NCBI RefSeq assembly: GCF_963667045.1 | Contig: NZ_OY762934.1 | Coordinates: 2,535,501-2,599,500 of the forward strand | Reading direction: 5' to 3' | DNA from: an uncultured Cohaesibacter sp. | GTDB taxonomy: Bacteria > Pseudomonadota > Alphaproteobacteria > Rhizobiales > Cohaesibacteraceae | Length of the DNA stretch: 64,000 bases | In this document: piece after piece, positions 1 to 64,000 of the stretch | How the letters are laid out: the number at the start of each line of letters is the position of its first letter | How positions within the stretch are numbered: the first letter of the stretch is position 1 | Made by a program: the position numbers and the translations under genes | The notes under the pieces: model-generated | What the model saw: only the letters and a program-made list of their open reading frames with translations | What the model was told of the DNA's origin: nothing | Database searches by the model: none

Positions 1-34
1 TCAAATCACCCATTCCATACAACGTTTTTATTGT

Positions 35-44
35 TTTGTACAAA
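35..44. promoter_or_regulatory. Palindromic TTTGTACAAA site upstream of the binding-protein gene
   Basis: A perfect 10-bp palindrome lies about 85 bases before the start of the substrate-binding protein, next to a TTGACT hexamer at 51-56 that could be a -35 element. It is a possible regulator site. No matching second copy is seen, so support is weak. Confidence 0.25.
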
Positions 45-129
45 TTTCCATTGACTATATTGGAGATTTTATTAGAGTTTCTGCAAAAACTACCCTAACA
101 AACCAGTCTCCTATCCGAGAGTAAAATCT

Positions 130-1944
130 ATGAAATCATCTATTTTGAAGTCCGCTTGCGTGGCATTTGCACTGACAGCGGGAAGTTCCGCTCTTCACGC
201 AGAAACCCTTCGCTTCGCCGCGCAAGGGGATGTCGTGAGCATGGATCCTTACGTCGTTGAAGAGGTGTTCACGTCGGGCTTTCTGGGCAATGTCTATGAA
301 GGCCTCATCCGCCGGGCACCGGATCTCTCGATCCAACCGGCTTTGGCAGAGAGCTGGGAGCTGATCTCCCCCACCCAGTGGCGCTTCCATCTGCGCAAGG
401 GCGTGAAGTTCCATGACGGGTCTCCCTTCACCGCCGACGATGTGGTCTTTTCCGCCGAGCGCGTGCGCGCCGGTGCGTCCGATTTCAAAAACCGCCTTTC
501 AGCCGACACAAAGGTCGTAGCGGTTGATGATCACACCGTAGATTTCATCACCACCAAGCCGAACCCCATTCTGCACTATACATGGGCCAACTGGTACATC
601 ATGTCCCGCTCATGGGCCGAAGCCCATGGCATTGGCGCGCCGGAAAAAGGTGGTCAGGACGAGAGCTTTGCCACGCTGCATGAAAATGGCACCGGTCCAT
701 TTGTCCTCACCAAACGCGAGCCGGGTGTCAAAACAGAGCTCAAGGCCAATGCCGACTGGTGGGGCAAGGGATCTATCCCGACCAATGTGACCGAGGTTGT
801 CTATACCCCGGTGCCCAACGCAGCCACCCGTGTAGCGGCGCTGCTGTCCAACCAGCTTGACGTGGTCTTCCCGATACCGGTGCAGGATATCAAGCGCATT
901 GAAGCCACGCCGGGCGCCCATATCGAGGCCGGCCCCGAAGTCCGCACCATGTATCTGACCATGAACCAGTGGAAGGATACGCTGCCGGGCTATGATGTTG
1001 AAGGCAAGAACCCGTTCAAGGATCGCCGCGTGCGCGAGGCTGCCTATCGGGCCATCAATATCGACATCATCAAGAACAAGATCATGCGGGGCCGCGCCAC
1101 TCCATCTGCCCTGATGGTTGCGCCGGGCGTGAATGGCTATTCCCCAGATTTCAAACGCTATCCTTATGATCCTGCGAAGTCGAAGGAACTGCTGGCCGAA
1201 GCCGGATATCCGGACGGGTTCAGCTTCACCTTCCAGTGTTCCAACAACATGTATGTGAATGACGAGGCCATCTGCCTTGCCGTTTCCAACATGCTGGCAA
1301 AAGTGGGCATCGATGCGAAAGCCAACGTGCAGGCCAAGGCGCAGTATCTCAAGGCCATCCTTGCACCGAACATGGATTTTGGCATGGCGATGCTCGGCAC
1401 CACTCCGGCGAGCCTCGATAGCCATATCGCGCTCTACTCGCTGCATATGTGCCCGCGTGTCGCTCCTGATGCGCCACTGTGGAAAATGGATGGCGACAAG
1501 AAGATCGTCGCCGGGAAATCCAACTTTGCTGGCTATTGCAACCCCGAGGTTGACGAGCTGGCAAACGAGATCCTTTCGACAACCGATCAGGAAAAACGCA
1601 ATGCACTGATCAAGAAGGCCTGGACGATCACCACAGATGATGTGGCCTATATCCCGTTGCATCAATCATGGGGTGCCTGGGGTGTGCGTGACAATGTTGC
1701 GCTGAAAGTGCGTTCGGACAATATCTTTGACTGGCGCTACGGAGCCACCGCCGAAAGTGGACATCTTTTCTTCTGCCATCCATATCTCCCCTGGGAATCC
1801 CTGGATGCCATAGCGATTGACTTTCAAAGGATAATCCCGCTTGAGCTCTTCTTCGAGTCAGATTATTTTCGCTTTGGCAGGAGAAAATCTATTGACCATC
1901 GACAACGACAGGCTTCCATCGCTCAATGCGTTGCGTGCTTTTGA
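130..1944 (+). CDS. ABC transporter substrate-binding protein, family 5 (peptide/opine type), with abnormal C-terminus
   Basis: Periplasmic solute-binding protein of the SBP_bac_5 family, which delivers peptides, opines or similar solutes to an ABC importer. A Sec signal peptide is visible at residues 1-24, cut after a typical SALHA motif. The body then follows the family: the GDVVSMDPY opening, the WRFHLRKGVKFHDGSPFTADDVVFS block, and an FDWRYGA segment near residue 540 where homologues normally stop. Here the frame stays open for about 60 more residues without family character and runs into the LysR gene that starts at 1892. No permease or ATPase genes follow. I infer that the original 3' end and the downstream transport genes were lost by deletion, leaving an orphan binding protein with a read-through tail. 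The start has a modest GAGAG ribosome site eight bases upstream. Confidence 0.85.
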   Translation: MKSSILKSACVAFALTAGSSALHAETLRFAAQGDVVSMDPYVVEEVFTSGFLGNVYEGLIRRAPDLSIQPALAESWELISPTQWRFHLRKGVKFHDGSPFTADDVVFSAERVRAGASDFKNRLSADTKVVAVDDHTVDFITTKPNPILHYTWANWYIMSRSWAEAHGIGAPEKGGQDESFATLHENGTGPFVLTKREPGVKTELKANADWWGKGSIPTNVTEVVYTPVPNAATRVAALLSNQLDVVFPIPVQDIKRIEATPGAHIEAGPEVRTMYLTMNQWKDTLPGYDVEGKNPFKDRRVREAAYRAINIDIIKNKIMRGRATPSALMVAPGVNGYSPDFKRYPYDPAKSKELLAEAGYPDGFSFTFQCSNNMYVNDEAICLAVSNMLAKVGIDAKANVQAKAQYLKAILAPNMDFGMAMLGTTPASLDSHIALYSLHMCPRVAPDAPLWKMDGDKKIVAGKSNFAGYCNPEVDELANEILSTTDQEKRNALIKKAWTITTDDVAYIPLHQSWGAWGVRDNVALKVRSDNIFDWRYGATAESGHLFFCHPYLPWESLDAIAIDFQRIIPLELFFESDYFRFGRRKSIDHRQRQASIAQCVACF

Positions 1945-2803
1945 AGTGACAGGCCGTCATCTGAACTTCCGCAAGGCATCGGAGGAAATGGGGGTAACGG
2001 CAGGTGCCGTTTCACAACAGGTGCGAAAGCTTGAAAGTGAGATCGGGGCCGCGCTGTTCTACCGGGAACCCGACGGGCTGGCCTTTACAGAACAGGGCAG
2101 GCTTTATCACGCAAAGATCGTCGCCATCTTCGAGCAGTTGCGCCAGGCAACCGGGCTTTTGGTTCCTTCGCCCGACCATGTCACGATCAGCGTGACACCC
2201 ACCGTCGCATCCAAATGGCTCATCCCGCAGCTGCCAGACTTTACAGCCATGCACCCCGAGATTGATGTTCGCATCATGGCGACCGAACGTGTTCTGAGTT
2301 TTCGCAATGAGCCGATTGATCTGGCCATAAGGCAAACAGCCTCTCATCTTGGCAGCGGTTTGAAGACGGAAGTCTTGTTCAGGCAGGAACTGGTTGCCGT
2401 TTGTTCACCCCAGTTGCTGTCGGGATTTCAGCTGCCGCTCTCAGATGAGCAAATCGCACAGCTCCCGCTTCTGCATGACTTGCTGGATCTGTGGGGCGCG
2501 TTTCTGACGCCAAGGGAAAAGGACGCTCCGCAGGTTCTGAAGGGTGTGCGGCTGGGAGCCACAGGGCTCTGCCTTGATGCCGCATTGGCGCATCAGGGTG
2601 TCGCTCTGGCCAGCCGCTTTCTTGTTGAACGTGATCTTGAAGACCACCGCCTCGTGCAGGTTACGCCACGCTCGCTTTTGGGACCGGAAACATTTTACCT
2701 GTTGTGGCGCAAGGAAACGCCAACCTCGATTTCAGCCGATATATTCCGCAAATGGCTCCTTGCTCACCGCAGCAAATTGGACTCGCATCCGGAAGACTGT
2801 TAG
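1892..2803 (+). CDS. LysR-family transcriptional regulator (GcvA-like)
   Basis: DNA-binding regulator with an N-terminal winged HTH (PSLNALRAFEVTGRHLNF, then the recognition helix around GAVSQQVRKLE) and a C-terminal periplasmic-binding-like effector domain. The wording of the HTH is that of the GcvA/AmpR-like group. The TTG at 1892 is chosen because AGGAG at 1879-1883 lies eight bases before it. An in-frame TTG at 1841 would add 17 residues without a ribosome site. The 5' end overlaps the tail of the upstream binding-protein frame. Its target is unknown; it may once have controlled the deleted transporter operon. Confidence 0.85.
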   Translation: MTIDNDRLPSLNALRAFEVTGRHLNFRKASEEMGVTAGAVSQQVRKLESEIGAALFYREPDGLAFTEQGRLYHAKIVAIFEQLRQATGLLVPSPDHVTISVTPTVASKWLIPQLPDFTAMHPEIDVRIMATERVLSFRNEPIDLAIRQTASHLGSGLKTEVLFRQELVAVCSPQLLSGFQLPLSDEQIAQLPLLHDLLDLWGAFLTPREKDAPQVLKGVRLGATGLCLDAALAHQGVALASRFLVERDLEDHRLVQVTPRSLLGPETFYLLWRKETPTSISADIFRKWLLAHRSKLDSHPEDC

Positions 2804-3108
2804 GAACGAAAACCGGGCGCAAGGCAGGGTCAGCTGGAAACTGTGTCAAGCGTTTGCGCTTCGGAAGAATGAGACAACCAATTGCCGCAATCACAACGCC
2901 TGACGACTGAGTGAACGCATATCGGCTCCCCCTTTTCGTTGGGTTTTGGGGCCTTTCGTCCAACGAAAGGGGAGCTCGGAAATCGTGGCTCTTATCGATC
3001 ATTCATCGATGAGCATCTGCTGCAAGTCCGCATCACTATTGCCGCCGCTTGAACGAAACGCGACATGTGAGATAAGAGGGCCTTTGGTGTTTCGTGCCAC
3101 AGCTCGCT
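2804..3108. other. Intergenic region between convergent genes
   Basis: About 300 bases separate the 3' ends of the LysR gene and the quinone reductase. Apart from the inverted repeat at 2925-2975, no gene or other element is apparent. Confidence 0.5.
2925..2975. terminator. Imperfect inverted repeat between convergent genes, probable bidirectional terminator
   Basis: GCTCCCCCTTTTCGTTGG at 2925-2942 pairs with CCAACGAAAGGGGAGC at 2960-2975, apart from two bulged bases, leaving a 17-base loop. It lies between the 3' ends of the LysR gene and the quinone reductase. No clean T-run follows, so the terminator reading rests on position and stem strength. Confidence 0.5.
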
Positions 3109-4077
3109 CTAGATCACCAAGAGGGGAATGCCAGTTGTGCGGCCGCTTTCTAAGGCTGATTGTGCTGCAGCTGCATCAGACAGAGGAAATTGGATTTCCT
3201 TAGGCCTCTCAGAACTGGCTATCAAAGCGTTGACCACCTCAATTGCCACCGTGTTGTAACGCGCCGGGTCTGAGAGATAGGCCATCACGCTGGGGGAATG
3301 GAATGCCAGACTTCGCAAAGGATTCAAATCTCTTGCTGTCAGAGATGTAAGGGCACCACCGGCTTGACCGATACTTGCGAAGGTTCCAAATTTTGCCGTG
3401 GCCTCCAACGATGCCCTAAACGTTGGTTCGCCGATGCCATCGATCGTGAAGTCCACACCTTCACCCTCTGTCCAATCGAGCGCGGCTTTGGCAATGTCTG
3501 CGTCCCTACCAATGATGACGCTGTCTGCCCCATAGGCATAAGCAACTTCCGCCTTTTCATCTGTGCTTGCTGTTGCCAGAATCCTTGCACCCAACCGTTT
3601 GGCCCAAGGCACCACGATACTGGCCAGGCCGCCTGCACCTGCATGGATCAGGATCGTGGTTTCTGGGGACACTGCGTGGACTTTATAGAGCAACATATGT
3701 GCGGTGAAGGCCCGCAGAAGACTGCCTGCTGCGTATGTATCAGAAACCTCTGACGGAAGCTTTATGGCGCGCCAGGCAGGCAAGACTCTGGCCTCAGAGT
3801 ATCCGCCCACAGCGCCAGCATAGCCAACACGATCCCCAACTGCGACATGGGTGACATCAGCTCCGATCGCTTCCACCACACCGGCCCCCTCGACACCGAG
3901 AACGGCTGGCATAGGAAGCGGATAGATGCCTTTTCGCTGATAGATATCAATGAAATTCACTCCAGCGCTTGTTTGCCGCAGACGGATTTCATTGTGCCCT
4001 GGCATTCCGGGATCACGTGTAACAAGCGACAGATTCTGCACCGAGCCGGGGCGGGACAATTCGACAATCTGGGTCAT
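3109..4077 (-). CDS. NADPH:quinone oxidoreductase, zinc-independent MDR family
   Basis: Medium-chain dehydrogenase/reductase of the quinone oxidoreductase (Qor/zeta-crystallin) group, 322 residues, the usual family length. Visible landmarks are the QTSAGVNFIDIYQRKGIYP substrate-domain motif, GVEGAGVVEAIG, and a nucleotide-binding HAGAGGLASIVVPWAK segment in place of the commoner AAAGGVG. There are no structural zinc cysteines, as expected for this group. It is expected to reduce quinones with NADPH in the cytoplasm. It is divergent from a LysR gene, with 118 bases between the starts holding a perfect 10-bp inverted repeat, so it is very probably the regulated target of that LysR. Confidence 0.9.
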   Translation of the reverse strand: MTQIVELSRPGSVQNLSLVTRDPGMPGHNEIRLRQTSAGVNFIDIYQRKGIYPLPMPAVLGVEGAGVVEAIGADVTHVAVGDRVGYAGAVGGYSEARVLPAWRAIKLPSEVSDTYAAGSLLRAFTAHMLLYKVHAVSPETTILIHAGAGGLASIVVPWAKRLGARILATASTDEKAEVAYAYGADSVIIGRDADIAKAALDWTEGEGVDFTIDGIGEPTFRASLEATAKFGTFASIGQAGGALTSLTARDLNPLRSLAFHSPSVMAYLSDPARYNTVAIEVVNALIASSERPKEIQFPLSDAAAAQSALESGRTTGIPLLVI

Positions 4078-4142
4078 GGTTCACCTCGTTTGATCAATAC
4101 GTGGTACAAGATCCTCAATATTGTCGTCTTTTGGAATGCGCT

Positions 4143-4169
4143 AATAATGCATATAATTGATGCATTATT
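4143..4169. promoter_or_regulatory. Palindromic operator in the qor/LysR divergent promoter
   Basis: AATAATGCAT (4143-4152) and ATGCATTATT (4160-4169) form a perfect 10-bp inverted repeat with a seven-base spacer. The site sits in the AT-rich gap between divergently transcribed quinone reductase and LysR genes. Size and placement fit a LysR recognition site controlling both promoters. Confidence 0.65.
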
Positions 4170-4195
4170 GAATCGCAAATAGTGAACTTGGTGTG

Positions 4196-5035
4196 ATGGA
4201 CTGGGAAAACATCCGATATTTCAGGGCCTTGGTCGAAACCGGAAGCGTTTCCGCAACGGCGCGCGATCTGGGCGTCGAACGGACAACGGTGACCCGGCGC
4301 ATTCAAGCGCTCGAGCGAGAGACAGGGCTCTATCTATTTGACCGTCGCGGACGGCGATTGGTACTAACAGCAGCAGGACAAGATTATGCCGATGTGACCA
4401 GGCCCATGTCTGCGGCAGCGCAGGAAGCGGCCCGTTGCGCAGCAGGGATGCGACCGGGGATGCGTGGTCGTGTCAAAATCTCGGCCCCACCCGCCCTTGC
4501 CAGAGCTCGCTTGATCGGCCCACTCTTGGCATTAGGACGTAAACATCCCGAACTGGAGATCCAGCTCACTGGTGAAATTGGTTTTGCCTCGCTCCAACGC
4601 GGCGAAGCCGATATCGCCGTGCGGTTGTCCCGACCAGAGGAAGGGGATCTCGCGATTTCCAAGCTGAGCTCAATTGCGTTTCACCTCTACGGACATCGAG
4701 ACTACGTTGCGAACACGCCCGAAGAGGAGTGGCGCTATATCGGTCAAAGTGACGAGACTGCTGCCATGCCTCAACAAGTGGCTCTCAAACAGATCGCTGG
4801 CGGGAAATTCGCCTGCTACGTGGACGACCTTGACCTCCAGTTGGCCGCCGTCGTCGCAAAAGGAGGCATAGCGGCACTGCCCGATTTCCTCGTTGAGCGC
4901 CGGGATGATCTTGTGCAATTGGGGGTGAAGAAACCGCTTGTCGAGCGCGATATTTGGTCTGTGACCCATAACGCGCAACGTCATCAAGAAAGGATCAAGG
5001 AAACGATCAATATTATCAGGCAGGCTCTTCGCTGA
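4196..5035 (+). CDS. LysR-family transcriptional regulator
   Basis: A 279-residue LysR protein. The HTH occupies residues 1-60 (MDWENIRYFRALVETGSVSA, recognition helix near ERTTVTRRIQALE), followed by a short effector domain. The ATG at 4196 fits the family N-terminus; a GTG one codon upstream is in frame but less likely. It is divergent from the quinone reductase and shares the palindromic intergenic site, so it probably senses a quinone or electrophile and regulates that gene. An IS element begins 26 bases after its stop codon. Confidence 0.88.
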   Translation: MDWENIRYFRALVETGSVSATARDLGVERTTVTRRIQALERETGLYLFDRRGRRLVLTAAGQDYADVTRPMSAAAQEAARCAAGMRPGMRGRVKISAPPALARARLIGPLLALGRKHPELEIQLTGEIGFASLQRGEADIAVRLSRPEEGDLAISKLSSIAFHLYGHRDYVANTPEEEWRYIGQSDETAAMPQQVALKQIAGGKFACYVDDLDLQLAAVVAKGGIAALPDFLVERRDDLVQLGVKKPLVERDIWSVTHNAQRHQERIKETINIIRQALR

Positions 5036-5060
5036 ACCGTCAGGCATGATAGGCAATCGC

Positions 5061-5080
5061 GGCTGATTCCGTTGAAAAAG
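5061..5080. repeat. IS1182-like terminal inverted repeat, left
   Basis: GGCTGATTCCGTTGAAAAAG pairs with the reverse complement of 6592-6611 with a single mismatch at the fourth base. Confidence 0.88.
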
Positions 5081-5132
5081 GCGTATGTTTTGAGGAAGAA
5101 TTTGGCGCGTTAAAGAGGATGTAGGTGGCGTT

Positions 5133-6552
5133 TTACGTCGGGATCGGGATCAGTTTTGCCATCTTGCGCAGGTTCTGGGCTGTTGCTGCGATGTGGAATT
5201 CGTCTCTGGCTCCATTTGGTCCTCTGAGGCGTAACCGATCCAGTTTCATGATGCGCTTGAGATGGGCAAACAGCATCTCCACCTTCTTTCGCTGACACAT
5301 CGAGATGACATAATCATCCGTCTGGGCGATATCTCTTGCCATATCGCGGGCATCCTCGAAGACGGAGCGCATGATCTTGCGAACGGGTTCTTTGGGAACA
5401 ACAACCCGTTTCAAGGCGGAGGCCTCGCAGTCATGCTTGCTGGCGCGATATCTGCGCATACTATCACCATCAATGGCATCTCGCTCTTTCTTGAACGGAC
5501 GGCGATATTGATGCAGGGATTTGCCGCCGGGACAGTAGTAAACGTCCCCATCGGGATCATAGATGAAGTCGGAACGTGAGAAAGTGCCGTCGCGTCTCCC
5601 TGATTTGTCCCTTCTCGGCGGCGCTTCGCTTGCCTGCCAGGCAATGGAACACGGGAATGTGTGGCTCGATCCCATATTCATAGACAAGCCATCCCAGCAT
5701 CTCCGCACTGCCATAGCCAGTGTCCCCGACAAGTCGCGCAGGATAGAGGCCGGTCTGGGCCATCACGCGTTCGATCATGTCACGGGCAGCTTTATTCTCA
5801 GCCTGACGAATGGGGGCTGTCGGTTCCACATCTACGATGATCCCGTTGTCGAGATCGACCAGAGAGTTGGTTGAATAGATGAAGTGTGCTTTGCCTCGGT
5901 CGGCCGCAGACCACCGCGCAGCCGGATCCACGGGTGAGATGTATTTGGGAGGAACCGGCGTGGCAGAACCGAAGGCTGCATCATCCAGTGTTTCTAGATA
6001 TTCCTTTGTCGCTCGGCTTGCGTGGTCTTCTGGTGACCAGTCCTTCGGTTCAATGCCATCCTCACGGTTTGCATCTGCCTTGATCAGCGAAGCATCAACC
6101 CCGAAGGCTTCACCGCCAACAAGCCCCTCGGCAATCGTGCGGCTGAGAACATCCTCGAACAGCATCCTGAACAGATCGCTCTGGCGGAACCGACCATGCC
6201 TGTTCTTGGAGAAGGTTGAATGATCAGGGACAGGATCGGTCAGATCCAGGCGGCAAAACCACCGATAGGCAAGATTGAGATGAACTTCATCACAGAGGCG
6301 ACGCTCGGACCGGATCCCCATGATATAGCCAACCAGCAGCATCCGGATCGTCAGTTCGGGATCGATAGAGGGACGACCGATGGAACTGTAGAATGGCGCC
6401 AGATGACGTCGGATGCCTGCCAGATCGATGAAGTGATCAATGGACCGCAATAGATGATCCTGCGGTACGTGGTCTTCAAGATTGAACGCGCAAAACAGCG
6501 AAGCCTGCACTCCGCTCTGATTGCCCATCATGCCCCGATCCTCCATTCCCAA
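5133..6552 (-). pseudogene. IS1182-family DDE transposase, interrupted by a 37-nt insertion
   Basis: The 5' frame (6552 down) shows the IS1182/IS5-like N-terminal domain (SIGRPSIDPELTIRMLLVGY, SERRLCDEVHLNLAYRWFC) and the first part of the DDE domain (FGVDASLIKADANRE, LVGDTGYGSAEM). After IEPHIPVF the frame is lost. The expected continuation DKSGRRDGTFSRSDFIYDPD is found in the +1-shifted frame, which runs to 5133 with the C-terminal segment QRKKVEMLFAHLKRIMKLDRL. Restoring the family reading would require removing 37 bases at 5610-5646. These include the 15-base palindrome at 5630-5644. The extra bases explain the shift (3 x 12 + 1). Programmed frameshifting seems unlikely, because the intervening sequence is foreign to the family. 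Confidence 0.85.
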
Positions 6553-6591
6553 ATGAATTGAATCAGGACTTCAACACCAAAGCAACGCCTA

Positions 6592-6611
6592 CTTTTTCAA
6601 CGGAATCGGCC
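6592..6611. repeat. IS1182-like terminal inverted repeat, right
   Basis: CTTTTTCAACGGAATCGGCC, the inverted partner of 5061-5080, marks the outer end of the element on the transposase start side. Confidence 0.88.
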
Positions 6612-6696
6612 CCAAGTTGGCATTCATCGCTGGGCAACCGCTGCTGGACAGATTCCCCATTGCAGCCATTTCTCCAAACAGCAGTATTTTCGGATC

Positions 6697-6822
6697 TCAT
6701 GGACTGCCCCAGGTTTGCTCGGTCACGCCAATTTGCCGGATCGCGTCAAGACGAGGCATTCCTTGTCCCGCCAAGATCTCAAGTCGTCTGTTCGCCATAT
6801 CGAATGCTCTCAGGGAACATCA
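6697..6822 (-). pseudogene. Fragment resembling the HTH of an IS3-family OrfA
   Basis: The minus strand encodes a run of about 40 codons containing LEILAGQGMPRLDAIRQIGV followed by TEQT. This resembles the helix-turn-helix of IS3-family OrfA proteins, where the usual next residues are YYRWRK. Here the frame ends four residues later, and a stop also precedes it. It is probably a relic cut short by the neighbouring IS1182 element. The rest of 6612-7033 shows nothing else recognisable. Confidence 0.5.
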
Positions 6823-7033
6823 TAAGTTCGGTCAGGCTTCGAGACGTTCATCCCAGGCGCATTTCTGAGGGAAACTTTAGCCGAAAAAACAGAACGTTAG
6901 AAAACCGACGAATTGGCTGAAAGTGACACAGCTACATGCATTGGGAATAAAGCGAACCTTTTTTTGCAAAGGAGGCACCAACAGATAAGACAGATTGTGG
7001 GTATGTTTTTCAGCCCCAAAACAGGAGGCGAAT

Positions 7034-7612
7034 TTGCTGGAGCCGGACACAAAATCGCAATTGCTATTGCAAAGCACGCAACCAATTCAGAAACAGGTGA
7101 ATACGGAATGCTACCCGGCAACCTCACGTGTTTTACATTGGGTAGTTGCTGTCCTGGTACTTGTAACTTGGCCGCTCGGTTTTGTCATTCATCTGATCAA
7201 GAATGAAGCTGCCATGACTTTCTACATGTTGCACGAGGGCTTTGGATTCCTGGTGTTGTGGGTGATGCTCCTGCGCGTTGGAAACAAGCTATTGGTTCGC
7301 AGTCCGATAGCGGAAGGGCACCGGCTCGAACAAATCGCTGCACACTCGGTGCATGGTTTGCTTTATGTGCTTCTGATCGTGATGCCCGTCAGCGGCTTTC
7401 TGGCAACCAATGCCCATGGTTTTCCTCTGCACTGGTTCGGCCTTGTCGAGATCTGGAGCCCTATCGGCAAGGCCCCCGATATCGCGGGTTTTCTATCCGG
7501 CATCCACTTCTGGAGCGCCTGGCTGCTGCTTGGCCTTTTCGCCCTCCATATGAGCGCCGTGCTGATGCATCACGTGATCAAGCGGGATCATACGCTCTAC
7601 AAGATACTCTGA
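7034..7612 (+). CDS. Cytochrome b561-type membrane protein
   Basis: A di-heme-b membrane electron carrier of the bacterial cytochrome b561 (CybB) family, about 192 residues, with four hydrophobic spans. Histidines suited to heme ligation occur in SRVLHWVVA, MLHEGFGF, AHSVHGLLY and FALHMSAVLMHH. The TTG at 7034 is selected because AGGAGG at 7023-7028 lies five bases upstream; no in-frame ATG precedes the first membrane span. It probably shuttles electrons from ubiquinol to a periplasmic acceptor. It is followed 17 bases later by the RibD-like reductase with an SD site between them, so the two are likely co-transcribed. Confidence 0.85.
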   Translation: MLEPDTKSQLLLQSTQPIQKQVNTECYPATSRVLHWVVAVLVLVTWPLGFVIHLIKNEAAMTFYMLHEGFGFLVLWVMLLRVGNKLLVRSPIAEGHRLEQIAAHSVHGLLYVLLIVMPVSGFLATNAHGFPLHWFGLVEIWSPIGKAPDIAGFLSGIHFWSAWLLLGLFALHMSAVLMHHVIKRDHTLYKIL

Positions 7613-7629
7613 TAGAGGAGTTTGCAGCT

Positions 7630-8481
7630 TTGGCTATTCAATCCATCGAGATGACGAGCAAGGCATGGGACTGTGTGCTGGCTTTGTTGCAGGGACGATC
7701 GCAAGGAGCGTTCGCTTCGGATGCGATTTTCGAGCTTTACGGCACTCTCGCCCAAAAGACCGGCCCCCTGGTGCTTGCGCAAGTGGGGCAGTCTCTGGAT
7801 GGACGGGTTGCAACGCCCACTGGCGATGCCCGCGATATTTCCGGCCCGGATGGTCTTGCGCATTTGCATCGTTGCAGGGCTCTGGTCGATGCCGTCATCA
7901 TTGGCGAAAATACCGTCACGACCGACAATCCACGCCTCTCTGTGCGCCTTGTCAAGGGGCATGATCCTGTGCGCGTCGTCATAGACTGTCATGCAAGGCT
8001 GACCGGCGAGGAAGGCATTTTCCATGACGGGGGAGCTCCGGTCATCCTGTTCCAGAGCATGGCCGCCAGGTCAAGAATGCTGCCAAACACGGAGATCATC
8101 CCCCTGGTGCCAGAGTCCGGTACGGGTCTGAAGCCTCAAGATATGTTGAAAGAGCTGGCTGCGAGAGGGCTGTCTCGCATTCTGGTGGAAGGCGGAGCCA
8201 AAACCATCGCACGTTTTGTCAATGCTGGGCTTGTTGATCACCTTCACATCGCGGTTTCACCGATCATCATCGGATCTGGCCCGACTGGTATAAGCCTCCC
8301 TCCCATAGAAAAGCTGTCCTCGGCTCATAGACCCGAAACGAAGGTTTTCAGTCTGGGGAGCGACATCGTGTTCGATTGCCGGTTTTCGCCTCAAAGTCTT
8401 TCAGATCGGCAAAGCGATGAGGTCTGTATGCCCTACCCTGCAAAGGCTTCCGGCCTTTTCAATGGCAGCAAGACGATATGA
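7630..8481 (+). CDS. RibD C-terminal-type reductase (dihydrofolate-reductase fold)
   Basis: NAD(P)H-dependent pyrimidine reductase of the RibD_C family without the deaminase domain that bacterial RibD normally carries. Characteristic blocks are AQVGQSLDGRVAT, DAVIIGENTVTTDNPRL, and the nucleotide-binding ILVEGGAKTIARF followed by DHLHIAVSPIIIGSG. Translation probably begins at TTG 7630, nine bases after AGAGGAG; ATG 7651 is the alternative. The family body ends near residue 250 (FDCRF). The last ~33 residues overlap the 3' end of the convergent methyltransferase by 81 bases and look non-conserved. Stand-alone reductases of this kind act directly on the GTP cyclohydrolase II product in archaea and fungi. 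A RibA homologue in the same cluster makes such a substrate plausible. Confidence 0.85.
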   Translation: MAIQSIEMTSKAWDCVLALLQGRSQGAFASDAIFELYGTLAQKTGPLVLAQVGQSLDGRVATPTGDARDISGPDGLAHLHRCRALVDAVIIGENTVTTDNPRLSVRLVKGHDPVRVVIDCHARLTGEEGIFHDGGAPVILFQSMAARSRMLPNTEIIPLVPESGTGLKPQDMLKELAARGLSRILVEGGAKTIARFVNAGLVDHLHIAVSPIIIGSGPTGISLPPIEKLSSAHRPETKVFSLGSDIVFDCRFSPQSLSDRQSDEVCMPYPAKASGLFNGSKTI

Positions 8482-9195
8482 CAACCAGTCCTCGATTGCA
8501 CGATCCTCTAGTTCTCCGACTTCCTTGACCGGCTTGGGGAATCCCTGAAGAAAGGCTATCTGCAGGTCTTTGTGTTCGGAAGTCATATGCCATGGGCTTG
8601 ATCCCGTTTTTACCAGATACCCGTTTTTGCGCAGCATGTCTGCAAGATATCGACTGGAATCTGGCCCCAGCGCCTCTCCAAAACCTTTGTCTGTGTGCTG
8701 ATGGCGGTTGAACAGTTCGACAATCCTGCCGTCGAGCGGATGAGCTAGAGACCAGTCTATGGCTCCGTCATAATTGAGGGCCGCATATAAACCGCAGCAT
8801 TGACGCTTCAGCTTCAGGATCAACTGCTCGCAGAAAGCTGGCGATGCCAGATCGAAGAACGCCGACGCCGTGACGATGGCATTTTCCGCTAAAGGTAGGT
8901 GTTCCAGATCGATGAGATCGAACTGACGATAAGAAACGGCCTGAGCTGGGCCAATCTGGTCCTTGGCCTCGGCCAGAAGACGCGGGTCATGGTCCAGAAG
9001 CAGCCATTCTGTGTTCGATGGCATATGAGAGGAAAGTGCTCGCCAAGAGGCCCCTGTTCCGCAGCCTATATCAATGACCGCAGGAAAATGACTTTGACTG
9101 ATGAAACCGGACACGTCCCTGATCAGGGATTGATCACGGGCGGCCCTGTCTACTGGCTCACGCAGGGCAAGCCATTCCTTGTCGAAGCCGCTCAT
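8401..9195 (-). CDS. Class I SAM-dependent methyltransferase
   Basis: Rossmann-fold methyltransferase with the SAM-binding motif VIDIGCGTGASWRAL and the acidic loop LLLDHDPRLL, 264 residues from the chosen start. The ATG at 9195 has GGAGG eight bases upstream, and its ATGA overlaps the stop of the glycosyltransferase, implying translational coupling. It is the last gene of the minus-strand run dehydrogenase - PTPS-like - glycosyltransferase - methyltransferase. The substrate is unknown; context suggests a pterin, pyrimidine or sugar group of the cluster product. Confidence 0.8.
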   Translation of the reverse strand: MSGFDKEWLALREPVDRAARDQSLIRDVSGFISQSHFPAVIDIGCGTGASWRALSSHMPSNTEWLLLDHDPRLLAEAKDQIGPAQAVSYRQFDLIDLEHLPLAENAIVTASAFFDLASPAFCEQLILKLKRQCCGLYAALNYDGAIDWSLAHPLDGRIVELFNRHQHTDKGFGEALGPDSSRYLADMLRKNGYLVKTGSSPWHMTSEHKDLQIAFLQGFPKPVKEVGELEDRAIEDWLSYRLAAIEKAGSLCRVGHTDLIALPI

Positions 9196-10241
9196 TGGAG
9201 TGCCTCCAATCTGGTCGAGATGATTTGTGCGCTTTCCGCCCATCTGGGCAGGGTTTTGCTTGCCTCTTTTGCTGCGGACGCCATTTGTTTTCGTATGGCG
9301 GGCCTCTCAAGCAAAGTTCGCAGAGATGCAGCAAGGGCCTGGGCGTCATCAACCGGGACCAGATACCCCGCATCTGCCGGCACGACATCGGGAACGGCGC
9401 CGGCCTTACATGCGACAATAGGTAGACCGTGCGACAGGGCTTCTGCAAAAACCATCCCGTACCCTTCATACCGGCTGGCTAGGGCAAAAATATCGGCTTT
9501 GGCCAAGATCGCGCTGGTGTCGTCTACTTCGCCAACAAGCGCGATTCTGTTGCCCAGACTAGAGGTGTGTATTTGTTCTTCCAGTGCTTTTGCCGTTTGT
9601 GGCGACAACGTCTTGCTGCCAACGAGGGTGACGCGCCAGGCAAGATCGTCAATCATTTTCAGAGCCGCAATGAGACTATCATGTCCCTTGCGCGGTATCA
9701 TCGTTCCTATAGAGACGATATGAGGTGTCACGCCATCGCCGACGGCGCGCGGAGCCGGATTTGTGCCCGGCAGAGCGATTGTGATCTTGCCTTCGTCCAC
9801 CCCATAGCGCGCGATCAGCTCCTTTTGGGTGTTGGGCGATGTAACGATGACATGTCTGCAGGCGCAAAGAGCCTTTCGCTCTGACTTCAGAAGTCTGTCA
9901 CGCTGGTCGGACGTCAATCCCGTTTCCAGCGCCAGTGGGTGATGAACAAGGGCAACGATCTTGAGGCGGTCAGTCTCTTGGTGCGCCCAGTCGTCCAGAA
10001 CGCCGAAAGCAAGTCCGTCGATGACAACAAGTGTATCGTCTGGCAACGTTGACAGATTTGCTTCTGCTTCCTGCTTTGTCTGCAGAGAGGGCGCTGGAAA
10101 GCCTTCCCCCAAAGACACACGTTCGATATCCCAACCCAGGCGTTCGAGTTCCGCAAGGATCCTGCGATCATAGCCATAACCGCCTGTTTTGAGATCAAGG
10201 TTTCCGGGATAGGCAAAGGTGAGCTTGCCGGGAATGGACAC
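9192..10241 (-). CDS. GT4-family glycosyltransferase
   Basis: GT-B-fold retaining glycosyltransferase. The N-terminal half opens with LTFAYPGNLDLKTGGYGYDR. The C-terminal nucleotide-sugar domain shows IVSIGTMIPRKGHDSLIAAL, the ALASRYEGYGMVFAEALSHG active-site block with its E-x7-E pattern, and GLPIVACKAGAVPDVV. The GTG at 10241 follows the stop of the upstream gene by two bases and places the first beta strand close to the start; a TTG at 10265 would add eight residues. It is cytoplasmic or membrane-peripheral. Together with the PTPS-like and RibA/RibD proteins it may transfer a sugar onto a GTP-derived heterocycle or onto a lipid carrier. Confidence 0.85.
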   Translation of the reverse strand: MSIPGKLTFAYPGNLDLKTGGYGYDRRILAELERLGWDIERVSLGEGFPAPSLQTKQEAEANLSTLPDDTLVVIDGLAFGVLDDWAHQETDRLKIVALVHHPLALETGLTSDQRDRLLKSERKALCACRHVIVTSPNTQKELIARYGVDEGKITIALPGTNPAPRAVGDGVTPHIVSIGTMIPRKGHDSLIAALKMIDDLAWRVTLVGSKTLSPQTAKALEEQIHTSSLGNRIALVGEVDDTSAILAKADIFALASRYEGYGMVFAEALSHGLPIVACKAGAVPDVVPADAGYLVPVDDAQALAASLRTLLERPAIRKQMASAAKEASKTLPRWAESAQIISTRLEALQ

Positions 10242-10243
10242 GC

Positions 10244-10642
10244 TCAAAGATCTGCCTCGTACCAACCTTTGGCGACATGGGACTCGTGCAGGGTGACCCT
10301 GATCTTGCAGATCCTGCGGCTACCCGGGCCAAATCGCTCCTCATGGACGGCCGTGGCAAGCTGATCGAAGATATATTTGGCAATCACTTCGGTTGTCGAG
10401 ATTTTGTGTCTGAACACTTCGATCTCATCCAGATTCTGATAATTGAGAGGGTTGAGAACATCGTTGAGGGCTGTCGTCGCTTCGCCGATGTCGACAGCAA
10501 GGCCATCGTTGTCAACGTCCCGAGTGAAGAAGGTGGCATCCACGATAAAGGTGGCCCCATGTATGCCTTGTGCTGGCCCAAAGACGGGACGGGGCAAACT
10601 GTGGGCGATCATGATGTGATCACGGACTTCAACTGCAAACAT
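10244..10642 (-). CDS. 6-pyruvoyl-tetrahydropterin synthase/QueD-fold protein with altered active site
   Basis: A 132-residue T-fold protein of the PTPS/QueD family. The outline is kept: His14 in MIAHSL, the GPAQGIHGATF block, the NDGLAVDIGEA strand and the terminal IRVTLHESHVAKGWYE segment with its pterin-anchoring glutamate. The canonical HGH zinc motif is HGA (Ala30 instead of His), the catalytic Cys four residues before His28 is Ala24, and the conserved LDH histidine position reads LNY. Normal PTPS or QueD chemistry is therefore unlikely; a different lyase reaction or a ligand-binding role is inferred. AAGGAG lies seven bases before the ATG, 12 bases downstream of the dehydrogenase stop. 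Confidence 0.82.
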   Translation of the reverse strand: MFAVEVRDHIMIAHSLPRPVFGPAQGIHGATFIVDATFFTRDVDNDGLAVDIGEATTALNDVLNPLNYQNLDEIEVFRHKISTTEVIAKYIFDQLATAVHEERFGPGSRRICKIRVTLHESHVAKGWYEADL

Positions 10643-10654
10643 AGGTAAGCTCCT

Positions 10655-11653
10655 TCAATATCGAATTCGGTGGCAAAGGGTTGAGTTATCGAGAAGAATG
10701 GCTGGATACGCGTCAGCGATGGAAGCAAAGGGTGTTTCACCCGAAATAAGGGCGTCAAGTCGGGTGTCGGCCAACAAGTCTATTGCCTTGGAGAGACGCC
10801 GCGCTAGTGGCCAGCGGGCACGCCTGTCAGATGGCACCGCGCCCACCTGTGAGCTGATGAGTGACAGCCTTTTTGAATGAAAGGCTCCGCCAAGAGGCAC
10901 GGTCACAGATGAATTTCCATACCAGCTTGCTTCCACAATCCTTGCTTCAAATTCAGCGTGCTTCAGAGCGGTTGCAAGTGCCTCCCCGGAGGCCGTGGCG
11001 TTGACAAGGACATCATAGGTGCCGTTAATGGCCTCGTTTGTGAGAAATCTCAGACCGAGTTTTGCCGCAAGTTCACCCCGCGAGCCGTTGCGATCGATGA
11101 GCGTGGTTTCTGTTCCGATGATGCGGGACGCGAGATAGGCCACAAGGGAGCCAACAACGCCCGCGCCGAAGACGGCGACCCGGTCTCCCGGTTGAATGTG
11201 GGCATCCCAGACGATATTGAGCGCGGTTTCCATGTTGGCTGCAAGAATGGCCCGATCTGGCGGAACGGAACCGGGCAGAACAGTCACCATGTCCTTGTTT
11301 GCGATGCAAGCTGTCTGATGGGGATGCAGGCAGAAGACATGCTTGTCGATCAATTCCCGAGGACCATCTTCAACCAGGCCGACAAGACAATAGCCGTATT
11401 TTACTGGGAAGCCGAAATCTCCCGCCATATGCGGTCCGCGCATTCGGTCAGCTTCTTCGTGTGGTACCTTGCCGCAAAAAACGAGCGCTTCGGTGCCTCG
11501 GCTGATGCCGCTGAAAAGCGTTTTGATGAGAACCTCGTCCTGCTCCCGGATGCGGAGAAATTCCTCGCGGAGTTCGCAGTTCTGCTTTGAAGAGACCCAA
11601 AGCGCGCGTGCATGTGTGGCAACTTTATCTTCTACATGGATGGGCTTGTTCAA
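10655..11653 (-). CDS. MDR-family dehydrogenase (BchC-like zinc-type alcohol dehydrogenase)
   Basis: Medium-chain dehydrogenase with ISRGTEALVFCGKVPHEEADR in the catalytic half and the nucleotide-binding AVFGAGVVGSLVAYLASR motif. The C-terminal ASWYGNSSVTVPLGGAFHSKR resembles BchC-type enzymes. Translation starts at TTG 11653 with GGAGG seven bases upstream. It is the first gene of a four-gene minus-strand operon and is divergent from ribA. It probably oxidises or reduces a side-chain hydroxyl on the cluster intermediate. The substrate cannot be deduced. Confidence 0.82.
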   Translation of the reverse strand: MNKPIHVEDKVATHARALWVSSKQNCELREEFLRIREQDEVLIKTLFSGISRGTEALVFCGKVPHEEADRMRGPHMAGDFGFPVKYGYCLVGLVEDGPRELIDKHVFCLHPHQTACIANKDMVTVLPGSVPPDRAILAANMETALNIVWDAHIQPGDRVAVFGAGVVGSLVAYLASRIIGTETTLIDRNGSRGELAAKLGLRFLTNEAINGTYDVLVNATASGEALATALKHAEFEARIVEASWYGNSSVTVPLGGAFHSKRLSLISSQVGAVPSDRRARWPLARRLSKAIDLLADTRLDALISGETPFASIADAYPAILLDNSTLCHRIRY

Positions 11654-11885
11654 CAGGCGTCCTCCCCGGGGCGCGCGACATCAGATCAACTATAAGTGCC
11701 TCATTCCAGCGAAAGGGTTTGGCTGTCGGAACATTTTATTTGCACCACTGGTGGGCCGCTTTAAGAGGAAAAAGCATCAAGAGGAAAAAGCATCGTCAAT
11801 TGAAAGCAATGAACCTTCTTGGCTCAGGCTGGAACTAACTCAATATCATTCAAGCTGGTACATCCAGACAGTCGGGGACCAATCC

Positions 11886-12992
11886 ATGCTCAAGTCGGCT
11901 CATTTTACCTTTCAGCATTCTACGGCTCAGATGGACGTGGAACGTGCTGTCGCGGAATTAAGGTTTGGTCGACCGGTTATTCTGAAGGACAACGGGCAGC
12001 TGCTTGCTGTCCTGGCTCTTGATTGCGCGACGCCTCAAACTTTTACGTTGTTTGCTCAGGCGGTGGATGATCAGCATAGACTTTTTCTTTCGCCCCCGCG
12101 TGCTGCACGGTTGGGTATCGCGAGTGGTGCAGGCATAGCTATCCCGCTATCGGGCATGAACTTTGAAGCCGCCTCACGACTATCCCATGGCCTTGACGCC
12201 GACGCTCCACAAGACTGGGGTCAACCAGATCCGATCATGGCGACGGCGGCAGAGCTGGCCCGCAACGCGCTTCTGCTGCCTGCCGTGGTCTGTGCCGAAA
12301 TCGGGTCGGAAGACCCGCGTTTTGACGCCTGTCTTCAACTCAATGTCGAGGCGTTAAGCCAAGCTGGAGATGTGCGCCAGTCCTTTGAAATCATTGCTCG
12401 AACACAGGTTCCTCTAAAAGATATCGGAGAGGCGGAATTCGTCGTTTTTCGTGGCGGCCTTGCGCAAAGAGACCAGATTGCCATTGTGGTGGGAAAGCCT
12501 GACACAACCAAACCCGTTCCGGTTCGCATTCACTCATCATGCATCACCGGCGATCTCTACGGCTCTCTCAAATGTGATTGTGGTGACCAGCTTTGCAACG
12601 GTCTGGGCCATTTGAAAGACGCCGGTGGCGGTGTTCTTCTTTATCTTGATCAGGAGGGGCGCGGCACGGGAATCGGCGCGAAAATGCGTGCCTATGGCTA
12701 TCAGCATCTGGGGATCGACACCATTGATGCCGATGCCGAACTCGGTTTCGAAGCCGATCATCGCCGCTACGAAGCAGCCGTTTCCATGCTCGAATTGCTT
12801 TCGATTTCCCGCGTTGTGCTTTTCACCAATAACCCGACCAAGATCGCGGCATTGCGAGCCAGCGGCATTCGGGTCGAGGAGAGGAAACCAGTATTGGGCG
12901 AGGTTACAGCCGAGAATATGAACTATCTTCGGACCAAGATTCTGCGTGCCGACCACATGCTTGATATCGACAAGCTGGCAAGACTTGGTTGA
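11886..12992 (+). CDS. ribA: GTP cyclohydrolase II-type protein with N-terminal extension
   Basis: A 368-residue protein whose C-terminal ~200 residues are a complete GTP cyclohydrolase II. It has the zinc cysteines in SSCITGDLYGSLKCDCGDQL, the DQEGRGTGIGAKMRAYGYQ loop, the D-x-R-x-Y catalytic element in DHRRYEAA, and FTNNPTKIAAL. All catalytic residues look intact, so it should release formate and PPi from GTP to give the 2,5-diamino-6-ribosylamino-pyrimidinone phosphate. The N-terminal ~160 residues (VERAVAELRFGRPVILKDNG and following) resemble a degenerate DHBP-synthase-like domain known from alphaproteobacterial RibA. The ATG at 11886 matches this family start; the frame is open further upstream without homology. 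Placement with PTPS-like and glycosyltransferase genes suggests a dedicated paralogue rather than the housekeeping riboflavin enzyme. Confidence 0.88.
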   Translation: MLKSAHFTFQHSTAQMDVERAVAELRFGRPVILKDNGQLLAVLALDCATPQTFTLFAQAVDDQHRLFLSPPRAARLGIASGAGIAIPLSGMNFEAASRLSHGLDADAPQDWGQPDPIMATAAELARNALLLPAVVCAEIGSEDPRFDACLQLNVEALSQAGDVRQSFEIIARTQVPLKDIGEAEFVVFRGGLAQRDQIAIVVGKPDTTKPVPVRIHSSCITGDLYGSLKCDCGDQLCNGLGHLKDAGGGVLLYLDQEGRGTGIGAKMRAYGYQHLGIDTIDADAELGFEADHRRYEAAVSMLELLSISRVVLFTNNPTKIAALRASGIRVEERKPVLGEVTAENMNYLRTKILRADHMLDIDKLARLG

Positions 12993-13001
12993 TGGTGAAC
13001 G

Positions 13002-13799
13002 ATGGTCATGAAGCAAATCATCATTGAAGCGCCGGGCGCGGGCAGCCGCTTGCTCAATCAGGCGCTCTTCAGACGGTTGAAAGCCAGAACTTTGGCTATA
13101 TTGGCGACCGCCTTCAGTCTTTCCATTGGCATTTATTGTGCGGCGCTGCCCTATCTGGGGCTTGCTCATGAGGCAATCATCGTCGCTGGCGGGCTGTTGT
13201 TGATCATCTTTTCTCTCGTATTAAGAGGGCTTCCCAATCACCCTCATCAACGGTTTGGTGCGGCCAATGTCGTAACGACCATTCGGGCCGTTATTGTTTG
13301 TCTGGTTGCTGCGGCGATGCTTTTTGCAAGAGATTTGTCCGTTGTGTCCTCGGCATTGTGGCCCATCATCGGCCTCATCACTCTCGCTCTGCTCCTTGAC
13401 GGGGTTGATGGCTATCTGGCCCGCACCCTGAATCTGGCATCGGCATTGGGCGCGCGTTTTGATATGGAGGTGGATGCTTTCCTCCTCCTCGTTCTGTCGA
13501 TTGGAGTCTTCTTGCTCGATAAAGCGGGGCTTTGGGTCCTTGCCATCGGAATGATGCGCTATTGCTTTGTCATTGCACAATTTTTCGTTCCGGCTCTGAA
13601 GGGTGATCTCCTACCTTCTTTTCGCAGAAAACTGATCTGCGTTGTTCAGGGCGCGATATTGTGCCTCTGTCTTGTGCCTTTTATCACGCCGGTCTGGTCC
13701 GGCAGTTTGGCTTTTGTCGCACTGGCCTTGTTGAGCTATTCCTTTTCGGTCGACACGATCTTTCTATTGCTGAGAGCCAAGGGAGACCCGGGACAATGA
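13002..13799 (+). CDS. CDP-alcohol phosphatidyltransferase family membrane protein
   Basis: Integral membrane enzyme with several hydrophobic spans and the diagnostic metal-binding signature D-G-x-x-(A)R-x8-G-x3-D-x3-D, here DGVDGYLART followed by GARFDMEVDA. Such enzymes displace CMP from a CDP-linked donor with a hydroxylated acceptor. It begins nine bases after ribA and overlaps the next methyltransferase by ATGA, so the three form an operon. The presence of a phospholipid-synthase-type enzyme beside a GTP-derived heterocycle pathway suggests a membrane-linked product. A second in-frame ATG at 13008 is an alternative start. Confidence 0.85.
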   Translation: MVMKQIIIEAPGAGSRLLNQALFRRLKARTLAILATAFSLSIGIYCAALPYLGLAHEAIIVAGGLLLIIFSLVLRGLPNHPHQRFGAANVVTTIRAVIVCLVAAAMLFARDLSVVSSALWPIIGLITLALLLDGVDGYLARTLNLASALGARFDMEVDAFLLLVLSIGVFLLDKAGLWVLAIGMMRYCFVIAQFFVPALKGDLLPSFRRKLICVVQGAILCLCLVPFITPVWSGSLAFVALALLSYSFSVDTIFLLLRAKGDPGQ

Positions 13800-14542
13800 A
13801 CGGGAATCTCAACACCTCCTTCGGCATTGCTCGTTCTCTGCTTGTTTACTACGGGCAACCATGGCGTCGCAGAGCGCTGAAGCGCTTTTATAGAGAGATG
13901 ATTCAGCCCGGGGATCTCGTTTTCGATATCGGAGCCCACGTTGGCAACCGTGCAAAAAGTATGCTGTCGTTGGGAGCCAAGGTTGTTGCGGTTGAGCCGC
14001 AGCCCGTTTTTGCAGATTTGCTAGAAAAAATACTCGCACAAAAACTGAACGGGCTCGAACGATGTGCTGTTGGAGCGGAAGAAGGTCTGGTTACGCTCCA
14101 GATCTCAAGCCTTCATCCCACAGTGAGCAGCACGTCAAGCGCCTTCGTGGATGGAGTGCGCATGACCGATGGTTTCCGTCAGGTCACCTGGGATCGGGAA
14201 ATCACAGTGCCTATGACCACTCTTGACGTGTTGATCGATCACTATGGTATGCCCGCCTTCTGCAAAATAGATTGCGAGGGAGCCGAAGCCGATATTCTCA
14301 AAGGGCTTTCAAAGCCAATCAGACTTGTTGCCTTCGAATACACACCTGTCATGCCAACACTAGCCTTTGAGGCGATCAAACGACTTGAGGAGCTTGGATC
14401 CTATAAGTTCAACCGCGTGATTGGCGAGAGCCACAGGTTTGTCGAAGCAGGCTGGAAAGACGGGACGGAAATGCGCCGTGATCTGGCCAACCTGTCTCCG
14501 TCGTGTCCGTTTGGTGACGTCTATGCCCATCTTGAAAGCTGA
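13796..14542 (+). CDS. FkbM-family methyltransferase
   Basis: SAM-dependent O-methyltransferase of the FkbM type, 248 residues. It shows the DLVFDIGAHVGNRAKSMLSL SAM-binding loop, VVAVEPQP, and the late FCKIDCEGAEADILKGL block that defines the family. The ATG overlaps the stop of the phosphatidyltransferase (ATGA), showing translational coupling. FkbM enzymes usually methylate hydroxyls on sugars or polyketides, which fits a glycosylated product. Confidence 0.85.
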   Translation: MNGNLNTSFGIARSLLVYYGQPWRRRALKRFYREMIQPGDLVFDIGAHVGNRAKSMLSLGAKVVAVEPQPVFADLLEKILAQKLNGLERCAVGAEEGLVTLQISSLHPTVSSTSSAFVDGVRMTDGFRQVTWDREITVPMTTLDVLIDHYGMPAFCKIDCEGAEADILKGLSKPIRLVAFEYTPVMPTLAFEAIKRLEELGSYKFNRVIGESHRFVEAGWKDGTEMRRDLANLSPSCPFGDVYAHLES

Positions 14543-14558
14543 TGCCAGCAACACAATG

Positions 14559-15566
14559 CTAGCGGATCCTTTTTGCTCTGCCGATACGTCCTTTATAGAT
14601 CGCGATGAAAACGGCAATCATACCGGGAATGGCAGCGCCGGCAAGCGAAAGTCCGCCGTAAAGCAGGCTTGCCGCAAGGCCCTGGGTGCTGTCAAAGCCC
14701 AAAACGGGCCAGAGGACAGCCGCTGCGGCTTCCCGTGTTCCCCATCCTCCAATGCCCGCCGGGATCAGCATTGTCAAAAGACAAAGCGGAACAATGGTGA
14801 AGGCGGCGATTGGCGGCAAGGATGCGCCAACTGCATCCGAAGCAATCATGAATGTTGCTATATAGCCTGTCACGACGATGATATTCAGCCCTGCCTGGAC
14901 GATCCATGCGCCGTCGCGCCAGAAGACACTGGCAAGGCTCGGTCCCAGTTTGCGGAACTGCTCGGAAAACCGAGTATACTTGGCAGTCAAGACGCTGGTT
15001 CCAACGGCAAGGATCAAGGTGACAAGAGCCCAGATTGCAATATTGATCTGTTCTGCAAAATGAACTTTCAGGAAGAGCGGCCACGCAAAGACGCCCATTG
15101 CGCAAAGGAAGAAAAAGGCAATCTGTCCAGACAATCGTTCGAGCAAAACTGCCGCTGCGGGTCTTTTCCAGCCACCTTGGCACTCGGTTCTATTGCGATA
15201 GGCCCGGATGGCATCGCCGCTCATGCCACCTGGCAGAATGAGATTGAGCGCGCTGCTTACGTAATATTCTTGAATGGCAAGTCCAGCTGCTATTTCGTGT
15301 CCAAGGCGTCTAGCAGTGAAACGCCAACGGTAGGCCGATGCCAAGATCTGGATCTGTACGGCCAGAAAAGCCGCCGCCACATGTCCAGCCGGTACGATCT
15401 TGAGCGTTTCGATCAAGCGGGCCGGATCAGTCACCAGAACCAATACGGCAAGCAAACCAAGGCTGGCGAGGGCTGACATGAAAGCAAATTTTCGCAATTG
15501 CAGTTCTTTCCTTAGCGACGGGAGCAAGGCTTTGTCTCGGTTTCTGCCTTTCCTGTTAGTGCTCAT
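14559..15566 (-). CDS. YbhN/AglD-like (lysylphosphatidylglycerol synthase TM) membrane protein
   Basis: Polytopic inner-membrane protein of the LPG_synthase_TM (UPF0104) family, 335 residues. Landmarks are LASAYRWRFTARRLGHEI, the NLILPGGMSGDAIRAYRNR motif and the C-terminal IPAGIGGWGTREAAA signature. Members associate with lipid or glycolipid transfer and flipping. It converges with the FkbM gene. Its start region overlaps head-to-head with the sulfatase-fold gene: the ATG is at 15566, with no strong ribosome site, and an internal ATG at 15479 is the alternative. The true start is therefore uncertain. Confidence 0.82.
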   Translation of the reverse strand: MSTNRKGRNRDKALLPSLRKELQLRKFAFMSALASLGLLAVLVLVTDPARLIETLKIVPAGHVAAAFLAVQIQILASAYRWRFTARRLGHEIAAGLAIQEYYVSSALNLILPGGMSGDAIRAYRNRTECQGGWKRPAAAVLLERLSGQIAFFFLCAMGVFAWPLFLKVHFAEQINIAIWALVTLILAVGTSVLTAKYTRFSEQFRKLGPSLASVFWRDGAWIVQAGLNIIVVTGYIATFMIASDAVGASLPPIAAFTIVPLCLLTMLIPAGIGGWGTREAAAAVLWPVLGFDSTQGLAASLLYGGLSLAGAAIPGMIAVFIAIYKGRIGRAKRIR

Positions 15567-17127
15567 AATCAGCTTTGTGGTTCTCTCACTACCCGATCAT
15601 CCTGGCGCTTTTTATTGGAACAGCTTTCTGCGCCTTCCACTTGAGGTGCCGATCATCCTTCTTCTTCTTTGCTTGCTGCCGCGAAAGCTGGCGGTCACCA
15701 GCTCTGTTGTCATCTCGGCTGCATTGTTTCTGCTGCTGTTTCTGAAAATTGCAGACATCGGTGTTCAGTCTGCCTTCAGAAGGCAATTCAATCCCTATCT
15801 GGATCTGAAGATGATGGTAGATGGCTGGAACCTTCTTTCCGGCACCATCGGGAGAATTCAGGGCGGGGTGATAATTGTTACCGTTGGTGCGGCATTTCTG
15901 GCGCTACTGGTGATATTCCTCTGGGCAGAAAACCGCCTGATCAAAGCAGATGCTGGCGTGAAAAGACGTATTGTGTCGATCAGCGCTGCTCTACTTGTTG
16001 TTGGCACCGGTCTTCTGCTCGTCGGGCCTTATCCCTTCGCTCGCGCCGATCTGCAATCCCTGCCATATCTGGGCAACCGACTGGTTCTGGTCAGACATTC
16101 CATTCTCGAAATGCAGACCTTCGAGCGCGATATCAAGAAATACGATGACGCTTCTTCAAGTGAGGATCTGTTCGCCGGGATCAAAGGGCGAGATGTCATA
16201 CTCGTTTTTGTTGAATCCTATGGACGCAGCGCGATTGAGGATCCGCTTTATAGCCCTCTGATAGGTCCCCGGCTGGAAAAAGTAGACAGCCAGCTGGCTT
16301 CTGCCGGCTTCTCTTCTGCCAGCGGATGGCTCAACTCTCCGACCATGGGAGGCTTGAGTTGGCTGGCCCATGGCACATTCCTGTCAGGACTATGGATAGA
16401 CAATCAGTCGCGCTATGACCGGCTCATGATCAGCCAACGCAAGAGCCTCAATCGACTTTTTCAATCATCAGGCTGGCACACTGCGGCCGTCATGCCCGCC
16501 ATAACCATGGCTTGGCCCGAAGCGGACTATTTCGGATATGATCAGGTGTTCGCCGCAAAGGATCTGGGCTACAAAGGCAAGCCTTTCAACTGGATCACTA
16601 TGCCCGACCAATTCGCCCTGACGGCTTTTGAACGCCTTGTCAGGCAACCAGCCCGAAAAGCAGGGCATCCTGTCATGGCCGAGTTGGCTCTTGTGTCCAG
16701 CCACGCCCCCTGGACGCCGGTCGCCAAGCTGATCGACTGGCAGAACGTTGGCGATGGCACCATTTTCAATGAACAAGCTGAGAGCGGTCAGTCACCAGAG
16801 GTCGTTTGGGCTGATCGGGACAATATCAGGGATCACTATATCCGGACGATAGACTATTCAATCCAGACGCTTGGAGACTATGTCTCCCGGTTTGGAGAAG
16901 ATGCCATTGTCATCATTCTGGGCGATCATCAACCCGCGCCCGTGATTACCGGCGAGGATGCGTCTCGTGCGGTACCGGTTCATATCATAAGTCGGGACAA
17001 GGCAGTGGTTCGCAGGTTCCAAGACGAGGGTTTTTCCCAAGGGATGACCCCGAAAAAGACTGCGCCGGTGTTGCCTATGGACAGCATGCGAGAGCGCTTG
17101 GTGCGTCTCCTCAGTCACTCGGAATGA
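15478..17127 (+). CDS. LTA-synthase-like sulfatase-fold (alkaline phosphatase superfamily) membrane enzyme
   Basis: An N-terminal membrane domain with about five hydrophobic spans in the first ~200 residues is followed by a periplasmic alkaline-phosphatase-superfamily domain. That domain shows VILVFVESYGRSAI, the nucleophile region SPTMGGLSWLAHG, and the metal-binding VIILGDHQPAPVI. The layout is that of lipoteichoic acid synthase or phosphoethanolamine/phosphoglycerol transferases. It could add a phospho-head-group to a lipid or glycan made by the cluster. The ATG at 15478 has GAGG six bases upstream; a start at 15400 would add 26 residues without membrane character. Confidence 0.8.
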   Translation: MKANFRNCSSFLSDGSKALSRFLPFLLVLIISFVVLSLPDHPGAFYWNSFLRLPLEVPIILLLLCLLPRKLAVTSSVVISAALFLLLFLKIADIGVQSAFRRQFNPYLDLKMMVDGWNLLSGTIGRIQGGVIIVTVGAAFLALLVIFLWAENRLIKADAGVKRRIVSISAALLVVGTGLLLVGPYPFARADLQSLPYLGNRLVLVRHSILEMQTFERDIKKYDDASSSEDLFAGIKGRDVILVFVESYGRSAIEDPLYSPLIGPRLEKVDSQLASAGFSSASGWLNSPTMGGLSWLAHGTFLSGLWIDNQSRYDRLMISQRKSLNRLFQSSGWHTAAVMPAITMAWPEADYFGYDQVFAAKDLGYKGKPFNWITMPDQFALTAFERLVRQPARKAGHPVMAELALVSSHAPWTPVAKLIDWQNVGDGTIFNEQAESGQSPEVVWADRDNIRDHYIRTIDYSIQTLGDYVSRFGEDAIVIILGDHQPAPVITGEDASRAVPVHIISRDKAVVRRFQDEGFSQGMTPKKTAPVLPMDSMRERLVRLLSHSE

Positions 17128-17130
17128 AGT

Positions 17131-17152
17131 CCCTTTTTAAAAGCTAAAAGGG
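17131..17152. terminator. Short hairpin after the sulfatase-fold gene
   Basis: CCCTTTT (17131-17137) and AAAAGGG (17146-17152) pair around an eight-base loop, four bases after the stop codon. No T-run follows. It is a possible terminator or mRNA end. The remaining gap up to 17384 shows no gene. Confidence 0.35.
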
Positions 17153-17384
17153 CCGACGAACCAACGAGAGAAGAGCTGCCCCGGCATTTGAGCCTATTGA
17201 GGGTGAACCATAACGCATGTCGGGAGCACTCACTCGTGAAAACCATGCCGTCTATGGCCTGATGGAAACGACGAGAGGGGCTCATGCGCAAGACTTACGC
17301 AAGCAAGCCAAAGGGCAACAATTTGCTGGGTGCTATAGCAATTGTGATCAGCCGAACTGATTTCGCTGGCAGGCTCCAGTTACC

Positions 17385-18215
17385 ATGATCCGCATCTTTT
17401 CAGCTATGCTGATTGCCATCGCGATATCCATTACGCCCTTGACCTGGCATTACGGAAAACTATATTTCGAGCCGATGCAGCCTGCGCAGGTTGCCCCCCG
17501 TGATGATATTGCACTCAGGGCAGAAATAGATGCCTTGCGGAAACATGTGAGCGAGCTACAAACCCGGATTGATGGTCTGGATGCGCGCCTGTCACTTGGG
17601 CTTCGCAGCGACGCAAAAGACGATGTAGCTGCAAGCGAAGGCATTGCCCCTGCGTCAGACAGCCTCAAGGACTCCTTTGCTCAGGTCGTGCTGATTGCTG
17701 ATCGCCGCAACGCCAACAACGGCCTGACAGCCGCCTCGCCGTCTTTTCTGTCGAACCTACTCGGATTGCCACGCGAAAATCTGACCGACGATTGCCAACA
17801 GGCAACCAATCCCAAGCTAGCTGCTCTGCTCAAAACCGAAGATGTCGGACCGATTCAAGCCAGGATGCTGGAACCCGCCCTCATTTCTCTTCGACAGGTT
17901 TTTGCCAATGTGCAGGTTTTCGAACCTGAGCTTTACGCACGGATCAAAAGCGCCGGCTCACTTTGCGTAAGACGTATTCGGGGTTCGACCAGCTCCGCTT
18001 CTGCCCATGCCTACGGTTTGGCGCTGGACATCAATATTGATGGTGTGCTCGATAGTCTGGCCGATGGCAAGACGCAGCTCGGTCTTATCCTGCTGGCTGA
18101 CTTCTTCAAGAAGGAAGGCTGGATCTGGGGCGCAGGGTTTGGACGCGAGGACTCCATGCATTTCGAGGTAAGCCGCGAAAAGCTGCAACAGTGGCGAAGG
18201 TTGGGTGAAATCTAA
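17385..18215 (+). CDS. M15-family zinc peptidase (peptidoglycan peptidase-like)
   Basis: A 276-residue exported or membrane-anchored protein with one N-terminal hydrophobic segment (residues 4-20), a short coiled coil near residues 40-70 and a C-terminal M15-type peptidase domain. The zinc site is visible as SAHAYGLALDI (SxHxxGxAxD) and SMHFEV, with the conserved WIWGAGFGRED just before it. Such enzymes cut stem peptides of peptidoglycan. It converges with the last gene of the T6SS cluster. It could be housekeeping, or it could help local wall remodelling for T6SS assembly. Its hydrophobic N-terminus makes a classical injected effector less likely. Confidence 0.82.
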   Translation: MIRIFSAMLIAIAISITPLTWHYGKLYFEPMQPAQVAPRDDIALRAEIDALRKHVSELQTRIDGLDARLSLGLRSDAKDDVAASEGIAPASDSLKDSFAQVVLIADRRNANNGLTAASPSFLSNLLGLPRENLTDDCQQATNPKLAALLKTEDVGPIQARMLEPALISLRQVFANVQVFEPELYARIKSAGSLCVRRIRGSTSSASAHAYGLALDINIDGVLDSLADGKTQLGLILLADFFKKEGWIWGAGFGREDSMHFEVSREKLQQWRRLGEI

Positions 18216-18259
18216 CGACACCTCACTCGGGTAGCGATAGCCAAAGACCTTTTATAGGA

Positions 18260-19363
18260 CTATGCAAAAGGGCAGTGACCGCACATGTCGAACGGGTCAA
18301 TCTCCAACACCTTTTGAAAGGACCCACTAAGGGCCTGTGTGAGATTGAGAAACGGGGTTATCGCCAAATCAGGCGGCGAAAAACTGGCGTCAAAGGTCAC
18401 CATGGCCATGGCTGCCCCCTGAGCAGCTTCCAGTCCCAATTGAATTGCTTCCAGAGAAGGCAGGCTTTCAAGTTTTGCATTGAGCGCCAATGGCTCGAGA
18501 GGAGGCAGAGGCATAGAAAAGCCATTCCAGACCGCCAGCATTGTTTCGATCCGATCAAGCATCCATGGACCGAATGCATCAGGGCCAAAAGCCTCTTCGA
18601 TCGTATCCAGAGACTGAATGACCAATGCCAGCTTTTGTAGCTTGGGGAACTGCACGGCCAGATTTGGCGGGGTCAGTGCCGCAAGATTTGACATATAGCC
18701 AGACATCATCTCAAAGCTTCCAGGTTCGCTCAGCGGTGGCAGGCTCAATGTTTCATTCAGTGACATGATATTGGGTATCAATGCCACGGTTCTCGCCATG
18801 GAAACCTGAGGTGCCGTCAGGGCAAAGTTGAAATGCGGGAAAGCGCCCTGCGGATATTGAGGTAAGGCGTCCACGGCAAAGGGATCAATTCCCATGGATT
18901 GAAGGTCAAGTGTCAGCCGCGCGATATTTGCGAAATTGAGGAGCGGTTCCATCCGGAAGGATGTTAGCCGGCCAAGGCGTGGCCAGACATTCCTTTCGAT
19001 GCTCTGGGCAGTCTGCGCCATTTCCATTTCCAATGCAGGAAGATCATCGAGCGAAAAAGTTTCCGAGAGCATCGATAGGGTTTGTGCCAGCAGAAGCAAA
19101 GGCATGCTGCCGAGGTTGAGGGGCGGTAAGCCGGATCTGTTGAACGCCATACCGAAAAGCGGCTTTTCGCCGAAATATAAAGGTGGCAAAACCGAAGGAT
19201 CAAACCCGGCGGCAATTTGCATATCCAGCCGGTTCTCAGGCGTAAGAGATGGCAACGCAGCCCCCAATGCCATCGACAGAGGCGGCGGCGGAAGCATTGG
19301 CAAAATCCCCATGTGGAGGCTCTTTTGCATTTCTGTAACGGAGGATTCGCAGAAACAAGGCAT
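18260..19363 (-). CDS. Unknown protein, last gene of the T6SS operon
   Basis: No family is recognised. The 367-residue product is rich in Leu, Pro and Met, with repeated LPPL-type motifs (GILPMLPPPPLSM, SVLPPLYFG, SGLPPLNLG, MPLPPLEPL) and several short hydrophobic stretches (SMPLLLLAQTLSML) that are not full membrane spans. Cysteines cluster at both ends (PCFCESS and the terminal MCGHCPFA). It follows pppA, whose stop overlaps a possible TTG start at 19372; ATG 19363 with GAGG ten bases upstream is preferred. As the distal gene of the tssK-pppA operon it may be a T6SS cargo, an adaptor or an accessory. The terminal cysteine pairs hint at disulfides or metal binding. Confidence 0.7.
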   Translation of the reverse strand: MPCFCESSVTEMQKSLHMGILPMLPPPPLSMALGAALPSLTPENRLDMQIAAGFDPSVLPPLYFGEKPLFGMAFNRSGLPPLNLGSMPLLLLAQTLSMLSETFSLDDLPALEMEMAQTAQSIERNVWPRLGRLTSFRMEPLLNFANIARLTLDLQSMGIDPFAVDALPQYPQGAFPHFNFALTAPQVSMARTVALIPNIMSLNETLSLPPLSEPGSFEMMSGYMSNLAALTPPNLAVQFPKLQKLALVIQSLDTIEEAFGPDAFGPWMLDRIETMLAVWNGFSMPLPPLEPLALNAKLESLPSLEAIQLGLEAAQGAAMAMVTFDASFSPPDLAITPFLNLTQALSGSFQKVLEIDPFDMCGHCPFA

Positions 19364-19368
19364 TGTGT

Positions 19369-20106
19369 TCAAACCTCAACAACAATTATGGAAACATTGT
19401 CCGAGGCACCGGCATCAAGAGCGAATTGCAGAAGGTCATTGCTAACTGATTCAATCGGACTTTCAGAAAGATAGCGAAGCAGAACACGCTCGTTCGCATA
19501 TTTTGACAGCCCGTCTGAACAGAGCAGGAAGCGGTCACCGGAGCGTATTTCGCCGCGGCGTTTGTCTATTTCTAGAACATCATTCACGCCAACCGCCCGC
19601 GTGATCTGGTTCGATTGCGGATGGTTCTCGGCTTCTTTCCAAGTCAGGTAGCCCTGCTCGACAAGTTCGCCCACAACCGAATGATCCGAGCTGATGATTT
19701 CGATTTCGCCGTCACGAAAGCGATAAAGGCGGCTGTCTCCTACCCAGAGGCAAAGGAAATTGGTTTGTGACAAAGCGAGAAGCACTGCCGTTGCGCCTAT
19801 GGTTCCCAGAGATCGACGTGTGGCCTCGGCCTTGATTTCGTTGTGGGCCTGATAAAGCGCCTGCCGAGCTTTGCGCATCACGTCCGCCGGCTCCAGATCA
19901 TTGGCAAGCAACTGGAGTGCTTGAACAACTGTGTGACTGGCAAAATCTCCCGCTACATGCCCTCCCATGCCGTCGGAAATGGCCCATAGATCGAGTTCCG
20001 GCCGCGAAAGAATAGCGTCCTCATTTACCTTTCTCACCAAGCCGGCATGAGTAATGGCACTACTCTTTCTTAGAGGCTGTTCAGGCTTAACATACATGTT
20101 TGTCAT
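19369..20106 (-). CDS. pppA: PP2C-family Ser/Thr phosphatase of the T6SS
   Basis: Mn/Mg-dependent phosphatase, 245 residues. All metal-coordinating acidic motifs are present: KVNEDAIL, AISDGMGGHVAG, FLLCSDGLSKY and ASDNVSIIVVE. In T6SS clusters PppA removes the phosphate that PpkA places on the FHA protein, switching assembly off. ATG 20106 overlaps the tagF stop (ATGA). Together with ppkA (47601-48959) and the FHA gene (27773-29245) it completes a threonine-phosphorylation control circuit. Confidence 0.9.
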   Translation of the reverse strand: MTNMYVKPEQPLRKSSAITHAGLVRKVNEDAILSRPELDLWAISDGMGGHVAGDFASHTVVQALQLLANDLEPADVMRKARQALYQAHNEIKAEATRRSLGTIGATAVLLALSQTNFLCLWVGDSRLYRFRDGEIEIISSDHSVVGELVEQGYLTWKEAENHPQSNQITRAVGVNDVLEIDKRRGEIRSGDRFLLCSDGLSKYANERVLLRYLSESPIESVSNDLLQFALDAGASDNVSIIVVEV

Positions 20107-20801
20107 GGTTTCCCTGTCGGGCTCGGGGTACCCCATATAGGCGCATTCAGGTTGAATATGACTTTTGCCATTTCAGACCCACCAGGCATCTGAGGTGTCA
20201 GAAGAATGCGGTTTTCTTCATCATGTGATGAGATCCAAAGCGTTGCCTGCTCATGCTGTTTCAACCCGTCAAGGGCTTCTTCTTCGCGCCCTTTAAAAAG
20301 GAGAGGCAAATTGCTCTTTTGCGTCCCACTCGCCAAATCAGACCATATGAGATTGTCCGCAGACACTTGGTGAAGAGCTCGCCGCAACAAATCCAACGTT
20401 GCCTCCTCTTCCAGCATCGCCAATGCGGCCGCTTCCAATGCTGGAAAAACGGGTGCGAGGCTCTTGTAGATGACCCACGCGGGATCTTCGGCTTCCATGG
20501 CGAGGCAGAGCGGGAACGGGCGACCAACCCGATCCACGCTCGGCATGACAATTCCAGCGACAGCATGGCTGCCACAGATGCCCGAGGATAAGGCAAACCG
20601 CCAGATTGGCGCCGACATGTAGCAGCTCACCCATTGATCCTGAAGCGCCTCCTGTCCGGTTATCATCAAGCCCTGCAGCCAGTGGTCCCATGCCTGGACA
20701 AAGCCGGGAGACAATCCCGATCGAACAAAGTCTCCAACAAAGGGAACCTTGCCATACCATCCAAAAGCGCTTTCCCTATTCATCACAACGAACTCGGACA
20801 T
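20103..20801 (-). CDS. tagF: T6SS-associated protein TagF
   Basis: A 232-residue TagF/ImpM family protein with the family opening GWYGKVPFVGDFVRSGLSPGF and DHWLQGLM, and the middle VDRVGRPFPL. TagF is a post-translational repressor of T6SS firing in systems that carry the PpkA-FHA pathway. The ATG at 20801 is chosen; the frame is open upstream only because it shadows tssM, whose 3' end overlaps by 19 bases. Confidence 0.9.
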   Translation of the reverse strand: MSEFVVMNRESAFGWYGKVPFVGDFVRSGLSPGFVQAWDHWLQGLMITGQEALQDQWVSCYMSAPIWRFALSSGICGSHAVAGIVMPSVDRVGRPFPLCLAMEAEDPAWVIYKSLAPVFPALEAAALAMLEEEATLDLLRRALHQVSADNLIWSDLASGTQKSNLPLLFKGREEEALDGLKQHEQATLWISSHDEENRILLTPQMPGGSEMAKVIFNLNAPIWGTPSPTGKP

Positions 20802-23800
20802 GAAAAGCCCTTGAGAGCCGAGATGGTGAACGGGTTCAGTGCCGAGCCTGCCCGGATCTGGAAGATTGCGATCCGGCCACCAATATTGAAGATCACGCTG
20901 TTGCGATCCGTCACGTTGGTGCGGCGAATTTCCGCCGTATCGAGCAATCGGAACCATCCCCATGGACCATCTCGCTGGATGTCGTTCTTGATGTTGGCCT
21001 GCGAGGGGGTAAAGGCGACGCGATTGCGGCGTGGTCCATTTTGTCCAGGCCACGTGATCGGTGTCACTTCTGGTGGCCCGTGTGCATAGATGACCGGTTG
21101 TCCGTCAATCTCAACCGTCACCTGCTCTACATTGGGGTCAAGAGCGACCGGTGTGACATCAAATGTGATCGCGGGAAGGCCGGAGGATAGAAAAAAGCTA
21201 TCCCGGATTTCATTGGCCTTCTGGAACTGGGCGATAACGGCGTTTGAAATACCGATATCGACACCATTTACGCGTTTGAGGCGCCACGGATTAGAGGCGG
21301 TATCGACAAACTGGGCGAGATTTTCATTGAAGAACTTGTCTATCAAGCCGCTCGGCGCAAAGAGCCGACCAAAATCCTGCAGGGCAACGTCTGCCTTCGC
21401 CTGCCGATTGAACGGATAGCGCCCCTCGATTGCCCTGGTGCAGAAGGGGAGCACCTGAGTCTGCCATTTGGCATTGATATCAGCGCGCGCACCGCCAACC
21501 GCCGCCCCAGATGAGGCTGCGACAACCTGCGTCGCCCAGCGTTGCAAGGGGTTTGGCAGGCGTGTCGTTGCTGCTTGCAATTCTGCCGCAGCATTACCAC
21601 TCTTGCCGACAAGGGCAGCCCCCGTATTCTGGCCAAGCGAAAGACGGTTCAGCTCATTGAAGATATCCCCCATCCGGGAGATCACCCCATCCAATTCTGA
21701 AGGGGCCCCTTCAGGACTGTCAACCAGCGCATGCAAGTCGGCAAAACGCTGCTCGACAAATTGCCCCGGTTGTTGTGCCCCTGCCTCATCGGCGCCGGTG
21801 TTGGTCGCGGCCCCCAAGGCGTTGAAAATGGCCTGACCGTCGGAATCAAGAGACTGAAGTATCTTGTCCTTTACGATACTGGACGCCTCTGAACCGACCT
21901 TGCCAGCGACGATCTGGCTTTGAGGTGCGGTGGTCAGTTTGGTTTCTGACGAAACTGCTTTCAAGATATTGCGGATCGGAGACGCCGGACCGGAGAGAAT
22001 GTTGATGACCTGAGTTGCCTGGCCGATGCTTTCCATCGGTATGATGTCAATATCCCCCAGAAGCTGGTCATATTGGGTAACATAGTCACTTTCATAAAGA
22101 GCCAGCACATCGCGCCCCAGTGTTTTCAATGCTTCCGGTGTCACCTCTTCAGCACGGGAGCCGAGCACCAGATTCTCGAACTTTGCCCTCTCGCCAACCG
22201 TTGCCAGCCGAGGCAGGAAATAGGTTAGGAAGCCTTTGCGCGTGTAGATGCCATCAACACCCGAGCTCAACGGTCTACCTGATGGACGAAGCATCACGCG
22301 AGAAACCGCAGGGCCTCCAACATCTGTAATCCGCAAGGGTGCAAGCAGCTTGGCTGGTGGGGCATTGATGATGCCCTTGTAGATGCGCTCTGCAAGAGGT
22401 GTCTCGGCAAGTAGAGCCTGTATCTGGTCGACCAAGGGACCATCAAGGGCAATCTGCTGCATGGGTTGATGGATCATTGCATCCAGATGACCCAGCAAAT
22501 CACTTTGCAGTTGCTCGTCACCTGAAAAGGCTAAGGCCCAGTCTGCCTTCATCCACTGCTCCACCGTCTCGGCATCCATGGGACCTTGCAAGCCGAGCAT
22601 GAGATAGACCTTGAGCGCTTCAAACAACAGATCCGGGTTATTCATGTTGGCCTGCATCTGTTCTTCCAGCCGAAATAATAAACGGGGAAGAAGCATTGTG
22701 TTGAGGGCACTGCGATAGGTCTGGGCGGTTTCCGTCCCGATTGCGTCTCCCTGAAAGAGGCCAAATGTGAGTTCTATCGGTGGTTCGGCATCACTGGCAG
22801 CGGGATTGCCCGGCAGGTCGCGCAAAATGTTGAGCGCAGGTGCTGTAGCGGCAATATCGGCGTCAGAAATCGGACTACGGGGAATCTGCTCGGATTTCTT
22901 GCTGAAAGAATCCACCTGAGCACTCGCCGAGGAGATCAGGGCCTTGTTGCCGAAGAAACTGTTGCCAAGCGCCGCACCGGTGGCTCCCAATGCAAGGATG
23001 CTGGCTGTGATGGCAGCACCCTTGATCCAGCGATATCGCCTTTCGACCTTGTCATTGTTTGAAACCAGACCGGATTCCTTGAAAATGACTCCTGTCAGCA
23101 AACGGGTGAGGAAGTAGCTGCGGCCTTGTCCCCTTCCCGTTCCAATTGCCTGTCGACCGATGCCGAACTCTCGCGCCATGCCCATCATGAGGCGATCGAT
23201 GGGAGTACCCTCTTGCGTGCCAGAGGTAAAATAGACCCCACGCAGGAACTGGTTGTCCTCGTAGCGGCTTTCCTGAAAGATATCGCCAAGAAATGACTTG
23301 GCAACCGGGCGCAGAGAGGCAATCTGGTTTGGAAAACCGGAAATAAGACTGCGGCGTTGATAATCTGTTTCCGCCTGCATCCGCTCAAGACTTCTATTGG
23401 AAAGCTGAGACAACAAGCGATCGAATTCTTTTTCGAACCCGGCGAGCAGATCGTCGGTTGGGTCGCCCTTTTCGTATGGCAGCGTGAAGCCCCATACTTG
23501 CGCTCGTTCTTCCGAGCCGAGATTGTCGAAAAACTCCTGAAATCCGGCAATCAGGTCCGCCTTGGTGAACATGATATAAATGGGAAAACGCACGCCAAGC
23601 CGCTCGCGCAATTCATGGAGACGGGTTCGAATAGCGCGGGCATGAGCGCGGCGGGAGTCTTCGCCTTGCATGGACAGGTCTGAAAGGCTGATAGAGACGA
23701 TGGCTCCGTTGATTGGCTGCCTTTTGCGATATTTCTTGAGCATGTCAAGGAAGCCGGTCCATGCCCTGGCGTCAGCGTCCTGATTGCTGTCCTGGGTCGT

Positions 23801-24376
23801 GTAGCGACCGGCCGTATCCAGCAAGACGGCTTCATTGGTGAACCACCAATCGCAGTTGCGCGTGCCGCCAACGCCGCCAATCGGCGTTTTCCCCATGCTC
23901 TCGGCAAGAGGAAATTTAAGGCCGGAATTGACAATAGCAGTCGTTTTGCCAGCTCCTGGAGGGCCGATGATCACATACCAGGGAAGCTGGTAGAGCGGAA
24001 CCGAGCCAAAGCGTCCTCCGAGTTTGGATTTGCGCAGAAAAGCAAGCGCCTCATTCATGCGGCTTTTGAGTTCGTCCAGCTCGGCTTTGACGGTTTCATC
24101 TTCTTTTGATGCAGGACTTGCGCTATTGCGAGTAATCGCTTGCGCCATTTCCTGATCTTTGTTGCGACGACGCAACTGGATGACCAATATAGCAATGATC
24201 AGCCCTGCCAGAATGCTGCAGCTTGCGATGATCCGCGAACTGACAAGATCAAACGGCCGGAAGGAACCAATTGCCAGAAGTGGCCCCAGATACCATATGG
24301 CAAACGCCATGATCAGGCTGAACACTATCAACACAGTGAAGATATTGAAGAGATAGGATCGTGCGGTCTTGAACAT
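20783..24376 (-). CDS. tssM: T6SS membrane-complex protein TssM (IcmF)
   Basis: A 1197-residue inner-membrane protein, the normal TssM length. Two membrane spans lie near residues 10-35 and 50-68, followed by a cytoplasmic GTPase-like domain with an intact Walker A (GPPGAGKTT, residues 138-146). A third span sits near residues 450-470, and a large periplasmic region containing the IcmF/TssM C-terminal domain follows. It forms the trans-envelope channel with TssL and TssJ. It starts three bases after the tssL stop. Confidence 0.95.
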   Translation of the reverse strand: MFKTARSYLFNIFTVLIVFSLIMAFAIWYLGPLLAIGSFRPFDLVSSRIIASCSILAGLIIAILVIQLRRRNKDQEMAQAITRNSASPASKEDETVKAELDELKSRMNEALAFLRKSKLGGRFGSVPLYQLPWYVIIGPPGAGKTTAIVNSGLKFPLAESMGKTPIGGVGGTRNCDWWFTNEAVLLDTAGRYTTQDSNQDADARAWTGFLDMLKKYRKRQPINGAIVSISLSDLSMQGEDSRRAHARAIRTRLHELRERLGVRFPIYIMFTKADLIAGFQEFFDNLGSEERAQVWGFTLPYEKGDPTDDLLAGFEKEFDRLLSQLSNRSLERMQAETDYQRRSLISGFPNQIASLRPVAKSFLGDIFQESRYEDNQFLRGVYFTSGTQEGTPIDRLMMGMAREFGIGRQAIGTGRGQGRSYFLTRLLTGVIFKESGLVSNNDKVERRYRWIKGAAITASILALGATGAALGNSFFGNKALISSASAQVDSFSKKSEQIPRSPISDADIAATAPALNILRDLPGNPAASDAEPPIELTFGLFQGDAIGTETAQTYRSALNTMLLPRLLFRLEEQMQANMNNPDLLFEALKVYLMLGLQGPMDAETVEQWMKADWALAFSGDEQLQSDLLGHLDAMIHQPMQQIALDGPLVDQIQALLAETPLAERIYKGIINAPPAKLLAPLRITDVGGPAVSRVMLRPSGRPLSSGVDGIYTRKGFLTYFLPRLATVGERAKFENLVLGSRAEEVTPEALKTLGRDVLALYESDYVTQYDQLLGDIDIIPMESIGQATQVINILSGPASPIRNILKAVSSETKLTTAPQSQIVAGKVGSEASSIVKDKILQSLDSDGQAIFNALGAATNTGADEAGAQQPGQFVEQRFADLHALVDSPEGAPSELDGVISRMGDIFNELNRLSLGQNTGAALVGKSGNAAAELQAATTRLPNPLQRWATQVVAASSGAAVGGARADINAKWQTQVLPFCTRAIEGRYPFNRQAKADVALQDFGRLFAPSGLIDKFFNENLAQFVDTASNPWRLKRVNGVDIGISNAVIAQFQKANEIRDSFFLSSGLPAITFDVTPVALDPNVEQVTVEIDGQPVIYAHGPPEVTPITWPGQNGPRRNRVAFTPSQANIKNDIQRDGPWGWFRLLDTAEIRRTNVTDRNSVIFNIGGRIAIFQIRAGSALNPFTISALKGFSCPSSL

Positions 24377-24379
24377 GGC

Positions 24380-25765
24380 TCAGCTTGCCTTCACTAATAT
24401 GACTTCGATGCGGCGGTTCTTGGCACGGCCTTCCGCAGTATCATTCGATGCGATAGGCTCCTTGTCAGCGCGTCCTTCTGCAGAGATGCGGTCCTTATCG
24501 GACAGCTTTTCCGAAATACGGTTCATAACCGACTTGGCCCGGGCCAATGACAACGCCCGATTGGAGGGAAACCGAGCCGTACTGATGGGAATATTGTCCG
24601 AATGACCAGCGACAATGATTTTCCCTTCTTCACCATCAAGTGCCTCGGCAACGCGATCGACAACCGTTTCAAAGCGTTTCTCAAGATGGTCTGAGGCAGA
24701 AGGAAACATGCCTTGTCCGGCCAGTCTGACAACCAGCGTGTTGCCTGCTTTTTCGACGGAAACCAGGCCTTCTTTGATTTCAGGTTCGAGGAAGGCTGAG
24801 ACAGTTTCAATCGCTTCCACTTCCTTCGGCGCAAGTGGCGGTGGCGGCGGCGGCGGCGCTGGGCGCTCCAGCACAACCGGGCCGCTGACATTGAGCGCGG
24901 TGATTTTGTCACGCAAAAGATCCGTGTCCTTGCTCAACGCAAAGGAAAAGCCAAAAAACAGCAGACACATACCTGCAAGTACGACGCCTCCGGTGACCCA
25001 CACGGGAACCCAGTTGGACAGGATCCTGTGGGCCACATCGACACCCCGCCAGTGCGGCGAAAGATCCCGATCCGCATCGCCCCTGTGCGTCCGAATAAGT
25101 CGCGCCAGTCCATCCCGAATGTGCAGGTGCTTTTCCGAGCCGCGCGCCTCCACTCTCAAGCGTCCCTCGAAGCCCAGACTGAGGCACATATAGAGGAATT
25201 CGAGCAAATCGATATTTTGCGAGGGCGCTTTTTCCAGGCTGGAGAGCAACTCGTAGAAACGGTCGCCACCGTGGGTTTCCTTATGGAATGTTCCGACCAT
25301 ACTTTGCTGAGCCCAGATGCTTTGGCCACCCCATGGGGTATTGAGAACGACATCATCGATTGTTGCGCAAATTGCATAACGAGCAGCCCGGATGGACTGA
25401 ACCGGGACACCATTCTGTTGGGCTGTATTTCCGAAAGTACGGATTTCATTCACGACGCTCTGGCGCAGGGCTGCTGGATCTGAATGCTGTGCGCGGTTCC
25501 TTATGCGCGCAACAAGGGAAAACAGGGTCGAGGCCGCCGCATTGAGCGGATTCATTCCGGTGGCAGCTATGCTTGTCGGCACAACGGGTGCGTTGCTGTC
25601 CAGACCAGCTTGAGAGACGGGGGGAGCGCTAGGTGCAGGACGTATCGGCTGGGTAGAGGGACTTGGTTGCTTGGCCGTGGTCTGGCGACGCCCCCCTGGA
25701 TTGGGGCGGATCACAGTCTTGTCCGTATCGAACGGCTCTGCAAAAGGATCGTCGGATATCATCAT
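24380..25765 (-). CDS. tssL: T6SS TssL with C-terminal OmpA peptidoglycan-binding domain
   Basis: A 461-residue evolved TssL. A proline-rich cytoplasmic N-terminus precedes the DotU domain (MNPLNAAASTLFSLVARIRN, CATIDDVVLNTPWG, EFLYMCLSLGFEGRL). One membrane span follows near residues 245-265, then a poly-proline linker of seven prolines and an OmpA-like domain with AGHSDNIPI and SNRALSLARAKSV. The OmpA part anchors the membrane complex to peptidoglycan, so a separate TagL is not needed. It lies 14 bases downstream of tssK. Confidence 0.95.
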   Translation of the reverse strand: MMISDDPFAEPFDTDKTVIRPNPGGRRQTTAKQPSPSTQPIRPAPSAPPVSQAGLDSNAPVVPTSIAATGMNPLNAAASTLFSLVARIRNRAQHSDPAALRQSVVNEIRTFGNTAQQNGVPVQSIRAARYAICATIDDVVLNTPWGGQSIWAQQSMVGTFHKETHGGDRFYELLSSLEKAPSQNIDLLEFLYMCLSLGFEGRLRVEARGSEKHLHIRDGLARLIRTHRGDADRDLSPHWRGVDVAHRILSNWVPVWVTGGVVLAGMCLLFFGFSFALSKDTDLLRDKITALNVSGPVVLERPAPPPPPPPLAPKEVEAIETVSAFLEPEIKEGLVSVEKAGNTLVVRLAGQGMFPSASDHLEKRFETVVDRVAEALDGEEGKIIVAGHSDNIPISTARFPSNRALSLARAKSVMNRISEKLSDKDRISAEGRADKEPIASNDTAEGRAKNRRIEVILVKAS

Positions 25766-25779
25766 GCGCTCCTTCGGGG

Positions 25780-27114
25780 CTATCGAATGGCCCAGAGTTC
25801 CATTTCAAGATCGGGGAATTCACCGGACACATGCACGGCAAGTCCGCCGGACGTTGTGATCTGTTTCCAGTAAGAACTCGTGTTGTCGAGTTCGAAATAG
25901 ACAACGCCGGAATGATATGGGACCTGCCGAGGGGCAACGGGAAGCGGTCTGAGACCGATACCCGGCAGAGCTGAATTTACCAGTTGGCGGATGTCTTCAA
26001 CGGGACCCAGCTTTGCCTGCGTCGGGAAATGGCGCCGGACGCTTTCCAGCGGCACACTGGCCTTGGCCGCCAGAATGAAGGTTGCCGTTGTGACGAGACG
26101 CTTGTCTGAAATCATCGCGACAGAGACGCCGTATTTCCTTGCTTCAATCGGGATGGAAACGGCATTCTGCTCAAGAACCGCGCTTAAGTGCCGACGCAGC
26201 GTCTGGAACAGGGGCTGGAAACTGTTGGTCAGATCATCGTGGCGATAGGGCGCAAACTGGGGTGCCAGCTTTTGCGCTGCCATGAAGGTCGAAAGCTCTC
26301 CGGCAAGGCTTGCCAAGGTTTGATACACAACATGCGGGTGGATGTTTTCAATCGATAGCAGATGGCGGACGGACGGAAGGGCCCGGTTGATGGAAATGAG
26401 CAAGAGAAAGTCGGAAATTTCAGACACCCCCTTGGCGCTGCCTTCCTGATTTAAACGTCCAGCCAGCGCCTCTGCGCGGTGGCTAAGGAGCCCCTCCAAT
26501 TCATGCAGAAACCCATGCAATGGACGAGCGGCCCGGATATCCGTGCAAGTGGGGATGAAGGCATTGTCGAGGATGATTTCCTTGTCCTGCCGCACCTCTA
26601 TGATACGCGCAATGGGAATAACGAGCTGATCTGCGAGGTCATCCAGATCCAGGGCAAATTGCAGGCGCAATTTGCAAATTGCCATTTGTACGGCGCGGCC
26701 ATCTCGTCCCATGCTGTCGGTGATCTCGATCTCTTCCGGACGGTAGCGAGATGCCGATTGTGGCGTTTCACTCATGTCAACCTCAACGGCGCCATGTCTT
26801 CGGATCGGGACCGCCAGATAGACGATGGAATTCTTGACCGTAACCGGTACATCCAACGCGGGCGGATGGTCTTCCGTTTGGGGAATCTTGAAGGTCAGGC
26901 CATCTGGCGTCAAACCGGTGCAACTCTTGACCGCGATCTTGCCAAGCTTGAGAAGATCCTCGTCCAGCGTCAGCTCTCGCAAGCCCCAGACATAGGGGGA
27001 AACAGCTGACGTTACCCCGGCAACCAGCGCTTCGACATAGCGATCATGCTGCTGGAAGTGATGCGGTTGGAGGAAAAGCCCTTCCTGCCATACAACCTTG
27101 TTTTCCCAGGACAC
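25780..27114 (-). CDS. tssK: T6SS baseplate-membrane connector TssK
   Basis: A 444-residue TssK with the invariant N-terminus SWENKVVWQEGLFLQPHHFQ that docks to the baseplate. The GTG at 27114 is preferred because it matches the family start and has AGAGGAG ten bases upstream; the longer open frame lacks homology. It follows a terminator-like hairpin at 27245-27270, which suggests that tssK heads a separate unit tssK-tssL-tssM-tagF-pppA-orphan. Confidence 0.93.
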   Translation of the reverse strand: MSWENKVVWQEGLFLQPHHFQQHDRYVEALVAGVTSAVSPYVWGLRELTLDEDLLKLGKIAVKSCTGLTPDGLTFKIPQTEDHPPALDVPVTVKNSIVYLAVPIRRHGAVEVDMSETPQSASRYRPEEIEITDSMGRDGRAVQMAICKLRLQFALDLDDLADQLVIPIARIIEVRQDKEIILDNAFIPTCTDIRAARPLHGFLHELEGLLSHRAEALAGRLNQEGSAKGVSEISDFLLLISINRALPSVRHLLSIENIHPHVVYQTLASLAGELSTFMAAQKLAPQFAPYRHDDLTNSFQPLFQTLRRHLSAVLEQNAVSIPIEARKYGVSVAMISDKRLVTTATFILAAKASVPLESVRRHFPTQAKLGPVEDIRQLVNSALPGIGLRPLPVAPRQVPYHSGVVYFELDNTSSYWKQITTSGGLAVHVSGEFPDLEMELWAIR

Positions 27115-27230
27115 GCGTACTTTTCTCCTCTGGCAATTCTGTTTCAGCCTTTTCGCCTGCAAAGGCATAAGCTGACTGTAAGTGCCAGAGACCATCGGTA
27201 GGGTTCATCGGAGCAGCACCGAAAATCATA

Positions 27231-27270
27231 TTTGTCAAAATAAACCCGCTCGGCTTTTTGCTCGAGCGGG
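27231..27270 (-). terminator. Rho-independent terminator after tssJ
   Basis: Read on the minus strand, an eight-base perfect stem (CCCGCTCG at 27270-27263 pairing with CGAGCGGG at 27252-27245) is followed by TTTATTTTG. It lies 60 bases after the tssJ stop and upstream of tssK, separating two transcription units of the T6SS. Confidence 0.75.
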
Positions 27271-27329
27271 ATCACTGGCATCTTTTCGGATGCCTGCCGA
27301 ATGAAAGCAGCATGCTTGCGAAGGCTTTG

Positions 27330-27761
27330 CTAGCGGATCGAAACACTGTTTCTGGATACGATCACTTTGAGATCATTTTCCTGACCCGGCGAGATGCTGC
27401 GAACAGCAGAGAATCTGGCTGTACCAATATCGCGGAAGGCCGCAACAATGCCCACTGCGGTCGGCTCTGTTGCAAGGCTCCGGGTTTTATTGGTTGTTCT
27501 TCCCGGCAGCATCTGGATATCGTCCGTGCCGAGCAGATTTTCACCGAGCGTTTCGCTTCCCTTGTTAAAAAGGGCAAAGAAATCTGTAGAGGCAAAATTG
27601 CCGGCAGATTGCAGATAGAAAACCTTGACCTTTACAGGAGCCCCCTCATTCATGTCGAAACTGCCTGCCGCCGAGATATTGACGGTGGTTGCAGAAGGGC
27701 CGTTGCAGCCAGCAAGGGCAACCAAAACCGTCACAGCCAGGATCGCTAGATTGATACGCAT
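27330..27761 (-). CDS. tssJ: T6SS outer-membrane lipoprotein TssJ
   Basis: A 143-residue lipoprotein with signal peptide and lipobox LVALAGC (Cys19), then the transthyretin-like TssJ fold (VKVKVFYLQSAGNF, DFFALFNKGSETLG). It anchors TssM to the outer membrane. It lies 11 bases after the FHA gene and is followed by a terminator. Confidence 0.9.
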   Translation of the reverse strand: MRINLAILAVTVLVALAGCNGPSATTVNISAAGSFDMNEGAPVKVKVFYLQSAGNFASTDFFALFNKGSETLGENLLGTDDIQMLPGRTTNKTRSLATEPTAVGIVAAFRDIGTARFSAVRSISPGQENDLKVIVSRNSVSIR

Positions 27762-27772
27762 GGTTCTTCCTT

Positions 27773-29245
27773 TCAGAGTTTTTTCAGCTGTTCTTCATAG
27801 GCTCGCGCAAATTCCCGCCCGAATGCAGATTGGAAATCATCTTCGGTTTCGCGTGCTATCTGGGCGTACATTTCTTCGTAAGCTTCCCAGTATTTGGCCT
27901 TTTTGCCACTGAGCAGACCGCCCAGACTTGTATTGGACTCGATCCTTTGGGAGAGTTGGGCAGGGTCGAGGCGGAATAACAGGTCCCGAAGAGCGGCTTC
28001 CATGCCAGACATCATCGCCACTTCATGGGCCTTGATATCATTCAGCGCTTCAGCAGCTGCGATTTCGGCATCCTGATAGCCGCGCACAGTGGGCCGGATC
28101 ATTGCCTCAACTGCCTGTTCTGCACTGATGGAGAATTTGAGAGGATTGTTGCCACCCTGATTGACCATGGTCCGTTCCATGCGCAGCTCGCTTTTAATTG
28201 AGGCCCTGGTCAGCAGAATTTCCCGCATACCACTCACCATTGCAGCGAAAACACGTCCCATTCTTTCCATGGTCCTCGCCATTTCGTCAGGCGGGATGTG
28301 AAGATGTTCCATTCCCGCACCGACCAAAAAGGCTTTGACAGCCTGCTCGGATACCAATTCAGGCTCAGAAGATAATTGATGCGGCCTATCAGCCGTCGAT
28401 GGTTGGTCACCCCCAGCAACTGGATCGTCATGGGCTTGTTTGCTCGACAATGAAGGAGGACTGTCCAGCTTTGGTGCGAACATATCATCCCAATCGTCCG
28501 GAATGACGGCGGCTTGCACCGCCGGATGCGCAAAGTGATCCTGAGCCGCAGGGGAGTGATCCTTCAGGCTTTCCCCTTCCTCAATCGGAGGCAGGGGAGC
28601 CGCGTCGAACGAAAAGCTCTCCGGTATCGGCTCCTGAGCAAAAGGATCTTCGGATGAAGAGAAGTCTGCAAGCGGATCACCAGACCCGGACAAAGGATCT
28701 CCGGAGAACGGGTTATCAATAATGGCTTCCCGTTTCCAGATCGCGCCAGCCTCTTGCTGAGATGGCGCTGAGGCTATGGGAGCGCCAATGATATCGTCCC
28801 ATGGAGCGTCGATGTCATCAAGCGCATCGTCCATATTCAGGGAATCCTGTTGACTGCGGGCCATCTGCGGGAAGACCTCACTTGCGTCTGTGGGGGGCAT
28901 AAGCTGTCCGTCGTTCGGGCCCTGCCCCTCTTTGTCAACAATGACAAGCAACTCGTAGGAGCCCAACTGGATGACATCCCCATCGTTGAGAGGTGACGGG
29001 ATATTGCCTATACGTTCGCTGCCGTAGTTCAGATATGTGCCGTTGGTGCTGATATCGACGATCAGATAATCGCCATTCCTTTCTTCGACGACGCAATGGC
29101 GTTTGGACAGAGCGCGTTCCGGATCTGGCAAGGAAAGATCATTGTCTTCACCGCGCCCGATTGTCACGACTCCATTGATCATTTCGACCGAGGACTTATC
29201 GCTGGGCATAGATCCCGAGTTCATCAATTTCAGTGTCAGGCCCAT
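27773..29245 (-). CDS. T6SS FHA-domain protein (TagH/ImpI/Fha)
   Basis: A 490-residue protein. An N-terminal FHA domain (INGVVTIGRGEDNDLSLPD, RALSKRHCVV, DISTNGTYLN) binds phosphothreonine. A long acidic, DPFA-rich linker spans roughly residues 130-310. A C-terminal helical T6SS FHA domain follows (EQAVKAFLVGAGMEHLHIPP, VFAAMVSGMREILLTRASIK, KAKYWEAYEEMYAQI). It is the likely target of PpkA and PppA and triggers T6SS assembly when phosphorylated. The ATG at 29245 with GGGAGG upstream is chosen; the longer open frame is unsupported. Confidence 0.92.
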   Translation of the reverse strand: MGLTLKLMNSGSMPSDKSSVEMINGVVTIGRGEDNDLSLPDPERALSKRHCVVEERNGDYLIVDISTNGTYLNYGSERIGNIPSPLNDGDVIQLGSYELLVIVDKEGQGPNDGQLMPPTDASEVFPQMARSQQDSLNMDDALDDIDAPWDDIIGAPIASAPSQQEAGAIWKREAIIDNPFSGDPLSGSGDPLADFSSSEDPFAQEPIPESFSFDAAPLPPIEEGESLKDHSPAAQDHFAHPAVQAAVIPDDWDDMFAPKLDSPPSLSSKQAHDDPVAGGDQPSTADRPHQLSSEPELVSEQAVKAFLVGAGMEHLHIPPDEMARTMERMGRVFAAMVSGMREILLTRASIKSELRMERTMVNQGGNNPLKFSISAEQAVEAMIRPTVRGYQDAEIAAAEALNDIKAHEVAMMSGMEAALRDLLFRLDPAQLSQRIESNTSLGGLLSGKKAKYWEAYEEMYAQIARETEDDFQSAFGREFARAYEEQLKKL

Positions 29246-29249
29246 GCGA

Positions 29250-29540
29250 TTAGCCTCCCACCAACACGGTAGGGCATCCCATGACAATGACACCACCATG
29301 CGCGCAGGTATCTCCAAGACGCGCCTGGGGTTTCTTGCCTGTCAGTACCTTGGTTGATCCCTTGGTCACCATATCAGGCGGGCCGACACAAACTGCCATG
29401 GAGGTCGCGGTGGCGGCTGGCATTTTGCCAATGAGCACGGTTGGACAGGGTACGATGATGGGGCCACCGATATGAGGAATAATACCGGTTACCATGGGGC
29501 AGACATGATTGTCGCCAATGCGGGCGGCTGGGAGTGTCAC
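29250..29540 (-). CDS. PAAR spike-tip protein
   Basis: A 96-residue PAAR protein consisting only of the sharpened cone (PAARIGDNHVCPMV, GCPTVLVGG at the end) with no attached toxin domain. It caps the VgrG spike and can carry effectors non-covalently. The start overlaps the stop of the upstream gene (29537) by ATGA, and the FHA gene starts five bases after it, so these are tightly coupled. Confidence 0.92.
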   Translation of the reverse strand: MTLPAARIGDNHVCPMVTGIIPHIGGPIIVPCPTVLIGKMPAATATSMAVCVGPPDMVTKGSTKVLTGKKPQARLGDTCAHGGVIVMGCPTVLVGG

Positions 29541-30160
29541 GATTCTTTCTCCTTGTCGGATGGGATTTGCGCAGGCATGGGAACATTGCCATTTCCACCA
29601 CGCGCAATGCTCAGCGCGCGTTCCAGAAGGACTGGCCCGTAGGTGTCGACCTGATCTTCGTCATGAAAAAGAGCATCCAGCACCATACCGAAAACAGCAA
29701 AGCCGACGGCTCCCGGAGGGGATTCATAGTCGTTCAAATGGCCTGGTCCCAACGTGCCATCCGCAAAACTCGCTGCCATTGCGCAAAAAGCAGTATTGTC
29801 TTCGTTGCCAGCTCTATCTAGCGCTTCTCTGGCTTGGGTCCTGGCTTCTACACCGGGTTGGCGAACCCAAGCTTCGGCGGCTTGAACAGTGGCGGGAAGA
29901 GGCTTCTCCGGCCCGAGCATGTCCCGCGCTGCGAGGCATGCCCACCATGTAGCCTCTCTGGCAGGTAACGTGTGGGCAAGCAATTGCAACATGTCGATCA
30001 AGGCACCCTTTGCTTCCAACTCACTGAGAACGGCCGGAACAGACGCACTGGCGCTGGCATCGAGAGAAGATTGAAGGACAACATTTCCCGCCGCCATAGC
30101 CTTGGCTGCGGGAATATCCGGTATTTTTTTCAAATCTGAGAAACGTGTGCTGATTGTCAT
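29537..30160 (-). CDS. DUF6931-like T6SS-associated protein
   Basis: A 207-residue cytoplasmic, alanine-rich helical protein that I match to the DUF6931 family found between vgrG and PAAR genes. The match rests on AREATWWACLAARDM, AWVRQPGVEARTQAREAL and SPPGAVGFAVFGMVLDALF. Its role is unknown. The fixed position between VgrG and PAAR suggests a spike-loading chaperone or adaptor. Coupling to PAAR is by ATGA overlap, and vgrG ends ten bases upstream. Confidence 0.7.
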   Translation of the reverse strand: MTISTRFSDLKKIPDIPAAKAMAAGNVVLQSSLDASASASVPAVLSELEAKGALIDMLQLLAHTLPAREATWWACLAARDMLGPEKPLPATVQAAEAWVRQPGVEARTQAREALDRAGNEDNTAFCAMAASFADGTLGPGHLNDYESPPGAVGFAVFGMVLDALFHDEDQVDTYGPVLLERALSIARGGNGNVPMPAQIPSDKEKES

Positions 30161-30170
30161 GATGGCCCCG

Positions 30171-32297
30171 CTAATTGATCATCGTCAACGCGCCCTTGAC
30201 GAGCATCATTCCCGAAGACTTCACCTGGGTCATGCCTCCGCCCTCAAGCTTCAACATGCCACCACCCTTGAGAGAGGCCTGCCCCTTGCCTTCCATTTTC
30301 AACTGTGCCCCTGCCGTGAATTTGGCTGTAGCCTTTGCCTTGAATTCAATCTGGGTGGCGGAAATGGTGACTTTTGTTGGTGTCATCTCTATCGTCGAGC
30401 CACCACATTTGAGGGTGATCCTGGACTGAGCCGTTATCTTCAGCGCATCCCCAACGTCGATATCGTAGTTGTTGGCAATATCATCGGACTTGGCTCCCAA
30501 TATGCGAACGGACTGATCCTTGTCGACACGCAGATGATCTTCACCACCGATACCGGTCTTTCGGGTCTGGGCAACAGAGATGTCCTCCTTGCCCTTGGCC
30601 ACAGTGAAACTGTGATCTCCTTCACGGATGGTTTCCGTCTTGGTGCCGTGAATGGTCTGCGTGAAGGTGCCTCCATTCTTGTGCTCAAGCCCGACAGTTA
30701 CTTCGGCATTGTTCTTAATGATTTGCTTGTAATCGCGCTCAGACTGGAAACGAACGAACTCCGCGTTTTTCTTGTCTTCAAACACCAGTTCGTTGAAGCC
30801 ATCGCCGCCTTTGGAAGACTTCGTCTTGAGGCCGCTTTGTGTCTGGTTGGCAGGCAGTTTGTAGGGCAGCTTGGTGTCGCCGTTATAGACCATGCCTGTC
30901 ACGATCGGGCGATCGGGGTCTCCATCCTCGAACTGGACCACCACTTCTTGACCAATGCGCGGGACGCCAACCATGCCCCAGCCCTTCCCGCTCCATGGCA
31001 CAGTGGTGCGAATCCAGCATGAGGATTTGTCGTCTCGCTTGCCCTCGCGATCCCAATGGAACTGAACCTTGATCCGACCATATTCATCGGTCCAGATTTC
31101 CTCACCCTTCTTGCCAACCACAATCGCGGTTTGAACGCCCGGATGGGGCGGTCGTGGCGTTATCTGGGGGGCGCGAAAGGCAACACTGATCGGCTGCACC
31201 TCAAAGGAACATCTGTAGATATCGATATTATTCCTATGATCGAACGTAAGGGTTGGCCCCAAAATGGCGTCGATAATTTCCCGGTCATCAATATCGGCAT
31301 CAATCTGCAATTGGTGGCTTGCAGAGAGCACCAGATATTCGGCATTTTCAGACTTGCGGGGATGCTTCTTGAGCTTGAATTTCCCCCCAGCCATCATTTG
31401 TTGCACGTTGCACACGCCCATGGCGCGCTGGGCTTGTGCTGCGATGCCTTCAATCTTGACGCGTGCATGATGTTCTCCGAGGCGGATTTCTCTATGGCGG
31501 CCCGGATACTGGTACACTTCGAAAGACTTATATGCGTGCTTGCCACGAGGCAGGGCTTTTACCGTTTTGAGGTCGGATTTCGGTTTTTCAAAGTCATAGT
31601 CTTGCAATGTCACCTTGCCGGATTGAATGCTTTCGCTTCCGCGCCATTCGAAAACATGGTCGTCGGCACGACGATAGTGCGGCTCACGGAAATAAAATTC
31701 GACCTCGGCATTGTCCTCAAGCGCCTTATGCGTGCTTGCATCGTCAGCCAGAACAAGGGTCTCTTTCGACTTTTCGTGCGTGATGTAATAGTAGATGCCC
31801 TCCTCTTCCATGAGGCGGGAAACAAAAGCAAAGTCCGTTTCCTGATATTGGACGCAATAGTCTCGCGGCTTGTAGTTATGCTTGGTCGAATCCTTGAAGT
31901 CTGAAAATCCGTGCTGGCTGAAAATCTCCTTGATGACATCGATAACGGTTTTGTCCTGAAAAACACGACAGTCAGATGTGCGCGTCAGGAACCATATCCA
32001 TGGGCGAACCTCGGCTCGAAAATATCCGCGACCAGCATGAGAGCCGAGATATTCCGCCGCGACACAACGGCCCTGGAAATACCGGATCTTGTTTTTTGGT
32101 GCATCGACCTCAAGGCGCATCCGTTCTCCGACAATTTTCTGAAGGTCCAGATCGATATCTGGCGACATGAACTCGATCGTGGTCTGGGTTATCTGGCTCA
32201 GGCCTTCGTCGATTTGGGCCCGCATGAGAAACCCCTTCAGGCTATTCGGCAATTCAAGGCGGACCTGACGGCCTTCCAGAATAGAATGACTTGCCAT
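30171..32297 (-). CDS. vgrG: T6SS spike protein VgrG (TssI)
   Basis: A 708-residue VgrG with gp27-like and gp5-like parts (RYFQGRCVAAEYLG, SRLMEEEGIYYYITHE, FHWDREGKRDDKSSCWIRTT, WGMVGVPRIGQEVVVQFEDG, DPDRPIVTGMVYN). The long beta-helix continues to the C-terminus with short GG-rich repeats (ASLKGGGMLKLEGGGM). No enzymatic extension is seen. It forms the puncturing spike and pairs with the downstream PAAR. Confidence 0.95.
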   Translation of the reverse strand: MASHSILEGRQVRLELPNSLKGFLMRAQIDEGLSQITQTTIEFMSPDIDLDLQKIVGERMRLEVDAPKNKIRYFQGRCVAAEYLGSHAGRGYFRAEVRPWIWFLTRTSDCRVFQDKTVIDVIKEIFSQHGFSDFKDSTKHNYKPRDYCVQYQETDFAFVSRLMEEEGIYYYITHEKSKETLVLADDASTHKALEDNAEVEFYFREPHYRRADDHVFEWRGSESIQSGKVTLQDYDFEKPKSDLKTVKALPRGKHAYKSFEVYQYPGRHREIRLGEHHARVKIEGIAAQAQRAMGVCNVQQMMAGGKFKLKKHPRKSENAEYLVLSASHQLQIDADIDDREIIDAILGPTLTFDHRNNIDIYRCSFEVQPISVAFRAPQITPRPPHPGVQTAIVVGKKGEEIWTDEYGRIKVQFHWDREGKRDDKSSCWIRTTVPWSGKGWGMVGVPRIGQEVVVQFEDGDPDRPIVTGMVYNGDTKLPYKLPANQTQSGLKTKSSKGGDGFNELVFEDKKNAEFVRFQSERDYKQIIKNNAEVTVGLEHKNGGTFTQTIHGTKTETIREGDHSFTVAKGKEDISVAQTRKTGIGGEDHLRVDKDQSVRILGAKSDDIANNYDIDVGDALKITAQSRITLKCGGSTIEMTPTKVTISATQIEFKAKATAKFTAGAQLKMEGKGQASLKGGGMLKLEGGGMTQVKSSGMMLVKGALTMIN

Positions 32298-32327
32298 TAT
32301 TTCACCTTTTACCTTTTGAACGAAGGA

Positions 32328-32642
32328 TCATGAGCTGTGTGAATATTCAACAAGGACGAGTTGGTTCTCGGTCTTCAGACGATCAATAATACCGGTGTGA
32401 ATTGCCCACAGGTCTGCGGTGTCCATCCCCCCGCCGGGCAATGAAGACAGTTCGAACATGCTGGCGAACCGGACGCAATAAACAGGTGTTGGGTAGGATT
32501 GTTCAGCGGACAACAGTGCGGCAAGATGCTCGTCCCCCTCGACAAGCCAATAGCTTTCACCGACCTGCGCCAGCAGAATGGCGTTGGCTTCGCCCTTGTC
32601 TTCCTTGGTCTTGTCTGACATACGGCTGTTGGCATCAAGCAT
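32328..32642 (-). CDS. Small unknown protein between the TssBC fusion and vgrG
   Basis: A 104-residue acidic protein of unknown family. Recognisable stretches are AILLAQVGESYWLVEGDEHL, TPVYCVRFASMF and TADLWAIHTGIIDRL. It has no signal peptide or membrane span. Its ATG at 32642 overlaps the stop of the fusion gene by one base (TGATG), so its synthesis is probably coupled to that gene. It may be a partner or chaperone of the fusion or of VgrG. Confidence 0.65.
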   Translation of the reverse strand: MLDANSRMSDKTKEDKGEANAILLAQVGESYWLVEGDEHLAALLSAEQSYPTPVYCVRFASMFELSSLPGGGMDTADLWAIHTGIIDRLKTENQLVLVEYSHSS

Positions 32643-35563
32643 CACAGATTCTCCAGAAGTGCGGCCAGATCGGCGTCGAGATCCTCTTCGTCGCTCTCCG
32701 AAGGCGTTGTGACGGACGTATCGTCATCGAAACTCGCCAGCAGACTATCCAGATCCATATCGTCGTCGGAATCCAGGCCGGAAAGCGCATCGTCGTCACT
32801 GTCGTCTGTAGACAGATCGAGGTCGAAGTTCGAGCCAATATCTGACAGGTCTGTCACCAACGCGTCGTTGTCGATCCCAGCCTCATTGTCAGATTGTACG
32901 GGCACTGCCGCGAAGCTGATTGTTGTATCGTGATTGGCTCCAACGGGCGCCTTGATTGTAGCCCACGGGCCTGCGAGCATCGTCCCGCTCAAAGCCTGAA
33001 AAGAGCCCTGACGCACTTCATTGCGCCCCTTGATCGATAGCAGGGGAATAAAGCCACGCGCCACGACGTCCGCCATTGTGCGCGTATTGAGAAGGCGTTC
33101 CGTGCAGGGCAGAGCAATTTGGTCGCCATATTGATCATTCATGGTATGTACTGGCATGTCGTCCAGAGACATGATCTTGCCAAGCTCCATCGACTTGCCC
33201 ATGCTGCTTACCGTCTTTGCCATGAGAATGGCCGATAGAATGACCGGATTGGCCCAGAGCATTCCTTTCAGGCCACTACGCAGATTGAATTCTTCGAAAT
33301 CAAATGGCTCCACCGGTTCTGTTTTGCGGCCATAAGGTAACCGCAACAGGAATCGAGGTGACGCAAGGCCAACATAAGATGCTTCAGGCAACTGCCGCAT
33401 CGCATCCCATGTTCTGGCCGTCACCGGGTGGCGGTCCTGCTTGGGAATTTCCAGAAATTTGGGAGAAATCGCTGCAATGAACGGCGCATTCATCCATGCG
33501 GATATCTTCGCCATACGGGCAAGAAGATCGGCATGAGGCGGTGTTTCCTCCAAACTGTACAAGCCGAAAACAGCCGACAGTGCGCCCTGTTCTTCATCAA
33601 GACGTGGTTCTTCCGCCAACATCCTGAATAAACCGCTTTCAGACAACTCATCCTGAGCCGATAGGTCTGCAGCCCATTCCTCGGCAGACACATCATAGAG
33701 AATGATCTCGAGCGAAGCGCCGGTCTCAATCCGTCTGGCAAGCAAATCAAGAGAACGCCAAGTCGACTCGACGGCCTGAAAATCCGGATGGTGCAGAATA
33801 GCCCGCATGACGCCTGACAAGGCGCTGTCGATTGCTTCAAGCCAGCCTTGTTGGTCCGGATCCGGAGCTGCCGTCACATAAGGCTTGACCACGCGACTGA
33901 TAAGATCTTGCGCAGGCGTTGCCACCGCCGCAATGCCTTCCCTGTTACCGATCAGGCTCTGGAAATCACTGAGCTTGCAGTTGGCAGGTACGGCGCTTCC
34001 CTTGGCTCTGTTGCGCGGCAAATGCTCGATGTCGATCGGTTCGGCAGCCAGATCGCTCAGATAGGAAGCAGGCGCAATTGCTCCCGTTGCAACACGCTGG
34101 CGAAGGGAAGACAGTTCCTCGAAGATGGAAACATTCTCATAGAGTTTATCAGGATGAAGGTCATCAAGACCGTTCAGCTTCACCTCTATGCCAGCACCAT
34201 CCTGGCCCAGAGGTAAAACAAGCGTCGTCGCAAATCTGGCAATAATGGTGTCGAGATTGTCGACATCAAGCTTGATCGGTTTTCGATTGGCAAGATCGTC
34301 GCCTGTTGCCAAATCGCCACGATTGGCGCGTCCTGTAAAGTCCCCAAGAATGGCGATACGAAACTTGGAATGGCGATCTTGATTTTCCTGAGGTTGTTCG
34401 AGGGAAAGAACTCCGAATGGTTCGGCCAGAACTGGCTCCTCATTTTCTTTTTCTTCTTCCTCATCCTCACCAATCAAAAGCCCTACCAATTCCTCAGACA
34501 GATCAGTGTCGCCGTCGGATTGATCATCGAGAAGTGCATCAAGATCAAGCTCTTCTTCTTCCGGCTCTGTCACATCTGGTGAGAGTGGGCCATCATCAAA
34601 AGCAGCGTCGTCATCTAGGTCATCCGGCCTGTCTGCCAAAAGGGAAGCCAGATCGAGCGCATCCTCATCTTGTTGCAAATCCGAGACGCTTTCGTCTTTG
34701 TCGAAAACATCATCATTGGAATAGGCGCAATGGAGGCTCTCATCTTCGTCACTGCTTGCCAGAAAACTGCTGAAAGTGGCGTTCAGATCGTTCGTATCAT
34801 CTTCGGTCTTTATCTCGAGTGAACGCAATGCAGACAATGCAGCCTGAGTGGAATCGCTCTCCTCTTCCATTGATGGCACGGCGGAGGTCGACAAGAGGCT
34901 TTCAAACGCGGTCAGCGTTTCGTCAGGCATTTCCTGTTCATCAGAGATGGTCTGTTCGCGCAGACTGTCAAGAGCCGCAAATGTTGTGTCGTCTTCCTCT
35001 GCTGTCCTGATTGTCGAAGACATCTGCTTCAAGCTTTCGAAGACTTTCTCTTGATCGCTAGACGAAGCAGGAGAGTCTCCCGAAGACGCGAGGATAGCGC
35101 TCAGGACCTGAGGGTCAGCGATCAGTTTGGCAATAAGCTCTTCCGCTCCGGTTTTACCGTCCATATAGGTGATCAGATGGGAAAGTTGCGTCCGGGCTTC
35201 GAGCAATTTTCTCAATGGCTCAACCTTTTTTGCGATGGCCGCAGGCGTAAAATCCTTCATGCTCTCGAATGAGAGATCAATGCTCAGGTTGCCATCGCCC
35301 GTCAGGGTGTTTGGCACCGTGAACGTCGCGCGCGGGCGAAGAGCTTTCATGCGCTCATCGAAATTGTCGACGTCGATTTCCAGAAATTTGCGATCTGCCA
35401 CACTGGGCAATGGTGCCTCTGATTTGCCAGACAGATCTGACATGACGCCCATCACGAAAGGGAGCTGAACTTTCTTCTCGGCTCCATAGAGCTCGACATC
35501 ATATTCGATCTGTACGCGTGGCGCCCTGTTGCGAGCGACAAATTTCTGTCCACTTTTCGACAT
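32642..35563 (-). CDS. TssB-TssC-like sheath fusion with acidic linkers
   Basis: A 973-residue protein not matching the usual T6SS gene list. Residues 1-158 are a TssB domain almost the same as the separate TssB encoded at 45929-46447. Residues 159-398 are a strongly acidic, low-complexity linker with repeated hydrophobic LxxLL-type motifs (ASLLAD, DALLDD, VGLLIG). Residues 399-865 are TssC-like: FRIAILGDFTGRA opening, then HHPDFQAVESTWRSLDLLAR, MAKISAWMNAPFIAA, SYVGLASPRFLLRLPYGR, TERLLNTRTMADVVARGFIP. The normal TssC C-terminal strands are missing and replaced by an acidic tail (residues 890-973, DLDSLLASFDDD, DADLAALLENL). It cannot be the main sheath subunit, because intact tssB and tssC are present. 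A role in sheath initiation, end-capping, length control or recycling is inferred. Confidence 0.85.
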   Translation of the reverse strand: MSKSGQKFVARNRAPRVQIEYDVELYGAEKKVQLPFVMGVMSDLSGKSEAPLPSVADRKFLEIDVDNFDERMKALRPRATFTVPNTLTGDGNLSIDLSFESMKDFTPAAIAKKVEPLRKLLEARTQLSHLITYMDGKTGAEELIAKLIADPQVLSAILASSGDSPASSSDQEKVFESLKQMSSTIRTAEEDDTTFAALDSLREQTISDEQEMPDETLTAFESLLSTSAVPSMEEESDSTQAALSALRSLEIKTEDDTNDLNATFSSFLASSDEDESLHCAYSNDDVFDKDESVSDLQQDEDALDLASLLADRPDDLDDDAAFDDGPLSPDVTEPEEEELDLDALLDDQSDGDTDLSEELVGLLIGEDEEEEKENEEPVLAEPFGVLSLEQPQENQDRHSKFRIAILGDFTGRANRGDLATGDDLANRKPIKLDVDNLDTIIARFATTLVLPLGQDGAGIEVKLNGLDDLHPDKLYENVSIFEELSSLRQRVATGAIAPASYLSDLAAEPIDIEHLPRNRAKGSAVPANCKLSDFQSLIGNREGIAAVATPAQDLISRVVKPYVTAAPDPDQQGWLEAIDSALSGVMRAILHHPDFQAVESTWRSLDLLARRIETGASLEIILYDVSAEEWAADLSAQDELSESGLFRMLAEEPRLDEEQGALSAVFGLYSLEETPPHADLLARMAKISAWMNAPFIAAISPKFLEIPKQDRHPVTARTWDAMRQLPEASYVGLASPRFLLRLPYGRKTEPVEPFDFEEFNLRSGLKGMLWANPVILSAILMAKTVSSMGKSMELGKIMSLDDMPVHTMNDQYGDQIALPCTERLLNTRTMADVVARGFIPLLSIKGRNEVRQGSFQALSGTMLAGPWATIKAPVGANHDTTISFAAVPVQSDNEAGIDNDALVTDLSDIGSNFDLDLSTDDSDDDALSGLDSDDDMDLDSLLASFDDDTSVTTPSESDEEDLDADLAALLENL

Positions 35564-35580
35564 TGAGCTTTCCCTAACTA

Positions 35581-35618
35581 GGCTGTCGGCACGCTCGGGT
35601 GCAAAGCCGAGCGCAGCC
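35581..35618. promoter_or_regulatory. Strong hairpin in the leader of the TssBC fusion gene
   Basis: CGCTCGG (35592-35598) pairs with CCGAGCG (35607-35613), extended by GGCTG at 35581-35585 with CAGCC at 35614-35618. It lies 18 bases before the fusion start on the transcribed strand. No T-run follows, so an mRNA stability or attenuation element is more likely than a terminator. Confidence 0.45.
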
Positions 35619-35669
35619 CTTTTGCTTCGTTAGTGCAGGGGAAGGCCGCTTAAGGTTCGCGCCGGGATC

Positions 35670-35688
35670 AAAAAAACACCGAAAGGTG
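35670..35688 (-). terminator. Weak terminator-like hairpin after the coiled-coil gene
   Basis: On the minus strand CACC-TTTC-GGTG is followed by seven T residues, 26 bases after the coiled-coil protein stop. The stem is only four bases long, so it may give partial termination before the TssBC fusion. Confidence 0.4.
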
Positions 35689-35713
35689 GGCCAAGGCGCT
35701 GCCCTGACGGGCG

Positions 35714-36787
35714 TTAACCGGCAAGTTCTTCGACCGCTGAGGTGATCGACTTCAGAATGCTCTTCACATTCTTCGCCTCCGATTGGATGGTCTTGCGATC
35801 CAGAGCCTTGATCCTTTCCAGCAGCGTTCTGTCATCAATCTTGGCACCGAGATCCGCGAGGGCTTCCTCGATATCATCCAGAAAGCTTTCCTGCTTGTCG
35901 AGGCGCTCGGCAAGAACGCGCACCTGCCCCTTGAGCCTCATGCATTCGGCTCCGACCTTGACGCCTTCCTTGAAGGATGGGGCGGCTTTCATCCTGACCT
36001 CGATCTTGCCGGCGGCTTTGGACAGAGCGTCCGTTGAATGCCGGGTCTTGGTCACGTTGTTGCGGTAATCCTTGCGGGCCGTTTCGGCCTTGCTGGCAAA
36101 GCCGGCCAGCGTCTTGTCCGGCTCCTTGTTCCCGGATGTCAGTTCAATCTTGTGTTTGGCAAATTCGGCAAGGGCCTTGTCGAGCGTTCGCCTCAGGGTG
36201 CCCTCGCTGCGCATTTGCTTCTCGAAATCTTGATAGAGCGCCCTCAGTGTTTTGGCGATCGCGATATAGGCCGTGACATCCGCTCCAGAGGATGCGACCA
36301 GTCGACTGACGCTGGTTGTGAGTTTGACGACGGATTGTCCCCATTTCACAACGGTCCTGATCCGCGCTTCGGTGAGGTTGGCATCATTGCGTGCCTCTTT
36401 CTTCAGGCGGTCTTGCGCCGCCTTTTGGGCATCCTCTTCTGTCGAATTCATCTGCGCAAGAATGGCCTTGTTCGTCATCGCCGCCGTTGCTTCGACTTTC
36501 CTGGCGGTCTCTTGTGTGACGGGACGCTCGCTCATCAGGCCATCGATTTCTTTGGCGGCGTCGAAGGCAAGCTTCTTGATCTTCGTCTCTCTGTCTTCCA
36601 GCACCTTTCTGGCGTCAGCCTCAAGGCGCTTGAACAGGGATTCGGGCGCTGGTGTCTTGCCTTTCGTCGTTACCTCGAATTCGACGTCGACCCGAAAGGC
36701 GGGCACTTCGATATACTCGCTCTTTGGCTTGTTGCGCACCAGATCGACCACATAGAACTTGTGTTTGGCGGTGGTTGCCATCTGCAA
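35714..36787 (-). CDS. Unknown coiled-coil protein of the T6SS cluster
   Basis: A 357-residue, highly charged, almost wholly alpha-helical protein of unknown family. After a short N-terminal beta-like part (HKFYVVDLVRNKPKSEYIEV) it is dominated by heptad-like helices rich in Ala, Lys, Glu and Arg (residues ~60-130 and 180-355), with no signal peptide or membrane span. It lies between clpV and the TssBC fusion in the same direction. This suggests a cytoplasmic helper of sheath disassembly or sheath organisation. It could equally be a non-canonical structural protein or a cargo. Confidence 0.7.
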   Translation of the reverse strand: MQMATTAKHKFYVVDLVRNKPKSEYIEVPAFRVDVEFEVTTKGKTPAPESLFKRLEADARKVLEDRETKIKKLAFDAAKEIDGLMSERPVTQETARKVEATAAMTNKAILAQMNSTEEDAQKAAQDRLKKEARNDANLTEARIRTVVKWGQSVVKLTTSVSRLVASSGADVTAYIAIAKTLRALYQDFEKQMRSEGTLRRTLDKALAEFAKHKIELTSGNKEPDKTLAGFASKAETARKDYRNNVTKTRHSTDALSKAAGKIEVRMKAAPSFKEGVKVGAECMRLKGQVRVLAERLDKQESFLDDIEEALADLGAKIDDRTLLERIKALDRKTIQSEAKNVKSILKSITSAVEELAG

Positions 36788-36813
36788 AATCCTTCTCTTT
36801 CAAACAATGGGCC

Positions 36814-39516
36814 TTAGTCGAAGGCGTAGGAAAAGTCGCCATCGGTGACGTCTACTCCAACCTGTTGGATGCTGTCCCCTTGCATCATTCTCGTCAGGAA
36901 CTCGGTCGAGATTGCGGGGAGCATTGTATTGGTGATGATTGCATCGATCATGCGACCGCCGCTTTCAAGTTCCTGACAGCGCGAGACGATCGTATCAATC
37001 ACCGCATCGGAATAGGTGAATGGCACTCCGTAGGTATCCCGAACCCTCTTGCGGATGCGCTCAAGTTGAAGGTCCGTGATCTTGCTAATCATGTCAGGGC
37101 TAAGTGGATAATACGGAATGGAGACCATGCGGCCCAGAAGAGCAGGTGGGAAAACCTTGAGCAACGGGGCTCGCAGGGCCTTGGCCATGCCTTCCGGGTC
37201 TGGCATCAACTCTGGATCTGCGCATAGATCCATGATCACTTCTGAGCCGACATTCGACGTCAGCAGGATGAGTGTGTTTCGAAAATCGATCATCCTGCCT
37301 TCGCCGTCTTCCATGAAGCCCTTGTCAAAGACCTGAAAGAAGATTTCATGTACGTCCGGATGGGCTTTCTCTACCTCGTCAAGCAAAACAACGGAATAGG
37401 GCTTGCGCCGGACAGCTTCCGTAAGCACCCCACCTTCCCCATAGCCGACATAGCCCGGAGGAGCACCCTTGAGGCTGGAGACAGTGTGTGCTTCCTGAAA
37501 TTCTGACATATTAATCGTGATGACATTCTGCTCCCCGCCATAAAGTACTTCGGCCAGAGCAAGCGCGGTTTCCGTTTTCCCAACGCCCGATGTGCCTGCC
37601 AGCATAAAAACGCCAACCGGCTTCGAGGGGTTGTCGAGTCTGGCTCTGGAAGCCTTTACCCTTGCCGCAATCATCTCCATTGCATGATCCTGTCCGATCA
37701 CCCGCTTTGACAAATGATCAGCAAGATTAAGCACGGTGCGGATTTCATCCTTGACCATGCGCCCGACCGGAATACCGGTCCAATCTGCCACAACAGAGCC
37801 GACAGCCTGCGCATCCACGATCGGAAGAATGAGGGGCGTCTCTCCCTGCAAGTCTGACAACTCTGCCTGTTTGCGTAGCAACGCTGCACGGGTTTCTTCT
37901 CGTCGCTCCGCATGCATCTCCGTGTGGGACGGTGTCGATTGCGCATCTCCTGTCGCTTCGACGGGGGCGGCGGTTTCCCTAAGCTTTGCCCGCAAAGCAA
38001 GGATCTCTTCAACAAGCGCTTTCTCTGCTTCCCAGCGATCTGTAAGAGACTGAAGGCGAAGAGTTTCAGCCTCCAAGTCTCCGGTTATACGAAAGCGCCT
38101 TTCGTCAACGAGCAAGCCGGCCGCTTCGTCTCGGCCAATGATGTCCAGCTCAGTCCGTAGAGCCTCGATATGCCGCTGGCTATCATCTATTGAGGCGGGT
38201 ACGGCATGCAGGCTGATTGCTACACGCGCTGACGCCGTGTCGAGTACGCTGACAGCCTTGTCGGGCAGCTGTCTGGCTGGAATATAGCGTGCGGACAGCT
38301 TGACTGCCGTCTCCAACGCTTCATCTAGGATCTGCACTTTATGATGCTTCTCCAGCATGGTTGCTATGGAGCGCATCATGAGAATGGCGCGCGCCTCATC
38401 GGGCTCCTCGACTTGCACCACCTGAAAGCGCCGGGTCAAGGCAGGATCCTTTTCGATATGCTTCTTGTATTCCGCCCAGGTGGTCGCTCCAATGGTCCGC
38501 AAGGTGCCACGAGCCAGCGCGGGTTTCAGAAGATTGGCAGCATCCCCTGTTCCTGCCGCGCCTCCCGCCCCAACCAGCGTGTGCGTTTCATCAACGAACA
38601 GAACAATCGGTGCCGGACTGGCCTGTACTTCTTCAAGCACGCTTTTGAGGCGATTTTCAAACTCGCCTTTCATGGAAGCTCCGGCCTGCAGAAGACCGAC
38701 ATCCAGAGAGAGAACCCGAGCCTCGCGCAGTCCTTCTGGCACGTCACCACGCACAATGCGCAAGGCAAATCCTTCGACAACCGCCGTTTTGCCAACGCCG
38801 GCTTCTCCGGTCAGGATTGGGTTGTTCTGCCTGCGTCGCATGAGCACGTCGATGATCTGCCGGATTTCTTCATCTCGCCCTACGATCGGATCGATTTCGC
38901 CTTGTCGGGCTTTCTCGGTCAAATCGCTGCAAAATTGGGAGAGAGCATCGCCGCCGCCTAATTGGGCTGGAATTGTATTGGATGAAAGGCTCTGCTCTAT
39001 ATCGTGCCCACCGCTCCTATCGGTTGCCGACATTTTGTCTTCAGGTGATCCGGCCAGAATGTCCTGATGATGTTTGGAGAAATGATCGACATCGACCTTG
39101 CTGAATTGCGGAGAGATCGCCTCCATGAGACGTCTGAGACTGGACGTCTTCAGAACCCCGAAAAGCAGATAACCTGTGCGCACCTGAGAGGCACCAAACA
39201 GCAGGGATGCATAGACCCATGCCCGTTCAACGGCTTCCTCCAAATGCGGCGAAAGGTCGGAAATTGCCGTAGCCCCGCGCGGCAGGCTATCCAGATTTCG
39301 GACGACATCGCCTGCAAGGCGGGCGGCATCAAGCTCATAATGATTTATCAGATGATGCAAATCACTATCTTGCAATTGCAGTATCTGGTGAATCCAGTGG
39401 ACCAGCTCAACATAGGGATTGCCGCGCATCTTGCAAAAAACCGTAGCGCTTTCGATAGACTGAAACCCCAATTGGTTCAATTTGCCAAACAGGGCCATGC
39501 GGCTGATTTCCGACAT
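36814..39516 (-). CDS. tssH: T6SS sheath-recycling AAA+ ATPase TssH (ClpV)
   Basis: A 900-residue Clp/Hsp100 ATPase. It has an N-terminal ClpN domain (VHWIHQILQLQDSDLHHLI), NBD1 with GEAGVGKTAVVEGFA and LFVDETHTLVGAGG, a middle domain, and NBD2 with LAGTSGVGKTETALALAE and VVLLDEVEKAHPDVHE. It unfolds contracted TssB/TssC. ATG 39516 with AGGAAAG upstream is the family start. It begins 23 bases after tssG. Confidence 0.95.
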   Translation of the reverse strand: MSEISRMALFGKLNQLGFQSIESATVFCKMRGNPYVELVHWIHQILQLQDSDLHHLINHYELDAARLAGDVVRNLDSLPRGATAISDLSPHLEEAVERAWVYASLLFGASQVRTGYLLFGVLKTSSLRRLMEAISPQFSKVDVDHFSKHHQDILAGSPEDKMSATDRSGGHDIEQSLSSNTIPAQLGGGDALSQFCSDLTEKARQGEIDPIVGRDEEIRQIIDVLMRRRQNNPILTGEAGVGKTAVVEGFALRIVRGDVPEGLREARVLSLDVGLLQAGASMKGEFENRLKSVLEEVQASPAPIVLFVDETHTLVGAGGAAGTGDAANLLKPALARGTLRTIGATTWAEYKKHIEKDPALTRRFQVVQVEEPDEARAILMMRSIATMLEKHHKVQILDEALETAVKLSARYIPARQLPDKAVSVLDTASARVAISLHAVPASIDDSQRHIEALRTELDIIGRDEAAGLLVDERRFRITGDLEAETLRLQSLTDRWEAEKALVEEILALRAKLRETAAPVEATGDAQSTPSHTEMHAERREETRAALLRKQAELSDLQGETPLILPIVDAQAVGSVVADWTGIPVGRMVKDEIRTVLNLADHLSKRVIGQDHAMEMIAARVKASRARLDNPSKPVGVFMLAGTSGVGKTETALALAEVLYGGEQNVITINMSEFQEAHTVSSLKGAPPGYVGYGEGGVLTEAVRRKPYSVVLLDEVEKAHPDVHEIFFQVFDKGFMEDGEGRMIDFRNTLILLTSNVGSEVIMDLCADPELMPDPEGMAKALRAPLLKVFPPALLGRMVSIPYYPLSPDMISKITDLQLERIRKRVRDTYGVPFTYSDAVIDTIVSRCQELESGGRMIDAIITNTMLPAISTEFLTRMMQGDSIQQVGVDVTDGDFSYAFD

Positions 39517-39539
39517 TGTTTCTTTCCTATGAAAAGGGT

Positions 39540-40559
39540 TCAAAATTCGTGATGCAATGGAGCTGAAAGAAAGAGATCGTCGGCATCTTTCTTTTCTCGC
39601 TGGCCGATCCAGCTGGTTTGACCCAGCGCGATGTTTGAGCCGAGAACCGCTTTGGGAACCTCTTCCTCTTTCAGGATCAGGTTCACGTCCCATTCCAACG
39701 TCTCACCGGCATAAGAGCGGATGATTGCGTTGAGCCGTTTGATGCTTCGCCCACCTGGAAGCAGACGTTTATAGTCTTCAAGATTTAAGGGGCCTATGCG
39801 AATGCGAAACCTCGCTTCGCGCGACCAGACTTTTTCGCCCAGACTTGCGCTTTGTCCGAGACAGGCCCCGCCTAGGCGTCCGCGATCGGTTGGCTCAAGA
39901 TGCAGCCAGCTACCTACAAAGCTTTCAATGGATATCCGGGCGCTGAAAAAGCGCCTCAGAATAGCAGCAAGGCCTGCTTCGTTGCGTGGGCCTGCCGACA
40001 ACAGACCGGCAAAATGACGTCGAGCGAGATCGGGCATTGCGTCGCGGCAAGCAAAGGCTTCCCCGGCCACGCCCGCAATCGCATCAAGCTTTTCCCCAAA
40101 GGGATCATCATCAATACGGTCGAACGACGGGGCGGGTTCTCCCGTTGTCCAAGCGCGATAAAATAGCGAAAGCATGCGATGATGGAACATGTCCGCAAAA
40201 GCAGTAAAGGTCGGATCATGCTGATTGCGCAGTCGATCTCTGGCATATTCAGTCAGATGAAGCGGTAGGGCGCCGTTCGGGCCAAAGAGCCCAAACGCAT
40301 GCTGAGACAGGCGAGCGGGTCCCCTGCCCTTATTTATGGCGAAGCGTGCAATCGTCGACGTTGGAAAGGCCAGCTCCGGCTCTTGCCCAAGACGGACAGG
40401 ATCTTGCGCGGGGCGCCGGGAGCGACCGAGACGTGGATTGCTGTCGTAAGCAGCCTCAATCAGTCTGAGAGCCTGAAACAGGTGGTGTGTTTGCGGTGAT
40501 CCCTCGAGCGCATCAAGACGGCTCAGATCAGGACCCTTTTCCCGCTCTTGGCTGGCCAT
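39540..40559 (-). CDS. tssG: T6SS baseplate protein TssG
   Basis: A 339-residue TssG with the family blocks HHLFQALRLIEAAY, RLGRSRRPAQDPVRLGQ, FGLFGPNGALPLHLTEYA and ADMFHHRMLSLFYRAW. It forms the baseplate wedge with TssE, TssF and TssK. The 5' end overlaps tssF by 37 bases, a common arrangement. Confidence 0.95.
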   Translation of the reverse strand: MASQEREKGPDLSRLDALEGSPQTHHLFQALRLIEAAYDSNPRLGRSRRPAQDPVRLGQEPELAFPTSTIARFAINKGRGPARLSQHAFGLFGPNGALPLHLTEYARDRLRNQHDPTFTAFADMFHHRMLSLFYRAWTTGEPAPSFDRIDDDPFGEKLDAIAGVAGEAFACRDAMPDLARRHFAGLLSAGPRNEAGLAAILRRFFSARISIESFVGSWLHLEPTDRGRLGGACLGQSASLGEKVWSREARFRIRIGPLNLEDYKRLLPGGRSIKRLNAIIRSYAGETLEWDVNLILKEEEVPKAVLGSNIALGQTSWIGQREKKDADDLFLSAPLHHEF

Positions 40560-42397
40560 CTCTGGATGTCCCCTCGCTGTTGTGAATGAATAACTGTTTC
40601 GGTGAAGCTGTTGAGCGTCACATATTTGGCAAAGAATGACTCAAGAACAGCTCCCAGCAGGTAGCAGCCGGTGCCCTCGAAGTAGCTGTCGTCGAATCCC
40701 ACACGGATCTCCAGACCACGGACAGCCGTAGAGAGAAGCCCATCAGCCATGCGCCGGACAATGGGGCGGGATTGGACACTGATCAGCCCTTCCATCTGCT
40801 TGGCAATGGCGGCTTCTCCAAGAGGCGTATAGATGCCGATAAGCTCCCTAAGCGCTGCCGCGCCGGTTCCCCGATCTGCATCGCTGAGAGAGAGATAGTT
40901 AAGGCTCAGATGGCTGATCAACTGCCAGGCTCGGCTCCCTTCTGCCAAACCGGAATGCGGTCGGGTTGGTGGCACGATGGCACGAATTTCAGAGATCGGC
41001 CCACCGTCAGGCATCGAGAAATCAGTATCGCCTGAGCCAATCGCAGTCAGGAGCGGCAAATCTCTGTTGGTGCAAAGCGCCGTAACGGCCAATTGCTTGA
41101 TATTGCCCGGATAGGGAGCCTGATTGCGATCGCTCAAAGAGACGTAGAGGTCTGATCCAAGATAAGATGTGCGAATGCCTTTCAGGCGTTGCTTTTCGGA
41201 GCGCTGCCTCATTCTACGGTGGATGCTGAAATAGGCCGAATGGGTTTCGCCAAAAGGGGTGAAATCTTCCGCGCTATAGAAAGGGCGGAAAGGAACATCG
41301 TCCGCGCCCTCATTGGCAATGCCCGTCACGCTTTGGAGTTGAAAGATCTCGTAGTCGAGCGGTGCGGTGCGGTCCACCGTGATATGATGATCAACTTCGG
41401 TTCCGGATATGCGCGTCCGATCACAGCGTTTGGAAAACAGGTTTATTGCAGGCACCGCATGCAAGTTGAAGCTTTCCCTACTCACCGATTTGAGGTCGGG
41501 AATTTCGTCTCTCAGCAGAATATACAAATCGAGTTCATCATGATCACAGCGCCTCACTGCCCGTTGAAGGTCGCCCAGTTCGACGAAGAAAAAGCGTTCG
41601 GGCATGGCAAAATATTCTTGCAGCAGGCGATATCCTTCAAAGGACTGACCAGGCGTCGGCAGAAGGCTCTCTTCGGCTTCAAAGCCGCGCGGTCGGATCT
41701 GTTTAGCAAGAAATTCGGCCCAATCGGCCCGCCGGTCGGTTGACCGGCCCGCAACGCCAATGGCTTGGCTCATGATCGCTTCATAAAGGCGCCAAGGTTC
41801 TGCCCCCGGTCCCGACAAAAACAGGGTGAGAGTGTCAAGCGGTAGCGTCTTGATAGGGAGCCCTCCGGCATGCTTGATACGCAAGCGCAGGGCGGACTTC
41901 GCCTGATTGTTCTTCGCAAGGCCTGCTGCGACAAGTTCTCCGCGCCCCTCGACATACTCAGCGTCGGAGATCTCCAGAGGCCAGATAGTTGCGTCCTGTG
42001 ACGTGCTGAACTGACAGGCTGTCTGTTCTCCTTCGATGATTCTCCCACGCAGGATTGTTCCACGTTTGACGGTATATCCTTCCTCAAGTCCCCCTTGCGT
42101 GATGTCCGGCTTGAGGTGTGCGATCATCATGGACGGCGTTGGAGCCAAGACGTGGGGATAGACGATTTCAAGGAGATTCTGGGTAAATACCGGATATTGC
42201 AGTTCTAGCTCCAACTGAACGCGCGCCGATAGAAAGGCAAACCCTTCCAGCAGGCGCTCGACATATGGGTCAAGCACCTCTGTCTGCTTCATGCCAAGCC
42301 GGGCCGCTATCTTGGGATAGGCCTCGGCAAATTCGCCGCCCATTTCGCGAATATAGTCGAGTTCGCTTTCATAATGTCTGAGCAGTCGGGTATCCAT
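40523..42397 (-). CDS. tssF: T6SS baseplate protein TssF
   Basis: A 624-residue TssF of normal length. It has the signature LLRHYESELDYIREMGGEFA, YPKIAARLGM, DPYVERLLEGFAFLSARVQ and QNLLEIVYPHVLAPTPSM. It is the wedge component of the baseplate, four bases after tssE. Confidence 0.95.
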   Translation of the reverse strand: MDTRLLRHYESELDYIREMGGEFAEAYPKIAARLGMKQTEVLDPYVERLLEGFAFLSARVQLELELQYPVFTQNLLEIVYPHVLAPTPSMMIAHLKPDITQGGLEEGYTVKRGTILRGRIIEGEQTACQFSTSQDATIWPLEISDAEYVEGRGELVAAGLAKNNQAKSALRLRIKHAGGLPIKTLPLDTLTLFLSGPGAEPWRLYEAIMSQAIGVAGRSTDRRADWAEFLAKQIRPRGFEAEESLLPTPGQSFEGYRLLQEYFAMPERFFFVELGDLQRAVRRCDHDELDLYILLRDEIPDLKSVSRESFNLHAVPAINLFSKRCDRTRISGTEVDHHITVDRTAPLDYEIFQLQSVTGIANEGADDVPFRPFYSAEDFTPFGETHSAYFSIHRRMRQRSEKQRLKGIRTSYLGSDLYVSLSDRNQAPYPGNIKQLAVTALCTNRDLPLLTAIGSGDTDFSMPDGGPISEIRAIVPPTRPHSGLAEGSRAWQLISHLSLNYLSLSDADRGTGAAALRELIGIYTPLGEAAIAKQMEGLISVQSRPIVRRMADGLLSTAVRGLEIRVGFDDSYFEGTGCYLLGAVLESFFAKYVTLNSFTETVIHSQQRGDIQRWPAKSGKRVLI

Positions 42398-42401
42398 GTC
42401 G

Positions 42402-42896
42402 TTACACCTGTTTGATTGTCAAATCGCCACTGACGACATCGAGAGCTGTTCGCAGATAAAGTTCGACAGGTACCGGCTTTGCCCAAAGTTCACCGCGAAT
42501 ATCAAAGGAAATGACCGCTTCATTCGCGTCCTTGTTCTTGGAAGGCGTAACCTCAATGGATTCCCGCAGAATACGCGGTTCAAAAATCTCAATTGCCTTG
42601 CGGATCGTCTGTTGTATCTGGGCAATGTGATGGCGCGTGTCACCGCGTCCTGAAAGGTTTGAAATGCCGAAATTCAAAACGGAACTTGCTACATTTGGAT
42701 AGAGGTCGAGATTGTGTGTCGCCTCGATATTTGAGCAATTCAGCAGCCAGAAGAGATCCCGATGGATAATTTTCCTCAGTCTGTGAATGTCGATGGACTG
42801 CTCCGACACACTATCGCTTTTGTTTCCGCTTGCGTCATCGGTCAGACGATCGAGCAATGAGGGCTGCAAACGTTCGGCTAGCAGAAGGTCAGCCAT
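42402..42896 (-). CDS. tssE: T6SS baseplate protein TssE (gp25-like)
   Basis: A 164-residue gp25-like protein with RLQPSLLDRLTD at the N-terminus, NFGISNLSG and the conserved IRKAIEIFEPRILRESIEV core. The ATG at 42896 is preferred over an upstream in-frame start; it overlaps the tagJ stop by eight bases. It initiates sheath polymerisation on the baseplate. Confidence 0.92.
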   Translation of the reverse strand: MADLLLAERLQPSLLDRLTDDASGNKSDSVSEQSIDIHRLRKIIHRDLFWLLNCSNIEATHNLDLYPNVASSVLNFGISNLSGRGDTRHHIAQIQQTIRKAIEIFEPRILRESIEVTPSKNKDANEAVISFDIRGELWAKPVPVELYLRTALDVVSGDLTIKQV

Positions 42897-43731
42897 CAAT
42901 ACCTCCGAAGCGATCCGATTGTGTTGCTTGCTCCACGGACTGGTTGAGTAGAAGTTCGCGGACATCCATCAAGGCAAAATCTGAATGGTCGGTCGCAAAA
43001 AGTCGTTGCCCAAGGCCGCACACAGCAAGCTCTCCGGCATCGGTTTTCTGCCACAGTGTTGAGGCCGAGAGCATGAGGCGATCATCAGCCGCATTCGTCG
43101 TCCCTACATATCTGGTCGGGATCAAAGCGACGGCGTCACCACCATTGGCCCAGGTTACGGTCGCAGGCATCCAGACCCGATCGCGCAAGTCGCTCGGCAC
43201 GCCCATCTGCAACTGGTTTATGGCCGAAAATGGGACCCAGAAATAGCGACCATTGACGATAAGTTCCATGAGAGGACCAAGTCGCGGATCGGCGTCAGCG
43301 ATCCATTCAAAAGCCTGGCCATTGATAGTTCCGGGGATGGCCGGAGCCATTTCAAAGGCTGCTTCACGAAGATCTTTGGCGGCAATGACATTGCCTGAGG
43401 CCTCAAGTTTGATCGCTTCTATCATCGAGGCGATCCAACCCTCAGGCTCACCAAACACCATTGGCTGTTTTTCTCCACGGAAAACCTGTTCGCGATGAAG
43501 TTCGCAAATGATCGCGGTCCGATACATCTGCGCCATGGCATTGGCTTGAGGGCTCAGGGTGGCACAGGTTTTCAATTGTTGAACGGCTCGTTGCCAAGCG
43601 CCCATGACACAAAGTAGCTGGAACAGGAAAATGCGTAAGCTGACATCTTGAGGTGCTTTACGGATGCTTTCCTGCAAAGCGCTCAATGCACCTTTCAGAT
43701 CGCCATCCTTGAGCCGTTGCTCTGCTAACAT
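42889..43731 (-). CDS. tagJ: T6SS accessory protein TagJ (ImpE family)
   Basis: A 280-residue ImpE/TagJ protein. A TPR-like N-terminal half (GALSALQESIRKAPQDVSLR) is followed by the diagnostic FEWIADADPRLGPLMELIV and RYFWVPFSAI. TagJ binds the N-terminal helix of TssB and can assist ClpV-mediated disassembly. That is notable here, where two TssB domains exist. Located between hcp and tssE. Confidence 0.92.
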   Translation of the reverse strand: MLAEQRLKDGDLKGALSALQESIRKAPQDVSLRIFLFQLLCVMGAWQRAVQQLKTCATLSPQANAMAQMYRTAIICELHREQVFRGEKQPMVFGEPEGWIASMIEAIKLEASGNVIAAKDLREAAFEMAPAIPGTINGQAFEWIADADPRLGPLMELIVNGRYFWVPFSAINQLQMGVPSDLRDRVWMPATVTWANGGDAVALIPTRYVGTTNAADDRLMLSASTLWQKTDAGELAVCGLGQRLFATDHSDFALMDVRELLLNQSVEQATQSDRFGGIDG

Positions 43732-43754
43732 GATCCCGCTGCCCCTGTGTCCAG

Positions 43755-43780
43755 AAAAAGCCCGGCACCGTGGCGCCGGG
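43755..43780 (-). terminator. Rho-independent terminator after hcp
   Basis: On the minus strand a nine-base stem with one G-T pair (CCCGGCGCC / GGTGCCGGG, 43780-43761) is followed by CTTTTTC. It lies directly after the hcp stop codon and before tagJ, so it likely allows hcp mRNA to accumulate more than downstream message. Confidence 0.85.
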
Positions 43781-43803
43781 AAGTTGGTTTGATCTCAGAA
43801 AGC

Positions 43804-44346
43804 CTAGATGCCGGCTTCGTATTTGTTGGTGTTGAGGACACGGCTCCAGATGGCTTCGGCACCGCCTGTGACAGTCGGCTTTTTCACCTTGCCGTCTTTG
43901 CCCTGCTGGAAATATTCGATTTTGATGGCGCCATATTCGAAGGTCAGATCCTCTTCGAGAATGTCATCACCATCGGAGCCGTTCCATCCCATGTCGGTGA
44001 CATAGACCATCTTGAAGCTGATCTTGAGCACAGTTGCGCCAGACGATTTGTCGGAACCGCCAGAGCGGCGCAATTCCAGAACGGCTTCGTCATAATGCGT
44101 GCCCCGGCACATCTGTTGGAACAAAGCGCAGGAAGCAGTGTCCGTCCGCTTCTTAATCGTAAAGGGCTTGAACGTCGCTTTACCCGAACCGCCCCCACCG
44201 GTTGCCGAGCCGATATTTGCGGTGTTTTCTGCACCGAAACCAAACTCGGACAGTTCGAATGCGTCCTGTTTGGACATGAAGGCATCGAGTGTCTCGCCGT
44301 GCGGCTTGTCTTTGTCCTTGAAATAAAGGAAGGCGTCATAGGCCAT
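43804..44346 (-). CDS. hcp: T6SS tube protein Hcp (TssD)
   Basis: A 180-residue Hcp with AYDAFLYFKD, AFELSEFGFG, FTIKKRTDTASCALFQQM and the late GGAEAIWSRVLNTN. It forms the inner tube and can chaperone small effectors. It is flanked by a hairpin upstream and a strong terminator downstream, as often seen for this highly expressed gene. Confidence 0.95.
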   Translation of the reverse strand: MAYDAFLYFKDKDKPHGETLDAFMSKQDAFELSEFGFGAENTANIGSATGGGGSGKATFKPFTIKKRTDTASCALFQQMCRGTHYDEAVLELRRSGGSDKSSGATVLKISFKMVYVTDMGWNGSDGDDILEEDLTFEYGAIKIEYFQQGKDGKVKKPTVTGGAEAIWSRVLNTNKYEAGI

Positions 44347-44393
44347 GATGTTTTCCTCTTGATGAAGTGCGAATTTTCATGATTTTGGTGAAA

Positions 44394-44416
44394 CCGGAGC
44401 GCTCGTTTCGCTCCGG
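44394..44416. terminator. Hairpin between tssC and hcp
   Basis: CCGGAGCG (44394-44401) and CGCTCCGG (44409-44416) form a perfect eight-base stem with a seven-base loop, followed on the minus strand by TTTCACC. It is a partial terminator or processing site that may separate hcp expression from tssA-tssB-tssC. Confidence 0.6.
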
Positions 44417-44422
44417 AAATGT

Positions 44423-45925
44423 TTACTGTCCCCTTTGAGACGGCAGCTTTGAAACCAGCCGCAGAGAGACCGAAAGGCCTTCCAGCTGATAATGCGGTCT
44501 CAGGAAGAACTTGGAGCTGTAGTAGCCGGGGTTGCCCTCGACTTCTTCGACCACAACTTCGGCTGCTGCCAGAGGATGGCGAGCCTTCTCGTCTTCGTGG
44601 GAAGTCTCGGCATTGAAGTCGACATATTTGTTGATCCAATCCTGTAGCCACTCCTGCATATCTTCCCGCTCGCGGAAAGATCCAACCTTGTCGCGAACGA
44701 TGCATTTGAGATAATGCGCGAAGCGGCAGGTAGCGAAGAGATAGGGCAGTCGCGCCGCCAGATTGGCATTGGCCGTGGCATCCGGATCGTCATATTCCGC
44801 AGGCTTCTGAAGACTCTGAGCCCCGATGAAGGCTGCCAGATCGGTGTTTTTGCGATGAATGAGTGGCATCATGCCATTCTTGGCAAGTTCCGCTTCCCGT
44901 CGATCCGAGATGGCAATCTCGGTTGGACATTTCATGTCCACGCCACCATCGTCCGTCGGGAAGGTGTGGGTTGGCAGCTCGTCAACCGTGCCGCCGGATT
45001 CCACGCCGCGAATGCGGGTGCACCAACCATATTCCTTGAAGGATCTGGTCACGTTGCGTGCCATGCCATAGGCGGCATTGACCCAGCAATATTTGTCTGA
45101 ACTTGCTCCTTCGGTATCTTCCTCAAAGGAGAATTCATCAACCGGATCGGTCTTCTCGCCATAGGGATGACGCCCAAGAAAACGCGGCATTGCAAGGCCC
45201 AGATAGCGACTGTCTTCGCTTTCTCTCAGAGACCGCCAGGCCGCATATTCCGGGGTCTGGAAAATCTTTGTCAAGTCGCGAGGGTTCGCCAGTTCCGACC
45301 AGGAATCCATCTGGAAAAGGGATGGTTCTGCGGCGGTCAAAAACGGAGCATGGGCGGCGGCGGCAACCTTGGACATTTCGCCAAGAAGCTCAACGTCCGG
45401 AGGGCTGTGATCGAAGTAGTAATCACCAACAAGACAACCGTAAGGTTCTCCACCAAACTGACCATATTCCTCTTCATAGAGTTTTTTGAAGATCGGCGAC
45501 TGGTCCCAGGCCGTACCCTTGAATTTGCGCAGGGTCTTGGAAAGGTCTTTCTTCGAGATATTGAGAACACGGATTTTCAGCATCTCGTCGGTTTCAGTAT
45601 TGTTGACGAGAAAATGCAGGCCCCGCCAGGCGCTCTCCAGCTTCTGGAAATCCTTGTGGTGGAGAATGAGATTGACCTGCTCGGTGAGCTTCTTGTCGAT
45701 CTCGGCAATGATGCCTTCAATGGACCGCAGGGCATCGTCAGATACCAGGGCTTCGTTCTGCAGGACCTGCTCGGCAAGGGTGCGGACAGCTTCTTCAACA
45801 GCCGTTCTGGCCTGATCGGACTTGGGGCGGAATTCCTTCTGCAACAAGGAGGCAAATTCGGAGGAGCCGAACGTGCTCTGCGTTTCAACAGCAGCCTCAG
45901 TAGTTTGGTTCATCGGATTGTTCAT
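44423..45925 (-). CDS. tssC: T6SS sheath large subunit TssC
   Basis: A 500-residue canonical TssC with HHKDFQKLESAWRGLHFLVN, SPPDVELLGEMSKVAAAAHA, YLGLAMPRFLGRHPYGEKTD, WVNAAYGMARNVTRSFKEYG and the full C-terminal block GYYSSKFFLRPHYQLEGLSV. It interdigitates with TssB to form the contractile sheath. It starts three bases after tssB. Confidence 0.97.
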   Translation of the reverse strand: MNNPMNQTTEAAVETQSTFGSSEFASLLQKEFRPKSDQARTAVEEAVRTLAEQVLQNEALVSDDALRSIEGIIAEIDKKLTEQVNLILHHKDFQKLESAWRGLHFLVNNTETDEMLKIRVLNISKKDLSKTLRKFKGTAWDQSPIFKKLYEEEYGQFGGEPYGCLVGDYYFDHSPPDVELLGEMSKVAAAAHAPFLTAAEPSLFQMDSWSELANPRDLTKIFQTPEYAAWRSLRESEDSRYLGLAMPRFLGRHPYGEKTDPVDEFSFEEDTEGASSDKYCWVNAAYGMARNVTRSFKEYGWCTRIRGVESGGTVDELPTHTFPTDDGGVDMKCPTEIAISDRREAELAKNGMMPLIHRKNTDLAAFIGAQSLQKPAEYDDPDATANANLAARLPYLFATCRFAHYLKCIVRDKVGSFREREDMQEWLQDWINKYVDFNAETSHEDEKARHPLAAAEVVVEEVEGNPGYYSSKFFLRPHYQLEGLSVSLRLVSKLPSQRGQ

Positions 45926-45928
45926 GAT

Positions 45929-46447
45929 CTACTCCTCGCTCTGTGCGCTGTCGCCGCTGGTTGCCGGGGCAGACGCCAGCGCCCGCAAAAGGCTAGGATC
46001 CTGAATAATCTGCGCCATCAGGTTTTCTGCTCCGGTCTTGCCGTCCATGTAGGTGGTCAGGTTCGAGAGCTGGGTTCGGGCATCAAGCAGTTTTTTTAAC
46101 GGCTCGACCTTCTTTGCGATTGCAGCAGGCGAAAAATCGTCCAGGCTTTCAAACGTAATGTCGACCGCGAGATTGCCTTCGCCGGTTAGCGTATTGGGAA
46201 CTGTGAAGGCAGCCCTTGGCTTCATCGATTTCATGCGCTCGTCAAAATTGTCGACGTCGATCTCAAGAAATTTCCGATCCGCCACCGCTGGCAAAGGCTC
46301 TTCGGATTTGCCCGAAAGATCGGACATCACACCCATAACGAAAGGCAACTGCACCGATTTTTCAGCGCCGTAAAGCTCCACGTCATACTCGATCTGAACA
46401 CGTGGGGCGCGATTGCGCGCGATGAATTTTTGACTGCTACCGGCCAT
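45929..46447 (-). CDS. tssB: T6SS sheath small subunit TssB
   Basis: A 172-residue TssB (NRAPRVQIEYDVELYGAEKS, VMGVMSDLSGKSE, FLEIDVDNFDERM, LTTYMDGKTGAENL). Its sequence is about 80 percent the same by eye as residues 1-158 of the fusion encoded at 32642-35563, so the two are recent paralogues. Confidence 0.97.
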   Translation of the reverse strand: MAGSSQKFIARNRAPRVQIEYDVELYGAEKSVQLPFVMGVMSDLSGKSEEPLPAVADRKFLEIDVDNFDERMKSMKPRAAFTVPNTLTGEGNLAVDITFESLDDFSPAAIAKKVEPLKKLLDARTQLSNLTTYMDGKTGAENLMAQIIQDPSLLRALASAPATSGDSAQSEE

Positions 46448-46517
46448 CTGAAGGCTCCCCTGTTTAACTGGTTCTGTGTGGTCCCGAACCGATGAAAAGG
46501 TTCATTGCGGACTTGAA

Positions 46518-47546
46518 TTAGTCGTCGATTTCTTCGATGCCGCCGATCAGGGCAACATTCTCAACCCCTTGTGGCGCCATATCTCGCATGATGGTGAAGA
46601 AGTCAGCAGAGATGAGACGGCGCGCGCGTGTCAGCAGAAGCGGCACAGGACTGGAGGGTTCATGGCGCGCGTAATAGTCGACGATCCTGTCGATCGCCCG
46701 CTTCACATCTTCTGGTGAATGGATCGCTCCCGATGAGGCTGACGAGGCCGGTACCGAGGCTCCGTCCATATCGGCTGAATCTTCGATTTCCAGGTCTGCT
46801 TCGGACAGGAAAGTTTCGGCATGGGCGCTGATGCGCCTTTTTATCTCTCTGAGAATTTCTTGCAGAGGGTCGAGGTCTGGGCCGAGACTGCCGATCTGTT
46901 CATCAAACACCGAACTGATCGCCTTCACATGTTCAAGACAAGCGTTGAGCGCGGTAACAATGGCTTCGATATGAGATGGGTCGGTATCCCGAAAGGCTGC
47001 GGACACAATCTGCGGCGTCGGGACACTATCCATGCCCGCGGGAGCGGATATTTCCCCTTCAGCTATCTGCACGTCACGCAAGCTGAAGCGACCGAATGCC
47101 CGACTTTCCGTAAGTGCGGCCAACCGCAGAGAGCCGAGAATGCCATCGCGGTCGGTCAACCCGATAGCCGCATTGACTCGCATTGTGGGGTCATTGTCAT
47201 CCTCGGCGTCAAGTTGGGGATGAACACTTTCCCAATAGCCCTCAAGAGAGCGCCGGATGTAGGCGAGAACCGGTTCAAAAGCGAGGATGCCGCCTGTTCG
47301 CAGCGCAGCATTGGCAAGCATTATCGCGATACGCAGGTCTTTTGTCCTGCCAAGCAGTGAAACGGCCGCAGCTTCGACCTCGGCGAAATCCGGGTCTTCG
47401 GCGGGGATGACTGCATCCCCGATAACCCGTTCCTCTCCTGGCCGGTTAAGTCGTGTCAGGGCTGTGTAGTCTGCATCATATTCGAGATCCATTCCACTCG
47501 GCGCATCATCTCCGAAGCTGCGTAGTAGATCATCCAGATCGAGCAT
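46518..47546 (-). CDS. tssA: T6SS cap/baseplate-associated protein TssA
   Basis: A 342-residue TssA with an ImpA N-terminal domain (FGDDAPSGMDLEYDADYTAL, RTKDLRIAIMLANAALRTGG, WESVHPQLDAEDDNDPTMRV) and a C-terminal region ending near residue 340. ATG 47546 with AAGGAA upstream is preferred over the open frame start at 47588. TssA guides assembly and caps the growing sheath. Confidence 0.92.
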   Translation of the reverse strand: MLDLDDLLRSFGDDAPSGMDLEYDADYTALTRLNRPGEERVIGDAVIPAEDPDFAEVEAAAVSLLGRTKDLRIAIMLANAALRTGGILAFEPVLAYIRRSLEGYWESVHPQLDAEDDNDPTMRVNAAIGLTDRDGILGSLRLAALTESRAFGRFSLRDVQIAEGEISAPAGMDSVPTPQIVSAAFRDTDPSHIEAIVTALNACLEHVKAISSVFDEQIGSLGPDLDPLQEILREIKRRISAHAETFLSEADLEIEDSADMDGASVPASSASSGAIHSPEDVKRAIDRIVDYYARHEPSSPVPLLLTRARRLISADFFTIMRDMAPQGVENVALIGGIEEIDD

Positions 47547-47600
47547 TATAGGTTCCTTTTGATCGGTGGTTCCATCTTTTGCGGACACAGGTTTTCCCGC

Positions 47601-48959
47601 TCAGCACTGCAGTTTTTCCGCTGCGCTGATAAAATTTTCTCTCTCGGTGCCCTCACTGATTTGCTCTGCGAGCTGATTGATCAGCTCCCGGGAAGAGCGC
47701 GCGGTTTGTGCTTTCTTTTTGACCACCACACGCGCAATCGGACCAAGATCTGTGGTCATGAGGTCTGTCAATTTCTGCAGGTATTCGCTCGAAAACCCGT
47801 CGGCCGAAGAGATCTGGCTTTGCGTGTCAGACAGAGCCTTGCGCATGATGAGCCGCAGTTCTTCACGTTCTTTCTCGTCGTCGAACTCCCGCAACACGGT
47901 CTCGATCATCTCGTCGGGGCTGGTGGCTTTCGCAGCCGCACGACGGGCAATCACCTTGCCGATCGGTCCGATGGTGGAGGTAAGGTGATGCTCGACCTTT
48001 CGCAGGCTTTGTTCACTCATCCGGTCTAGAAGAGTGTCTGTTGAAGCACCGTCTCTGCGCTTGGCCGCACGAGGTGGCGGCGCTATGTCGATAAGTCCCG
48101 TACGGTCGGCCGTCGGCATGATGCACGACAGCGCATCCCGCATCTGGATTGCGCTTTCAAAGCGGTCCTCGGGATCCACGCTCATAGCCTTGAGAACCAC
48201 TGCGTCAAGTTCGGGACTGATCGAGGAGACGTGACTGCTTGGTGGTGCAATCTGGCCGTTACGCATCGCTGCAAACAGGGCTTCCGCTCCGCCGCCCTTG
48301 TATGGCTTGCGGCCGGTAAGCAATTCATAGAGCAGAATGCCGCAGGCATAGATATCTGCGCGTGCATCTACCTCACTACCGGTGAGCTGCTCGGGAGCCA
48401 TATAGGCCGGGGTGCCGACCATGCCCGCGCCTGTTGCCTCCATTGCAGTCAATCGGGCGATGCCGAAATCGGTCAGCTTGACGATACCGTCGTCGGCTAA
48501 CATGACGTTCGCCGGTTTGAGATCGCGATGGACGATGCCCGCTGCATGGATACAGGCAAGCCCGGAAAGGGTTTGCGATATGATGGCATGGATCTCTTCA
48601 AGAGACAGAGGCTCGGGCGCATCGCGTCGATCCTCAAGCGTAATGGAGCGAACGCGTTCCATCACCAGATAGGGCACACCATCTTCTTGCAGATAGTCGA
48701 AAATCGTCACCAGATTGGGATGCAGGACGCGACCGCCAGCACGGGCTTCGCGGGCAAACCGTTCCAGCCAGTCCTGACCACCAGAATCGTTGATCAGATG
48801 CTTGTGGATCGTCTTGATCGCAACCGGTCGATCGATATCCGGGTCCTGCCCCGCATAGACCATACCCATTGCACCTTCACCAAGGATGCCCTCGATGCGA
48901 TATTTGCCGATGAACCTGCGTGCTCCGGCTCCGGGAGCAATAATTGTTGTATCAGTCAT
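47601..48959 (-). CDS. ppkA: T6SS Ser/Thr protein kinase PpkA with tandem C-terminal repeats
   Basis: A 452-residue Hanks-type kinase. The glycine loop GEGAMGMVYAG starts at residue 28, the catalytic lysine is in VAIKTIHK (Lys49), HRDLKPANV is at 144-152, DFG at 165-167 and the APE motif at 188-190; all are intact. Two related C-terminal repeats (about 320-372 and 395-445) share GPIGKVIARR / GPIARVVVKK and a DELI-like helix, resembling the DUF8082 type. There is no membrane span, unlike many PpkA proteins. It overlaps by eight bases the upstream heme-sensor gene, whose membrane HAMP protein may supply the signal input. It is expected to phosphorylate the FHA protein. Confidence 0.92.
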   Translation of the reverse strand: MTDTTIIAPGAGARRFIGKYRIEGILGEGAMGMVYAGQDPDIDRPVAIKTIHKHLINDSGGQDWLERFAREARAGGRVLHPNLVTIFDYLQEDGVPYLVMERVRSITLEDRRDAPEPLSLEEIHAIISQTLSGLACIHAAGIVHRDLKPANVMLADDGIVKLTDFGIARLTAMEATGAGMVGTPAYMAPEQLTGSEVDARADIYACGILLYELLTGRKPYKGGGAEALFAAMRNGQIAPPSSHVSSISPELDAVVLKAMSVDPEDRFESAIQMRDALSCIMPTADRTGLIDIAPPPRAAKRRDGASTDTLLDRMSEQSLRKVEHHLTSTIGPIGKVIARRAAAKATSPDEMIETVLREFDDEKEREELRLIMRKALSDTQSQISSADGFSSEYLQKLTDLMTTDLGPIARVVVKKKAQTARSSRELINQLAEQISEGTERENFISAAEKLQC

Positions 48960-49824
48960 CTATCATACTCATGGCTCGTTCAAGACTACGTCTGACCCGG
49001 TTGAAGGAAAGGGAAAGAGAGCTGATTTCATCATTGCCCGGCTTCTTGTATTCGGGCACTGAGAAGTCTCCCATGCTCACTTTTTCTGCTGCCGATGACA
49101 TGAGACGTACGGGGCGGAGCACAATACGACCGAGCATGACGTTGGTAATCACGAAGACGAGCAGAAATACAACGGTGAAGCCGGCAACCAGAATGATGCC
49201 GGTTTCACGGGCGCGTTTGTCCGCAATGGCCATGGGAGCCGTGATAATCTGCGCGCCGACAGTCTCGCCAAGTTTCCAGCCGAATCCGTGATCCGGTCCG
49301 TAAAGATCGATCATCGCAGGTGGGGCCACATCCGGTGTTGAATGGCAGGTAAGGCATCCCTTCTGCTTGATGGTCAACGGGAAGGCTATGGTCAGAAACT
49401 TGCTTCCCTCTCTCTCGACAACTGTCGAAATCTGGTCGAGATCTGGATCAGCTCTGAGCTGATTGATGAGCGACTTTTCCAATTCGTTCGGCAGATCTGC
49501 CGGATTGGTCGGATCAAGGGCGGCTTCCTTATAGTCGAATTCGGGAAACTGCTTCTGCAATGTTGAGAAGACCGTTTGCGCCGAGAATGCCGCCACCGTT
49601 TCGGGTAGAAAAAGAATATCGTTATTGTCAGACAGAAGCGGGTCGATATTGTTGACCGTATAGGATCTGACAGCCAACGCATTGGCCCTCACAAGATCGG
49701 CTGAACGTTTGACTTCCTCAACGGCGGATTTTTGCACGATCGAATAGGAAATTCCGGCAGCAGCCAGGAGACCGATAAAACAGGCCAGAAACAGGGCTAT
49801 GTTATATTTGAGGCGCAAGCCCAT
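48952..49824 (-). CDS. Tll0287-like (DUF3365) heme-c sensor with HAMP domain
   Basis: A 290-residue membrane protein. An N-terminal span (residues 8-30) is followed by a periplasmic Tll0287-like domain with a covalent heme-c site CLTCH (157-161), just before HSTPDVAP. A second span lies near residues 209-229, followed by a HAMP domain (RIVLRPVRLMSSAAEKVSMG). It has no kinase or methyl-accepting output of its own. The stop overlaps the ppkA start by eight bases (ATGACTGA), so the two are translated together. A redox or gas signal relayed to PpkA is inferred. Confidence 0.85.
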   Translation of the reverse strand: MGLRLKYNIALFLACFIGLLAAAGISYSIVQKSAVEEVKRSADLVRANALAVRSYTVNNIDPLLSDNNDILFLPETVAAFSAQTVFSTLQKQFPEFDYKEAALDPTNPADLPNELEKSLINQLRADPDLDQISTVVEREGSKFLTIAFPLTIKQKGCLTCHSTPDVAPPAMIDLYGPDHGFGWKLGETVGAQIITAPMAIADKRARETGIILVAGFTVVFLLVFVITNVMLGRIVLRPVRLMSSAAEKVSMGDFSVPEYKKPGNDEISSLSLSFNRVRRSLERAMSMIDD

Positions 49825-49891
49825 GAGTTGGTATCCTCTTTTTCTCTTGCGGGCAGTCAGTTAAATTCTGTGACGAAAAGTGTGGTTGCAT

Positions 49892-50914
49892 TTATGAACT
49901 CAGCTCTAGCAACTGCCTTCGGGTGAGGATGCCTGTCTGGTCTTCCGAGCGGTTCTTCTGGAAAGCCTTGATTGCCTCCCGGGTCTGAGGTCCAAAGATG
50001 CCGTCGACCAATCCCTCGTAGAGTTGCTGTTCCCGTAGCTTGCTCTGAACCGTTTGTTTGGCCTCTCTGGACAGGGTTTGTTCCAGACGTTCAAGCGCCT
50101 CTAGAGTTTCCCCGGACGAGGCTGCGGGGACAGGATCGTTCGCGATATTGTCCGCCTCGATAGGGCTATTCAGTTTGGCTTGGCCGGATTGCCCACTTTT
50201 AGGCTCTGGAGAAACCTCAAGGGGCAAGTCGGCTTGAACCGTAACCCCAGTTTTGGCGGGAAGGCGAAGGAAGATCAGGTTTCTTGGCAACTCTGAAATT
50301 GTGATCCTGTCGTCATGCATCATATTGCGAAGCAAGGTGCCGATCTCGACTTCATCGCCTGCTGCACTTTCTTCCATTGCTGCCAGAATGGTGCCAAATG
50401 CCGTTTCCTTTGAGACCACGATCGGACTTGCGCCCGGGACTGCTTCAGGAGCTTTTTCCACGTTGCTAAGGCCCTCCAGGAGGGCCTCTTGTGGTACGAT
50501 TGTTATAACGACGGCGCCTCCTTGTTCGGCTTGCGCTGCAGAACGCGAGAAGGCTTGAATGGGGATGGCTTGCGTGAAAAGGTCCGTAGGCCGGTTGAGC
50601 TTTGCTCCTCTGGGCAGAATGAACGGGCGGCCTTCGAACTTGACAGCGGGCACATCCAGATAGATGAAAGTTGCCCGCGCACTGGCTGCTTCATGCGCAA
50701 AGCGCATCAGGATCGAGCGGAGCTGAGCGTTGTTCGGATCATGGGCTCGCAGGGTTTCTGCACCCATCAATTGCAATTGCGTCTGCATGTCATCTGCGCG
50801 CTGTACCCCAGCCCCCACGGATATAACCAAGGCGACGACGCGGTCTGGTTGGGCTGCGGCAGGCATAGCCCACAGGGCTATTGCCAAAATCGTCGTGACG
50901 ATGCGCGCTTTCAT
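49892..50914 (-). CDS. Secreted caspase-like-fold protein with C-terminal peptidoglycan-binding domain
   Basis: A 340-residue exported protein with a signal peptide cut after AAAQ (residue ~22). The N-terminal domain has the outline of a caspase-like (C14) fold (RVVALVISVGAG, ATFIYLDVPAVKFEGRPFIL). The expected SGHG histidine motif and the DxC cysteine motif are absent, so it is probably not a peptidase. After a low-complexity linker a PG_binding_1 domain closes the protein (EQQLYEGLVDGIFGPQTREA, IKAFQK). It is located between the S8-like protease and the heme sensor. A periplasmic wall-associated regulator or T6SS assembly factor is inferred. Confidence 0.7.
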   Translation of the reverse strand: MKARIVTTILAIALWAMPAAAQPDRVVALVISVGAGVQRADDMQTQLQLMGAETLRAHDPNNAQLRSILMRFAHEAASARATFIYLDVPAVKFEGRPFILPRGAKLNRPTDLFTQAIPIQAFSRSAAQAEQGGAVVITIVPQEALLEGLSNVEKAPEAVPGASPIVVSKETAFGTILAAMEESAAGDEVEIGTLLRNMMHDDRITISELPRNLIFLRLPAKTGVTVQADLPLEVSPEPKSGQSGQAKLNSPIEADNIANDPVPAASSGETLEALERLEQTLSREAKQTVQSKLREQQLYEGLVDGIFGPQTREAIKAFQKNRSEDQTGILTRRQLLELSS

Positions 50915-51102
50915 GAAAACTCCCTTTGAGCCAATTTGCTGTCAGTTTGTGAGTGCTGAAAGAAACTGATCTGGTTCACGGCAAGGGGGAAAAAAGACAA
51001 GACAACCCCAAAAGGCATGTCAGAAAGGCGCGCTAAAATGCTTCAATCAGGAAGAAGCAAAAGCAGAAGGATTTTAAGACGGGAATTGTGGGAGGCAGGG
51101 GA

Positions 51103-52269
51103 TCACTTGCAGGAAATCGGGCCTTTTGCTTCGCTGAGCAGTACAGCGCATGCATCGATCATAGGGTCTCCGCCCCGTTTTGTGACCGACGCATGAAGAA
51201 CATGGGCAAGCGTCTCTACGGGCAAGCCCGGATGCAGCTCCAACAAAAGAGCCAAAATACCCGATATGTGGGCCGCAGCAACTGAAGAACCAGAAACATA
51301 GCGATAGTCGTTATGCGGTGCTGTGCTGATCACATCAACGGACGGGGCTGGTATGCCGGCTTTCGTTGGGCCGCCTGCTGCGATGACGCCGGAAACAGAT
51401 GCAGGAAAGGATGCTGCTTCTTTTTCCCCCCAGGCTGCAACCACCACGATATTCTTTTGAATGGCGGCCTGTATGAGCTCTTCCAGAAGCGGGTCCTTTG
51501 GCCCTCCCAAACTGAGGTTGATGACGTCATAGCCATTAAGGAGCGCGAAGTTGAGTGCTCTGGCGAGGGAAAAGCTGTTGCATTCTCCCGGCATGTTCGG
51601 AGCTTGCCAGCAGGCTCGCAAACTGGTCAACCGTGCCTTGGGTGCAACGCCGACAATTCCGGTCGCGTTGGCAACATCGGCAGCAATAATACCAGCTATT
51701 GCCGTACCATGCTCTTCCGCAACAACGGTCTGCCCATCTCCGACAAAATCCTTGGAAGGTGTTAGCCGTCCTGACAGGTCAGGATGGCTCGCGTCAATTG
51801 ATGAATCCACCACGGCAATTTTCACGCCAGATCCGGTTGAATATCGTTGTGCTGCGACGGCGTTGATTTGAGCCAGTGCTGTCTGGATCGGGAATAGCGG
51901 GTCGGAATAGCGGCTTTCAAGCGTTTTGAAATCCTGCATTCTCTGAACGGTTCGGATCTGCTTGTCCGCCTGAAGCCGGGCAATCAAGCTATCCATATCC
52001 GTTTCCTGACTTGCCTCCACCACGAAACAATGCACGTTAATGGACTCGAGTGGCCACTCAGCGGTTAGCGTTAGGCCAAACCGGGACATGATCTCGCTCG
52101 CGGTTTCATCAATCGTTTTGCGGTCAGCCAAAGGCACCGTCAGGATCAGATGGGCTTTTGAGGCGATGGTGTTGGCCGGCTTCAAAAGAAATGGCTGCGT
52201 CTGGGCAAGGGCGGGGCTAGCCAGGCCAATGGCAAGCAGTATGGTGGCGGCAAGGGTTGCGCGACGCAT
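51103..52269 (-). CDS. Secreted S8 (subtilisin-like) protease with altered oxyanion site
   Basis: A 388-residue protein. The signal peptide ends at ALAQ (residue 23), and an inhibitor-like propeptide region extends to about residue 110. The S8 catalytic domain has Asp155 in IAVVDSSID, His187 in EEHGTAIAGI and Ser329 in SGSSVAAAH. The normal oxyanion-hole asparagine in the AAGN motif is replaced (AAWGE, 278-282), so activity may be low or substrate-specific. The gene starts three bases after the anti-sigma gene, giving an ECF-anti-sigma-protease operon. Processing of a periplasmic T6SS regulator, or of the anti-sigma factor, is a plausible inference. Confidence 0.82.
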   Translation of the reverse strand: MRRATLAATILLAIGLASPALAQTQPFLLKPANTIASKAHLILTVPLADRKTIDETASEIMSRFGLTLTAEWPLESINVHCFVVEASQETDMDSLIARLQADKQIRTVQRMQDFKTLESRYSDPLFPIQTALAQINAVAAQRYSTGSGVKIAVVDSSIDASHPDLSGRLTPSKDFVGDGQTVVAEEHGTAIAGIIAADVANATGIVGVAPKARLTSLRACWQAPNMPGECNSFSLARALNFALLNGYDVINLSLGGPKDPLLEELIQAAIQKNIVVVAAWGEKEAASFPASVSGVIAAGGPTKAGIPAPSVDVISTAPHNDYRYVSGSSVAAAHISGILALLLELHPGLPVETLAHVLHASVTKRGGDPMIDACAVLLSEAKGPISCK

Positions 52270-52271
52270 GG

Positions 52272-52928
52272 TCAGTCCGCCGGAGATGCGAAGATGATTT
52301 CCGGAGCGCTCATCAGGGCTTTCGAGAGCGCAACGAGATCTTCGCCCTGTTTGGGCTTGGTTGTGTAAACGCCCGTGTCAGACGGTCCGCTTTGAATTTC
52401 AAGTCCATATCTGGACAGAACAGTTGGCAAGGCTTCGGCGTCGACATTCGGAGCGATCTGGAATTTGATCGTCGCTTGCGAATTGGTATCGGTGCTGGTC
52501 AGTGTTTGGAAAGTGTTATTGGGCGCAGTCGGCAAGAAGACCGCGATTGCCAAAAGGCATGCGACCGCGCTTGCGCCTCCAATGATGAACCCCGTCTTGA
52601 ATTGACCAAGCAACCTCCAGAGATTGAATGCTGGTTTGCTGCGAGGTTTCTCAGCTTCGATCTGAGCACGCAGCATTTCCCAACTGCGCGAGACGGGGGC
52701 TTCAAAAGGGTCGGAGATCTTAACATGCCTGGCGAGCTGCTGTTGGCGGGCAACTTCGAGCGCAAAATCATGATTGTTGACCATGCGTTTTTTGACTGCG
52801 TCATGCTGTTCGGAGGACAACGTACCATTCACGTACCAGGGAATAAGCTCCCACAGATCATCATGATTGTCGTCCGACGAAGAATTCCTGGTCTTAAGCA
52901 ACTTCGTTCTCCGAATAATTGGGCGCAT
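52272..52928 (-). CDS. Anti-sigma factor (single-span membrane protein)
   Basis: A 218-residue protein. The N-terminal motif LWELIPWYVNGTLSSEQHDA is typical of ECF anti-sigma factors. One membrane span lies near residues 112-130 (GFIIGGASAVACLLAIAVFL), followed by a periplasmic C-terminal domain of about 85 residues. No zinc-binding HxxxCxxC is seen. It overlaps the sigma gene by 35 bases; a TTG at 52901 is an alternative start. It should hold the adjacent ECF sigma factor inactive until a periplasmic signal arrives. Confidence 0.82.
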   Translation of the reverse strand: MRPIIRRTKLLKTRNSSSDDNHDDLWELIPWYVNGTLSSEQHDAVKKRMVNNHDFALEVARQQQLARHVKISDPFEAPVSRSWEMLRAQIEAEKPRSKPAFNLWRLLGQFKTGFIIGGASAVACLLAIAVFLPTAPNNTFQTLTSTDTNSQATIKFQIAPNVDAEALPTVLSRYGLEIQSGPSDTGVYTTKPKQGEDLVALSKALMSAPEIIFASPAD

Positions 52929-53490
52929 CGTCGGACAAAAACCCTCTAAGACGTTTTCTTGCCGTCATCATGCGTGTTTTCACTGTTCCTACCGGACAGT
53001 CCAGAATTTCCGCAATCTCTGTATAAAGATAGCCGTTGTAATAGGTCAACTCAACAACAGCACGGAGCTCAGGTGTTAACTGCTGCAGAGCACGGGTCAG
53101 GTCTTTCTTGTTCATGACCGTCTCTGCGACATTCTGGCCGTCATCTATGAGCGTTTCCTCGAGCAGGACATGGCCCTTGTGGCGGCTCAGTTTCTGCCTT
53201 TGTTTAAGCGATAGCCGATAGGCAATGCCGAAGATCCATGAGGACGCCCTTGAACGTCCTTCAAACCGGTTTCCTGTGCGCCATACGACCATCAAGGCTT
53301 CGTTGGCGACTTCTTCTGCGGCCTCAGCACTATCCGTGATACGCCTTGCGAAATGCATCAGTTTCGGAAAAAACTTTCCATGCAATTGTTCAAAGGCCTT
53401 TATGTCGCCATTTGCAACGGCAGCCAAGAGTGCTTCATCAGTTTGTGGTGCCTCTCTGGAAGAGGATTTTGTTGATTTGGGTATGTGCAT
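52894..53490 (-). CDS. ECF-family RNA polymerase sigma factor
   Basis: A 198-residue sigma-70 family ECF factor. Region 2 includes FEQLHGKFFPKLMHFARRIT, AEEVANEALMVVWRTGNRFE and the SRASSWIFGIAYRLSL segment. Region 4 is LPxELRAVVELTYYNGYLYT followed by DCPVGTVKTRMMTARKRL. It heads a minus-strand operon with anti-sigma, S8-like protease and caspase-like genes, directly upstream of the T6SS kinase and structural genes. It probably autoregulates and may activate the T6SS. Confidence 0.88.
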   Translation of the reverse strand: MHIPKSTKSSSREAPQTDEALLAAVANGDIKAFEQLHGKFFPKLMHFARRITDSAEAAEEVANEALMVVWRTGNRFEGRSRASSWIFGIAYRLSLKQRQKLSRHKGHVLLEETLIDDGQNVAETVMNKKDLTRALQQLTPELRAVVELTYYNGYLYTEIAEILDCPVGTVKTRMMTARKRLRGFLSDDAPNYSENEVA

Positions 53491-53493
53491 ACT

Positions 53494-53554
53494 GAAAGTT
53501 CACTTTGCTGTCTTCAATGATAAGTGTCCCCAAGTCTTCGGAAGGTTCACTTCC
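53494..53554. promoter_or_regulatory. Two related dyad sites upstream of the ECF sigma gene
   Basis: GAAAGTTCACTTTG at 53494-53507 and GGAAGGTTCACTTCC at 53540-53554 share an AAG(G)TTCACTT core, and each reads partly as an inverted repeat (AAAGT/ACTTT and GGAAG/CTTCC). They lie immediately before the sigma gene start, 46 bases apart. They could be regulator sites or repeated promoter elements. Confidence 0.4.
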
Positions 53555-54390
53555 TTGCGAAAAATGGATGAAAAACACAGAAGATGAGTTTGAAGAGCAT
53601 TGGGGCTCAGAAGAGCTCAGACGTTAGGGTCCCATGGAAACCCTTGAAAATTCCAAGCATTACCTTTTCAGTGGCATGCTCTCTGTTGTGTTCGTAACTG
53701 TTCATTGTCGTTCCCCTGATCTCTCATTTCGTGATCTTTTTACCGAGAACGCTATGCTTGAGAGTTAGGCGCAAATCCCAGTTTGCAGCCTCGGATATTC
53801 ATGGCCACGCCACATATCCCTAACCAGACAGAGAGGGCTGATCACGTCAGTCCTTCAAAGCCACAAACTTATCAAACATACCGTTGTTTTTTGTTTTTAG
53901 AGTTGCCATTCGCTGGCAGAAATTTGGAAATAAATCAGCATTAATACTGCTACTGATGGCATAGAAGAATAACAGTTGTGTCGTGCCTTGGGAGCCATTA
54001 GGATTTTACAGCCCGTGCAAATATCATTGCCGTTTGTGCAAAGTTGCCCCTGTTGCTTCCGTTCTCGAAAAGAGATCGATCTTACTGGCAGTGTTCGCAA
54101 AATTGCGAAAGCACGACGGCGAATCTTAAAAAAAGACAATAAGATGAAGCTTTTGCCGTCGAGGTAGGAGATAGTGGACGCGGATAAGGCGTTGGATTGA
54201 TCTGGCAGGTAACGCGCATTTTACCATCATTACGATCGCGGCTTCTTGAAAGTGAGTTCTATTTGGTTGTATGTAAAACCACACACAATATTGATGCGCC
54301 ATGGTGGTATATGCACGCAAATGGTGCATTCGATTTTGCATTAGTTTGATGAATGATTGCTGTCAGGGTGGACTTTCTGGAGTAGCTGAG
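53555..54390. other. Intergenic region without a recognised gene
   Basis: More than 800 bases separate the divergent ECF operon and the AraC-type gene. Several short open frames occur, including one of 80 codons at 53897-54139 on the minus strand. None has recognisable composition or homology. The stretch presumably holds promoters for both directions. Confidence 0.5.
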
Positions 54391-55446
54391 ATGGGGGTAG
54401 CTGAAGCGCAGTTACATGAACAATTGCAGGGCAGATCCACTGTCCCGAGTCTGAAATTCTCCACTGAGCGCTTTCAGAAAAGAGAGCAATTTGACGCTTG
54501 GTGTGATTTCACCAAAACAATGTGCGATCTGGAATCTGTCGCTCCCGTGAGCGAAGGATTTGAAGCGAGGGCCAGCTCTTATCATCTGGATAGATTGCTG
54601 CTCACCTCTTTTGAGGTTGCTCCCATGAATTTCACATTCACAAGGGAGATTGTCCGAAAATCCAACTTTGACCATTGGTGTCTGAGCGTTGTCACCAAAG
54701 GGACAGTAGCCTCTCAGAGTGAAACAAGCGATTTCAGGGCAACTCCGGGCAAGGTAGTTCTTCATTCTTATGCAGTTCCATTCAGTGGAGCGTTGGCGGA
54801 TACCAACTACACCGGTCTGTTTTTCAGCCGCGATGATTTCTGGGACATTGCTGATGCACTTGACCAGAATAAGCATCAAGTGCTTGTCGGCCCCTTGTCT
54901 AGTATCGTTGGTGACTTTGTCTTGTCCCTGAATAATAGAGCCGAGAGCTTGTCGTGCAATGAAGCCGTTGCCATCAGCGAGGCATTTGGACATTTGCTTC
55001 GAGCGATGGTCCGCCAGACGCCAGATGCATTTGAAGAGGCGAAAGCACCGATTGCAGCCGCACAATTTGATCGTGCTCGCCGGTATATCGCGAACAATCT
55101 AAAAGCCCCAAACCTCTCGCCTGAAATGGTTTGTGCCGGCTTGGGGATCTCCCGCCGCCAGCTATACTATCTTTTTGAGAGACATGGCGGCGTCGCGAAC
55201 TTCATAAGAAACCGTCGTCTCGCAGCCTGTTACAATGCACTGAAAAGAGACAGCGAGAAGAAACTCATCAGCTCCATCGCCTATGAATTTGGTTTCACAA
55301 ACAGCTCGACCTTCTGTCGGCAGTTTCAATCCCGATATGGTTTCAGCCCGACGGAAGCGCGTTCAGCCTGGCTGAGCCGTCAAAAGACACCCGAGGAGGA
55401 CAAAGGGGTGCTGAGTGATTGGCTTGAGTGGTTGAGTGAGGGATAA
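54391..55446 (+). CDS. AraC-family transcriptional regulator
   Basis: About 351 residues. An N-terminal AraC-binding-like domain (residues ~30-220; FDAWCDFTKTMC, RKSNFDHWCLSVVTKG, TPGKVVLHSY) is followed by a C-terminal double HTH (FDRARRYIANNL, GISRRQLYYLFERHGG, FGFTNSSTFCRQFQSRYGFS). ATG 54391 with GGAG eight bases upstream is preferred; the frame extends upstream to 54301 without homology. It is divergent from the T6SS/ECF region. The ligand and targets are unknown. Confidence 0.82.
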   Translation: MGVAEAQLHEQLQGRSTVPSLKFSTERFQKREQFDAWCDFTKTMCDLESVAPVSEGFEARASSYHLDRLLLTSFEVAPMNFTFTREIVRKSNFDHWCLSVVTKGTVASQSETSDFRATPGKVVLHSYAVPFSGALADTNYTGLFFSRDDFWDIADALDQNKHQVLVGPLSSIVGDFVLSLNNRAESLSCNEAVAISEAFGHLLRAMVRQTPDAFEEAKAPIAAAQFDRARRYIANNLKAPNLSPEMVCAGLGISRRQLYYLFERHGGVANFIRNRRLAACYNALKRDSEKKLISSIAYEFGFTNSSTFCRQFQSRYGFSPTEARSAWLSRQKTPEEDKGVLSDWLEWLSEG

Positions 55447-55466
55447 TTTCCGACGGTATTCTGCAC

Positions 55467-56367
55467 TCAAATCTGCTGCTGTTTCCTATCTGGTGTCTTC
55501 GAAATGGAGAGTCCGGCTTCATGCCAGCAGGAGAGAAAGTGGTCATGTCTCGCTTGAATGCTGTCTGGATGCTGATCTTTCCCCACTTGACAGAAAGGCC
55601 CGCTGTTGATTTTTGAAGTCCACCAAATCAAACCGGGAACAAAGACCAATGGAAGGCCGATAACGAGCATCCATATAAAAGGGGTTTTGACCGACCCCAA
55701 GCGATTGCAAGCCCTCCCAGCCCCACGAGTGCGATCCATCCAGATAGCTTTATGCTGTCTGAGAGACGCAACAGGCTAGCTCTGCGTTTGTTGGTGGGCC
55801 ACTCCTCCGAATTGCTTTGCATTTGCTGGGTGGCACGCCTTCAGCACAATAAGCAATTTAGCAGCAGCAATAGCATCGCTATCTCCAAAATCAGTCCTGC
55901 CATAGCCCAATCGGGTTGAATAAATGAAGCCATCGCAGGCGATACGCCTAAAAATGAGGGATCCGTCTGTTGGTGGACGAAGTCATCTGCGATCGAAAGG
56001 GCAATGAACAAGAACCACAGCAGAGATGATACATAGGTCATTATGCCATTTGGCAAGGTGAAGCGTGACCAAGAGTGCAATCCGGGCGCGGGAATGACGC
56101 GAGCCTGTTGCAGCTTACCTTGGCACCACCTTCTATCTCGTTTGGCATATTCAATGATGTTTTCAGGCCCTTGTTCATGGGATCCGGTGATTGTCTCATC
56201 ATCTTGCACTCTCCATCCGGCTCGAGCCCAAAGGGCTGCCTCTACGTAATCATGGCTCAAGATGTGCCCGCCAAACGACGGGGTTCTACGGAGTGTCGGA
56301 AGCCCACATGACCCAGCAAAGGCATGCACACGGACAATCGCATTATGTCCCCAGTATGCCCTTCTTT
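55467..56367 (-). pseudogene. opgH: Decayed opgH (glucans biosynthesis glucosyltransferase H) fragment
   Basis: On the minus strand the segment from about 56367 to 55841 translates to a central OpgH/MdoH stretch: RAYWGHNAIVRVHAFAGSCG, FGGHILSHDYVEAALWARAG, IIEYAKRDRRWCQGKLQQAR, LPNGIMTYVSSLLWFLFIAL. It begins abruptly, without the N-terminal half and catalytic aspartates, and ends prematurely after a run of leucines. Downstream pieces in two other frames (55628-55822 and 55467-55739) resemble the C-terminal membrane region of OpgH. It is therefore a truncated, frameshifted relic of the osmoregulated periplasmic glucan synthase. Confidence 0.75.
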
Positions 56368-56573
56368 GTTTCCGACGGACGAAGCGGACCTTCGTTGATG
56401 CAGTTATTCTAATTCTAACATTAAGAAATACGCGCTTTTTTGTTGAATGTAGCTGTAGGTAATATCAGCAATGGAGGATGGCATCATGGGATTGGTCGGT
56501 CGTAGCGGTTCAACTTTTTGAGTTGAAACAACAGCTATGCAAACCGCCCGCTCCGATGTGTCAATTTTGGGTT

Positions 56574-56602
56574 TTGACTGTTCTGTTGTCTGATACTGTA
56601 TA
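56574..56602 (+). promoter_or_regulatory. Candidate sigma-70 promoter of the tct operon
   Basis: TTGACT (56574-56579) and TGTATA (56597-56602) are spaced by 17 bases, 47 bases before the tctC start. A strong GGAGG ribosome site (56638-56642) follows. Confidence 0.5.
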
Positions 56603-56648
56603 CGGGTGTCAGTCTTGCCGCAGAGCAGTTCCCTAGTGGAGGAAAAAT

Positions 56649-57602
56649 ATGAAAATCACACGTCGTTTTGGTCTTGCGCTTGCGGCAGGTATGCTGCTCA
56701 CACCGTTTGTCGCTCAGGCTGCGGATAATTATCCAAACCATGCGGTCAAAATCATCATTCCCTATGGCGCTGGCGGTACGACCGACACATCGGCACGGCA
56801 GCTTGCCTCGCAGGCCGAAAAGCTGCTCGGCCAGCCGATCGTTGTTGAAAACATGCCTGGTGGCAGCGGTGCAAACGCCATGCGCGCAGTCGCGGCGGCT
56901 GATGCTGATGGGTACACACTGATTGCTGCGACCTCATCGCCCTCCTTTGTAACACCGGCTCTGCGCCCGGTCGGTTACGACCCACTCAAGGATTTTGAGC
57001 CTGTTCTCAACTATTCCGGCCCCTATCATGGTGTGCTTGTGAAGGCGGATTCGCCCTACAAGACATTTGAGGAAATGATTAAGGCGGCAAAATCCGGCAC
57101 AAGCCTGAGCTTCGGCACGGCAGGTGCGCTTGGTGGTGCTCATCTGGCATTCACCTCCGTTGCCAAACAGTCGGGTGCCGCCTTGCAACATGTGCCTTTC
57201 AATGGCGCCTCGGCAGCCACCGCAGCGGTTCTCGGCGGCCATGTCGACGTGGCGCTTGTTCCAGCCTATCGTGATCTCGTTCAGGCCGGGCAGCTCCGCC
57301 TGCTTGGTGTACTTGATGGCTCACGAGATCCCGAATTTCCCGATGCGCCGACCTTGAAAGACCTTGGCTATAAAGCCGAGTTCCCGTCGATTGTCGGCAT
57401 TCTGGCCCCTGCAGGAACCGACCCTGCGATCATCAGCAAGCTGGAAACGATTTTCACGAAAGCTGCAAGCTCCGATGAATTCAAGAATTTCATGACCAAG
57501 CTCGGCCAACCGGTCCGTATCATGTCGGGCGAAGAGCTGAAAAAGACAATTTCGGAGAATTTCCTTGCCTATCAGGAAATTGCCAAGGAAATCAGCAAGT
57601 AA
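56649..57602 (+). CDS. tctC: Tripartite tricarboxylate transporter substrate-binding protein (TctC/Bug)
   Basis: A 317-residue Bug-family periplasmic receptor. The signal peptide ends at AQAA (residue ~24). The family motifs are PNHAVKIIIPYGAGGTTDTS, LLGQPIVVENMPGGSGANAM and SFGTAGALGGAHL. It captures a carboxylate for the TctB/TctA permease encoded next. GGAGG six bases before the ATG and a candidate promoter upstream mark it as the first gene of a five-gene operon. Confidence 0.93.
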   Translation: MKITRRFGLALAAGMLLTPFVAQAADNYPNHAVKIIIPYGAGGTTDTSARQLASQAEKLLGQPIVVENMPGGSGANAMRAVAAADADGYTLIAATSSPSFVTPALRPVGYDPLKDFEPVLNYSGPYHGVLVKADSPYKTFEEMIKAAKSGTSLSFGTAGALGGAHLAFTSVAKQSGAALQHVPFNGASAATAAVLGGHVDVALVPAYRDLVQAGQLRLLGVLDGSRDPEFPDAPTLKDLGYKAEFPSIVGILAPAGTDPAIISKLETIFTKAASSDEFKNFMTKLGQPVRIMSGEELKKTISENFLAYQEIAKEISK

Positions 57603-57606
57603 GTGA

Positions 57607-58071
57607 ATGGCGATGACCTCAGAAACAAAGCACTTTCAACTGACCATGCCAGCGCTGACCAGCATTCTATTGCTGGTCAGTTCGCTGGTCGGAATCTGGA
57701 TCGCGGATTCTGAAATTCAGATCTTTAGCTTTGGCGATCAGTGGCCGGATGCACGCACCGTTCCTGTGGCCGTGCTCTGGCTGCTGGCGGCCGTTTCAGC
57801 GTTGAGGCTGATCCTGAATGTCGGGAAACAGACGATCGCGATGGGGCCTGCCCGTCGTCATGGGCAGGTGTTTATTGTGCTGCTGGCAGCGGTCATTGCG
57901 CTTTGGTCGATGCCGCGGTTTGGTTTCCTTCCTGGCGCCATCTTCTTGGGCATTATTGCCACGCTGGCGCTGGGTGAGCGGCGGCCGCTGCTTGTCTTGG
58001 GGCTGCCTTTGGCTATCGCCGTTGCCGTCTATTATGGCGGACGTTACGGGATTGGCGTTCCCCTTCCTTGA
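57607..58071 (+). CDS. tctB: Tripartite tricarboxylate transporter small membrane subunit TctB
   Basis: A 154-residue membrane protein with four predicted spans. Its fixed place between tctC and tctA and its family-like profile (LPGAIFLGIIATLALGERRP) identify it as TctB. It begins four bases after the tctC stop. Confidence 0.9.
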   Translation: MAMTSETKHFQLTMPALTSILLLVSSLVGIWIADSEIQIFSFGDQWPDARTVPVAVLWLLAAVSALRLILNVGKQTIAMGPARRHGQVFIVLLAAVIALWSMPRFGFLPGAIFLGIIATLALGERRPLLVLGLPLAIAVAVYYGGRYGIGVPLP

Positions 58072-58106
58072 TGAATTGACACCGTTTTAGTTTGAGGACT
58101 TCCGCA

Positions 58107-59594
58107 GTGCTTTGGGATGCATTTCTTCAATTGCTGGATCTCTGGATTGTGGCTGCGGCCCTGATCGGTATTACGACCGGCGTAATTATTGGTGCCATTC
58201 CTGGGCTGGGCCCGACAATGGCCATTGCATTGCTCATTCCGGTGACATTTGCAATGCAACCCGTTCCAGCCATGATATTGCTTCTTGGTGTTTATCAGGG
58301 GGCAATTTTTGGCGGATCGATTTCCGCAGTCCTCCTTAATGTGCCCGGCACTCCATCCTCGGCGGCGACGGCGCTGGATGGTTTTCCCATGGCGCAGCGC
58401 GGGGAAGGTGGACGGGCCCTGCGGATAGCGCTTTTTGCCAGTGTTTTCGGCAATATCTTCAGTTGCCTTGTTCTCATGGCACTTGCCGAACCTTTGGCGC
58501 GGCTGGCGCTTGATTTCGGACCGGCCGAAATGGCAGTGTTGATGCTGTTTGCACTTTTGGTGATTGTGCTTTTTGGCGGCGGTTCCCGGCTTGATGCGTT
58601 GATCATGGTGTTGGTTGGTGTTTGCGCGGGCATTGTCGGGCTTGACCCGATCAGTGGTACACCGCGTTTCACGTTCAATTCCTTCGCCATGGAATCCGGC
58701 TTCCAGCTCATTCCGGTCCTGATTGGCCTTTTTGCAATGTCGGAAGTGTTTCTGCAGGTGTTCAACAGAACACCGGAAGTCAGCGCCGATGACATGCCGG
58801 AGCTGCGCTCCTCCCATGTGTCCTTTGCTGAAATGTGGCGCATGCGCCTGACACTCCTCTATTCCTCGGTGATCGGCACCTTTGTTGGCATTCTGCCGGG
58901 CATCGGCTCCACCGTCCCTGCCTTCATGAGCTACAGTCTTGCGCGCTCACGTTCCAAAGAGCCGGAAACCTTCGGCAAAGGCGCAGTTGAAGGCATAGCC
59001 GCACCCGAGTCTGCCAACAATGCCGTGACGGGCGGAGCACTGGTTCCCACGCTGGCGCTTGGTATTCCCGGCGACGCGGTCACGGCTGTCATTCTTGGCG
59101 CATTCATGCTGCATGGTCTGGCGCCCGGTCCGTTTCTCTTTGAAAAAAACGGGCTTGAAGTTTACGCCATTTTTGAAGCGCTGCTGTTTTCGTCCATACC
59201 GACTGTTATCCTTGGTCTTCTTCTTTTCCGAGCGGCCATTCACGTCACGCGCGTTCAGCCACGGCACCTACTGCCAGCAATTGCCATCCTGGCACTGTTT
59301 GGCGCTTTCTCGGTGAACAACAGCCTGTTTGATGTTTGGGTCATGTTGGGGGCCGGCTTTTTCGGCTTTCTCTTCCGGCGCAGCGGCTTTCCGCTTCCGC
59401 CACTGCTTATCGGCCTCATTCTCGGACAGCCCTTTGAGCAGAGCGTGCGTCAGGCCTTGCTGACAAGTGGTGGAAAGTTCGGAATTTTTGCTGGGTCTCC
59501 CATCACGCTCATTTTGCTGGTGTTGATTGTGACTTCGATCACAACCAGCATCTTCGTATATTACAGAAGCAAGAGGTCCGGTCGCGATGGCTAA
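58107..59594 (+). CDS. tctA: Tripartite tricarboxylate transporter large permease TctA
   Basis: About 495 residues and roughly a dozen membrane spans. The family hallmarks are IIGAIPGLGPTMAIALLIP, GVYQGAIFGGSISAVLLN, PGTPSSAATALDGFPMA and GIAAPESANNAVTGGALVP. GTG 58107 has GAGGA ten bases upstream and is preferred; an in-frame TTG at 58092 is the alternative. Its stop overlaps the start of the amidohydrolase by eight bases. Confidence 0.93.
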   Translation: MLWDAFLQLLDLWIVAAALIGITTGVIIGAIPGLGPTMAIALLIPVTFAMQPVPAMILLLGVYQGAIFGGSISAVLLNVPGTPSSAATALDGFPMAQRGEGGRALRIALFASVFGNIFSCLVLMALAEPLARLALDFGPAEMAVLMLFALLVIVLFGGGSRLDALIMVLVGVCAGIVGLDPISGTPRFTFNSFAMESGFQLIPVLIGLFAMSEVFLQVFNRTPEVSADDMPELRSSHVSFAEMWRMRLTLLYSSVIGTFVGILPGIGSTVPAFMSYSLARSRSKEPETFGKGAVEGIAAPESANNAVTGGALVPTLALGIPGDAVTAVILGAFMLHGLAPGPFLFEKNGLEVYAIFEALLFSSIPTVILGLLLFRAAIHVTRVQPRHLLPAIAILALFGAFSVNNSLFDVWVMLGAGFFGFLFRRSGFPLPPLLIGLILGQPFEQSVRQALLTSGGKFGIFAGSPITLILLVLIVTSITTSIFVYYRSKRSGRDG

Positions 59595-60390
59595 TCTTTC
59601 CAATCCCGGCATGGTCTGCGATTGCCACATCCATTCCTTCTCCAAACGGCCAGCAAAGGCCAGCGGTGCCTATGCACCCCCGCTTATGGACATTGCGGAT
59701 TATGCTCAGGAGGCGGCTCCGTTCGGCATCAAGCGCGCTGTTATCATTCAGGCGTCAATCGATGGAACCGACAATTCGCGCCTGGTTGAAACACTCTCGC
59801 AGTCAGTGGGGCTCACCTTGCGCGGTGTTGCTGCGATCAACCCGGAAACGGCTGATCTGCAAGCGCTGCATGCAGCTGGAGTGCGGGCCATTAGAATTCA
59901 GGATCGCGCACGGTTGGGCGGCAGCGACCTGCACACGTTGCCCGCTCTTGGTGAAGTCGCCGCTGGCGTCGGCTGGCACATCGAGTTGAACACCGAGCCA
60001 CGGAGTTTCGATGACATCGCGTCGCTTATGCCGAAGCTTCCGAAAGAGGTTTCATTGGTGTTGGACCATATTGCCCATGTCGACCCTGAGGTGCCGGGAG
60101 ATTTGCAAAAGCTGCGCCGTCTGATGGATACGGGCCGCGTCTGGGTCAAGCTTTCACCCACCCGTGTCAGCCGTCAGATCGGACAGTATGACGATCTGGA
60201 CGCTTTGGTCGCAAACATTGCGCAAGGCTACCCGGACCAATGCATTTGGGGCAGCGACTGGCCGCATGTGATGACGAAGCCGCCGCTTCCACAAATCCCC
60301 CCTATGCTGAAACTGCTGCAGAGGGTTCTGTCTACCGAGCAATATCTCGCCTGCACCTGGAAAAACCCCGAGAAACTCTACTGCTTCTAG
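59587..60390 (+). CDS. Amidohydrolase-2 family hydrolase (LigI-like lactonase)
   Basis: A 267-residue TIM-barrel metal-dependent hydrolase of the amidohydrolase_2 family. It has the N-terminal metal motif CDCHIHSF, VLDHIAHVDP with the catalytic histidine, and CIWGSDWPHVM with the catalytic aspartate. Members include 2-pyrone-4,6-dicarboxylate hydrolase and other lactonases. Translation is coupled to tctA (ATGGCTAA overlap), so it probably hydrolyses the imported carboxylate or its lactone. Confidence 0.88.
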   Translation: MANLSNPGMVCDCHIHSFSKRPAKASGAYAPPLMDIADYAQEAAPFGIKRAVIIQASIDGTDNSRLVETLSQSVGLTLRGVAAINPETADLQALHAAGVRAIRIQDRARLGGSDLHTLPALGEVAAGVGWHIELNTEPRSFDDIASLMPKLPKEVSLVLDHIAHVDPEVPGDLQKLRRLMDTGRVWVKLSPTRVSRQIGQYDDLDALVANIAQGYPDQCIWGSDWPHVMTKPPLPQIPPMLKLLQRVLSTEQYLACTWKNPEKLYCF

Positions 60391-60402
60391 GGAGCCGACT
60401 GT

Positions 60403-61536
60403 ATGATTTTGAATCTGGATGACTTCGAAGTCGCTGCACGTCGGAAGCTTCCGCGCCCGCTCTTTGGATATATTGCGGGCGCTGCGGAAACCTCTTCTGC
60501 CTATGCGGATAACCGCGCTGTTTTCTCTGAAATACGACTGATCCCCAATGTTTTGCGAGGCGTTGAAGGCCGCACGATCACGCGTCCCCTTTTCGATAGG
60601 CTATATGATGCCCCATTCGGCATCGCGCCCATGGGCATTTCTTCGCTCATGGCATTGGATGGTGATGTCGTGCTGGCACGTGCTGCGAAAGATGCTGGCA
60701 TACCGTTTATCTTGAGCGGCTCCTCGCTCACCCCTTTGGAGCGTGTGCTGGAAAGCAATCCGGATACCTGGTTTCAAGCCTATTTGCCGGGTGAGGAAGA
60801 CCGTATTCGCGCCTTGGTGCAGCGCGTTGACCGTGCTGGCTACAAAACACTTGTTTTGACCGCTGACACAGCGGTTCTGGCGAACCGCGAGAATAATCTG
60901 CGCGCCGGTTTTTCAACGCCGCTAAGGATTACGCCACGTTTGATCTTCGATTTTGCGCTCAAACCACGATGGGTTTTCGGAACCTTTCTAAGAAGTCTTG
61001 TAGAGCGTGGGATGCCGCATTTCGAGAATTCTTTTGCCGAACGCGGTGTGCCGATCGTCTCCAAAAATGTGGTCCGTGATTTTGGTCGTAAAGATCATCT
61101 GAATTGGGAGCATGTGCGCCTGATCCGCGATATCTGGAAAGGCAGGCTGGTCTTGAAAGGCCTGCTTGCGCATACGGATGTGGCGCGTGCCCGCGCATAT
61201 GGTTGCGATGGCGTGATCCTGTCCAATCATGGCGGACGGCAGCTCGATTGCGCCATCAGCGGCGTGCGAGCGTTGAAGGCCGCGCGACAGGAAGCTGGTG
61301 ACATGATACTCGGTGTGGATGGTGGCATTCGCCGTGGTACCGATGTTTTGAAAGCTGTAGCGCTTGGCGCTGATTTTGTCTTTGTGGGGCGGCCTATGCT
61401 GTATGCTGCAGCTGTTGGTGGGCAGCCGATGGTTGAACGGGCGATCAAGATCCTGAAAAAGGAGTTGCATCAGGATCTTGGCCTTGTCGGCCTGCGTGGG
61501 CTTGATGAGGTGGGTGAAACGATACTTGATCGTTAA
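60403..61536 (+). CDS. FMN-dependent alpha-hydroxy-acid dehydrogenase/oxidase
   Basis: A 377-residue enzyme of the lactate dehydrogenase (LldD)/glycolate oxidase family. FMN and substrate motifs are visible: APFGIAPMGISSL, TLVLTADTAVLANREN, the catalytic VILSNHGGRQLD and ILGVDGGIRRGTDVLKAVAL. It oxidises a 2-hydroxy acid to the 2-oxo acid and passes electrons to the respiratory chain or oxygen. It is the last gene of the tct operon, so the transported compound or its hydrolysis product is likely a 2-hydroxy acid. Confidence 0.9.
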   Translation: MILNLDDFEVAARRKLPRPLFGYIAGAAETSSAYADNRAVFSEIRLIPNVLRGVEGRTITRPLFDRLYDAPFGIAPMGISSLMALDGDVVLARAAKDAGIPFILSGSSLTPLERVLESNPDTWFQAYLPGEEDRIRALVQRVDRAGYKTLVLTADTAVLANRENNLRAGFSTPLRITPRLIFDFALKPRWVFGTFLRSLVERGMPHFENSFAERGVPIVSKNVVRDFGRKDHLNWEHVRLIRDIWKGRLVLKGLLAHTDVARARAYGCDGVILSNHGGRQLDCAISGVRALKAARQEAGDMILGVDGGIRRGTDVLKAVALGADFVFVGRPMLYAAAVGGQPMVERAIKILKKELHQDLGLVGLRGLDEVGETILDR

Positions 61537-61580
61537 GGCGCTCTGATGATGCGGCCCAAACAGCCCATTCGCCTTCAACC

Positions 61581-62075
61581 TTGGGCGCAAACATCAGAAT
61601 ACGTGGGCGTGATCAGCCCCATTTGAATGGTAAAGACGCATTCACCGGTGATGTCTGGACCATCCCATCAGACCGAATTAAAGGACGAGAAGGAAAGGTA
61701 AAGGACTTTCGCGTCCCTCTCTCTGTTCAGGCTCAGGAAGAAGTTGCAGCTTGGATCGGAGAAACCGATGAAGAGTTCCTTATCTCCAGCACTACGGGTA
61801 ATCCCATAACTGATCGATCCATTGAGAAGGCATTGGACGAGGTTGAAGAGCGTGGCAGGCCGCATGGTTTCAGATCGTCATTCAGGACATGGGTGCAAGA
61901 CACGGAAGCCGCCTTTTATGACGTCACAGAAACGGCCCTCAACTACACAGTTGGCAACAAAGTCGAGCGTAGCTATGCGAGATCAGACCTTCTCGATCAA
62001 CGCCGTATCCTGATGCAAAAGTGGGCAGACTTTGTGACTGGGGTTGAAGCGAAAGTCGTGCGCCTCATTGGGTAG
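61581..62075 (+). pseudogene. C-terminal relic of a tyrosine recombinase (integrase)
   Basis: Only the catalytic C-terminal part of a phage/P4-type integrase is present, starting around WTIPSDRIKGREGKVKDFRV and including the HGFRSSFRTWVQD box (H-x-x-R) and ERSYARSDLLDQRRILMQKW. The N-terminal DNA-binding half and the first catalytic arginine region are absent. The second conserved histidine position reads LNYTVGN. The listed start is only the first in-frame codon. It is an inactive trace of an island, located just after the tct operon. No tRNA gene is seen beside it. Confidence 0.75.
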
Positions 62076-62114
62076 CGGAACATTGCAGTTCAACGCCAGC
62101 CCCGATGGACACAG

Positions 62115-62288
62115 GTCTCTATCCCAGCCGTGCTTGGGGGTGCCTCAGTAGCGGCAACGCGATGACACTCGATGATGTTTGCGCGTTTCTATCCCAGCCT
62201 AGCTGGGGGTGCCTCAGCAGCCGTGACCAACGCACAGTGGTATTTGGCATATGTTCCTATCCCAGCCGAGCTGGGGGTGCCTCAGCAG
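62115..62288 (-). CRISPR. Three-repeat CRISPR-like array without cas genes
   Basis: Repeats of 36-37 bases lie at 62115-62151, 62185-62220 and 62253-62288, separated by unrelated spacers of 33 bases (62152-62184) and 32 bases (62221-62252). The second and third repeats agree at 34 of 36 positions; the first has one extra base and more changes. The core CCCAGC...GCTGGG can form a hairpin. In minus orientation repeats end in ATAGAAAC or close variants, like many type I handles. The degenerate copy lies on the left and an AT-rich region on the right, so a leader on the right and leftward transcription are inferred. No cas gene is in the window. Confidence 0.72.
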
Positions 62289-62520
62289 CTTACCCCCATT
62301 CAAGCAGCATCTGCAACCGTAAATTTTAGGACCATTTTCCAAGGCAAGCATATGCAACGACCCGATCCAATAGAACAAACAAAGCACAATAAGTCAAAAT
62401 ATTGATTTTAGCTCAATTTTATCAATATCTTATACAATTTCCAAGGCAAAATACGATAATTTTCATATTTCACGTTAGCGTCTATGAGTTGAAATGGGCT
62501 GATTTTCCGACAGAAAGATT
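62289..62520. other. AT-rich putative CRISPR leader with a 12-bp direct repeat
   Basis: AT-rich sequence adjoining the last repeat. TTTCCAAGGCAA occurs twice, at 62336-62347 and 62438-62449. No open frame of note. Consistent with a leader; not proven. Confidence 0.4.
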
Positions 62521-62737
62521 GCCTGATTGCGGCCGCCTTACAACTTTTGGGAACAGATTGTCAACGGCGGAGTAAAACCAGCCATGAGGCGGCGCAACAT
62601 CCCATTACCTGCCGTTCGTACAACGAGAGGTGGCACGAACGTGCTTTCCCAAAGCTCACATTCCTTGCGATTGCAGCATAGGCGCGTGGGCGGAAGGCAG
62701 CTGACCACGAAGAGCCAGCCACACAAGTTCTGAAGCC
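62521..62737. other. Intergenic stretch before the autotransporter
   Basis: No gene is supported here. Short open frames on both strands have no recognisable features. Confidence 0.45.
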
Positions 62738-64000
62738 TTAGAACTGATACTTGAAGCCTGCCTTGAAGCCGTGATCGCGGGCATTCTCCCCATAGGTGCC
62801 CTGATAAGCGATTCCAAAGGAAAGATCCGAGCCGCGCGTGAGAGACAGGCCAGCCTCAATGAAAACCGCATCCCGGTCAATCGGCGTTCCTGCTACAGAG
62901 AAGGCCTCTCCGCCAGATGCAAAGCGCATGCTGTTAGAACTGTCAACATCACCCACCGCATGCTGCCAGGTGGCCGCGCCACTTAACGCTGCCTCAACCC
63001 CGTTGAACCGACCAACAAGAACATCTCCGCGAACCCCAAGTGATGTCATCCCAACCACCTCATCACTCGAACTGGCACTCAGAGCCGCTGCCCCACCGCT
63101 TTCAGTGAAACCATCAGACCATTGATGGACGAGAACCGCACCTGCAAAGGGCTGCAAACGGGCCTGCTCAAGCTCATAGGTATAACCAATCTCGGCAAAG
63201 GCTTGCGATGTGGCCGCATCATAGTTGGACTTGAGATGATCGCTAAAACCGGTGAAGGTAACAATGCGGTCCGTGTCAACCTGATGCCAAATGGTCGAGG
63301 CACCAAAGTTGAGATCAACGAGGCCGTCGAACACTTCCCATTGTGTGCCGACATAAGCACCAGCATGATAGTTGTCGATGTCGCTTGAGGAGTTGGTTCC
63401 TTCTGTTTTGCTATTCGTTGAGGAATAACCACCAAACACGCCTGTGCGCCAACCGCTCCAGATCTCGGCATCCATACCAACCAGGAAGCCTTTGCTCTGA
63501 TGGGTGATCCGGGCTGTATTGGCTGTGGAGCCAACCTCCCCCCAGCTACCGAAAGCCTGGACCCACATTTGCGGTGAGAGGGTGGTGGACAGGGGGATGT
63601 CATCCGCCTCTCCATGGAAGCCATAGGAGATCTGATTTCCTGAGCCGCCAATGCCGCCCATAGAGGTGCGCAGACGCTGGTTGGCTGCATTGCGGTCCGG
63701 GGTGATATTTGTAACCAGAACACCTTGCACGTTGGAATGTTGCTCGCCGGTTAGCTGATTGAGAGCGCTTGCCGGTTCACCATCGGGTAGGGTTTCAACA
63801 GCCTGATAGAGGCTATTACCGCCCCCAAGTGTCTCGACACTATCGGCGACCCTATGCTGATTGGGTGTTTTTGCCTGCACTGAAAAGGAATTGGCCCGGC
63901 TGAGGGTCAGGGTTGCGTCTGTACCGCTATAAGCAACGGAGGCATCAAGATAGGCGAAGTTCTCAGTAACCGTACCGAATGCGCCAGAAAGAGAAGCTGC
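62738..64000 (-). CDS. Autotransporter beta-barrel protein, C-terminal part (continues beyond the window)
   Basis: The minus-strand frame is open from the right edge down to the stop at 62738 (about 420 residues). Residues before the barrel read GTVTENFAYLDASVAYSGTD followed by ATLTLSR. Then comes a PNQHRVADSVETLGGGNSLY linker and an autotransporter beta-domain (MWVQAFGSWGEVGSTANTAR, GFLVGMDAEIWSGWRTGVFG) ending in the terminal aromatic GFKYQF typical of outer-membrane barrels. The passenger domain lies outside the window. It is a type V secreted surface protein. Confidence 0.9.
   Translation of the reverse strand, partial: AASLSGAFGTVTENFAYLDASVAYSGTDATLTLSRANSFSVQAKTPNQHRVADSVETLGGGNSLYQAVETLPDGEPASALNQLTGEQHSNVQGVLVTNITPDRNAANQRLRTSMGGIGGSGNQISYGFHGEADDIPLSTTLSPQMWVQAFGSWGEVGSTANTARITHQSKGFLVGMDAEIWSGWRTGVFGGYSSTNSKTEGTNSSSDIDNYHAGAYVGTQWEVFDGLVDLNFGASTIWHQVDTDRIVTFTGFSDHLKSNYDAATSQAFAEIGYTYELEQARLQPFAGAVLVHQWSDGFTESGGAAALSASSSDEVVGMTSLGVRGDVLVGRFNGVEAALSGAATWQHAVGDVDSSNSMRFASGGEAFSVAGTPIDRDAVFIEAGLSLTRGSDLSFGIAYQGTYGENARDHGFKAGFKYQF

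Follow-up and report, generated by a model that had tools for sequence, protein, structure and literature searches.

The T6SS cluster of an uncultured Cohaesibacter sp. encodes, next to an ordinary TssB and TssC, a protein of the TssCL type whose TssB'-TssC' core is apparently an ancient sheath relative that occurs in several bacterial phyla. Because this core seems to be without the strands that hold a sheath together, TssCL may control the sheath rather than build it. We tentatively propose, as a plausible reading that still falls short of probable, that TssCL is an accessory sheath-like component in which a TssB domain tethers a non-polymerizing pseudo-protomer that would regulate the start, end or capping of the sheath.

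The features of the cluster are given in Table 1, where positions refer to the whole 64,000-nucleotide stretch of DNA that was analyzed, hereafter called the window. The first-pass annotation of the window had described one 973-residue protein, and a single frame initiated at an ATG indeed encodes all of it. The full TssB domain that this annotation placed at residues 1-158 was confirmed by a match of residues 10-159 to Pfam T6SS_VipA/TssB (E = 1.3e-65, whole protein). The NCBIfam TssB model TIGR03358 also scored above its cut-off (209.9 vs 97.25 bits; best stretch 6-160, two stretches counted), a match that concerns the N-terminal domain and not the whole of TssCL. The TssC-like domain proposed for residues 399-865 stood only in part. 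Residues 575-850 match Pfam VipB/TssC (E = 2.1e-43), but residues ~400-491, taken as an isolated fragment, match PF05591 (E = 9.4e-9) and constitute a second, degenerate TssB. The region therefore comprises two domains, and the chain carries a pair of PF05591 domains ahead of a single PF05943.

The first-pass annotation had described the terminal strands of TssC as missing. PF18945, the C-terminal domain of TssC, gave no match in TssCL at E<=1 and a strong match in the TssC of the window, and the NCBIfam TssC model TIGR03355 scored 148.2 bits on TssCL, below its cut-off of 271.5. At the other end of the core, alignments of TssB' to solved TssBs begin near residue 30-50 of those proteins. Handshake strands are expected in the TssB N-terminal region and the PF18945 region together. 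Judging from where the alignments end, the core would thus be deprived of the regions expected to carry these strands. The spacers are indeed acidic, with 32% D+E and 4% K+R in the linker and 31% D+E and 0% K+R in the tail.

Table 1. Features of the TssCL-encoding T6SS cluster, in window positions.
Feature	Position	Strand	Remarks
105-aa ORF	32328..32645	-	overlaps tssCL stop codon
tssCL gene	32642..35563	-	973 aa: TssB - acidic linker - TssB' - TssC' - acidic tail; orthologues known
Acidic C-terminal tail	32645..32944	-	residues 874-973
Extreme C-terminal motif DLDADLAALLENL	32645..32683	-	conserved
Tail motif around DMDLDSLLASFDDD	32711..32767	-	consensus xDLDxLLAGFxDD; resembles TssA N-terminus
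TssC' domain	33014..33841	-	residues 575-850; homologous to VipB/TssC N-terminal domain
TssB', second degenerate TssB domain	34091..34366	-	residues 400-491
Acidic linker	34379..35086	-	residues 160-395; low model confidence
N-terminal complete TssB domain	35087..35563	-	residues 1-159
357-aa ORF	35714-36787		between ClpV and tssCL
ClpV	36814..39693	-	named from reading the sequence, not from family-library scan
TagJ/ImpE	42889..43731	-	accessory gene
TssC, separate canonical	44423..45925	-	carries C-terminal domain PF18945
TssB, separate canonical	45929..46447	-	TAG stop in frame, one codon before tssC start
TssA	46518..47588	-	ImpA_N; 356 aa
TssA N-terminal segment LDLDDLLRSFGDDA	47496..47540	-	second-best match of TssCL tail profile in own genome, E 0.05

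The separate TssB and TssC of the window, already recognized in the first-pass annotation, bear a close resemblance to their counterparts in P. aeruginosa H1. The ClpV ORF overlaps tssG, and its true start is therefore probably further in. The 105-aa ORF is also found in several alphaproteobacterial tssCL clusters. Promoters and terminators predicted near tssCL were no more frequent than in shuffled sequences. We could rule out an assembly artefact, as the same fusion is open in three further genomes of the genus and in 19 of 79 named loci that encode the core; TssCL was kept in 4 of the 18 genomes of the genus. The design is already in print as TssCL (PMC9515649).

The 79 loci encoding the TssB'-TssC' core were counted outside the viral-contig, phage and E. 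coli genome sets, and bear labels spanning several phyla, among which those of metagenome-assembled genomes may include binning errors. T6SS genes lie in the available flank of 60 of them. In the other 19, several of which sit on short contigs, no core T6SS gene was detected, and none was recognized by eye in the 19 kb surrounding the L026 gene. In a tree of TssC domains, 19 core sequences formed a single clade (100/100 branch) separate from all 43 TssC sequences tested, and did not group with tandem second TssCs, which fall on the TssC side. We therefore rejected the idea that the core arose when tssB and tssC of this cluster fused recently. The structure of the core was predicted with confidence as a fold resembling the TssB-TssC unit (pLDDT 89, pTM 0.90). 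Sixty-four aligned relatives, both core-only and full TssCL, share 30-87% identity with the window core. Core-only proteins, encoded by open frames of ~480-740 aa, have the same core as the window TssCL and differ from it in lacking the N-terminal TssB and the long linker; in one branch the acidic tail is missing too, and the chain terminates at LAG[PR]W or a similar sequence. Their genes often adjoin clpV and vgrG, and we found no name for them in the literature.

The N-terminal TssB is present in only 19 of the 79 core loci, all in Alphaproteobacteria, with a partial match in one of them (L117). In the window, residues 1-164 of TssCL share 78% identity with the separate TssB of the cluster. 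We observed no signal of gene conversion between the two copies; over 19 pairs, the fused TssBs resembled their own separate TssB (74-84% identity) about as closely as the most similar TssB from elsewhere. Within its clade the extension is distributed patchily (5 changes), so tethering is dispensable. In the TssB tree, 21 fused TssBs and 33 separate ones need 4 changes, and a single origin of the fused ones was not rejected (AU test, p = 0.055). In the full-length model (pTM 0.57), the N-terminal TssB was unplaced, with a mean pLDDT of 27-40 by tens over residues 1-60, and the linker and tail were poorly predicted.

Among TssCL proteins the linker ranges from about 100 to 800 residues, and in several relatives it is a repeat array. 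In 9 of the 21 linkers, most clearly in L107, L109 and L116, identity at the best lag was higher than in any of 200 shuffles, while the repeat signal of the window linker was not significant against 200 shuffles. An LL-type motif is enriched relative to shuffles in linkers and tails (the analysis covered 19 of the 21 linkers, with L005 and L007 left out). One branch conserves both the tail motif and the C-terminal motif. From 46 of 47 tails, the remaining one having no such motif, we built a position-specific scoring matrix (PSSM) and ran it against 29 TssAs plus 920 further proteins encoded in the window and in loci L092-L170. TssAs filled the top 14 places, with 13 distinct proteins among them because the window TssA entered the set twice; TssM came next. 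Of the TssAs from alphaproteobacterial core clusters, 17 of 26 scored above and 9 of 26 below the best TssA of a comparison set of 14 from genomes devoid of such a cluster, one of which (G232) has an orphan core (18 loci, four left unscored). Scores were low for TssAs from core clusters in Burkholderiales and Acidobacteria and for TssAs of second T6SSs.

The tail profile had three matches at E<=10 in its own genome: TssCL, the N-terminus of TssA, and a frame of 87 aa (E = 1.3). In 25 further genomes encoding TssCL or a core with a tail, a TssA matched at E<=1 in 7, hence 8 of 26 with the own genome counted in, bearing in mind that the TssAs are related and the counts not independent. A frame of 652-653 aa outscored TssA in three genomes of the genus, and five other frames outside the cluster matched once each. 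Seven genomes without the core gave no TssA, which is present in 6 of them; one gave another frame. We regard the likeness of the tail motif to the TssA N-terminus as a lead and not as a result.

Complete TssB-TssC fusions were observed in 15 small-genome Alphaproteobacteria, in which no separate copies of TssB or TssC were found. These contain one TssB and one TssC that extends to query residue 495-499 in loci containing the complete frame, and the six included in the tree lie with TssC and not with the core. Our literature search did not find them in print. Like TssCL they carry TssB and TssC in a single chain, and since they look like the sole sheath genes of their hosts, fusion alone does not imply a regulator.

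In the regulatory model that we propose for TssCL, the N-terminal TssB would pair with an ordinary TssC, enter the sheath as one protomer and donate its own handshake strand. The linker would then display the TssB'-TssC' pseudo-protomer at a sheath end, either the base or the distal cap, where it could contact sheath surfaces without being able to extend the lattice and would determine how the sheath is initiated or terminated or how TssA docks. Core-only relatives would use this pseudo-protomer without a tether. With less assurance still, the tail motif might bind whatever machinery the N-terminus of TssA engages. Against a regulator of sheath ends count the 19 core loci without a detected core T6SS gene, the patchy distribution of the N-terminal extension and the poor prediction of the N-terminal TssB, which leaves its partner putative; against TssA mimicry count the weakness of the tail motif in many genomes and the scarcity of TssA matches. 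The suggestion of the first-pass annotation that a third sheath-like protein could nucleate, cap or limit the sheath is thus partly supported. A broader version appears doubtful to us, namely that TssB'-TssC' is an unrecognized class of T6SS component, a handshake-less protomer mimic that caps or starts sheaths in several phyla, which in Alphaproteobacteria would have become a multivalent tethered regulator with a real TssB and TssA-N-terminus-like peptides, its linker possibly serving as a gauge or tether for capping.

The gene neighborhood invites another reading, in which TssCL would work with ClpV and TagJ in recycling, e.g. as a recruiter or decoy presenting a TagJ-binding TssB N-terminus, and would tune disassembly of contracted sheaths. 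clpV ends less than 2.5 kb upstream in 33 of the 69 loci with room for it, and tagJ is present in the window cluster. Moreover, the N-terminal TssB still contains what corresponds to HsiB1 from residue 5 onward, and the available text of PMC4239648 reports that HsiB1 residues 8-30 bind TagJ/HsiE1, which binds ClpV1. However, many core-only relatives adjoin clpV while lacking the N-terminal TssB, several of these have no tagJ match in the stretch examined, and gene order by itself is weak evidence; we consider this role unlikely, if the foremost of the alternatives. Somewhat harder to credit is a soluble chaperone whose core, in the cytoplasm, would buffer free TssB or TssC, or surfaces of either, and block premature polymerization. 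Retention of the protomer fold without the handshake-strand regions is consistent with it, as are the strongly acidic, poorly predicted linker and tail, which would provide solubility. Yet the confident core model suggests that TssB' is already engaged with TssC' in the same chain, which would leave less free surface for a client TssB or TssC, and motif conservation in the tail exceeds what a solubility tag needs.

That TssCL replaces TssB-TssC at many positions of the sheath wall is improbable. Both partner types do occur in one chain with a complete N-terminal TssB, and the single-chain protein of the 15 small genomes is apparently their only sheath gene, but TssC', unlike that protein, has no PF18945 match and scores below the TssC cut-off, and separate TssB and TssC are retained. 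Least credible is a functionless leftover of a duplicated tssB-tssC pair. Shortening and divergence of TssB' and TssC' speak for it, but all three globular domains evolve under purifying selection (omega 0.04-0.08), and the gene remains open in the fusion loci and many core loci, which form one clade. These selection and conservation results largely refute decay.

Sheath start, stop and capping are roles that the literature available to us ascribes to TssA-like proteins. If our reading holds, a conserved non-polymerizing sheath mimic would offer a new handle on how T6SS sheaths start, stop and get capped. Core-bearing genes currently pass as an ordinary sheath subunit in public plasmid records, under the label 'type VI secretion system contractile sheath large subunit'.

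Compared with the canonical pair, TssCL has a full TssB as its N-terminal domain and the TssC N-terminal fold in TssC', whereas its TssB' has no N-terminal region and its TssC' no PF18945 match. Agrobacterium TssC40 is likewise an extra TssC homologue inside a T6SS cluster, and the accessible text of PMC3702570 describes it as essential for secreting Hcp and as non-redundant with TssC41; tandem second TssCs in this arrangement, other than TssC40 itself, lie on the TssC side of our tree. The core is 5-14% identical to the single-chain sheath proteins of contractile injection systems, pyocins and phages. Structure comparison showed that its fold covers both halves of such a protein, and the alignments stop before the C-terminus, so that the core seems, from aligned ranges and not strand by strand, to be without their C-terminal region.

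By its architecture the window protein is a TssCL, a design first reported in 2022 in roseobacters by Suria et al. (PMC9515649); our literature search, which lacked most subscription journals, found no other description. According to the available text of that report, the roseobacter protein also has two VipA (PF05591) and one VipB (PF05943) domains, the first VipA being 86.2% identical to the cluster's TssB (78% in the window) and the second divergent, in clusters that likewise keep separate tssB and tssC and accessory genes of the same kinds (PAAR, FHA, impE). The window TssCL comes from Cohaesibacter, not a roseobacter, and is shorter than that of Leisingera ANG-M7 (973 vs 1,684 aa). The main text of PMC9515649 contains no words beginning with linker, repeat, acidic or disorder, and places TssCL only in Alphaproteobacteria, suggesting a more recent event. 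To the known architecture our analysis adds the clade, wide spread and predicted fold of the core and the purifying selection on the globular domains, and it revises the suggestion of a recent alphaproteobacterial fusion. Sequence comparisons suggest that the core extends far beyond Alphaproteobacteria, and only the N-terminal TssB extension seems restricted to that class.

The TssCL gene lies in a minus-strand T6SS cluster of a genome assembled as one 5.24-Mb contig (G000). The first-pass annotation had described its product as a TssB domain joined to a TssC-like domain; the fusion is genuine, but the domain order is in fact TssB, linker, a second TssB domain (TssB'), the TssC-like domain (TssC') and tail. 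In a Pfam scan the TssC C-terminal domain (PF18945) had no match in TssCL, yet was detected in the separate TssC of the cluster. TssCL also scored under the cut-off of the NCBIfam TssC model. The same architecture was named TssCL in squid-associated roseobacters (Suria et al. 2022, PMC9515649), where, in the portion of the paper available to us, it is described as two VipA domains, sharing 86.2% and 26.3% identity with TssB, and one VipB domain (30.9%), and no functional test is reported. A literature search for TssCL together with type VI secretion found no other paper. The window protein is a further instance of this published kind and a genuine, conserved T6SS component, and the distribution of its TssB'-TssC' core is broader than published for TssCL.

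Features of the TssCL gene, its surroundings and the one-frame TssB-TssC fusions
Feature	Location	Strand	Details
TssCL ORF	32642-35563	-	973 aa
TssB domain of TssCL	residues 10-159		Pfam E 1.3e-65
TssB' of TssCL	residues ~400-491		E 9.4e-9, middle part scanned alone
TssC' (TssC N-terminal domain) of TssCL	residues 575-850		Pfam E 2.1e-43
ORF between clpV and tssCL	35714-36787		357 aa
ORF overlapping the tssCL stop	32328-32645		105 aa
DUF6931 protein	29537-30160		between vgrG and PAAR
Peptidase M15-like gene	17385-18215		D-Ala-D-Ala carboxypeptidase
tssB/tssC junction	45926-45931		same frame, one TAG stop and one codon between
One-frame fusion loci	L029, L037, L038, L042, L050, L052, L256-L272
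One-frame fusion genomes	G111, G235, G230, G460, G395, G476, G115, G257, G423, G174, G382, G393, G149, G353, G321

Comparison of four genomes of the genus gave an omega of 0.04-0.08 for the N-terminal TssB, TssB' and TssC', against higher values in the linker (0.16-0.52) and the tail (0.27-0.32); these are rough estimates because all but one of the four pairs had dS above 1. Across 21 proteins the linker ranged from 98 to 800 residues with 22-38% D+E, and its motif count grew with length (r 0.83). Several of the longest linkers are repeat arrays with best lags near 20 or 40; the repeat signal lay beyond all shuffles in 9 of the 21, the window linker not being among these. Strong signals were observed in the linkers of loci L109, L107 and L116 (560-800 residues; best lags 21, 39 and 40). 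In one branch the tails contain xDLDxLLAGFxDD, and most of them finish with an LAALL-type motif; in the other the protein terminates at or near the core.

The fusion is present in 4 of 18 genomes of the genus. A class-wide sample of 386 genomes, of which 73 matched at E<=1e-5, added one genome, G232, whose 509-aa TssB'-TssC' protein has no N-terminal TssB; by reading, no T6SS gene was recognised among the ORFs of the 19-kb stretch surrounding it (L026/L061). Of 397 genomes sampled across the phylum, 103 matched at E<=1e-30, and the matched range covered the whole core in G000, G813, G725 and G579; judged by range, the remaining matches fit ordinary TssC, some including the end of tssB. The best 80 of 143 relatives from a contig scan gave 79 distinct named loci. 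Among these, 19 carry an N-terminal TssB (only partial in L117), all from Alphaproteobacteria by title; L105, L108, L111, L112 and L115, where the contig end cuts the gene, may or may not carry one, and no intact core was obtained from L158. On plasmids H1-H23 (Leisingera, many of ~109 kb; Ruegeria; Phaeobacter; others), the core is labelled as a plain large sheath subunit.

In a 65-row core tree, all 16 rows with an N-terminal TssB fell in one 25-row clade (100/99), and its presence label changed five times. Furthermore, a tree of 62 TssC-type domains, for which the program warned of long branches, placed 19 core rows on one side of a 100/100 branch, separate from 43 TssC rows that included tandem second TssCs. 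Because of this clade and this split, the core appears to be an ancient sheath-pair paralogue, with its N-terminal TssB either gained later or lost often.

Using window proteins as queries, we found at least one core T6SS gene within the available flank in 60 of 79 loci, and clpV ended <2.5 kb upstream in 33 of the 69 with >1.5 kb of room. The usual order in alphaproteobacterial loci is mostly clpV, tssCL, (105-aa ORF), vgrG, DUF6931, PAAR, FHA and tssJKLM; the 105-aa ORF and the DUF6931 protein of the window both recur in such clusters. A complete separate TssB was present in 20 of 21 fusion-bearing genomes searched, with partial pieces only in G836. The 357-aa ORF matched no NCBIfam model, nor any Pfam family above cut-off; its relatives were matched in L093, L103 and L106 (among L092-L170). 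The M15-like gene near the cluster is possibly an effector, or unrelated.

Complete one-chain fusions were also observed. All 15 class-sample genomes other than G000 selected because their TssC match fell within an open frame of 634 aa or more encode TssB and TssC in a single 634-732 aa frame. Searches of these alphaproteobacterial genomes (0.6-1.9 Mb; 13 genera, 9 families) detected no TssB outside that frame and a single TssC-type match in each, hence no separate TssC. Their TssC extends to query residue 495-499 where the locus includes the frame end, and the six placed in a quick tree grouped with TssC, apart from the core. Judging from sequence, these frames are apparently one-chain T6SS sheaths. 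The available part of a paper on a Paracaedibacter-like symbiont (PMC8163844) names tssB and tssC and contains no word starting with 'fusion'; our literature search for complete TssB-TssC fusions found nothing clear. In some plasmids tblastn alignments were collinear across neighbouring tssB and tssC genes, and loss of one stop would join these genes in the window, which suggests a route by which TssB-TssC fusions such as that of TssCL may arise.

Our computations show the domains, the uncovered regions, conservation, gene context and the single clade. We infer that TssCL would be incorporated into the sheath through its N-terminal TssB, that TssB' would pair with TssC' inside one chain, that the pair would be unable to extend the lattice, and that the protein may act at a sheath end. 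A sheath-end regulator is the reading we tentatively favour; a role in ClpV/TagJ recycling seems improbable, and a soluble chaperone slightly more so.

The TssCL tail carries a motif similar to the very start of the TssA sequence from many of the same gene clusters. When it was scored, the 14 top entries of 949 were all TssA, and across its own genome TssA ranked second (E 0.05), behind TssCL itself. TssA was recovered at E<=1 in only 8 of 26 genomes, and in some genomes other frames scored equally well or better; in G003, G009 and G013, frames of 652-653 aa outside the T6SS cluster outscored TssA. According to the portions consulted, Nt1 of P. aeruginosa TssA binds its cognate sheath (PMC11106082), and a Burkholderia TssA has its first ImpA_N motif at residues 8-31 (PMC6232143). 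A docking site common to the TssCL tail and TssA is possible. For Agrobacterium TssC40, the part consulted of a study demonstrates that an additional TssC homologue can be both essential and non-redundant (PMC3702570), although tandem TssCs fall here on a different branch from the core.
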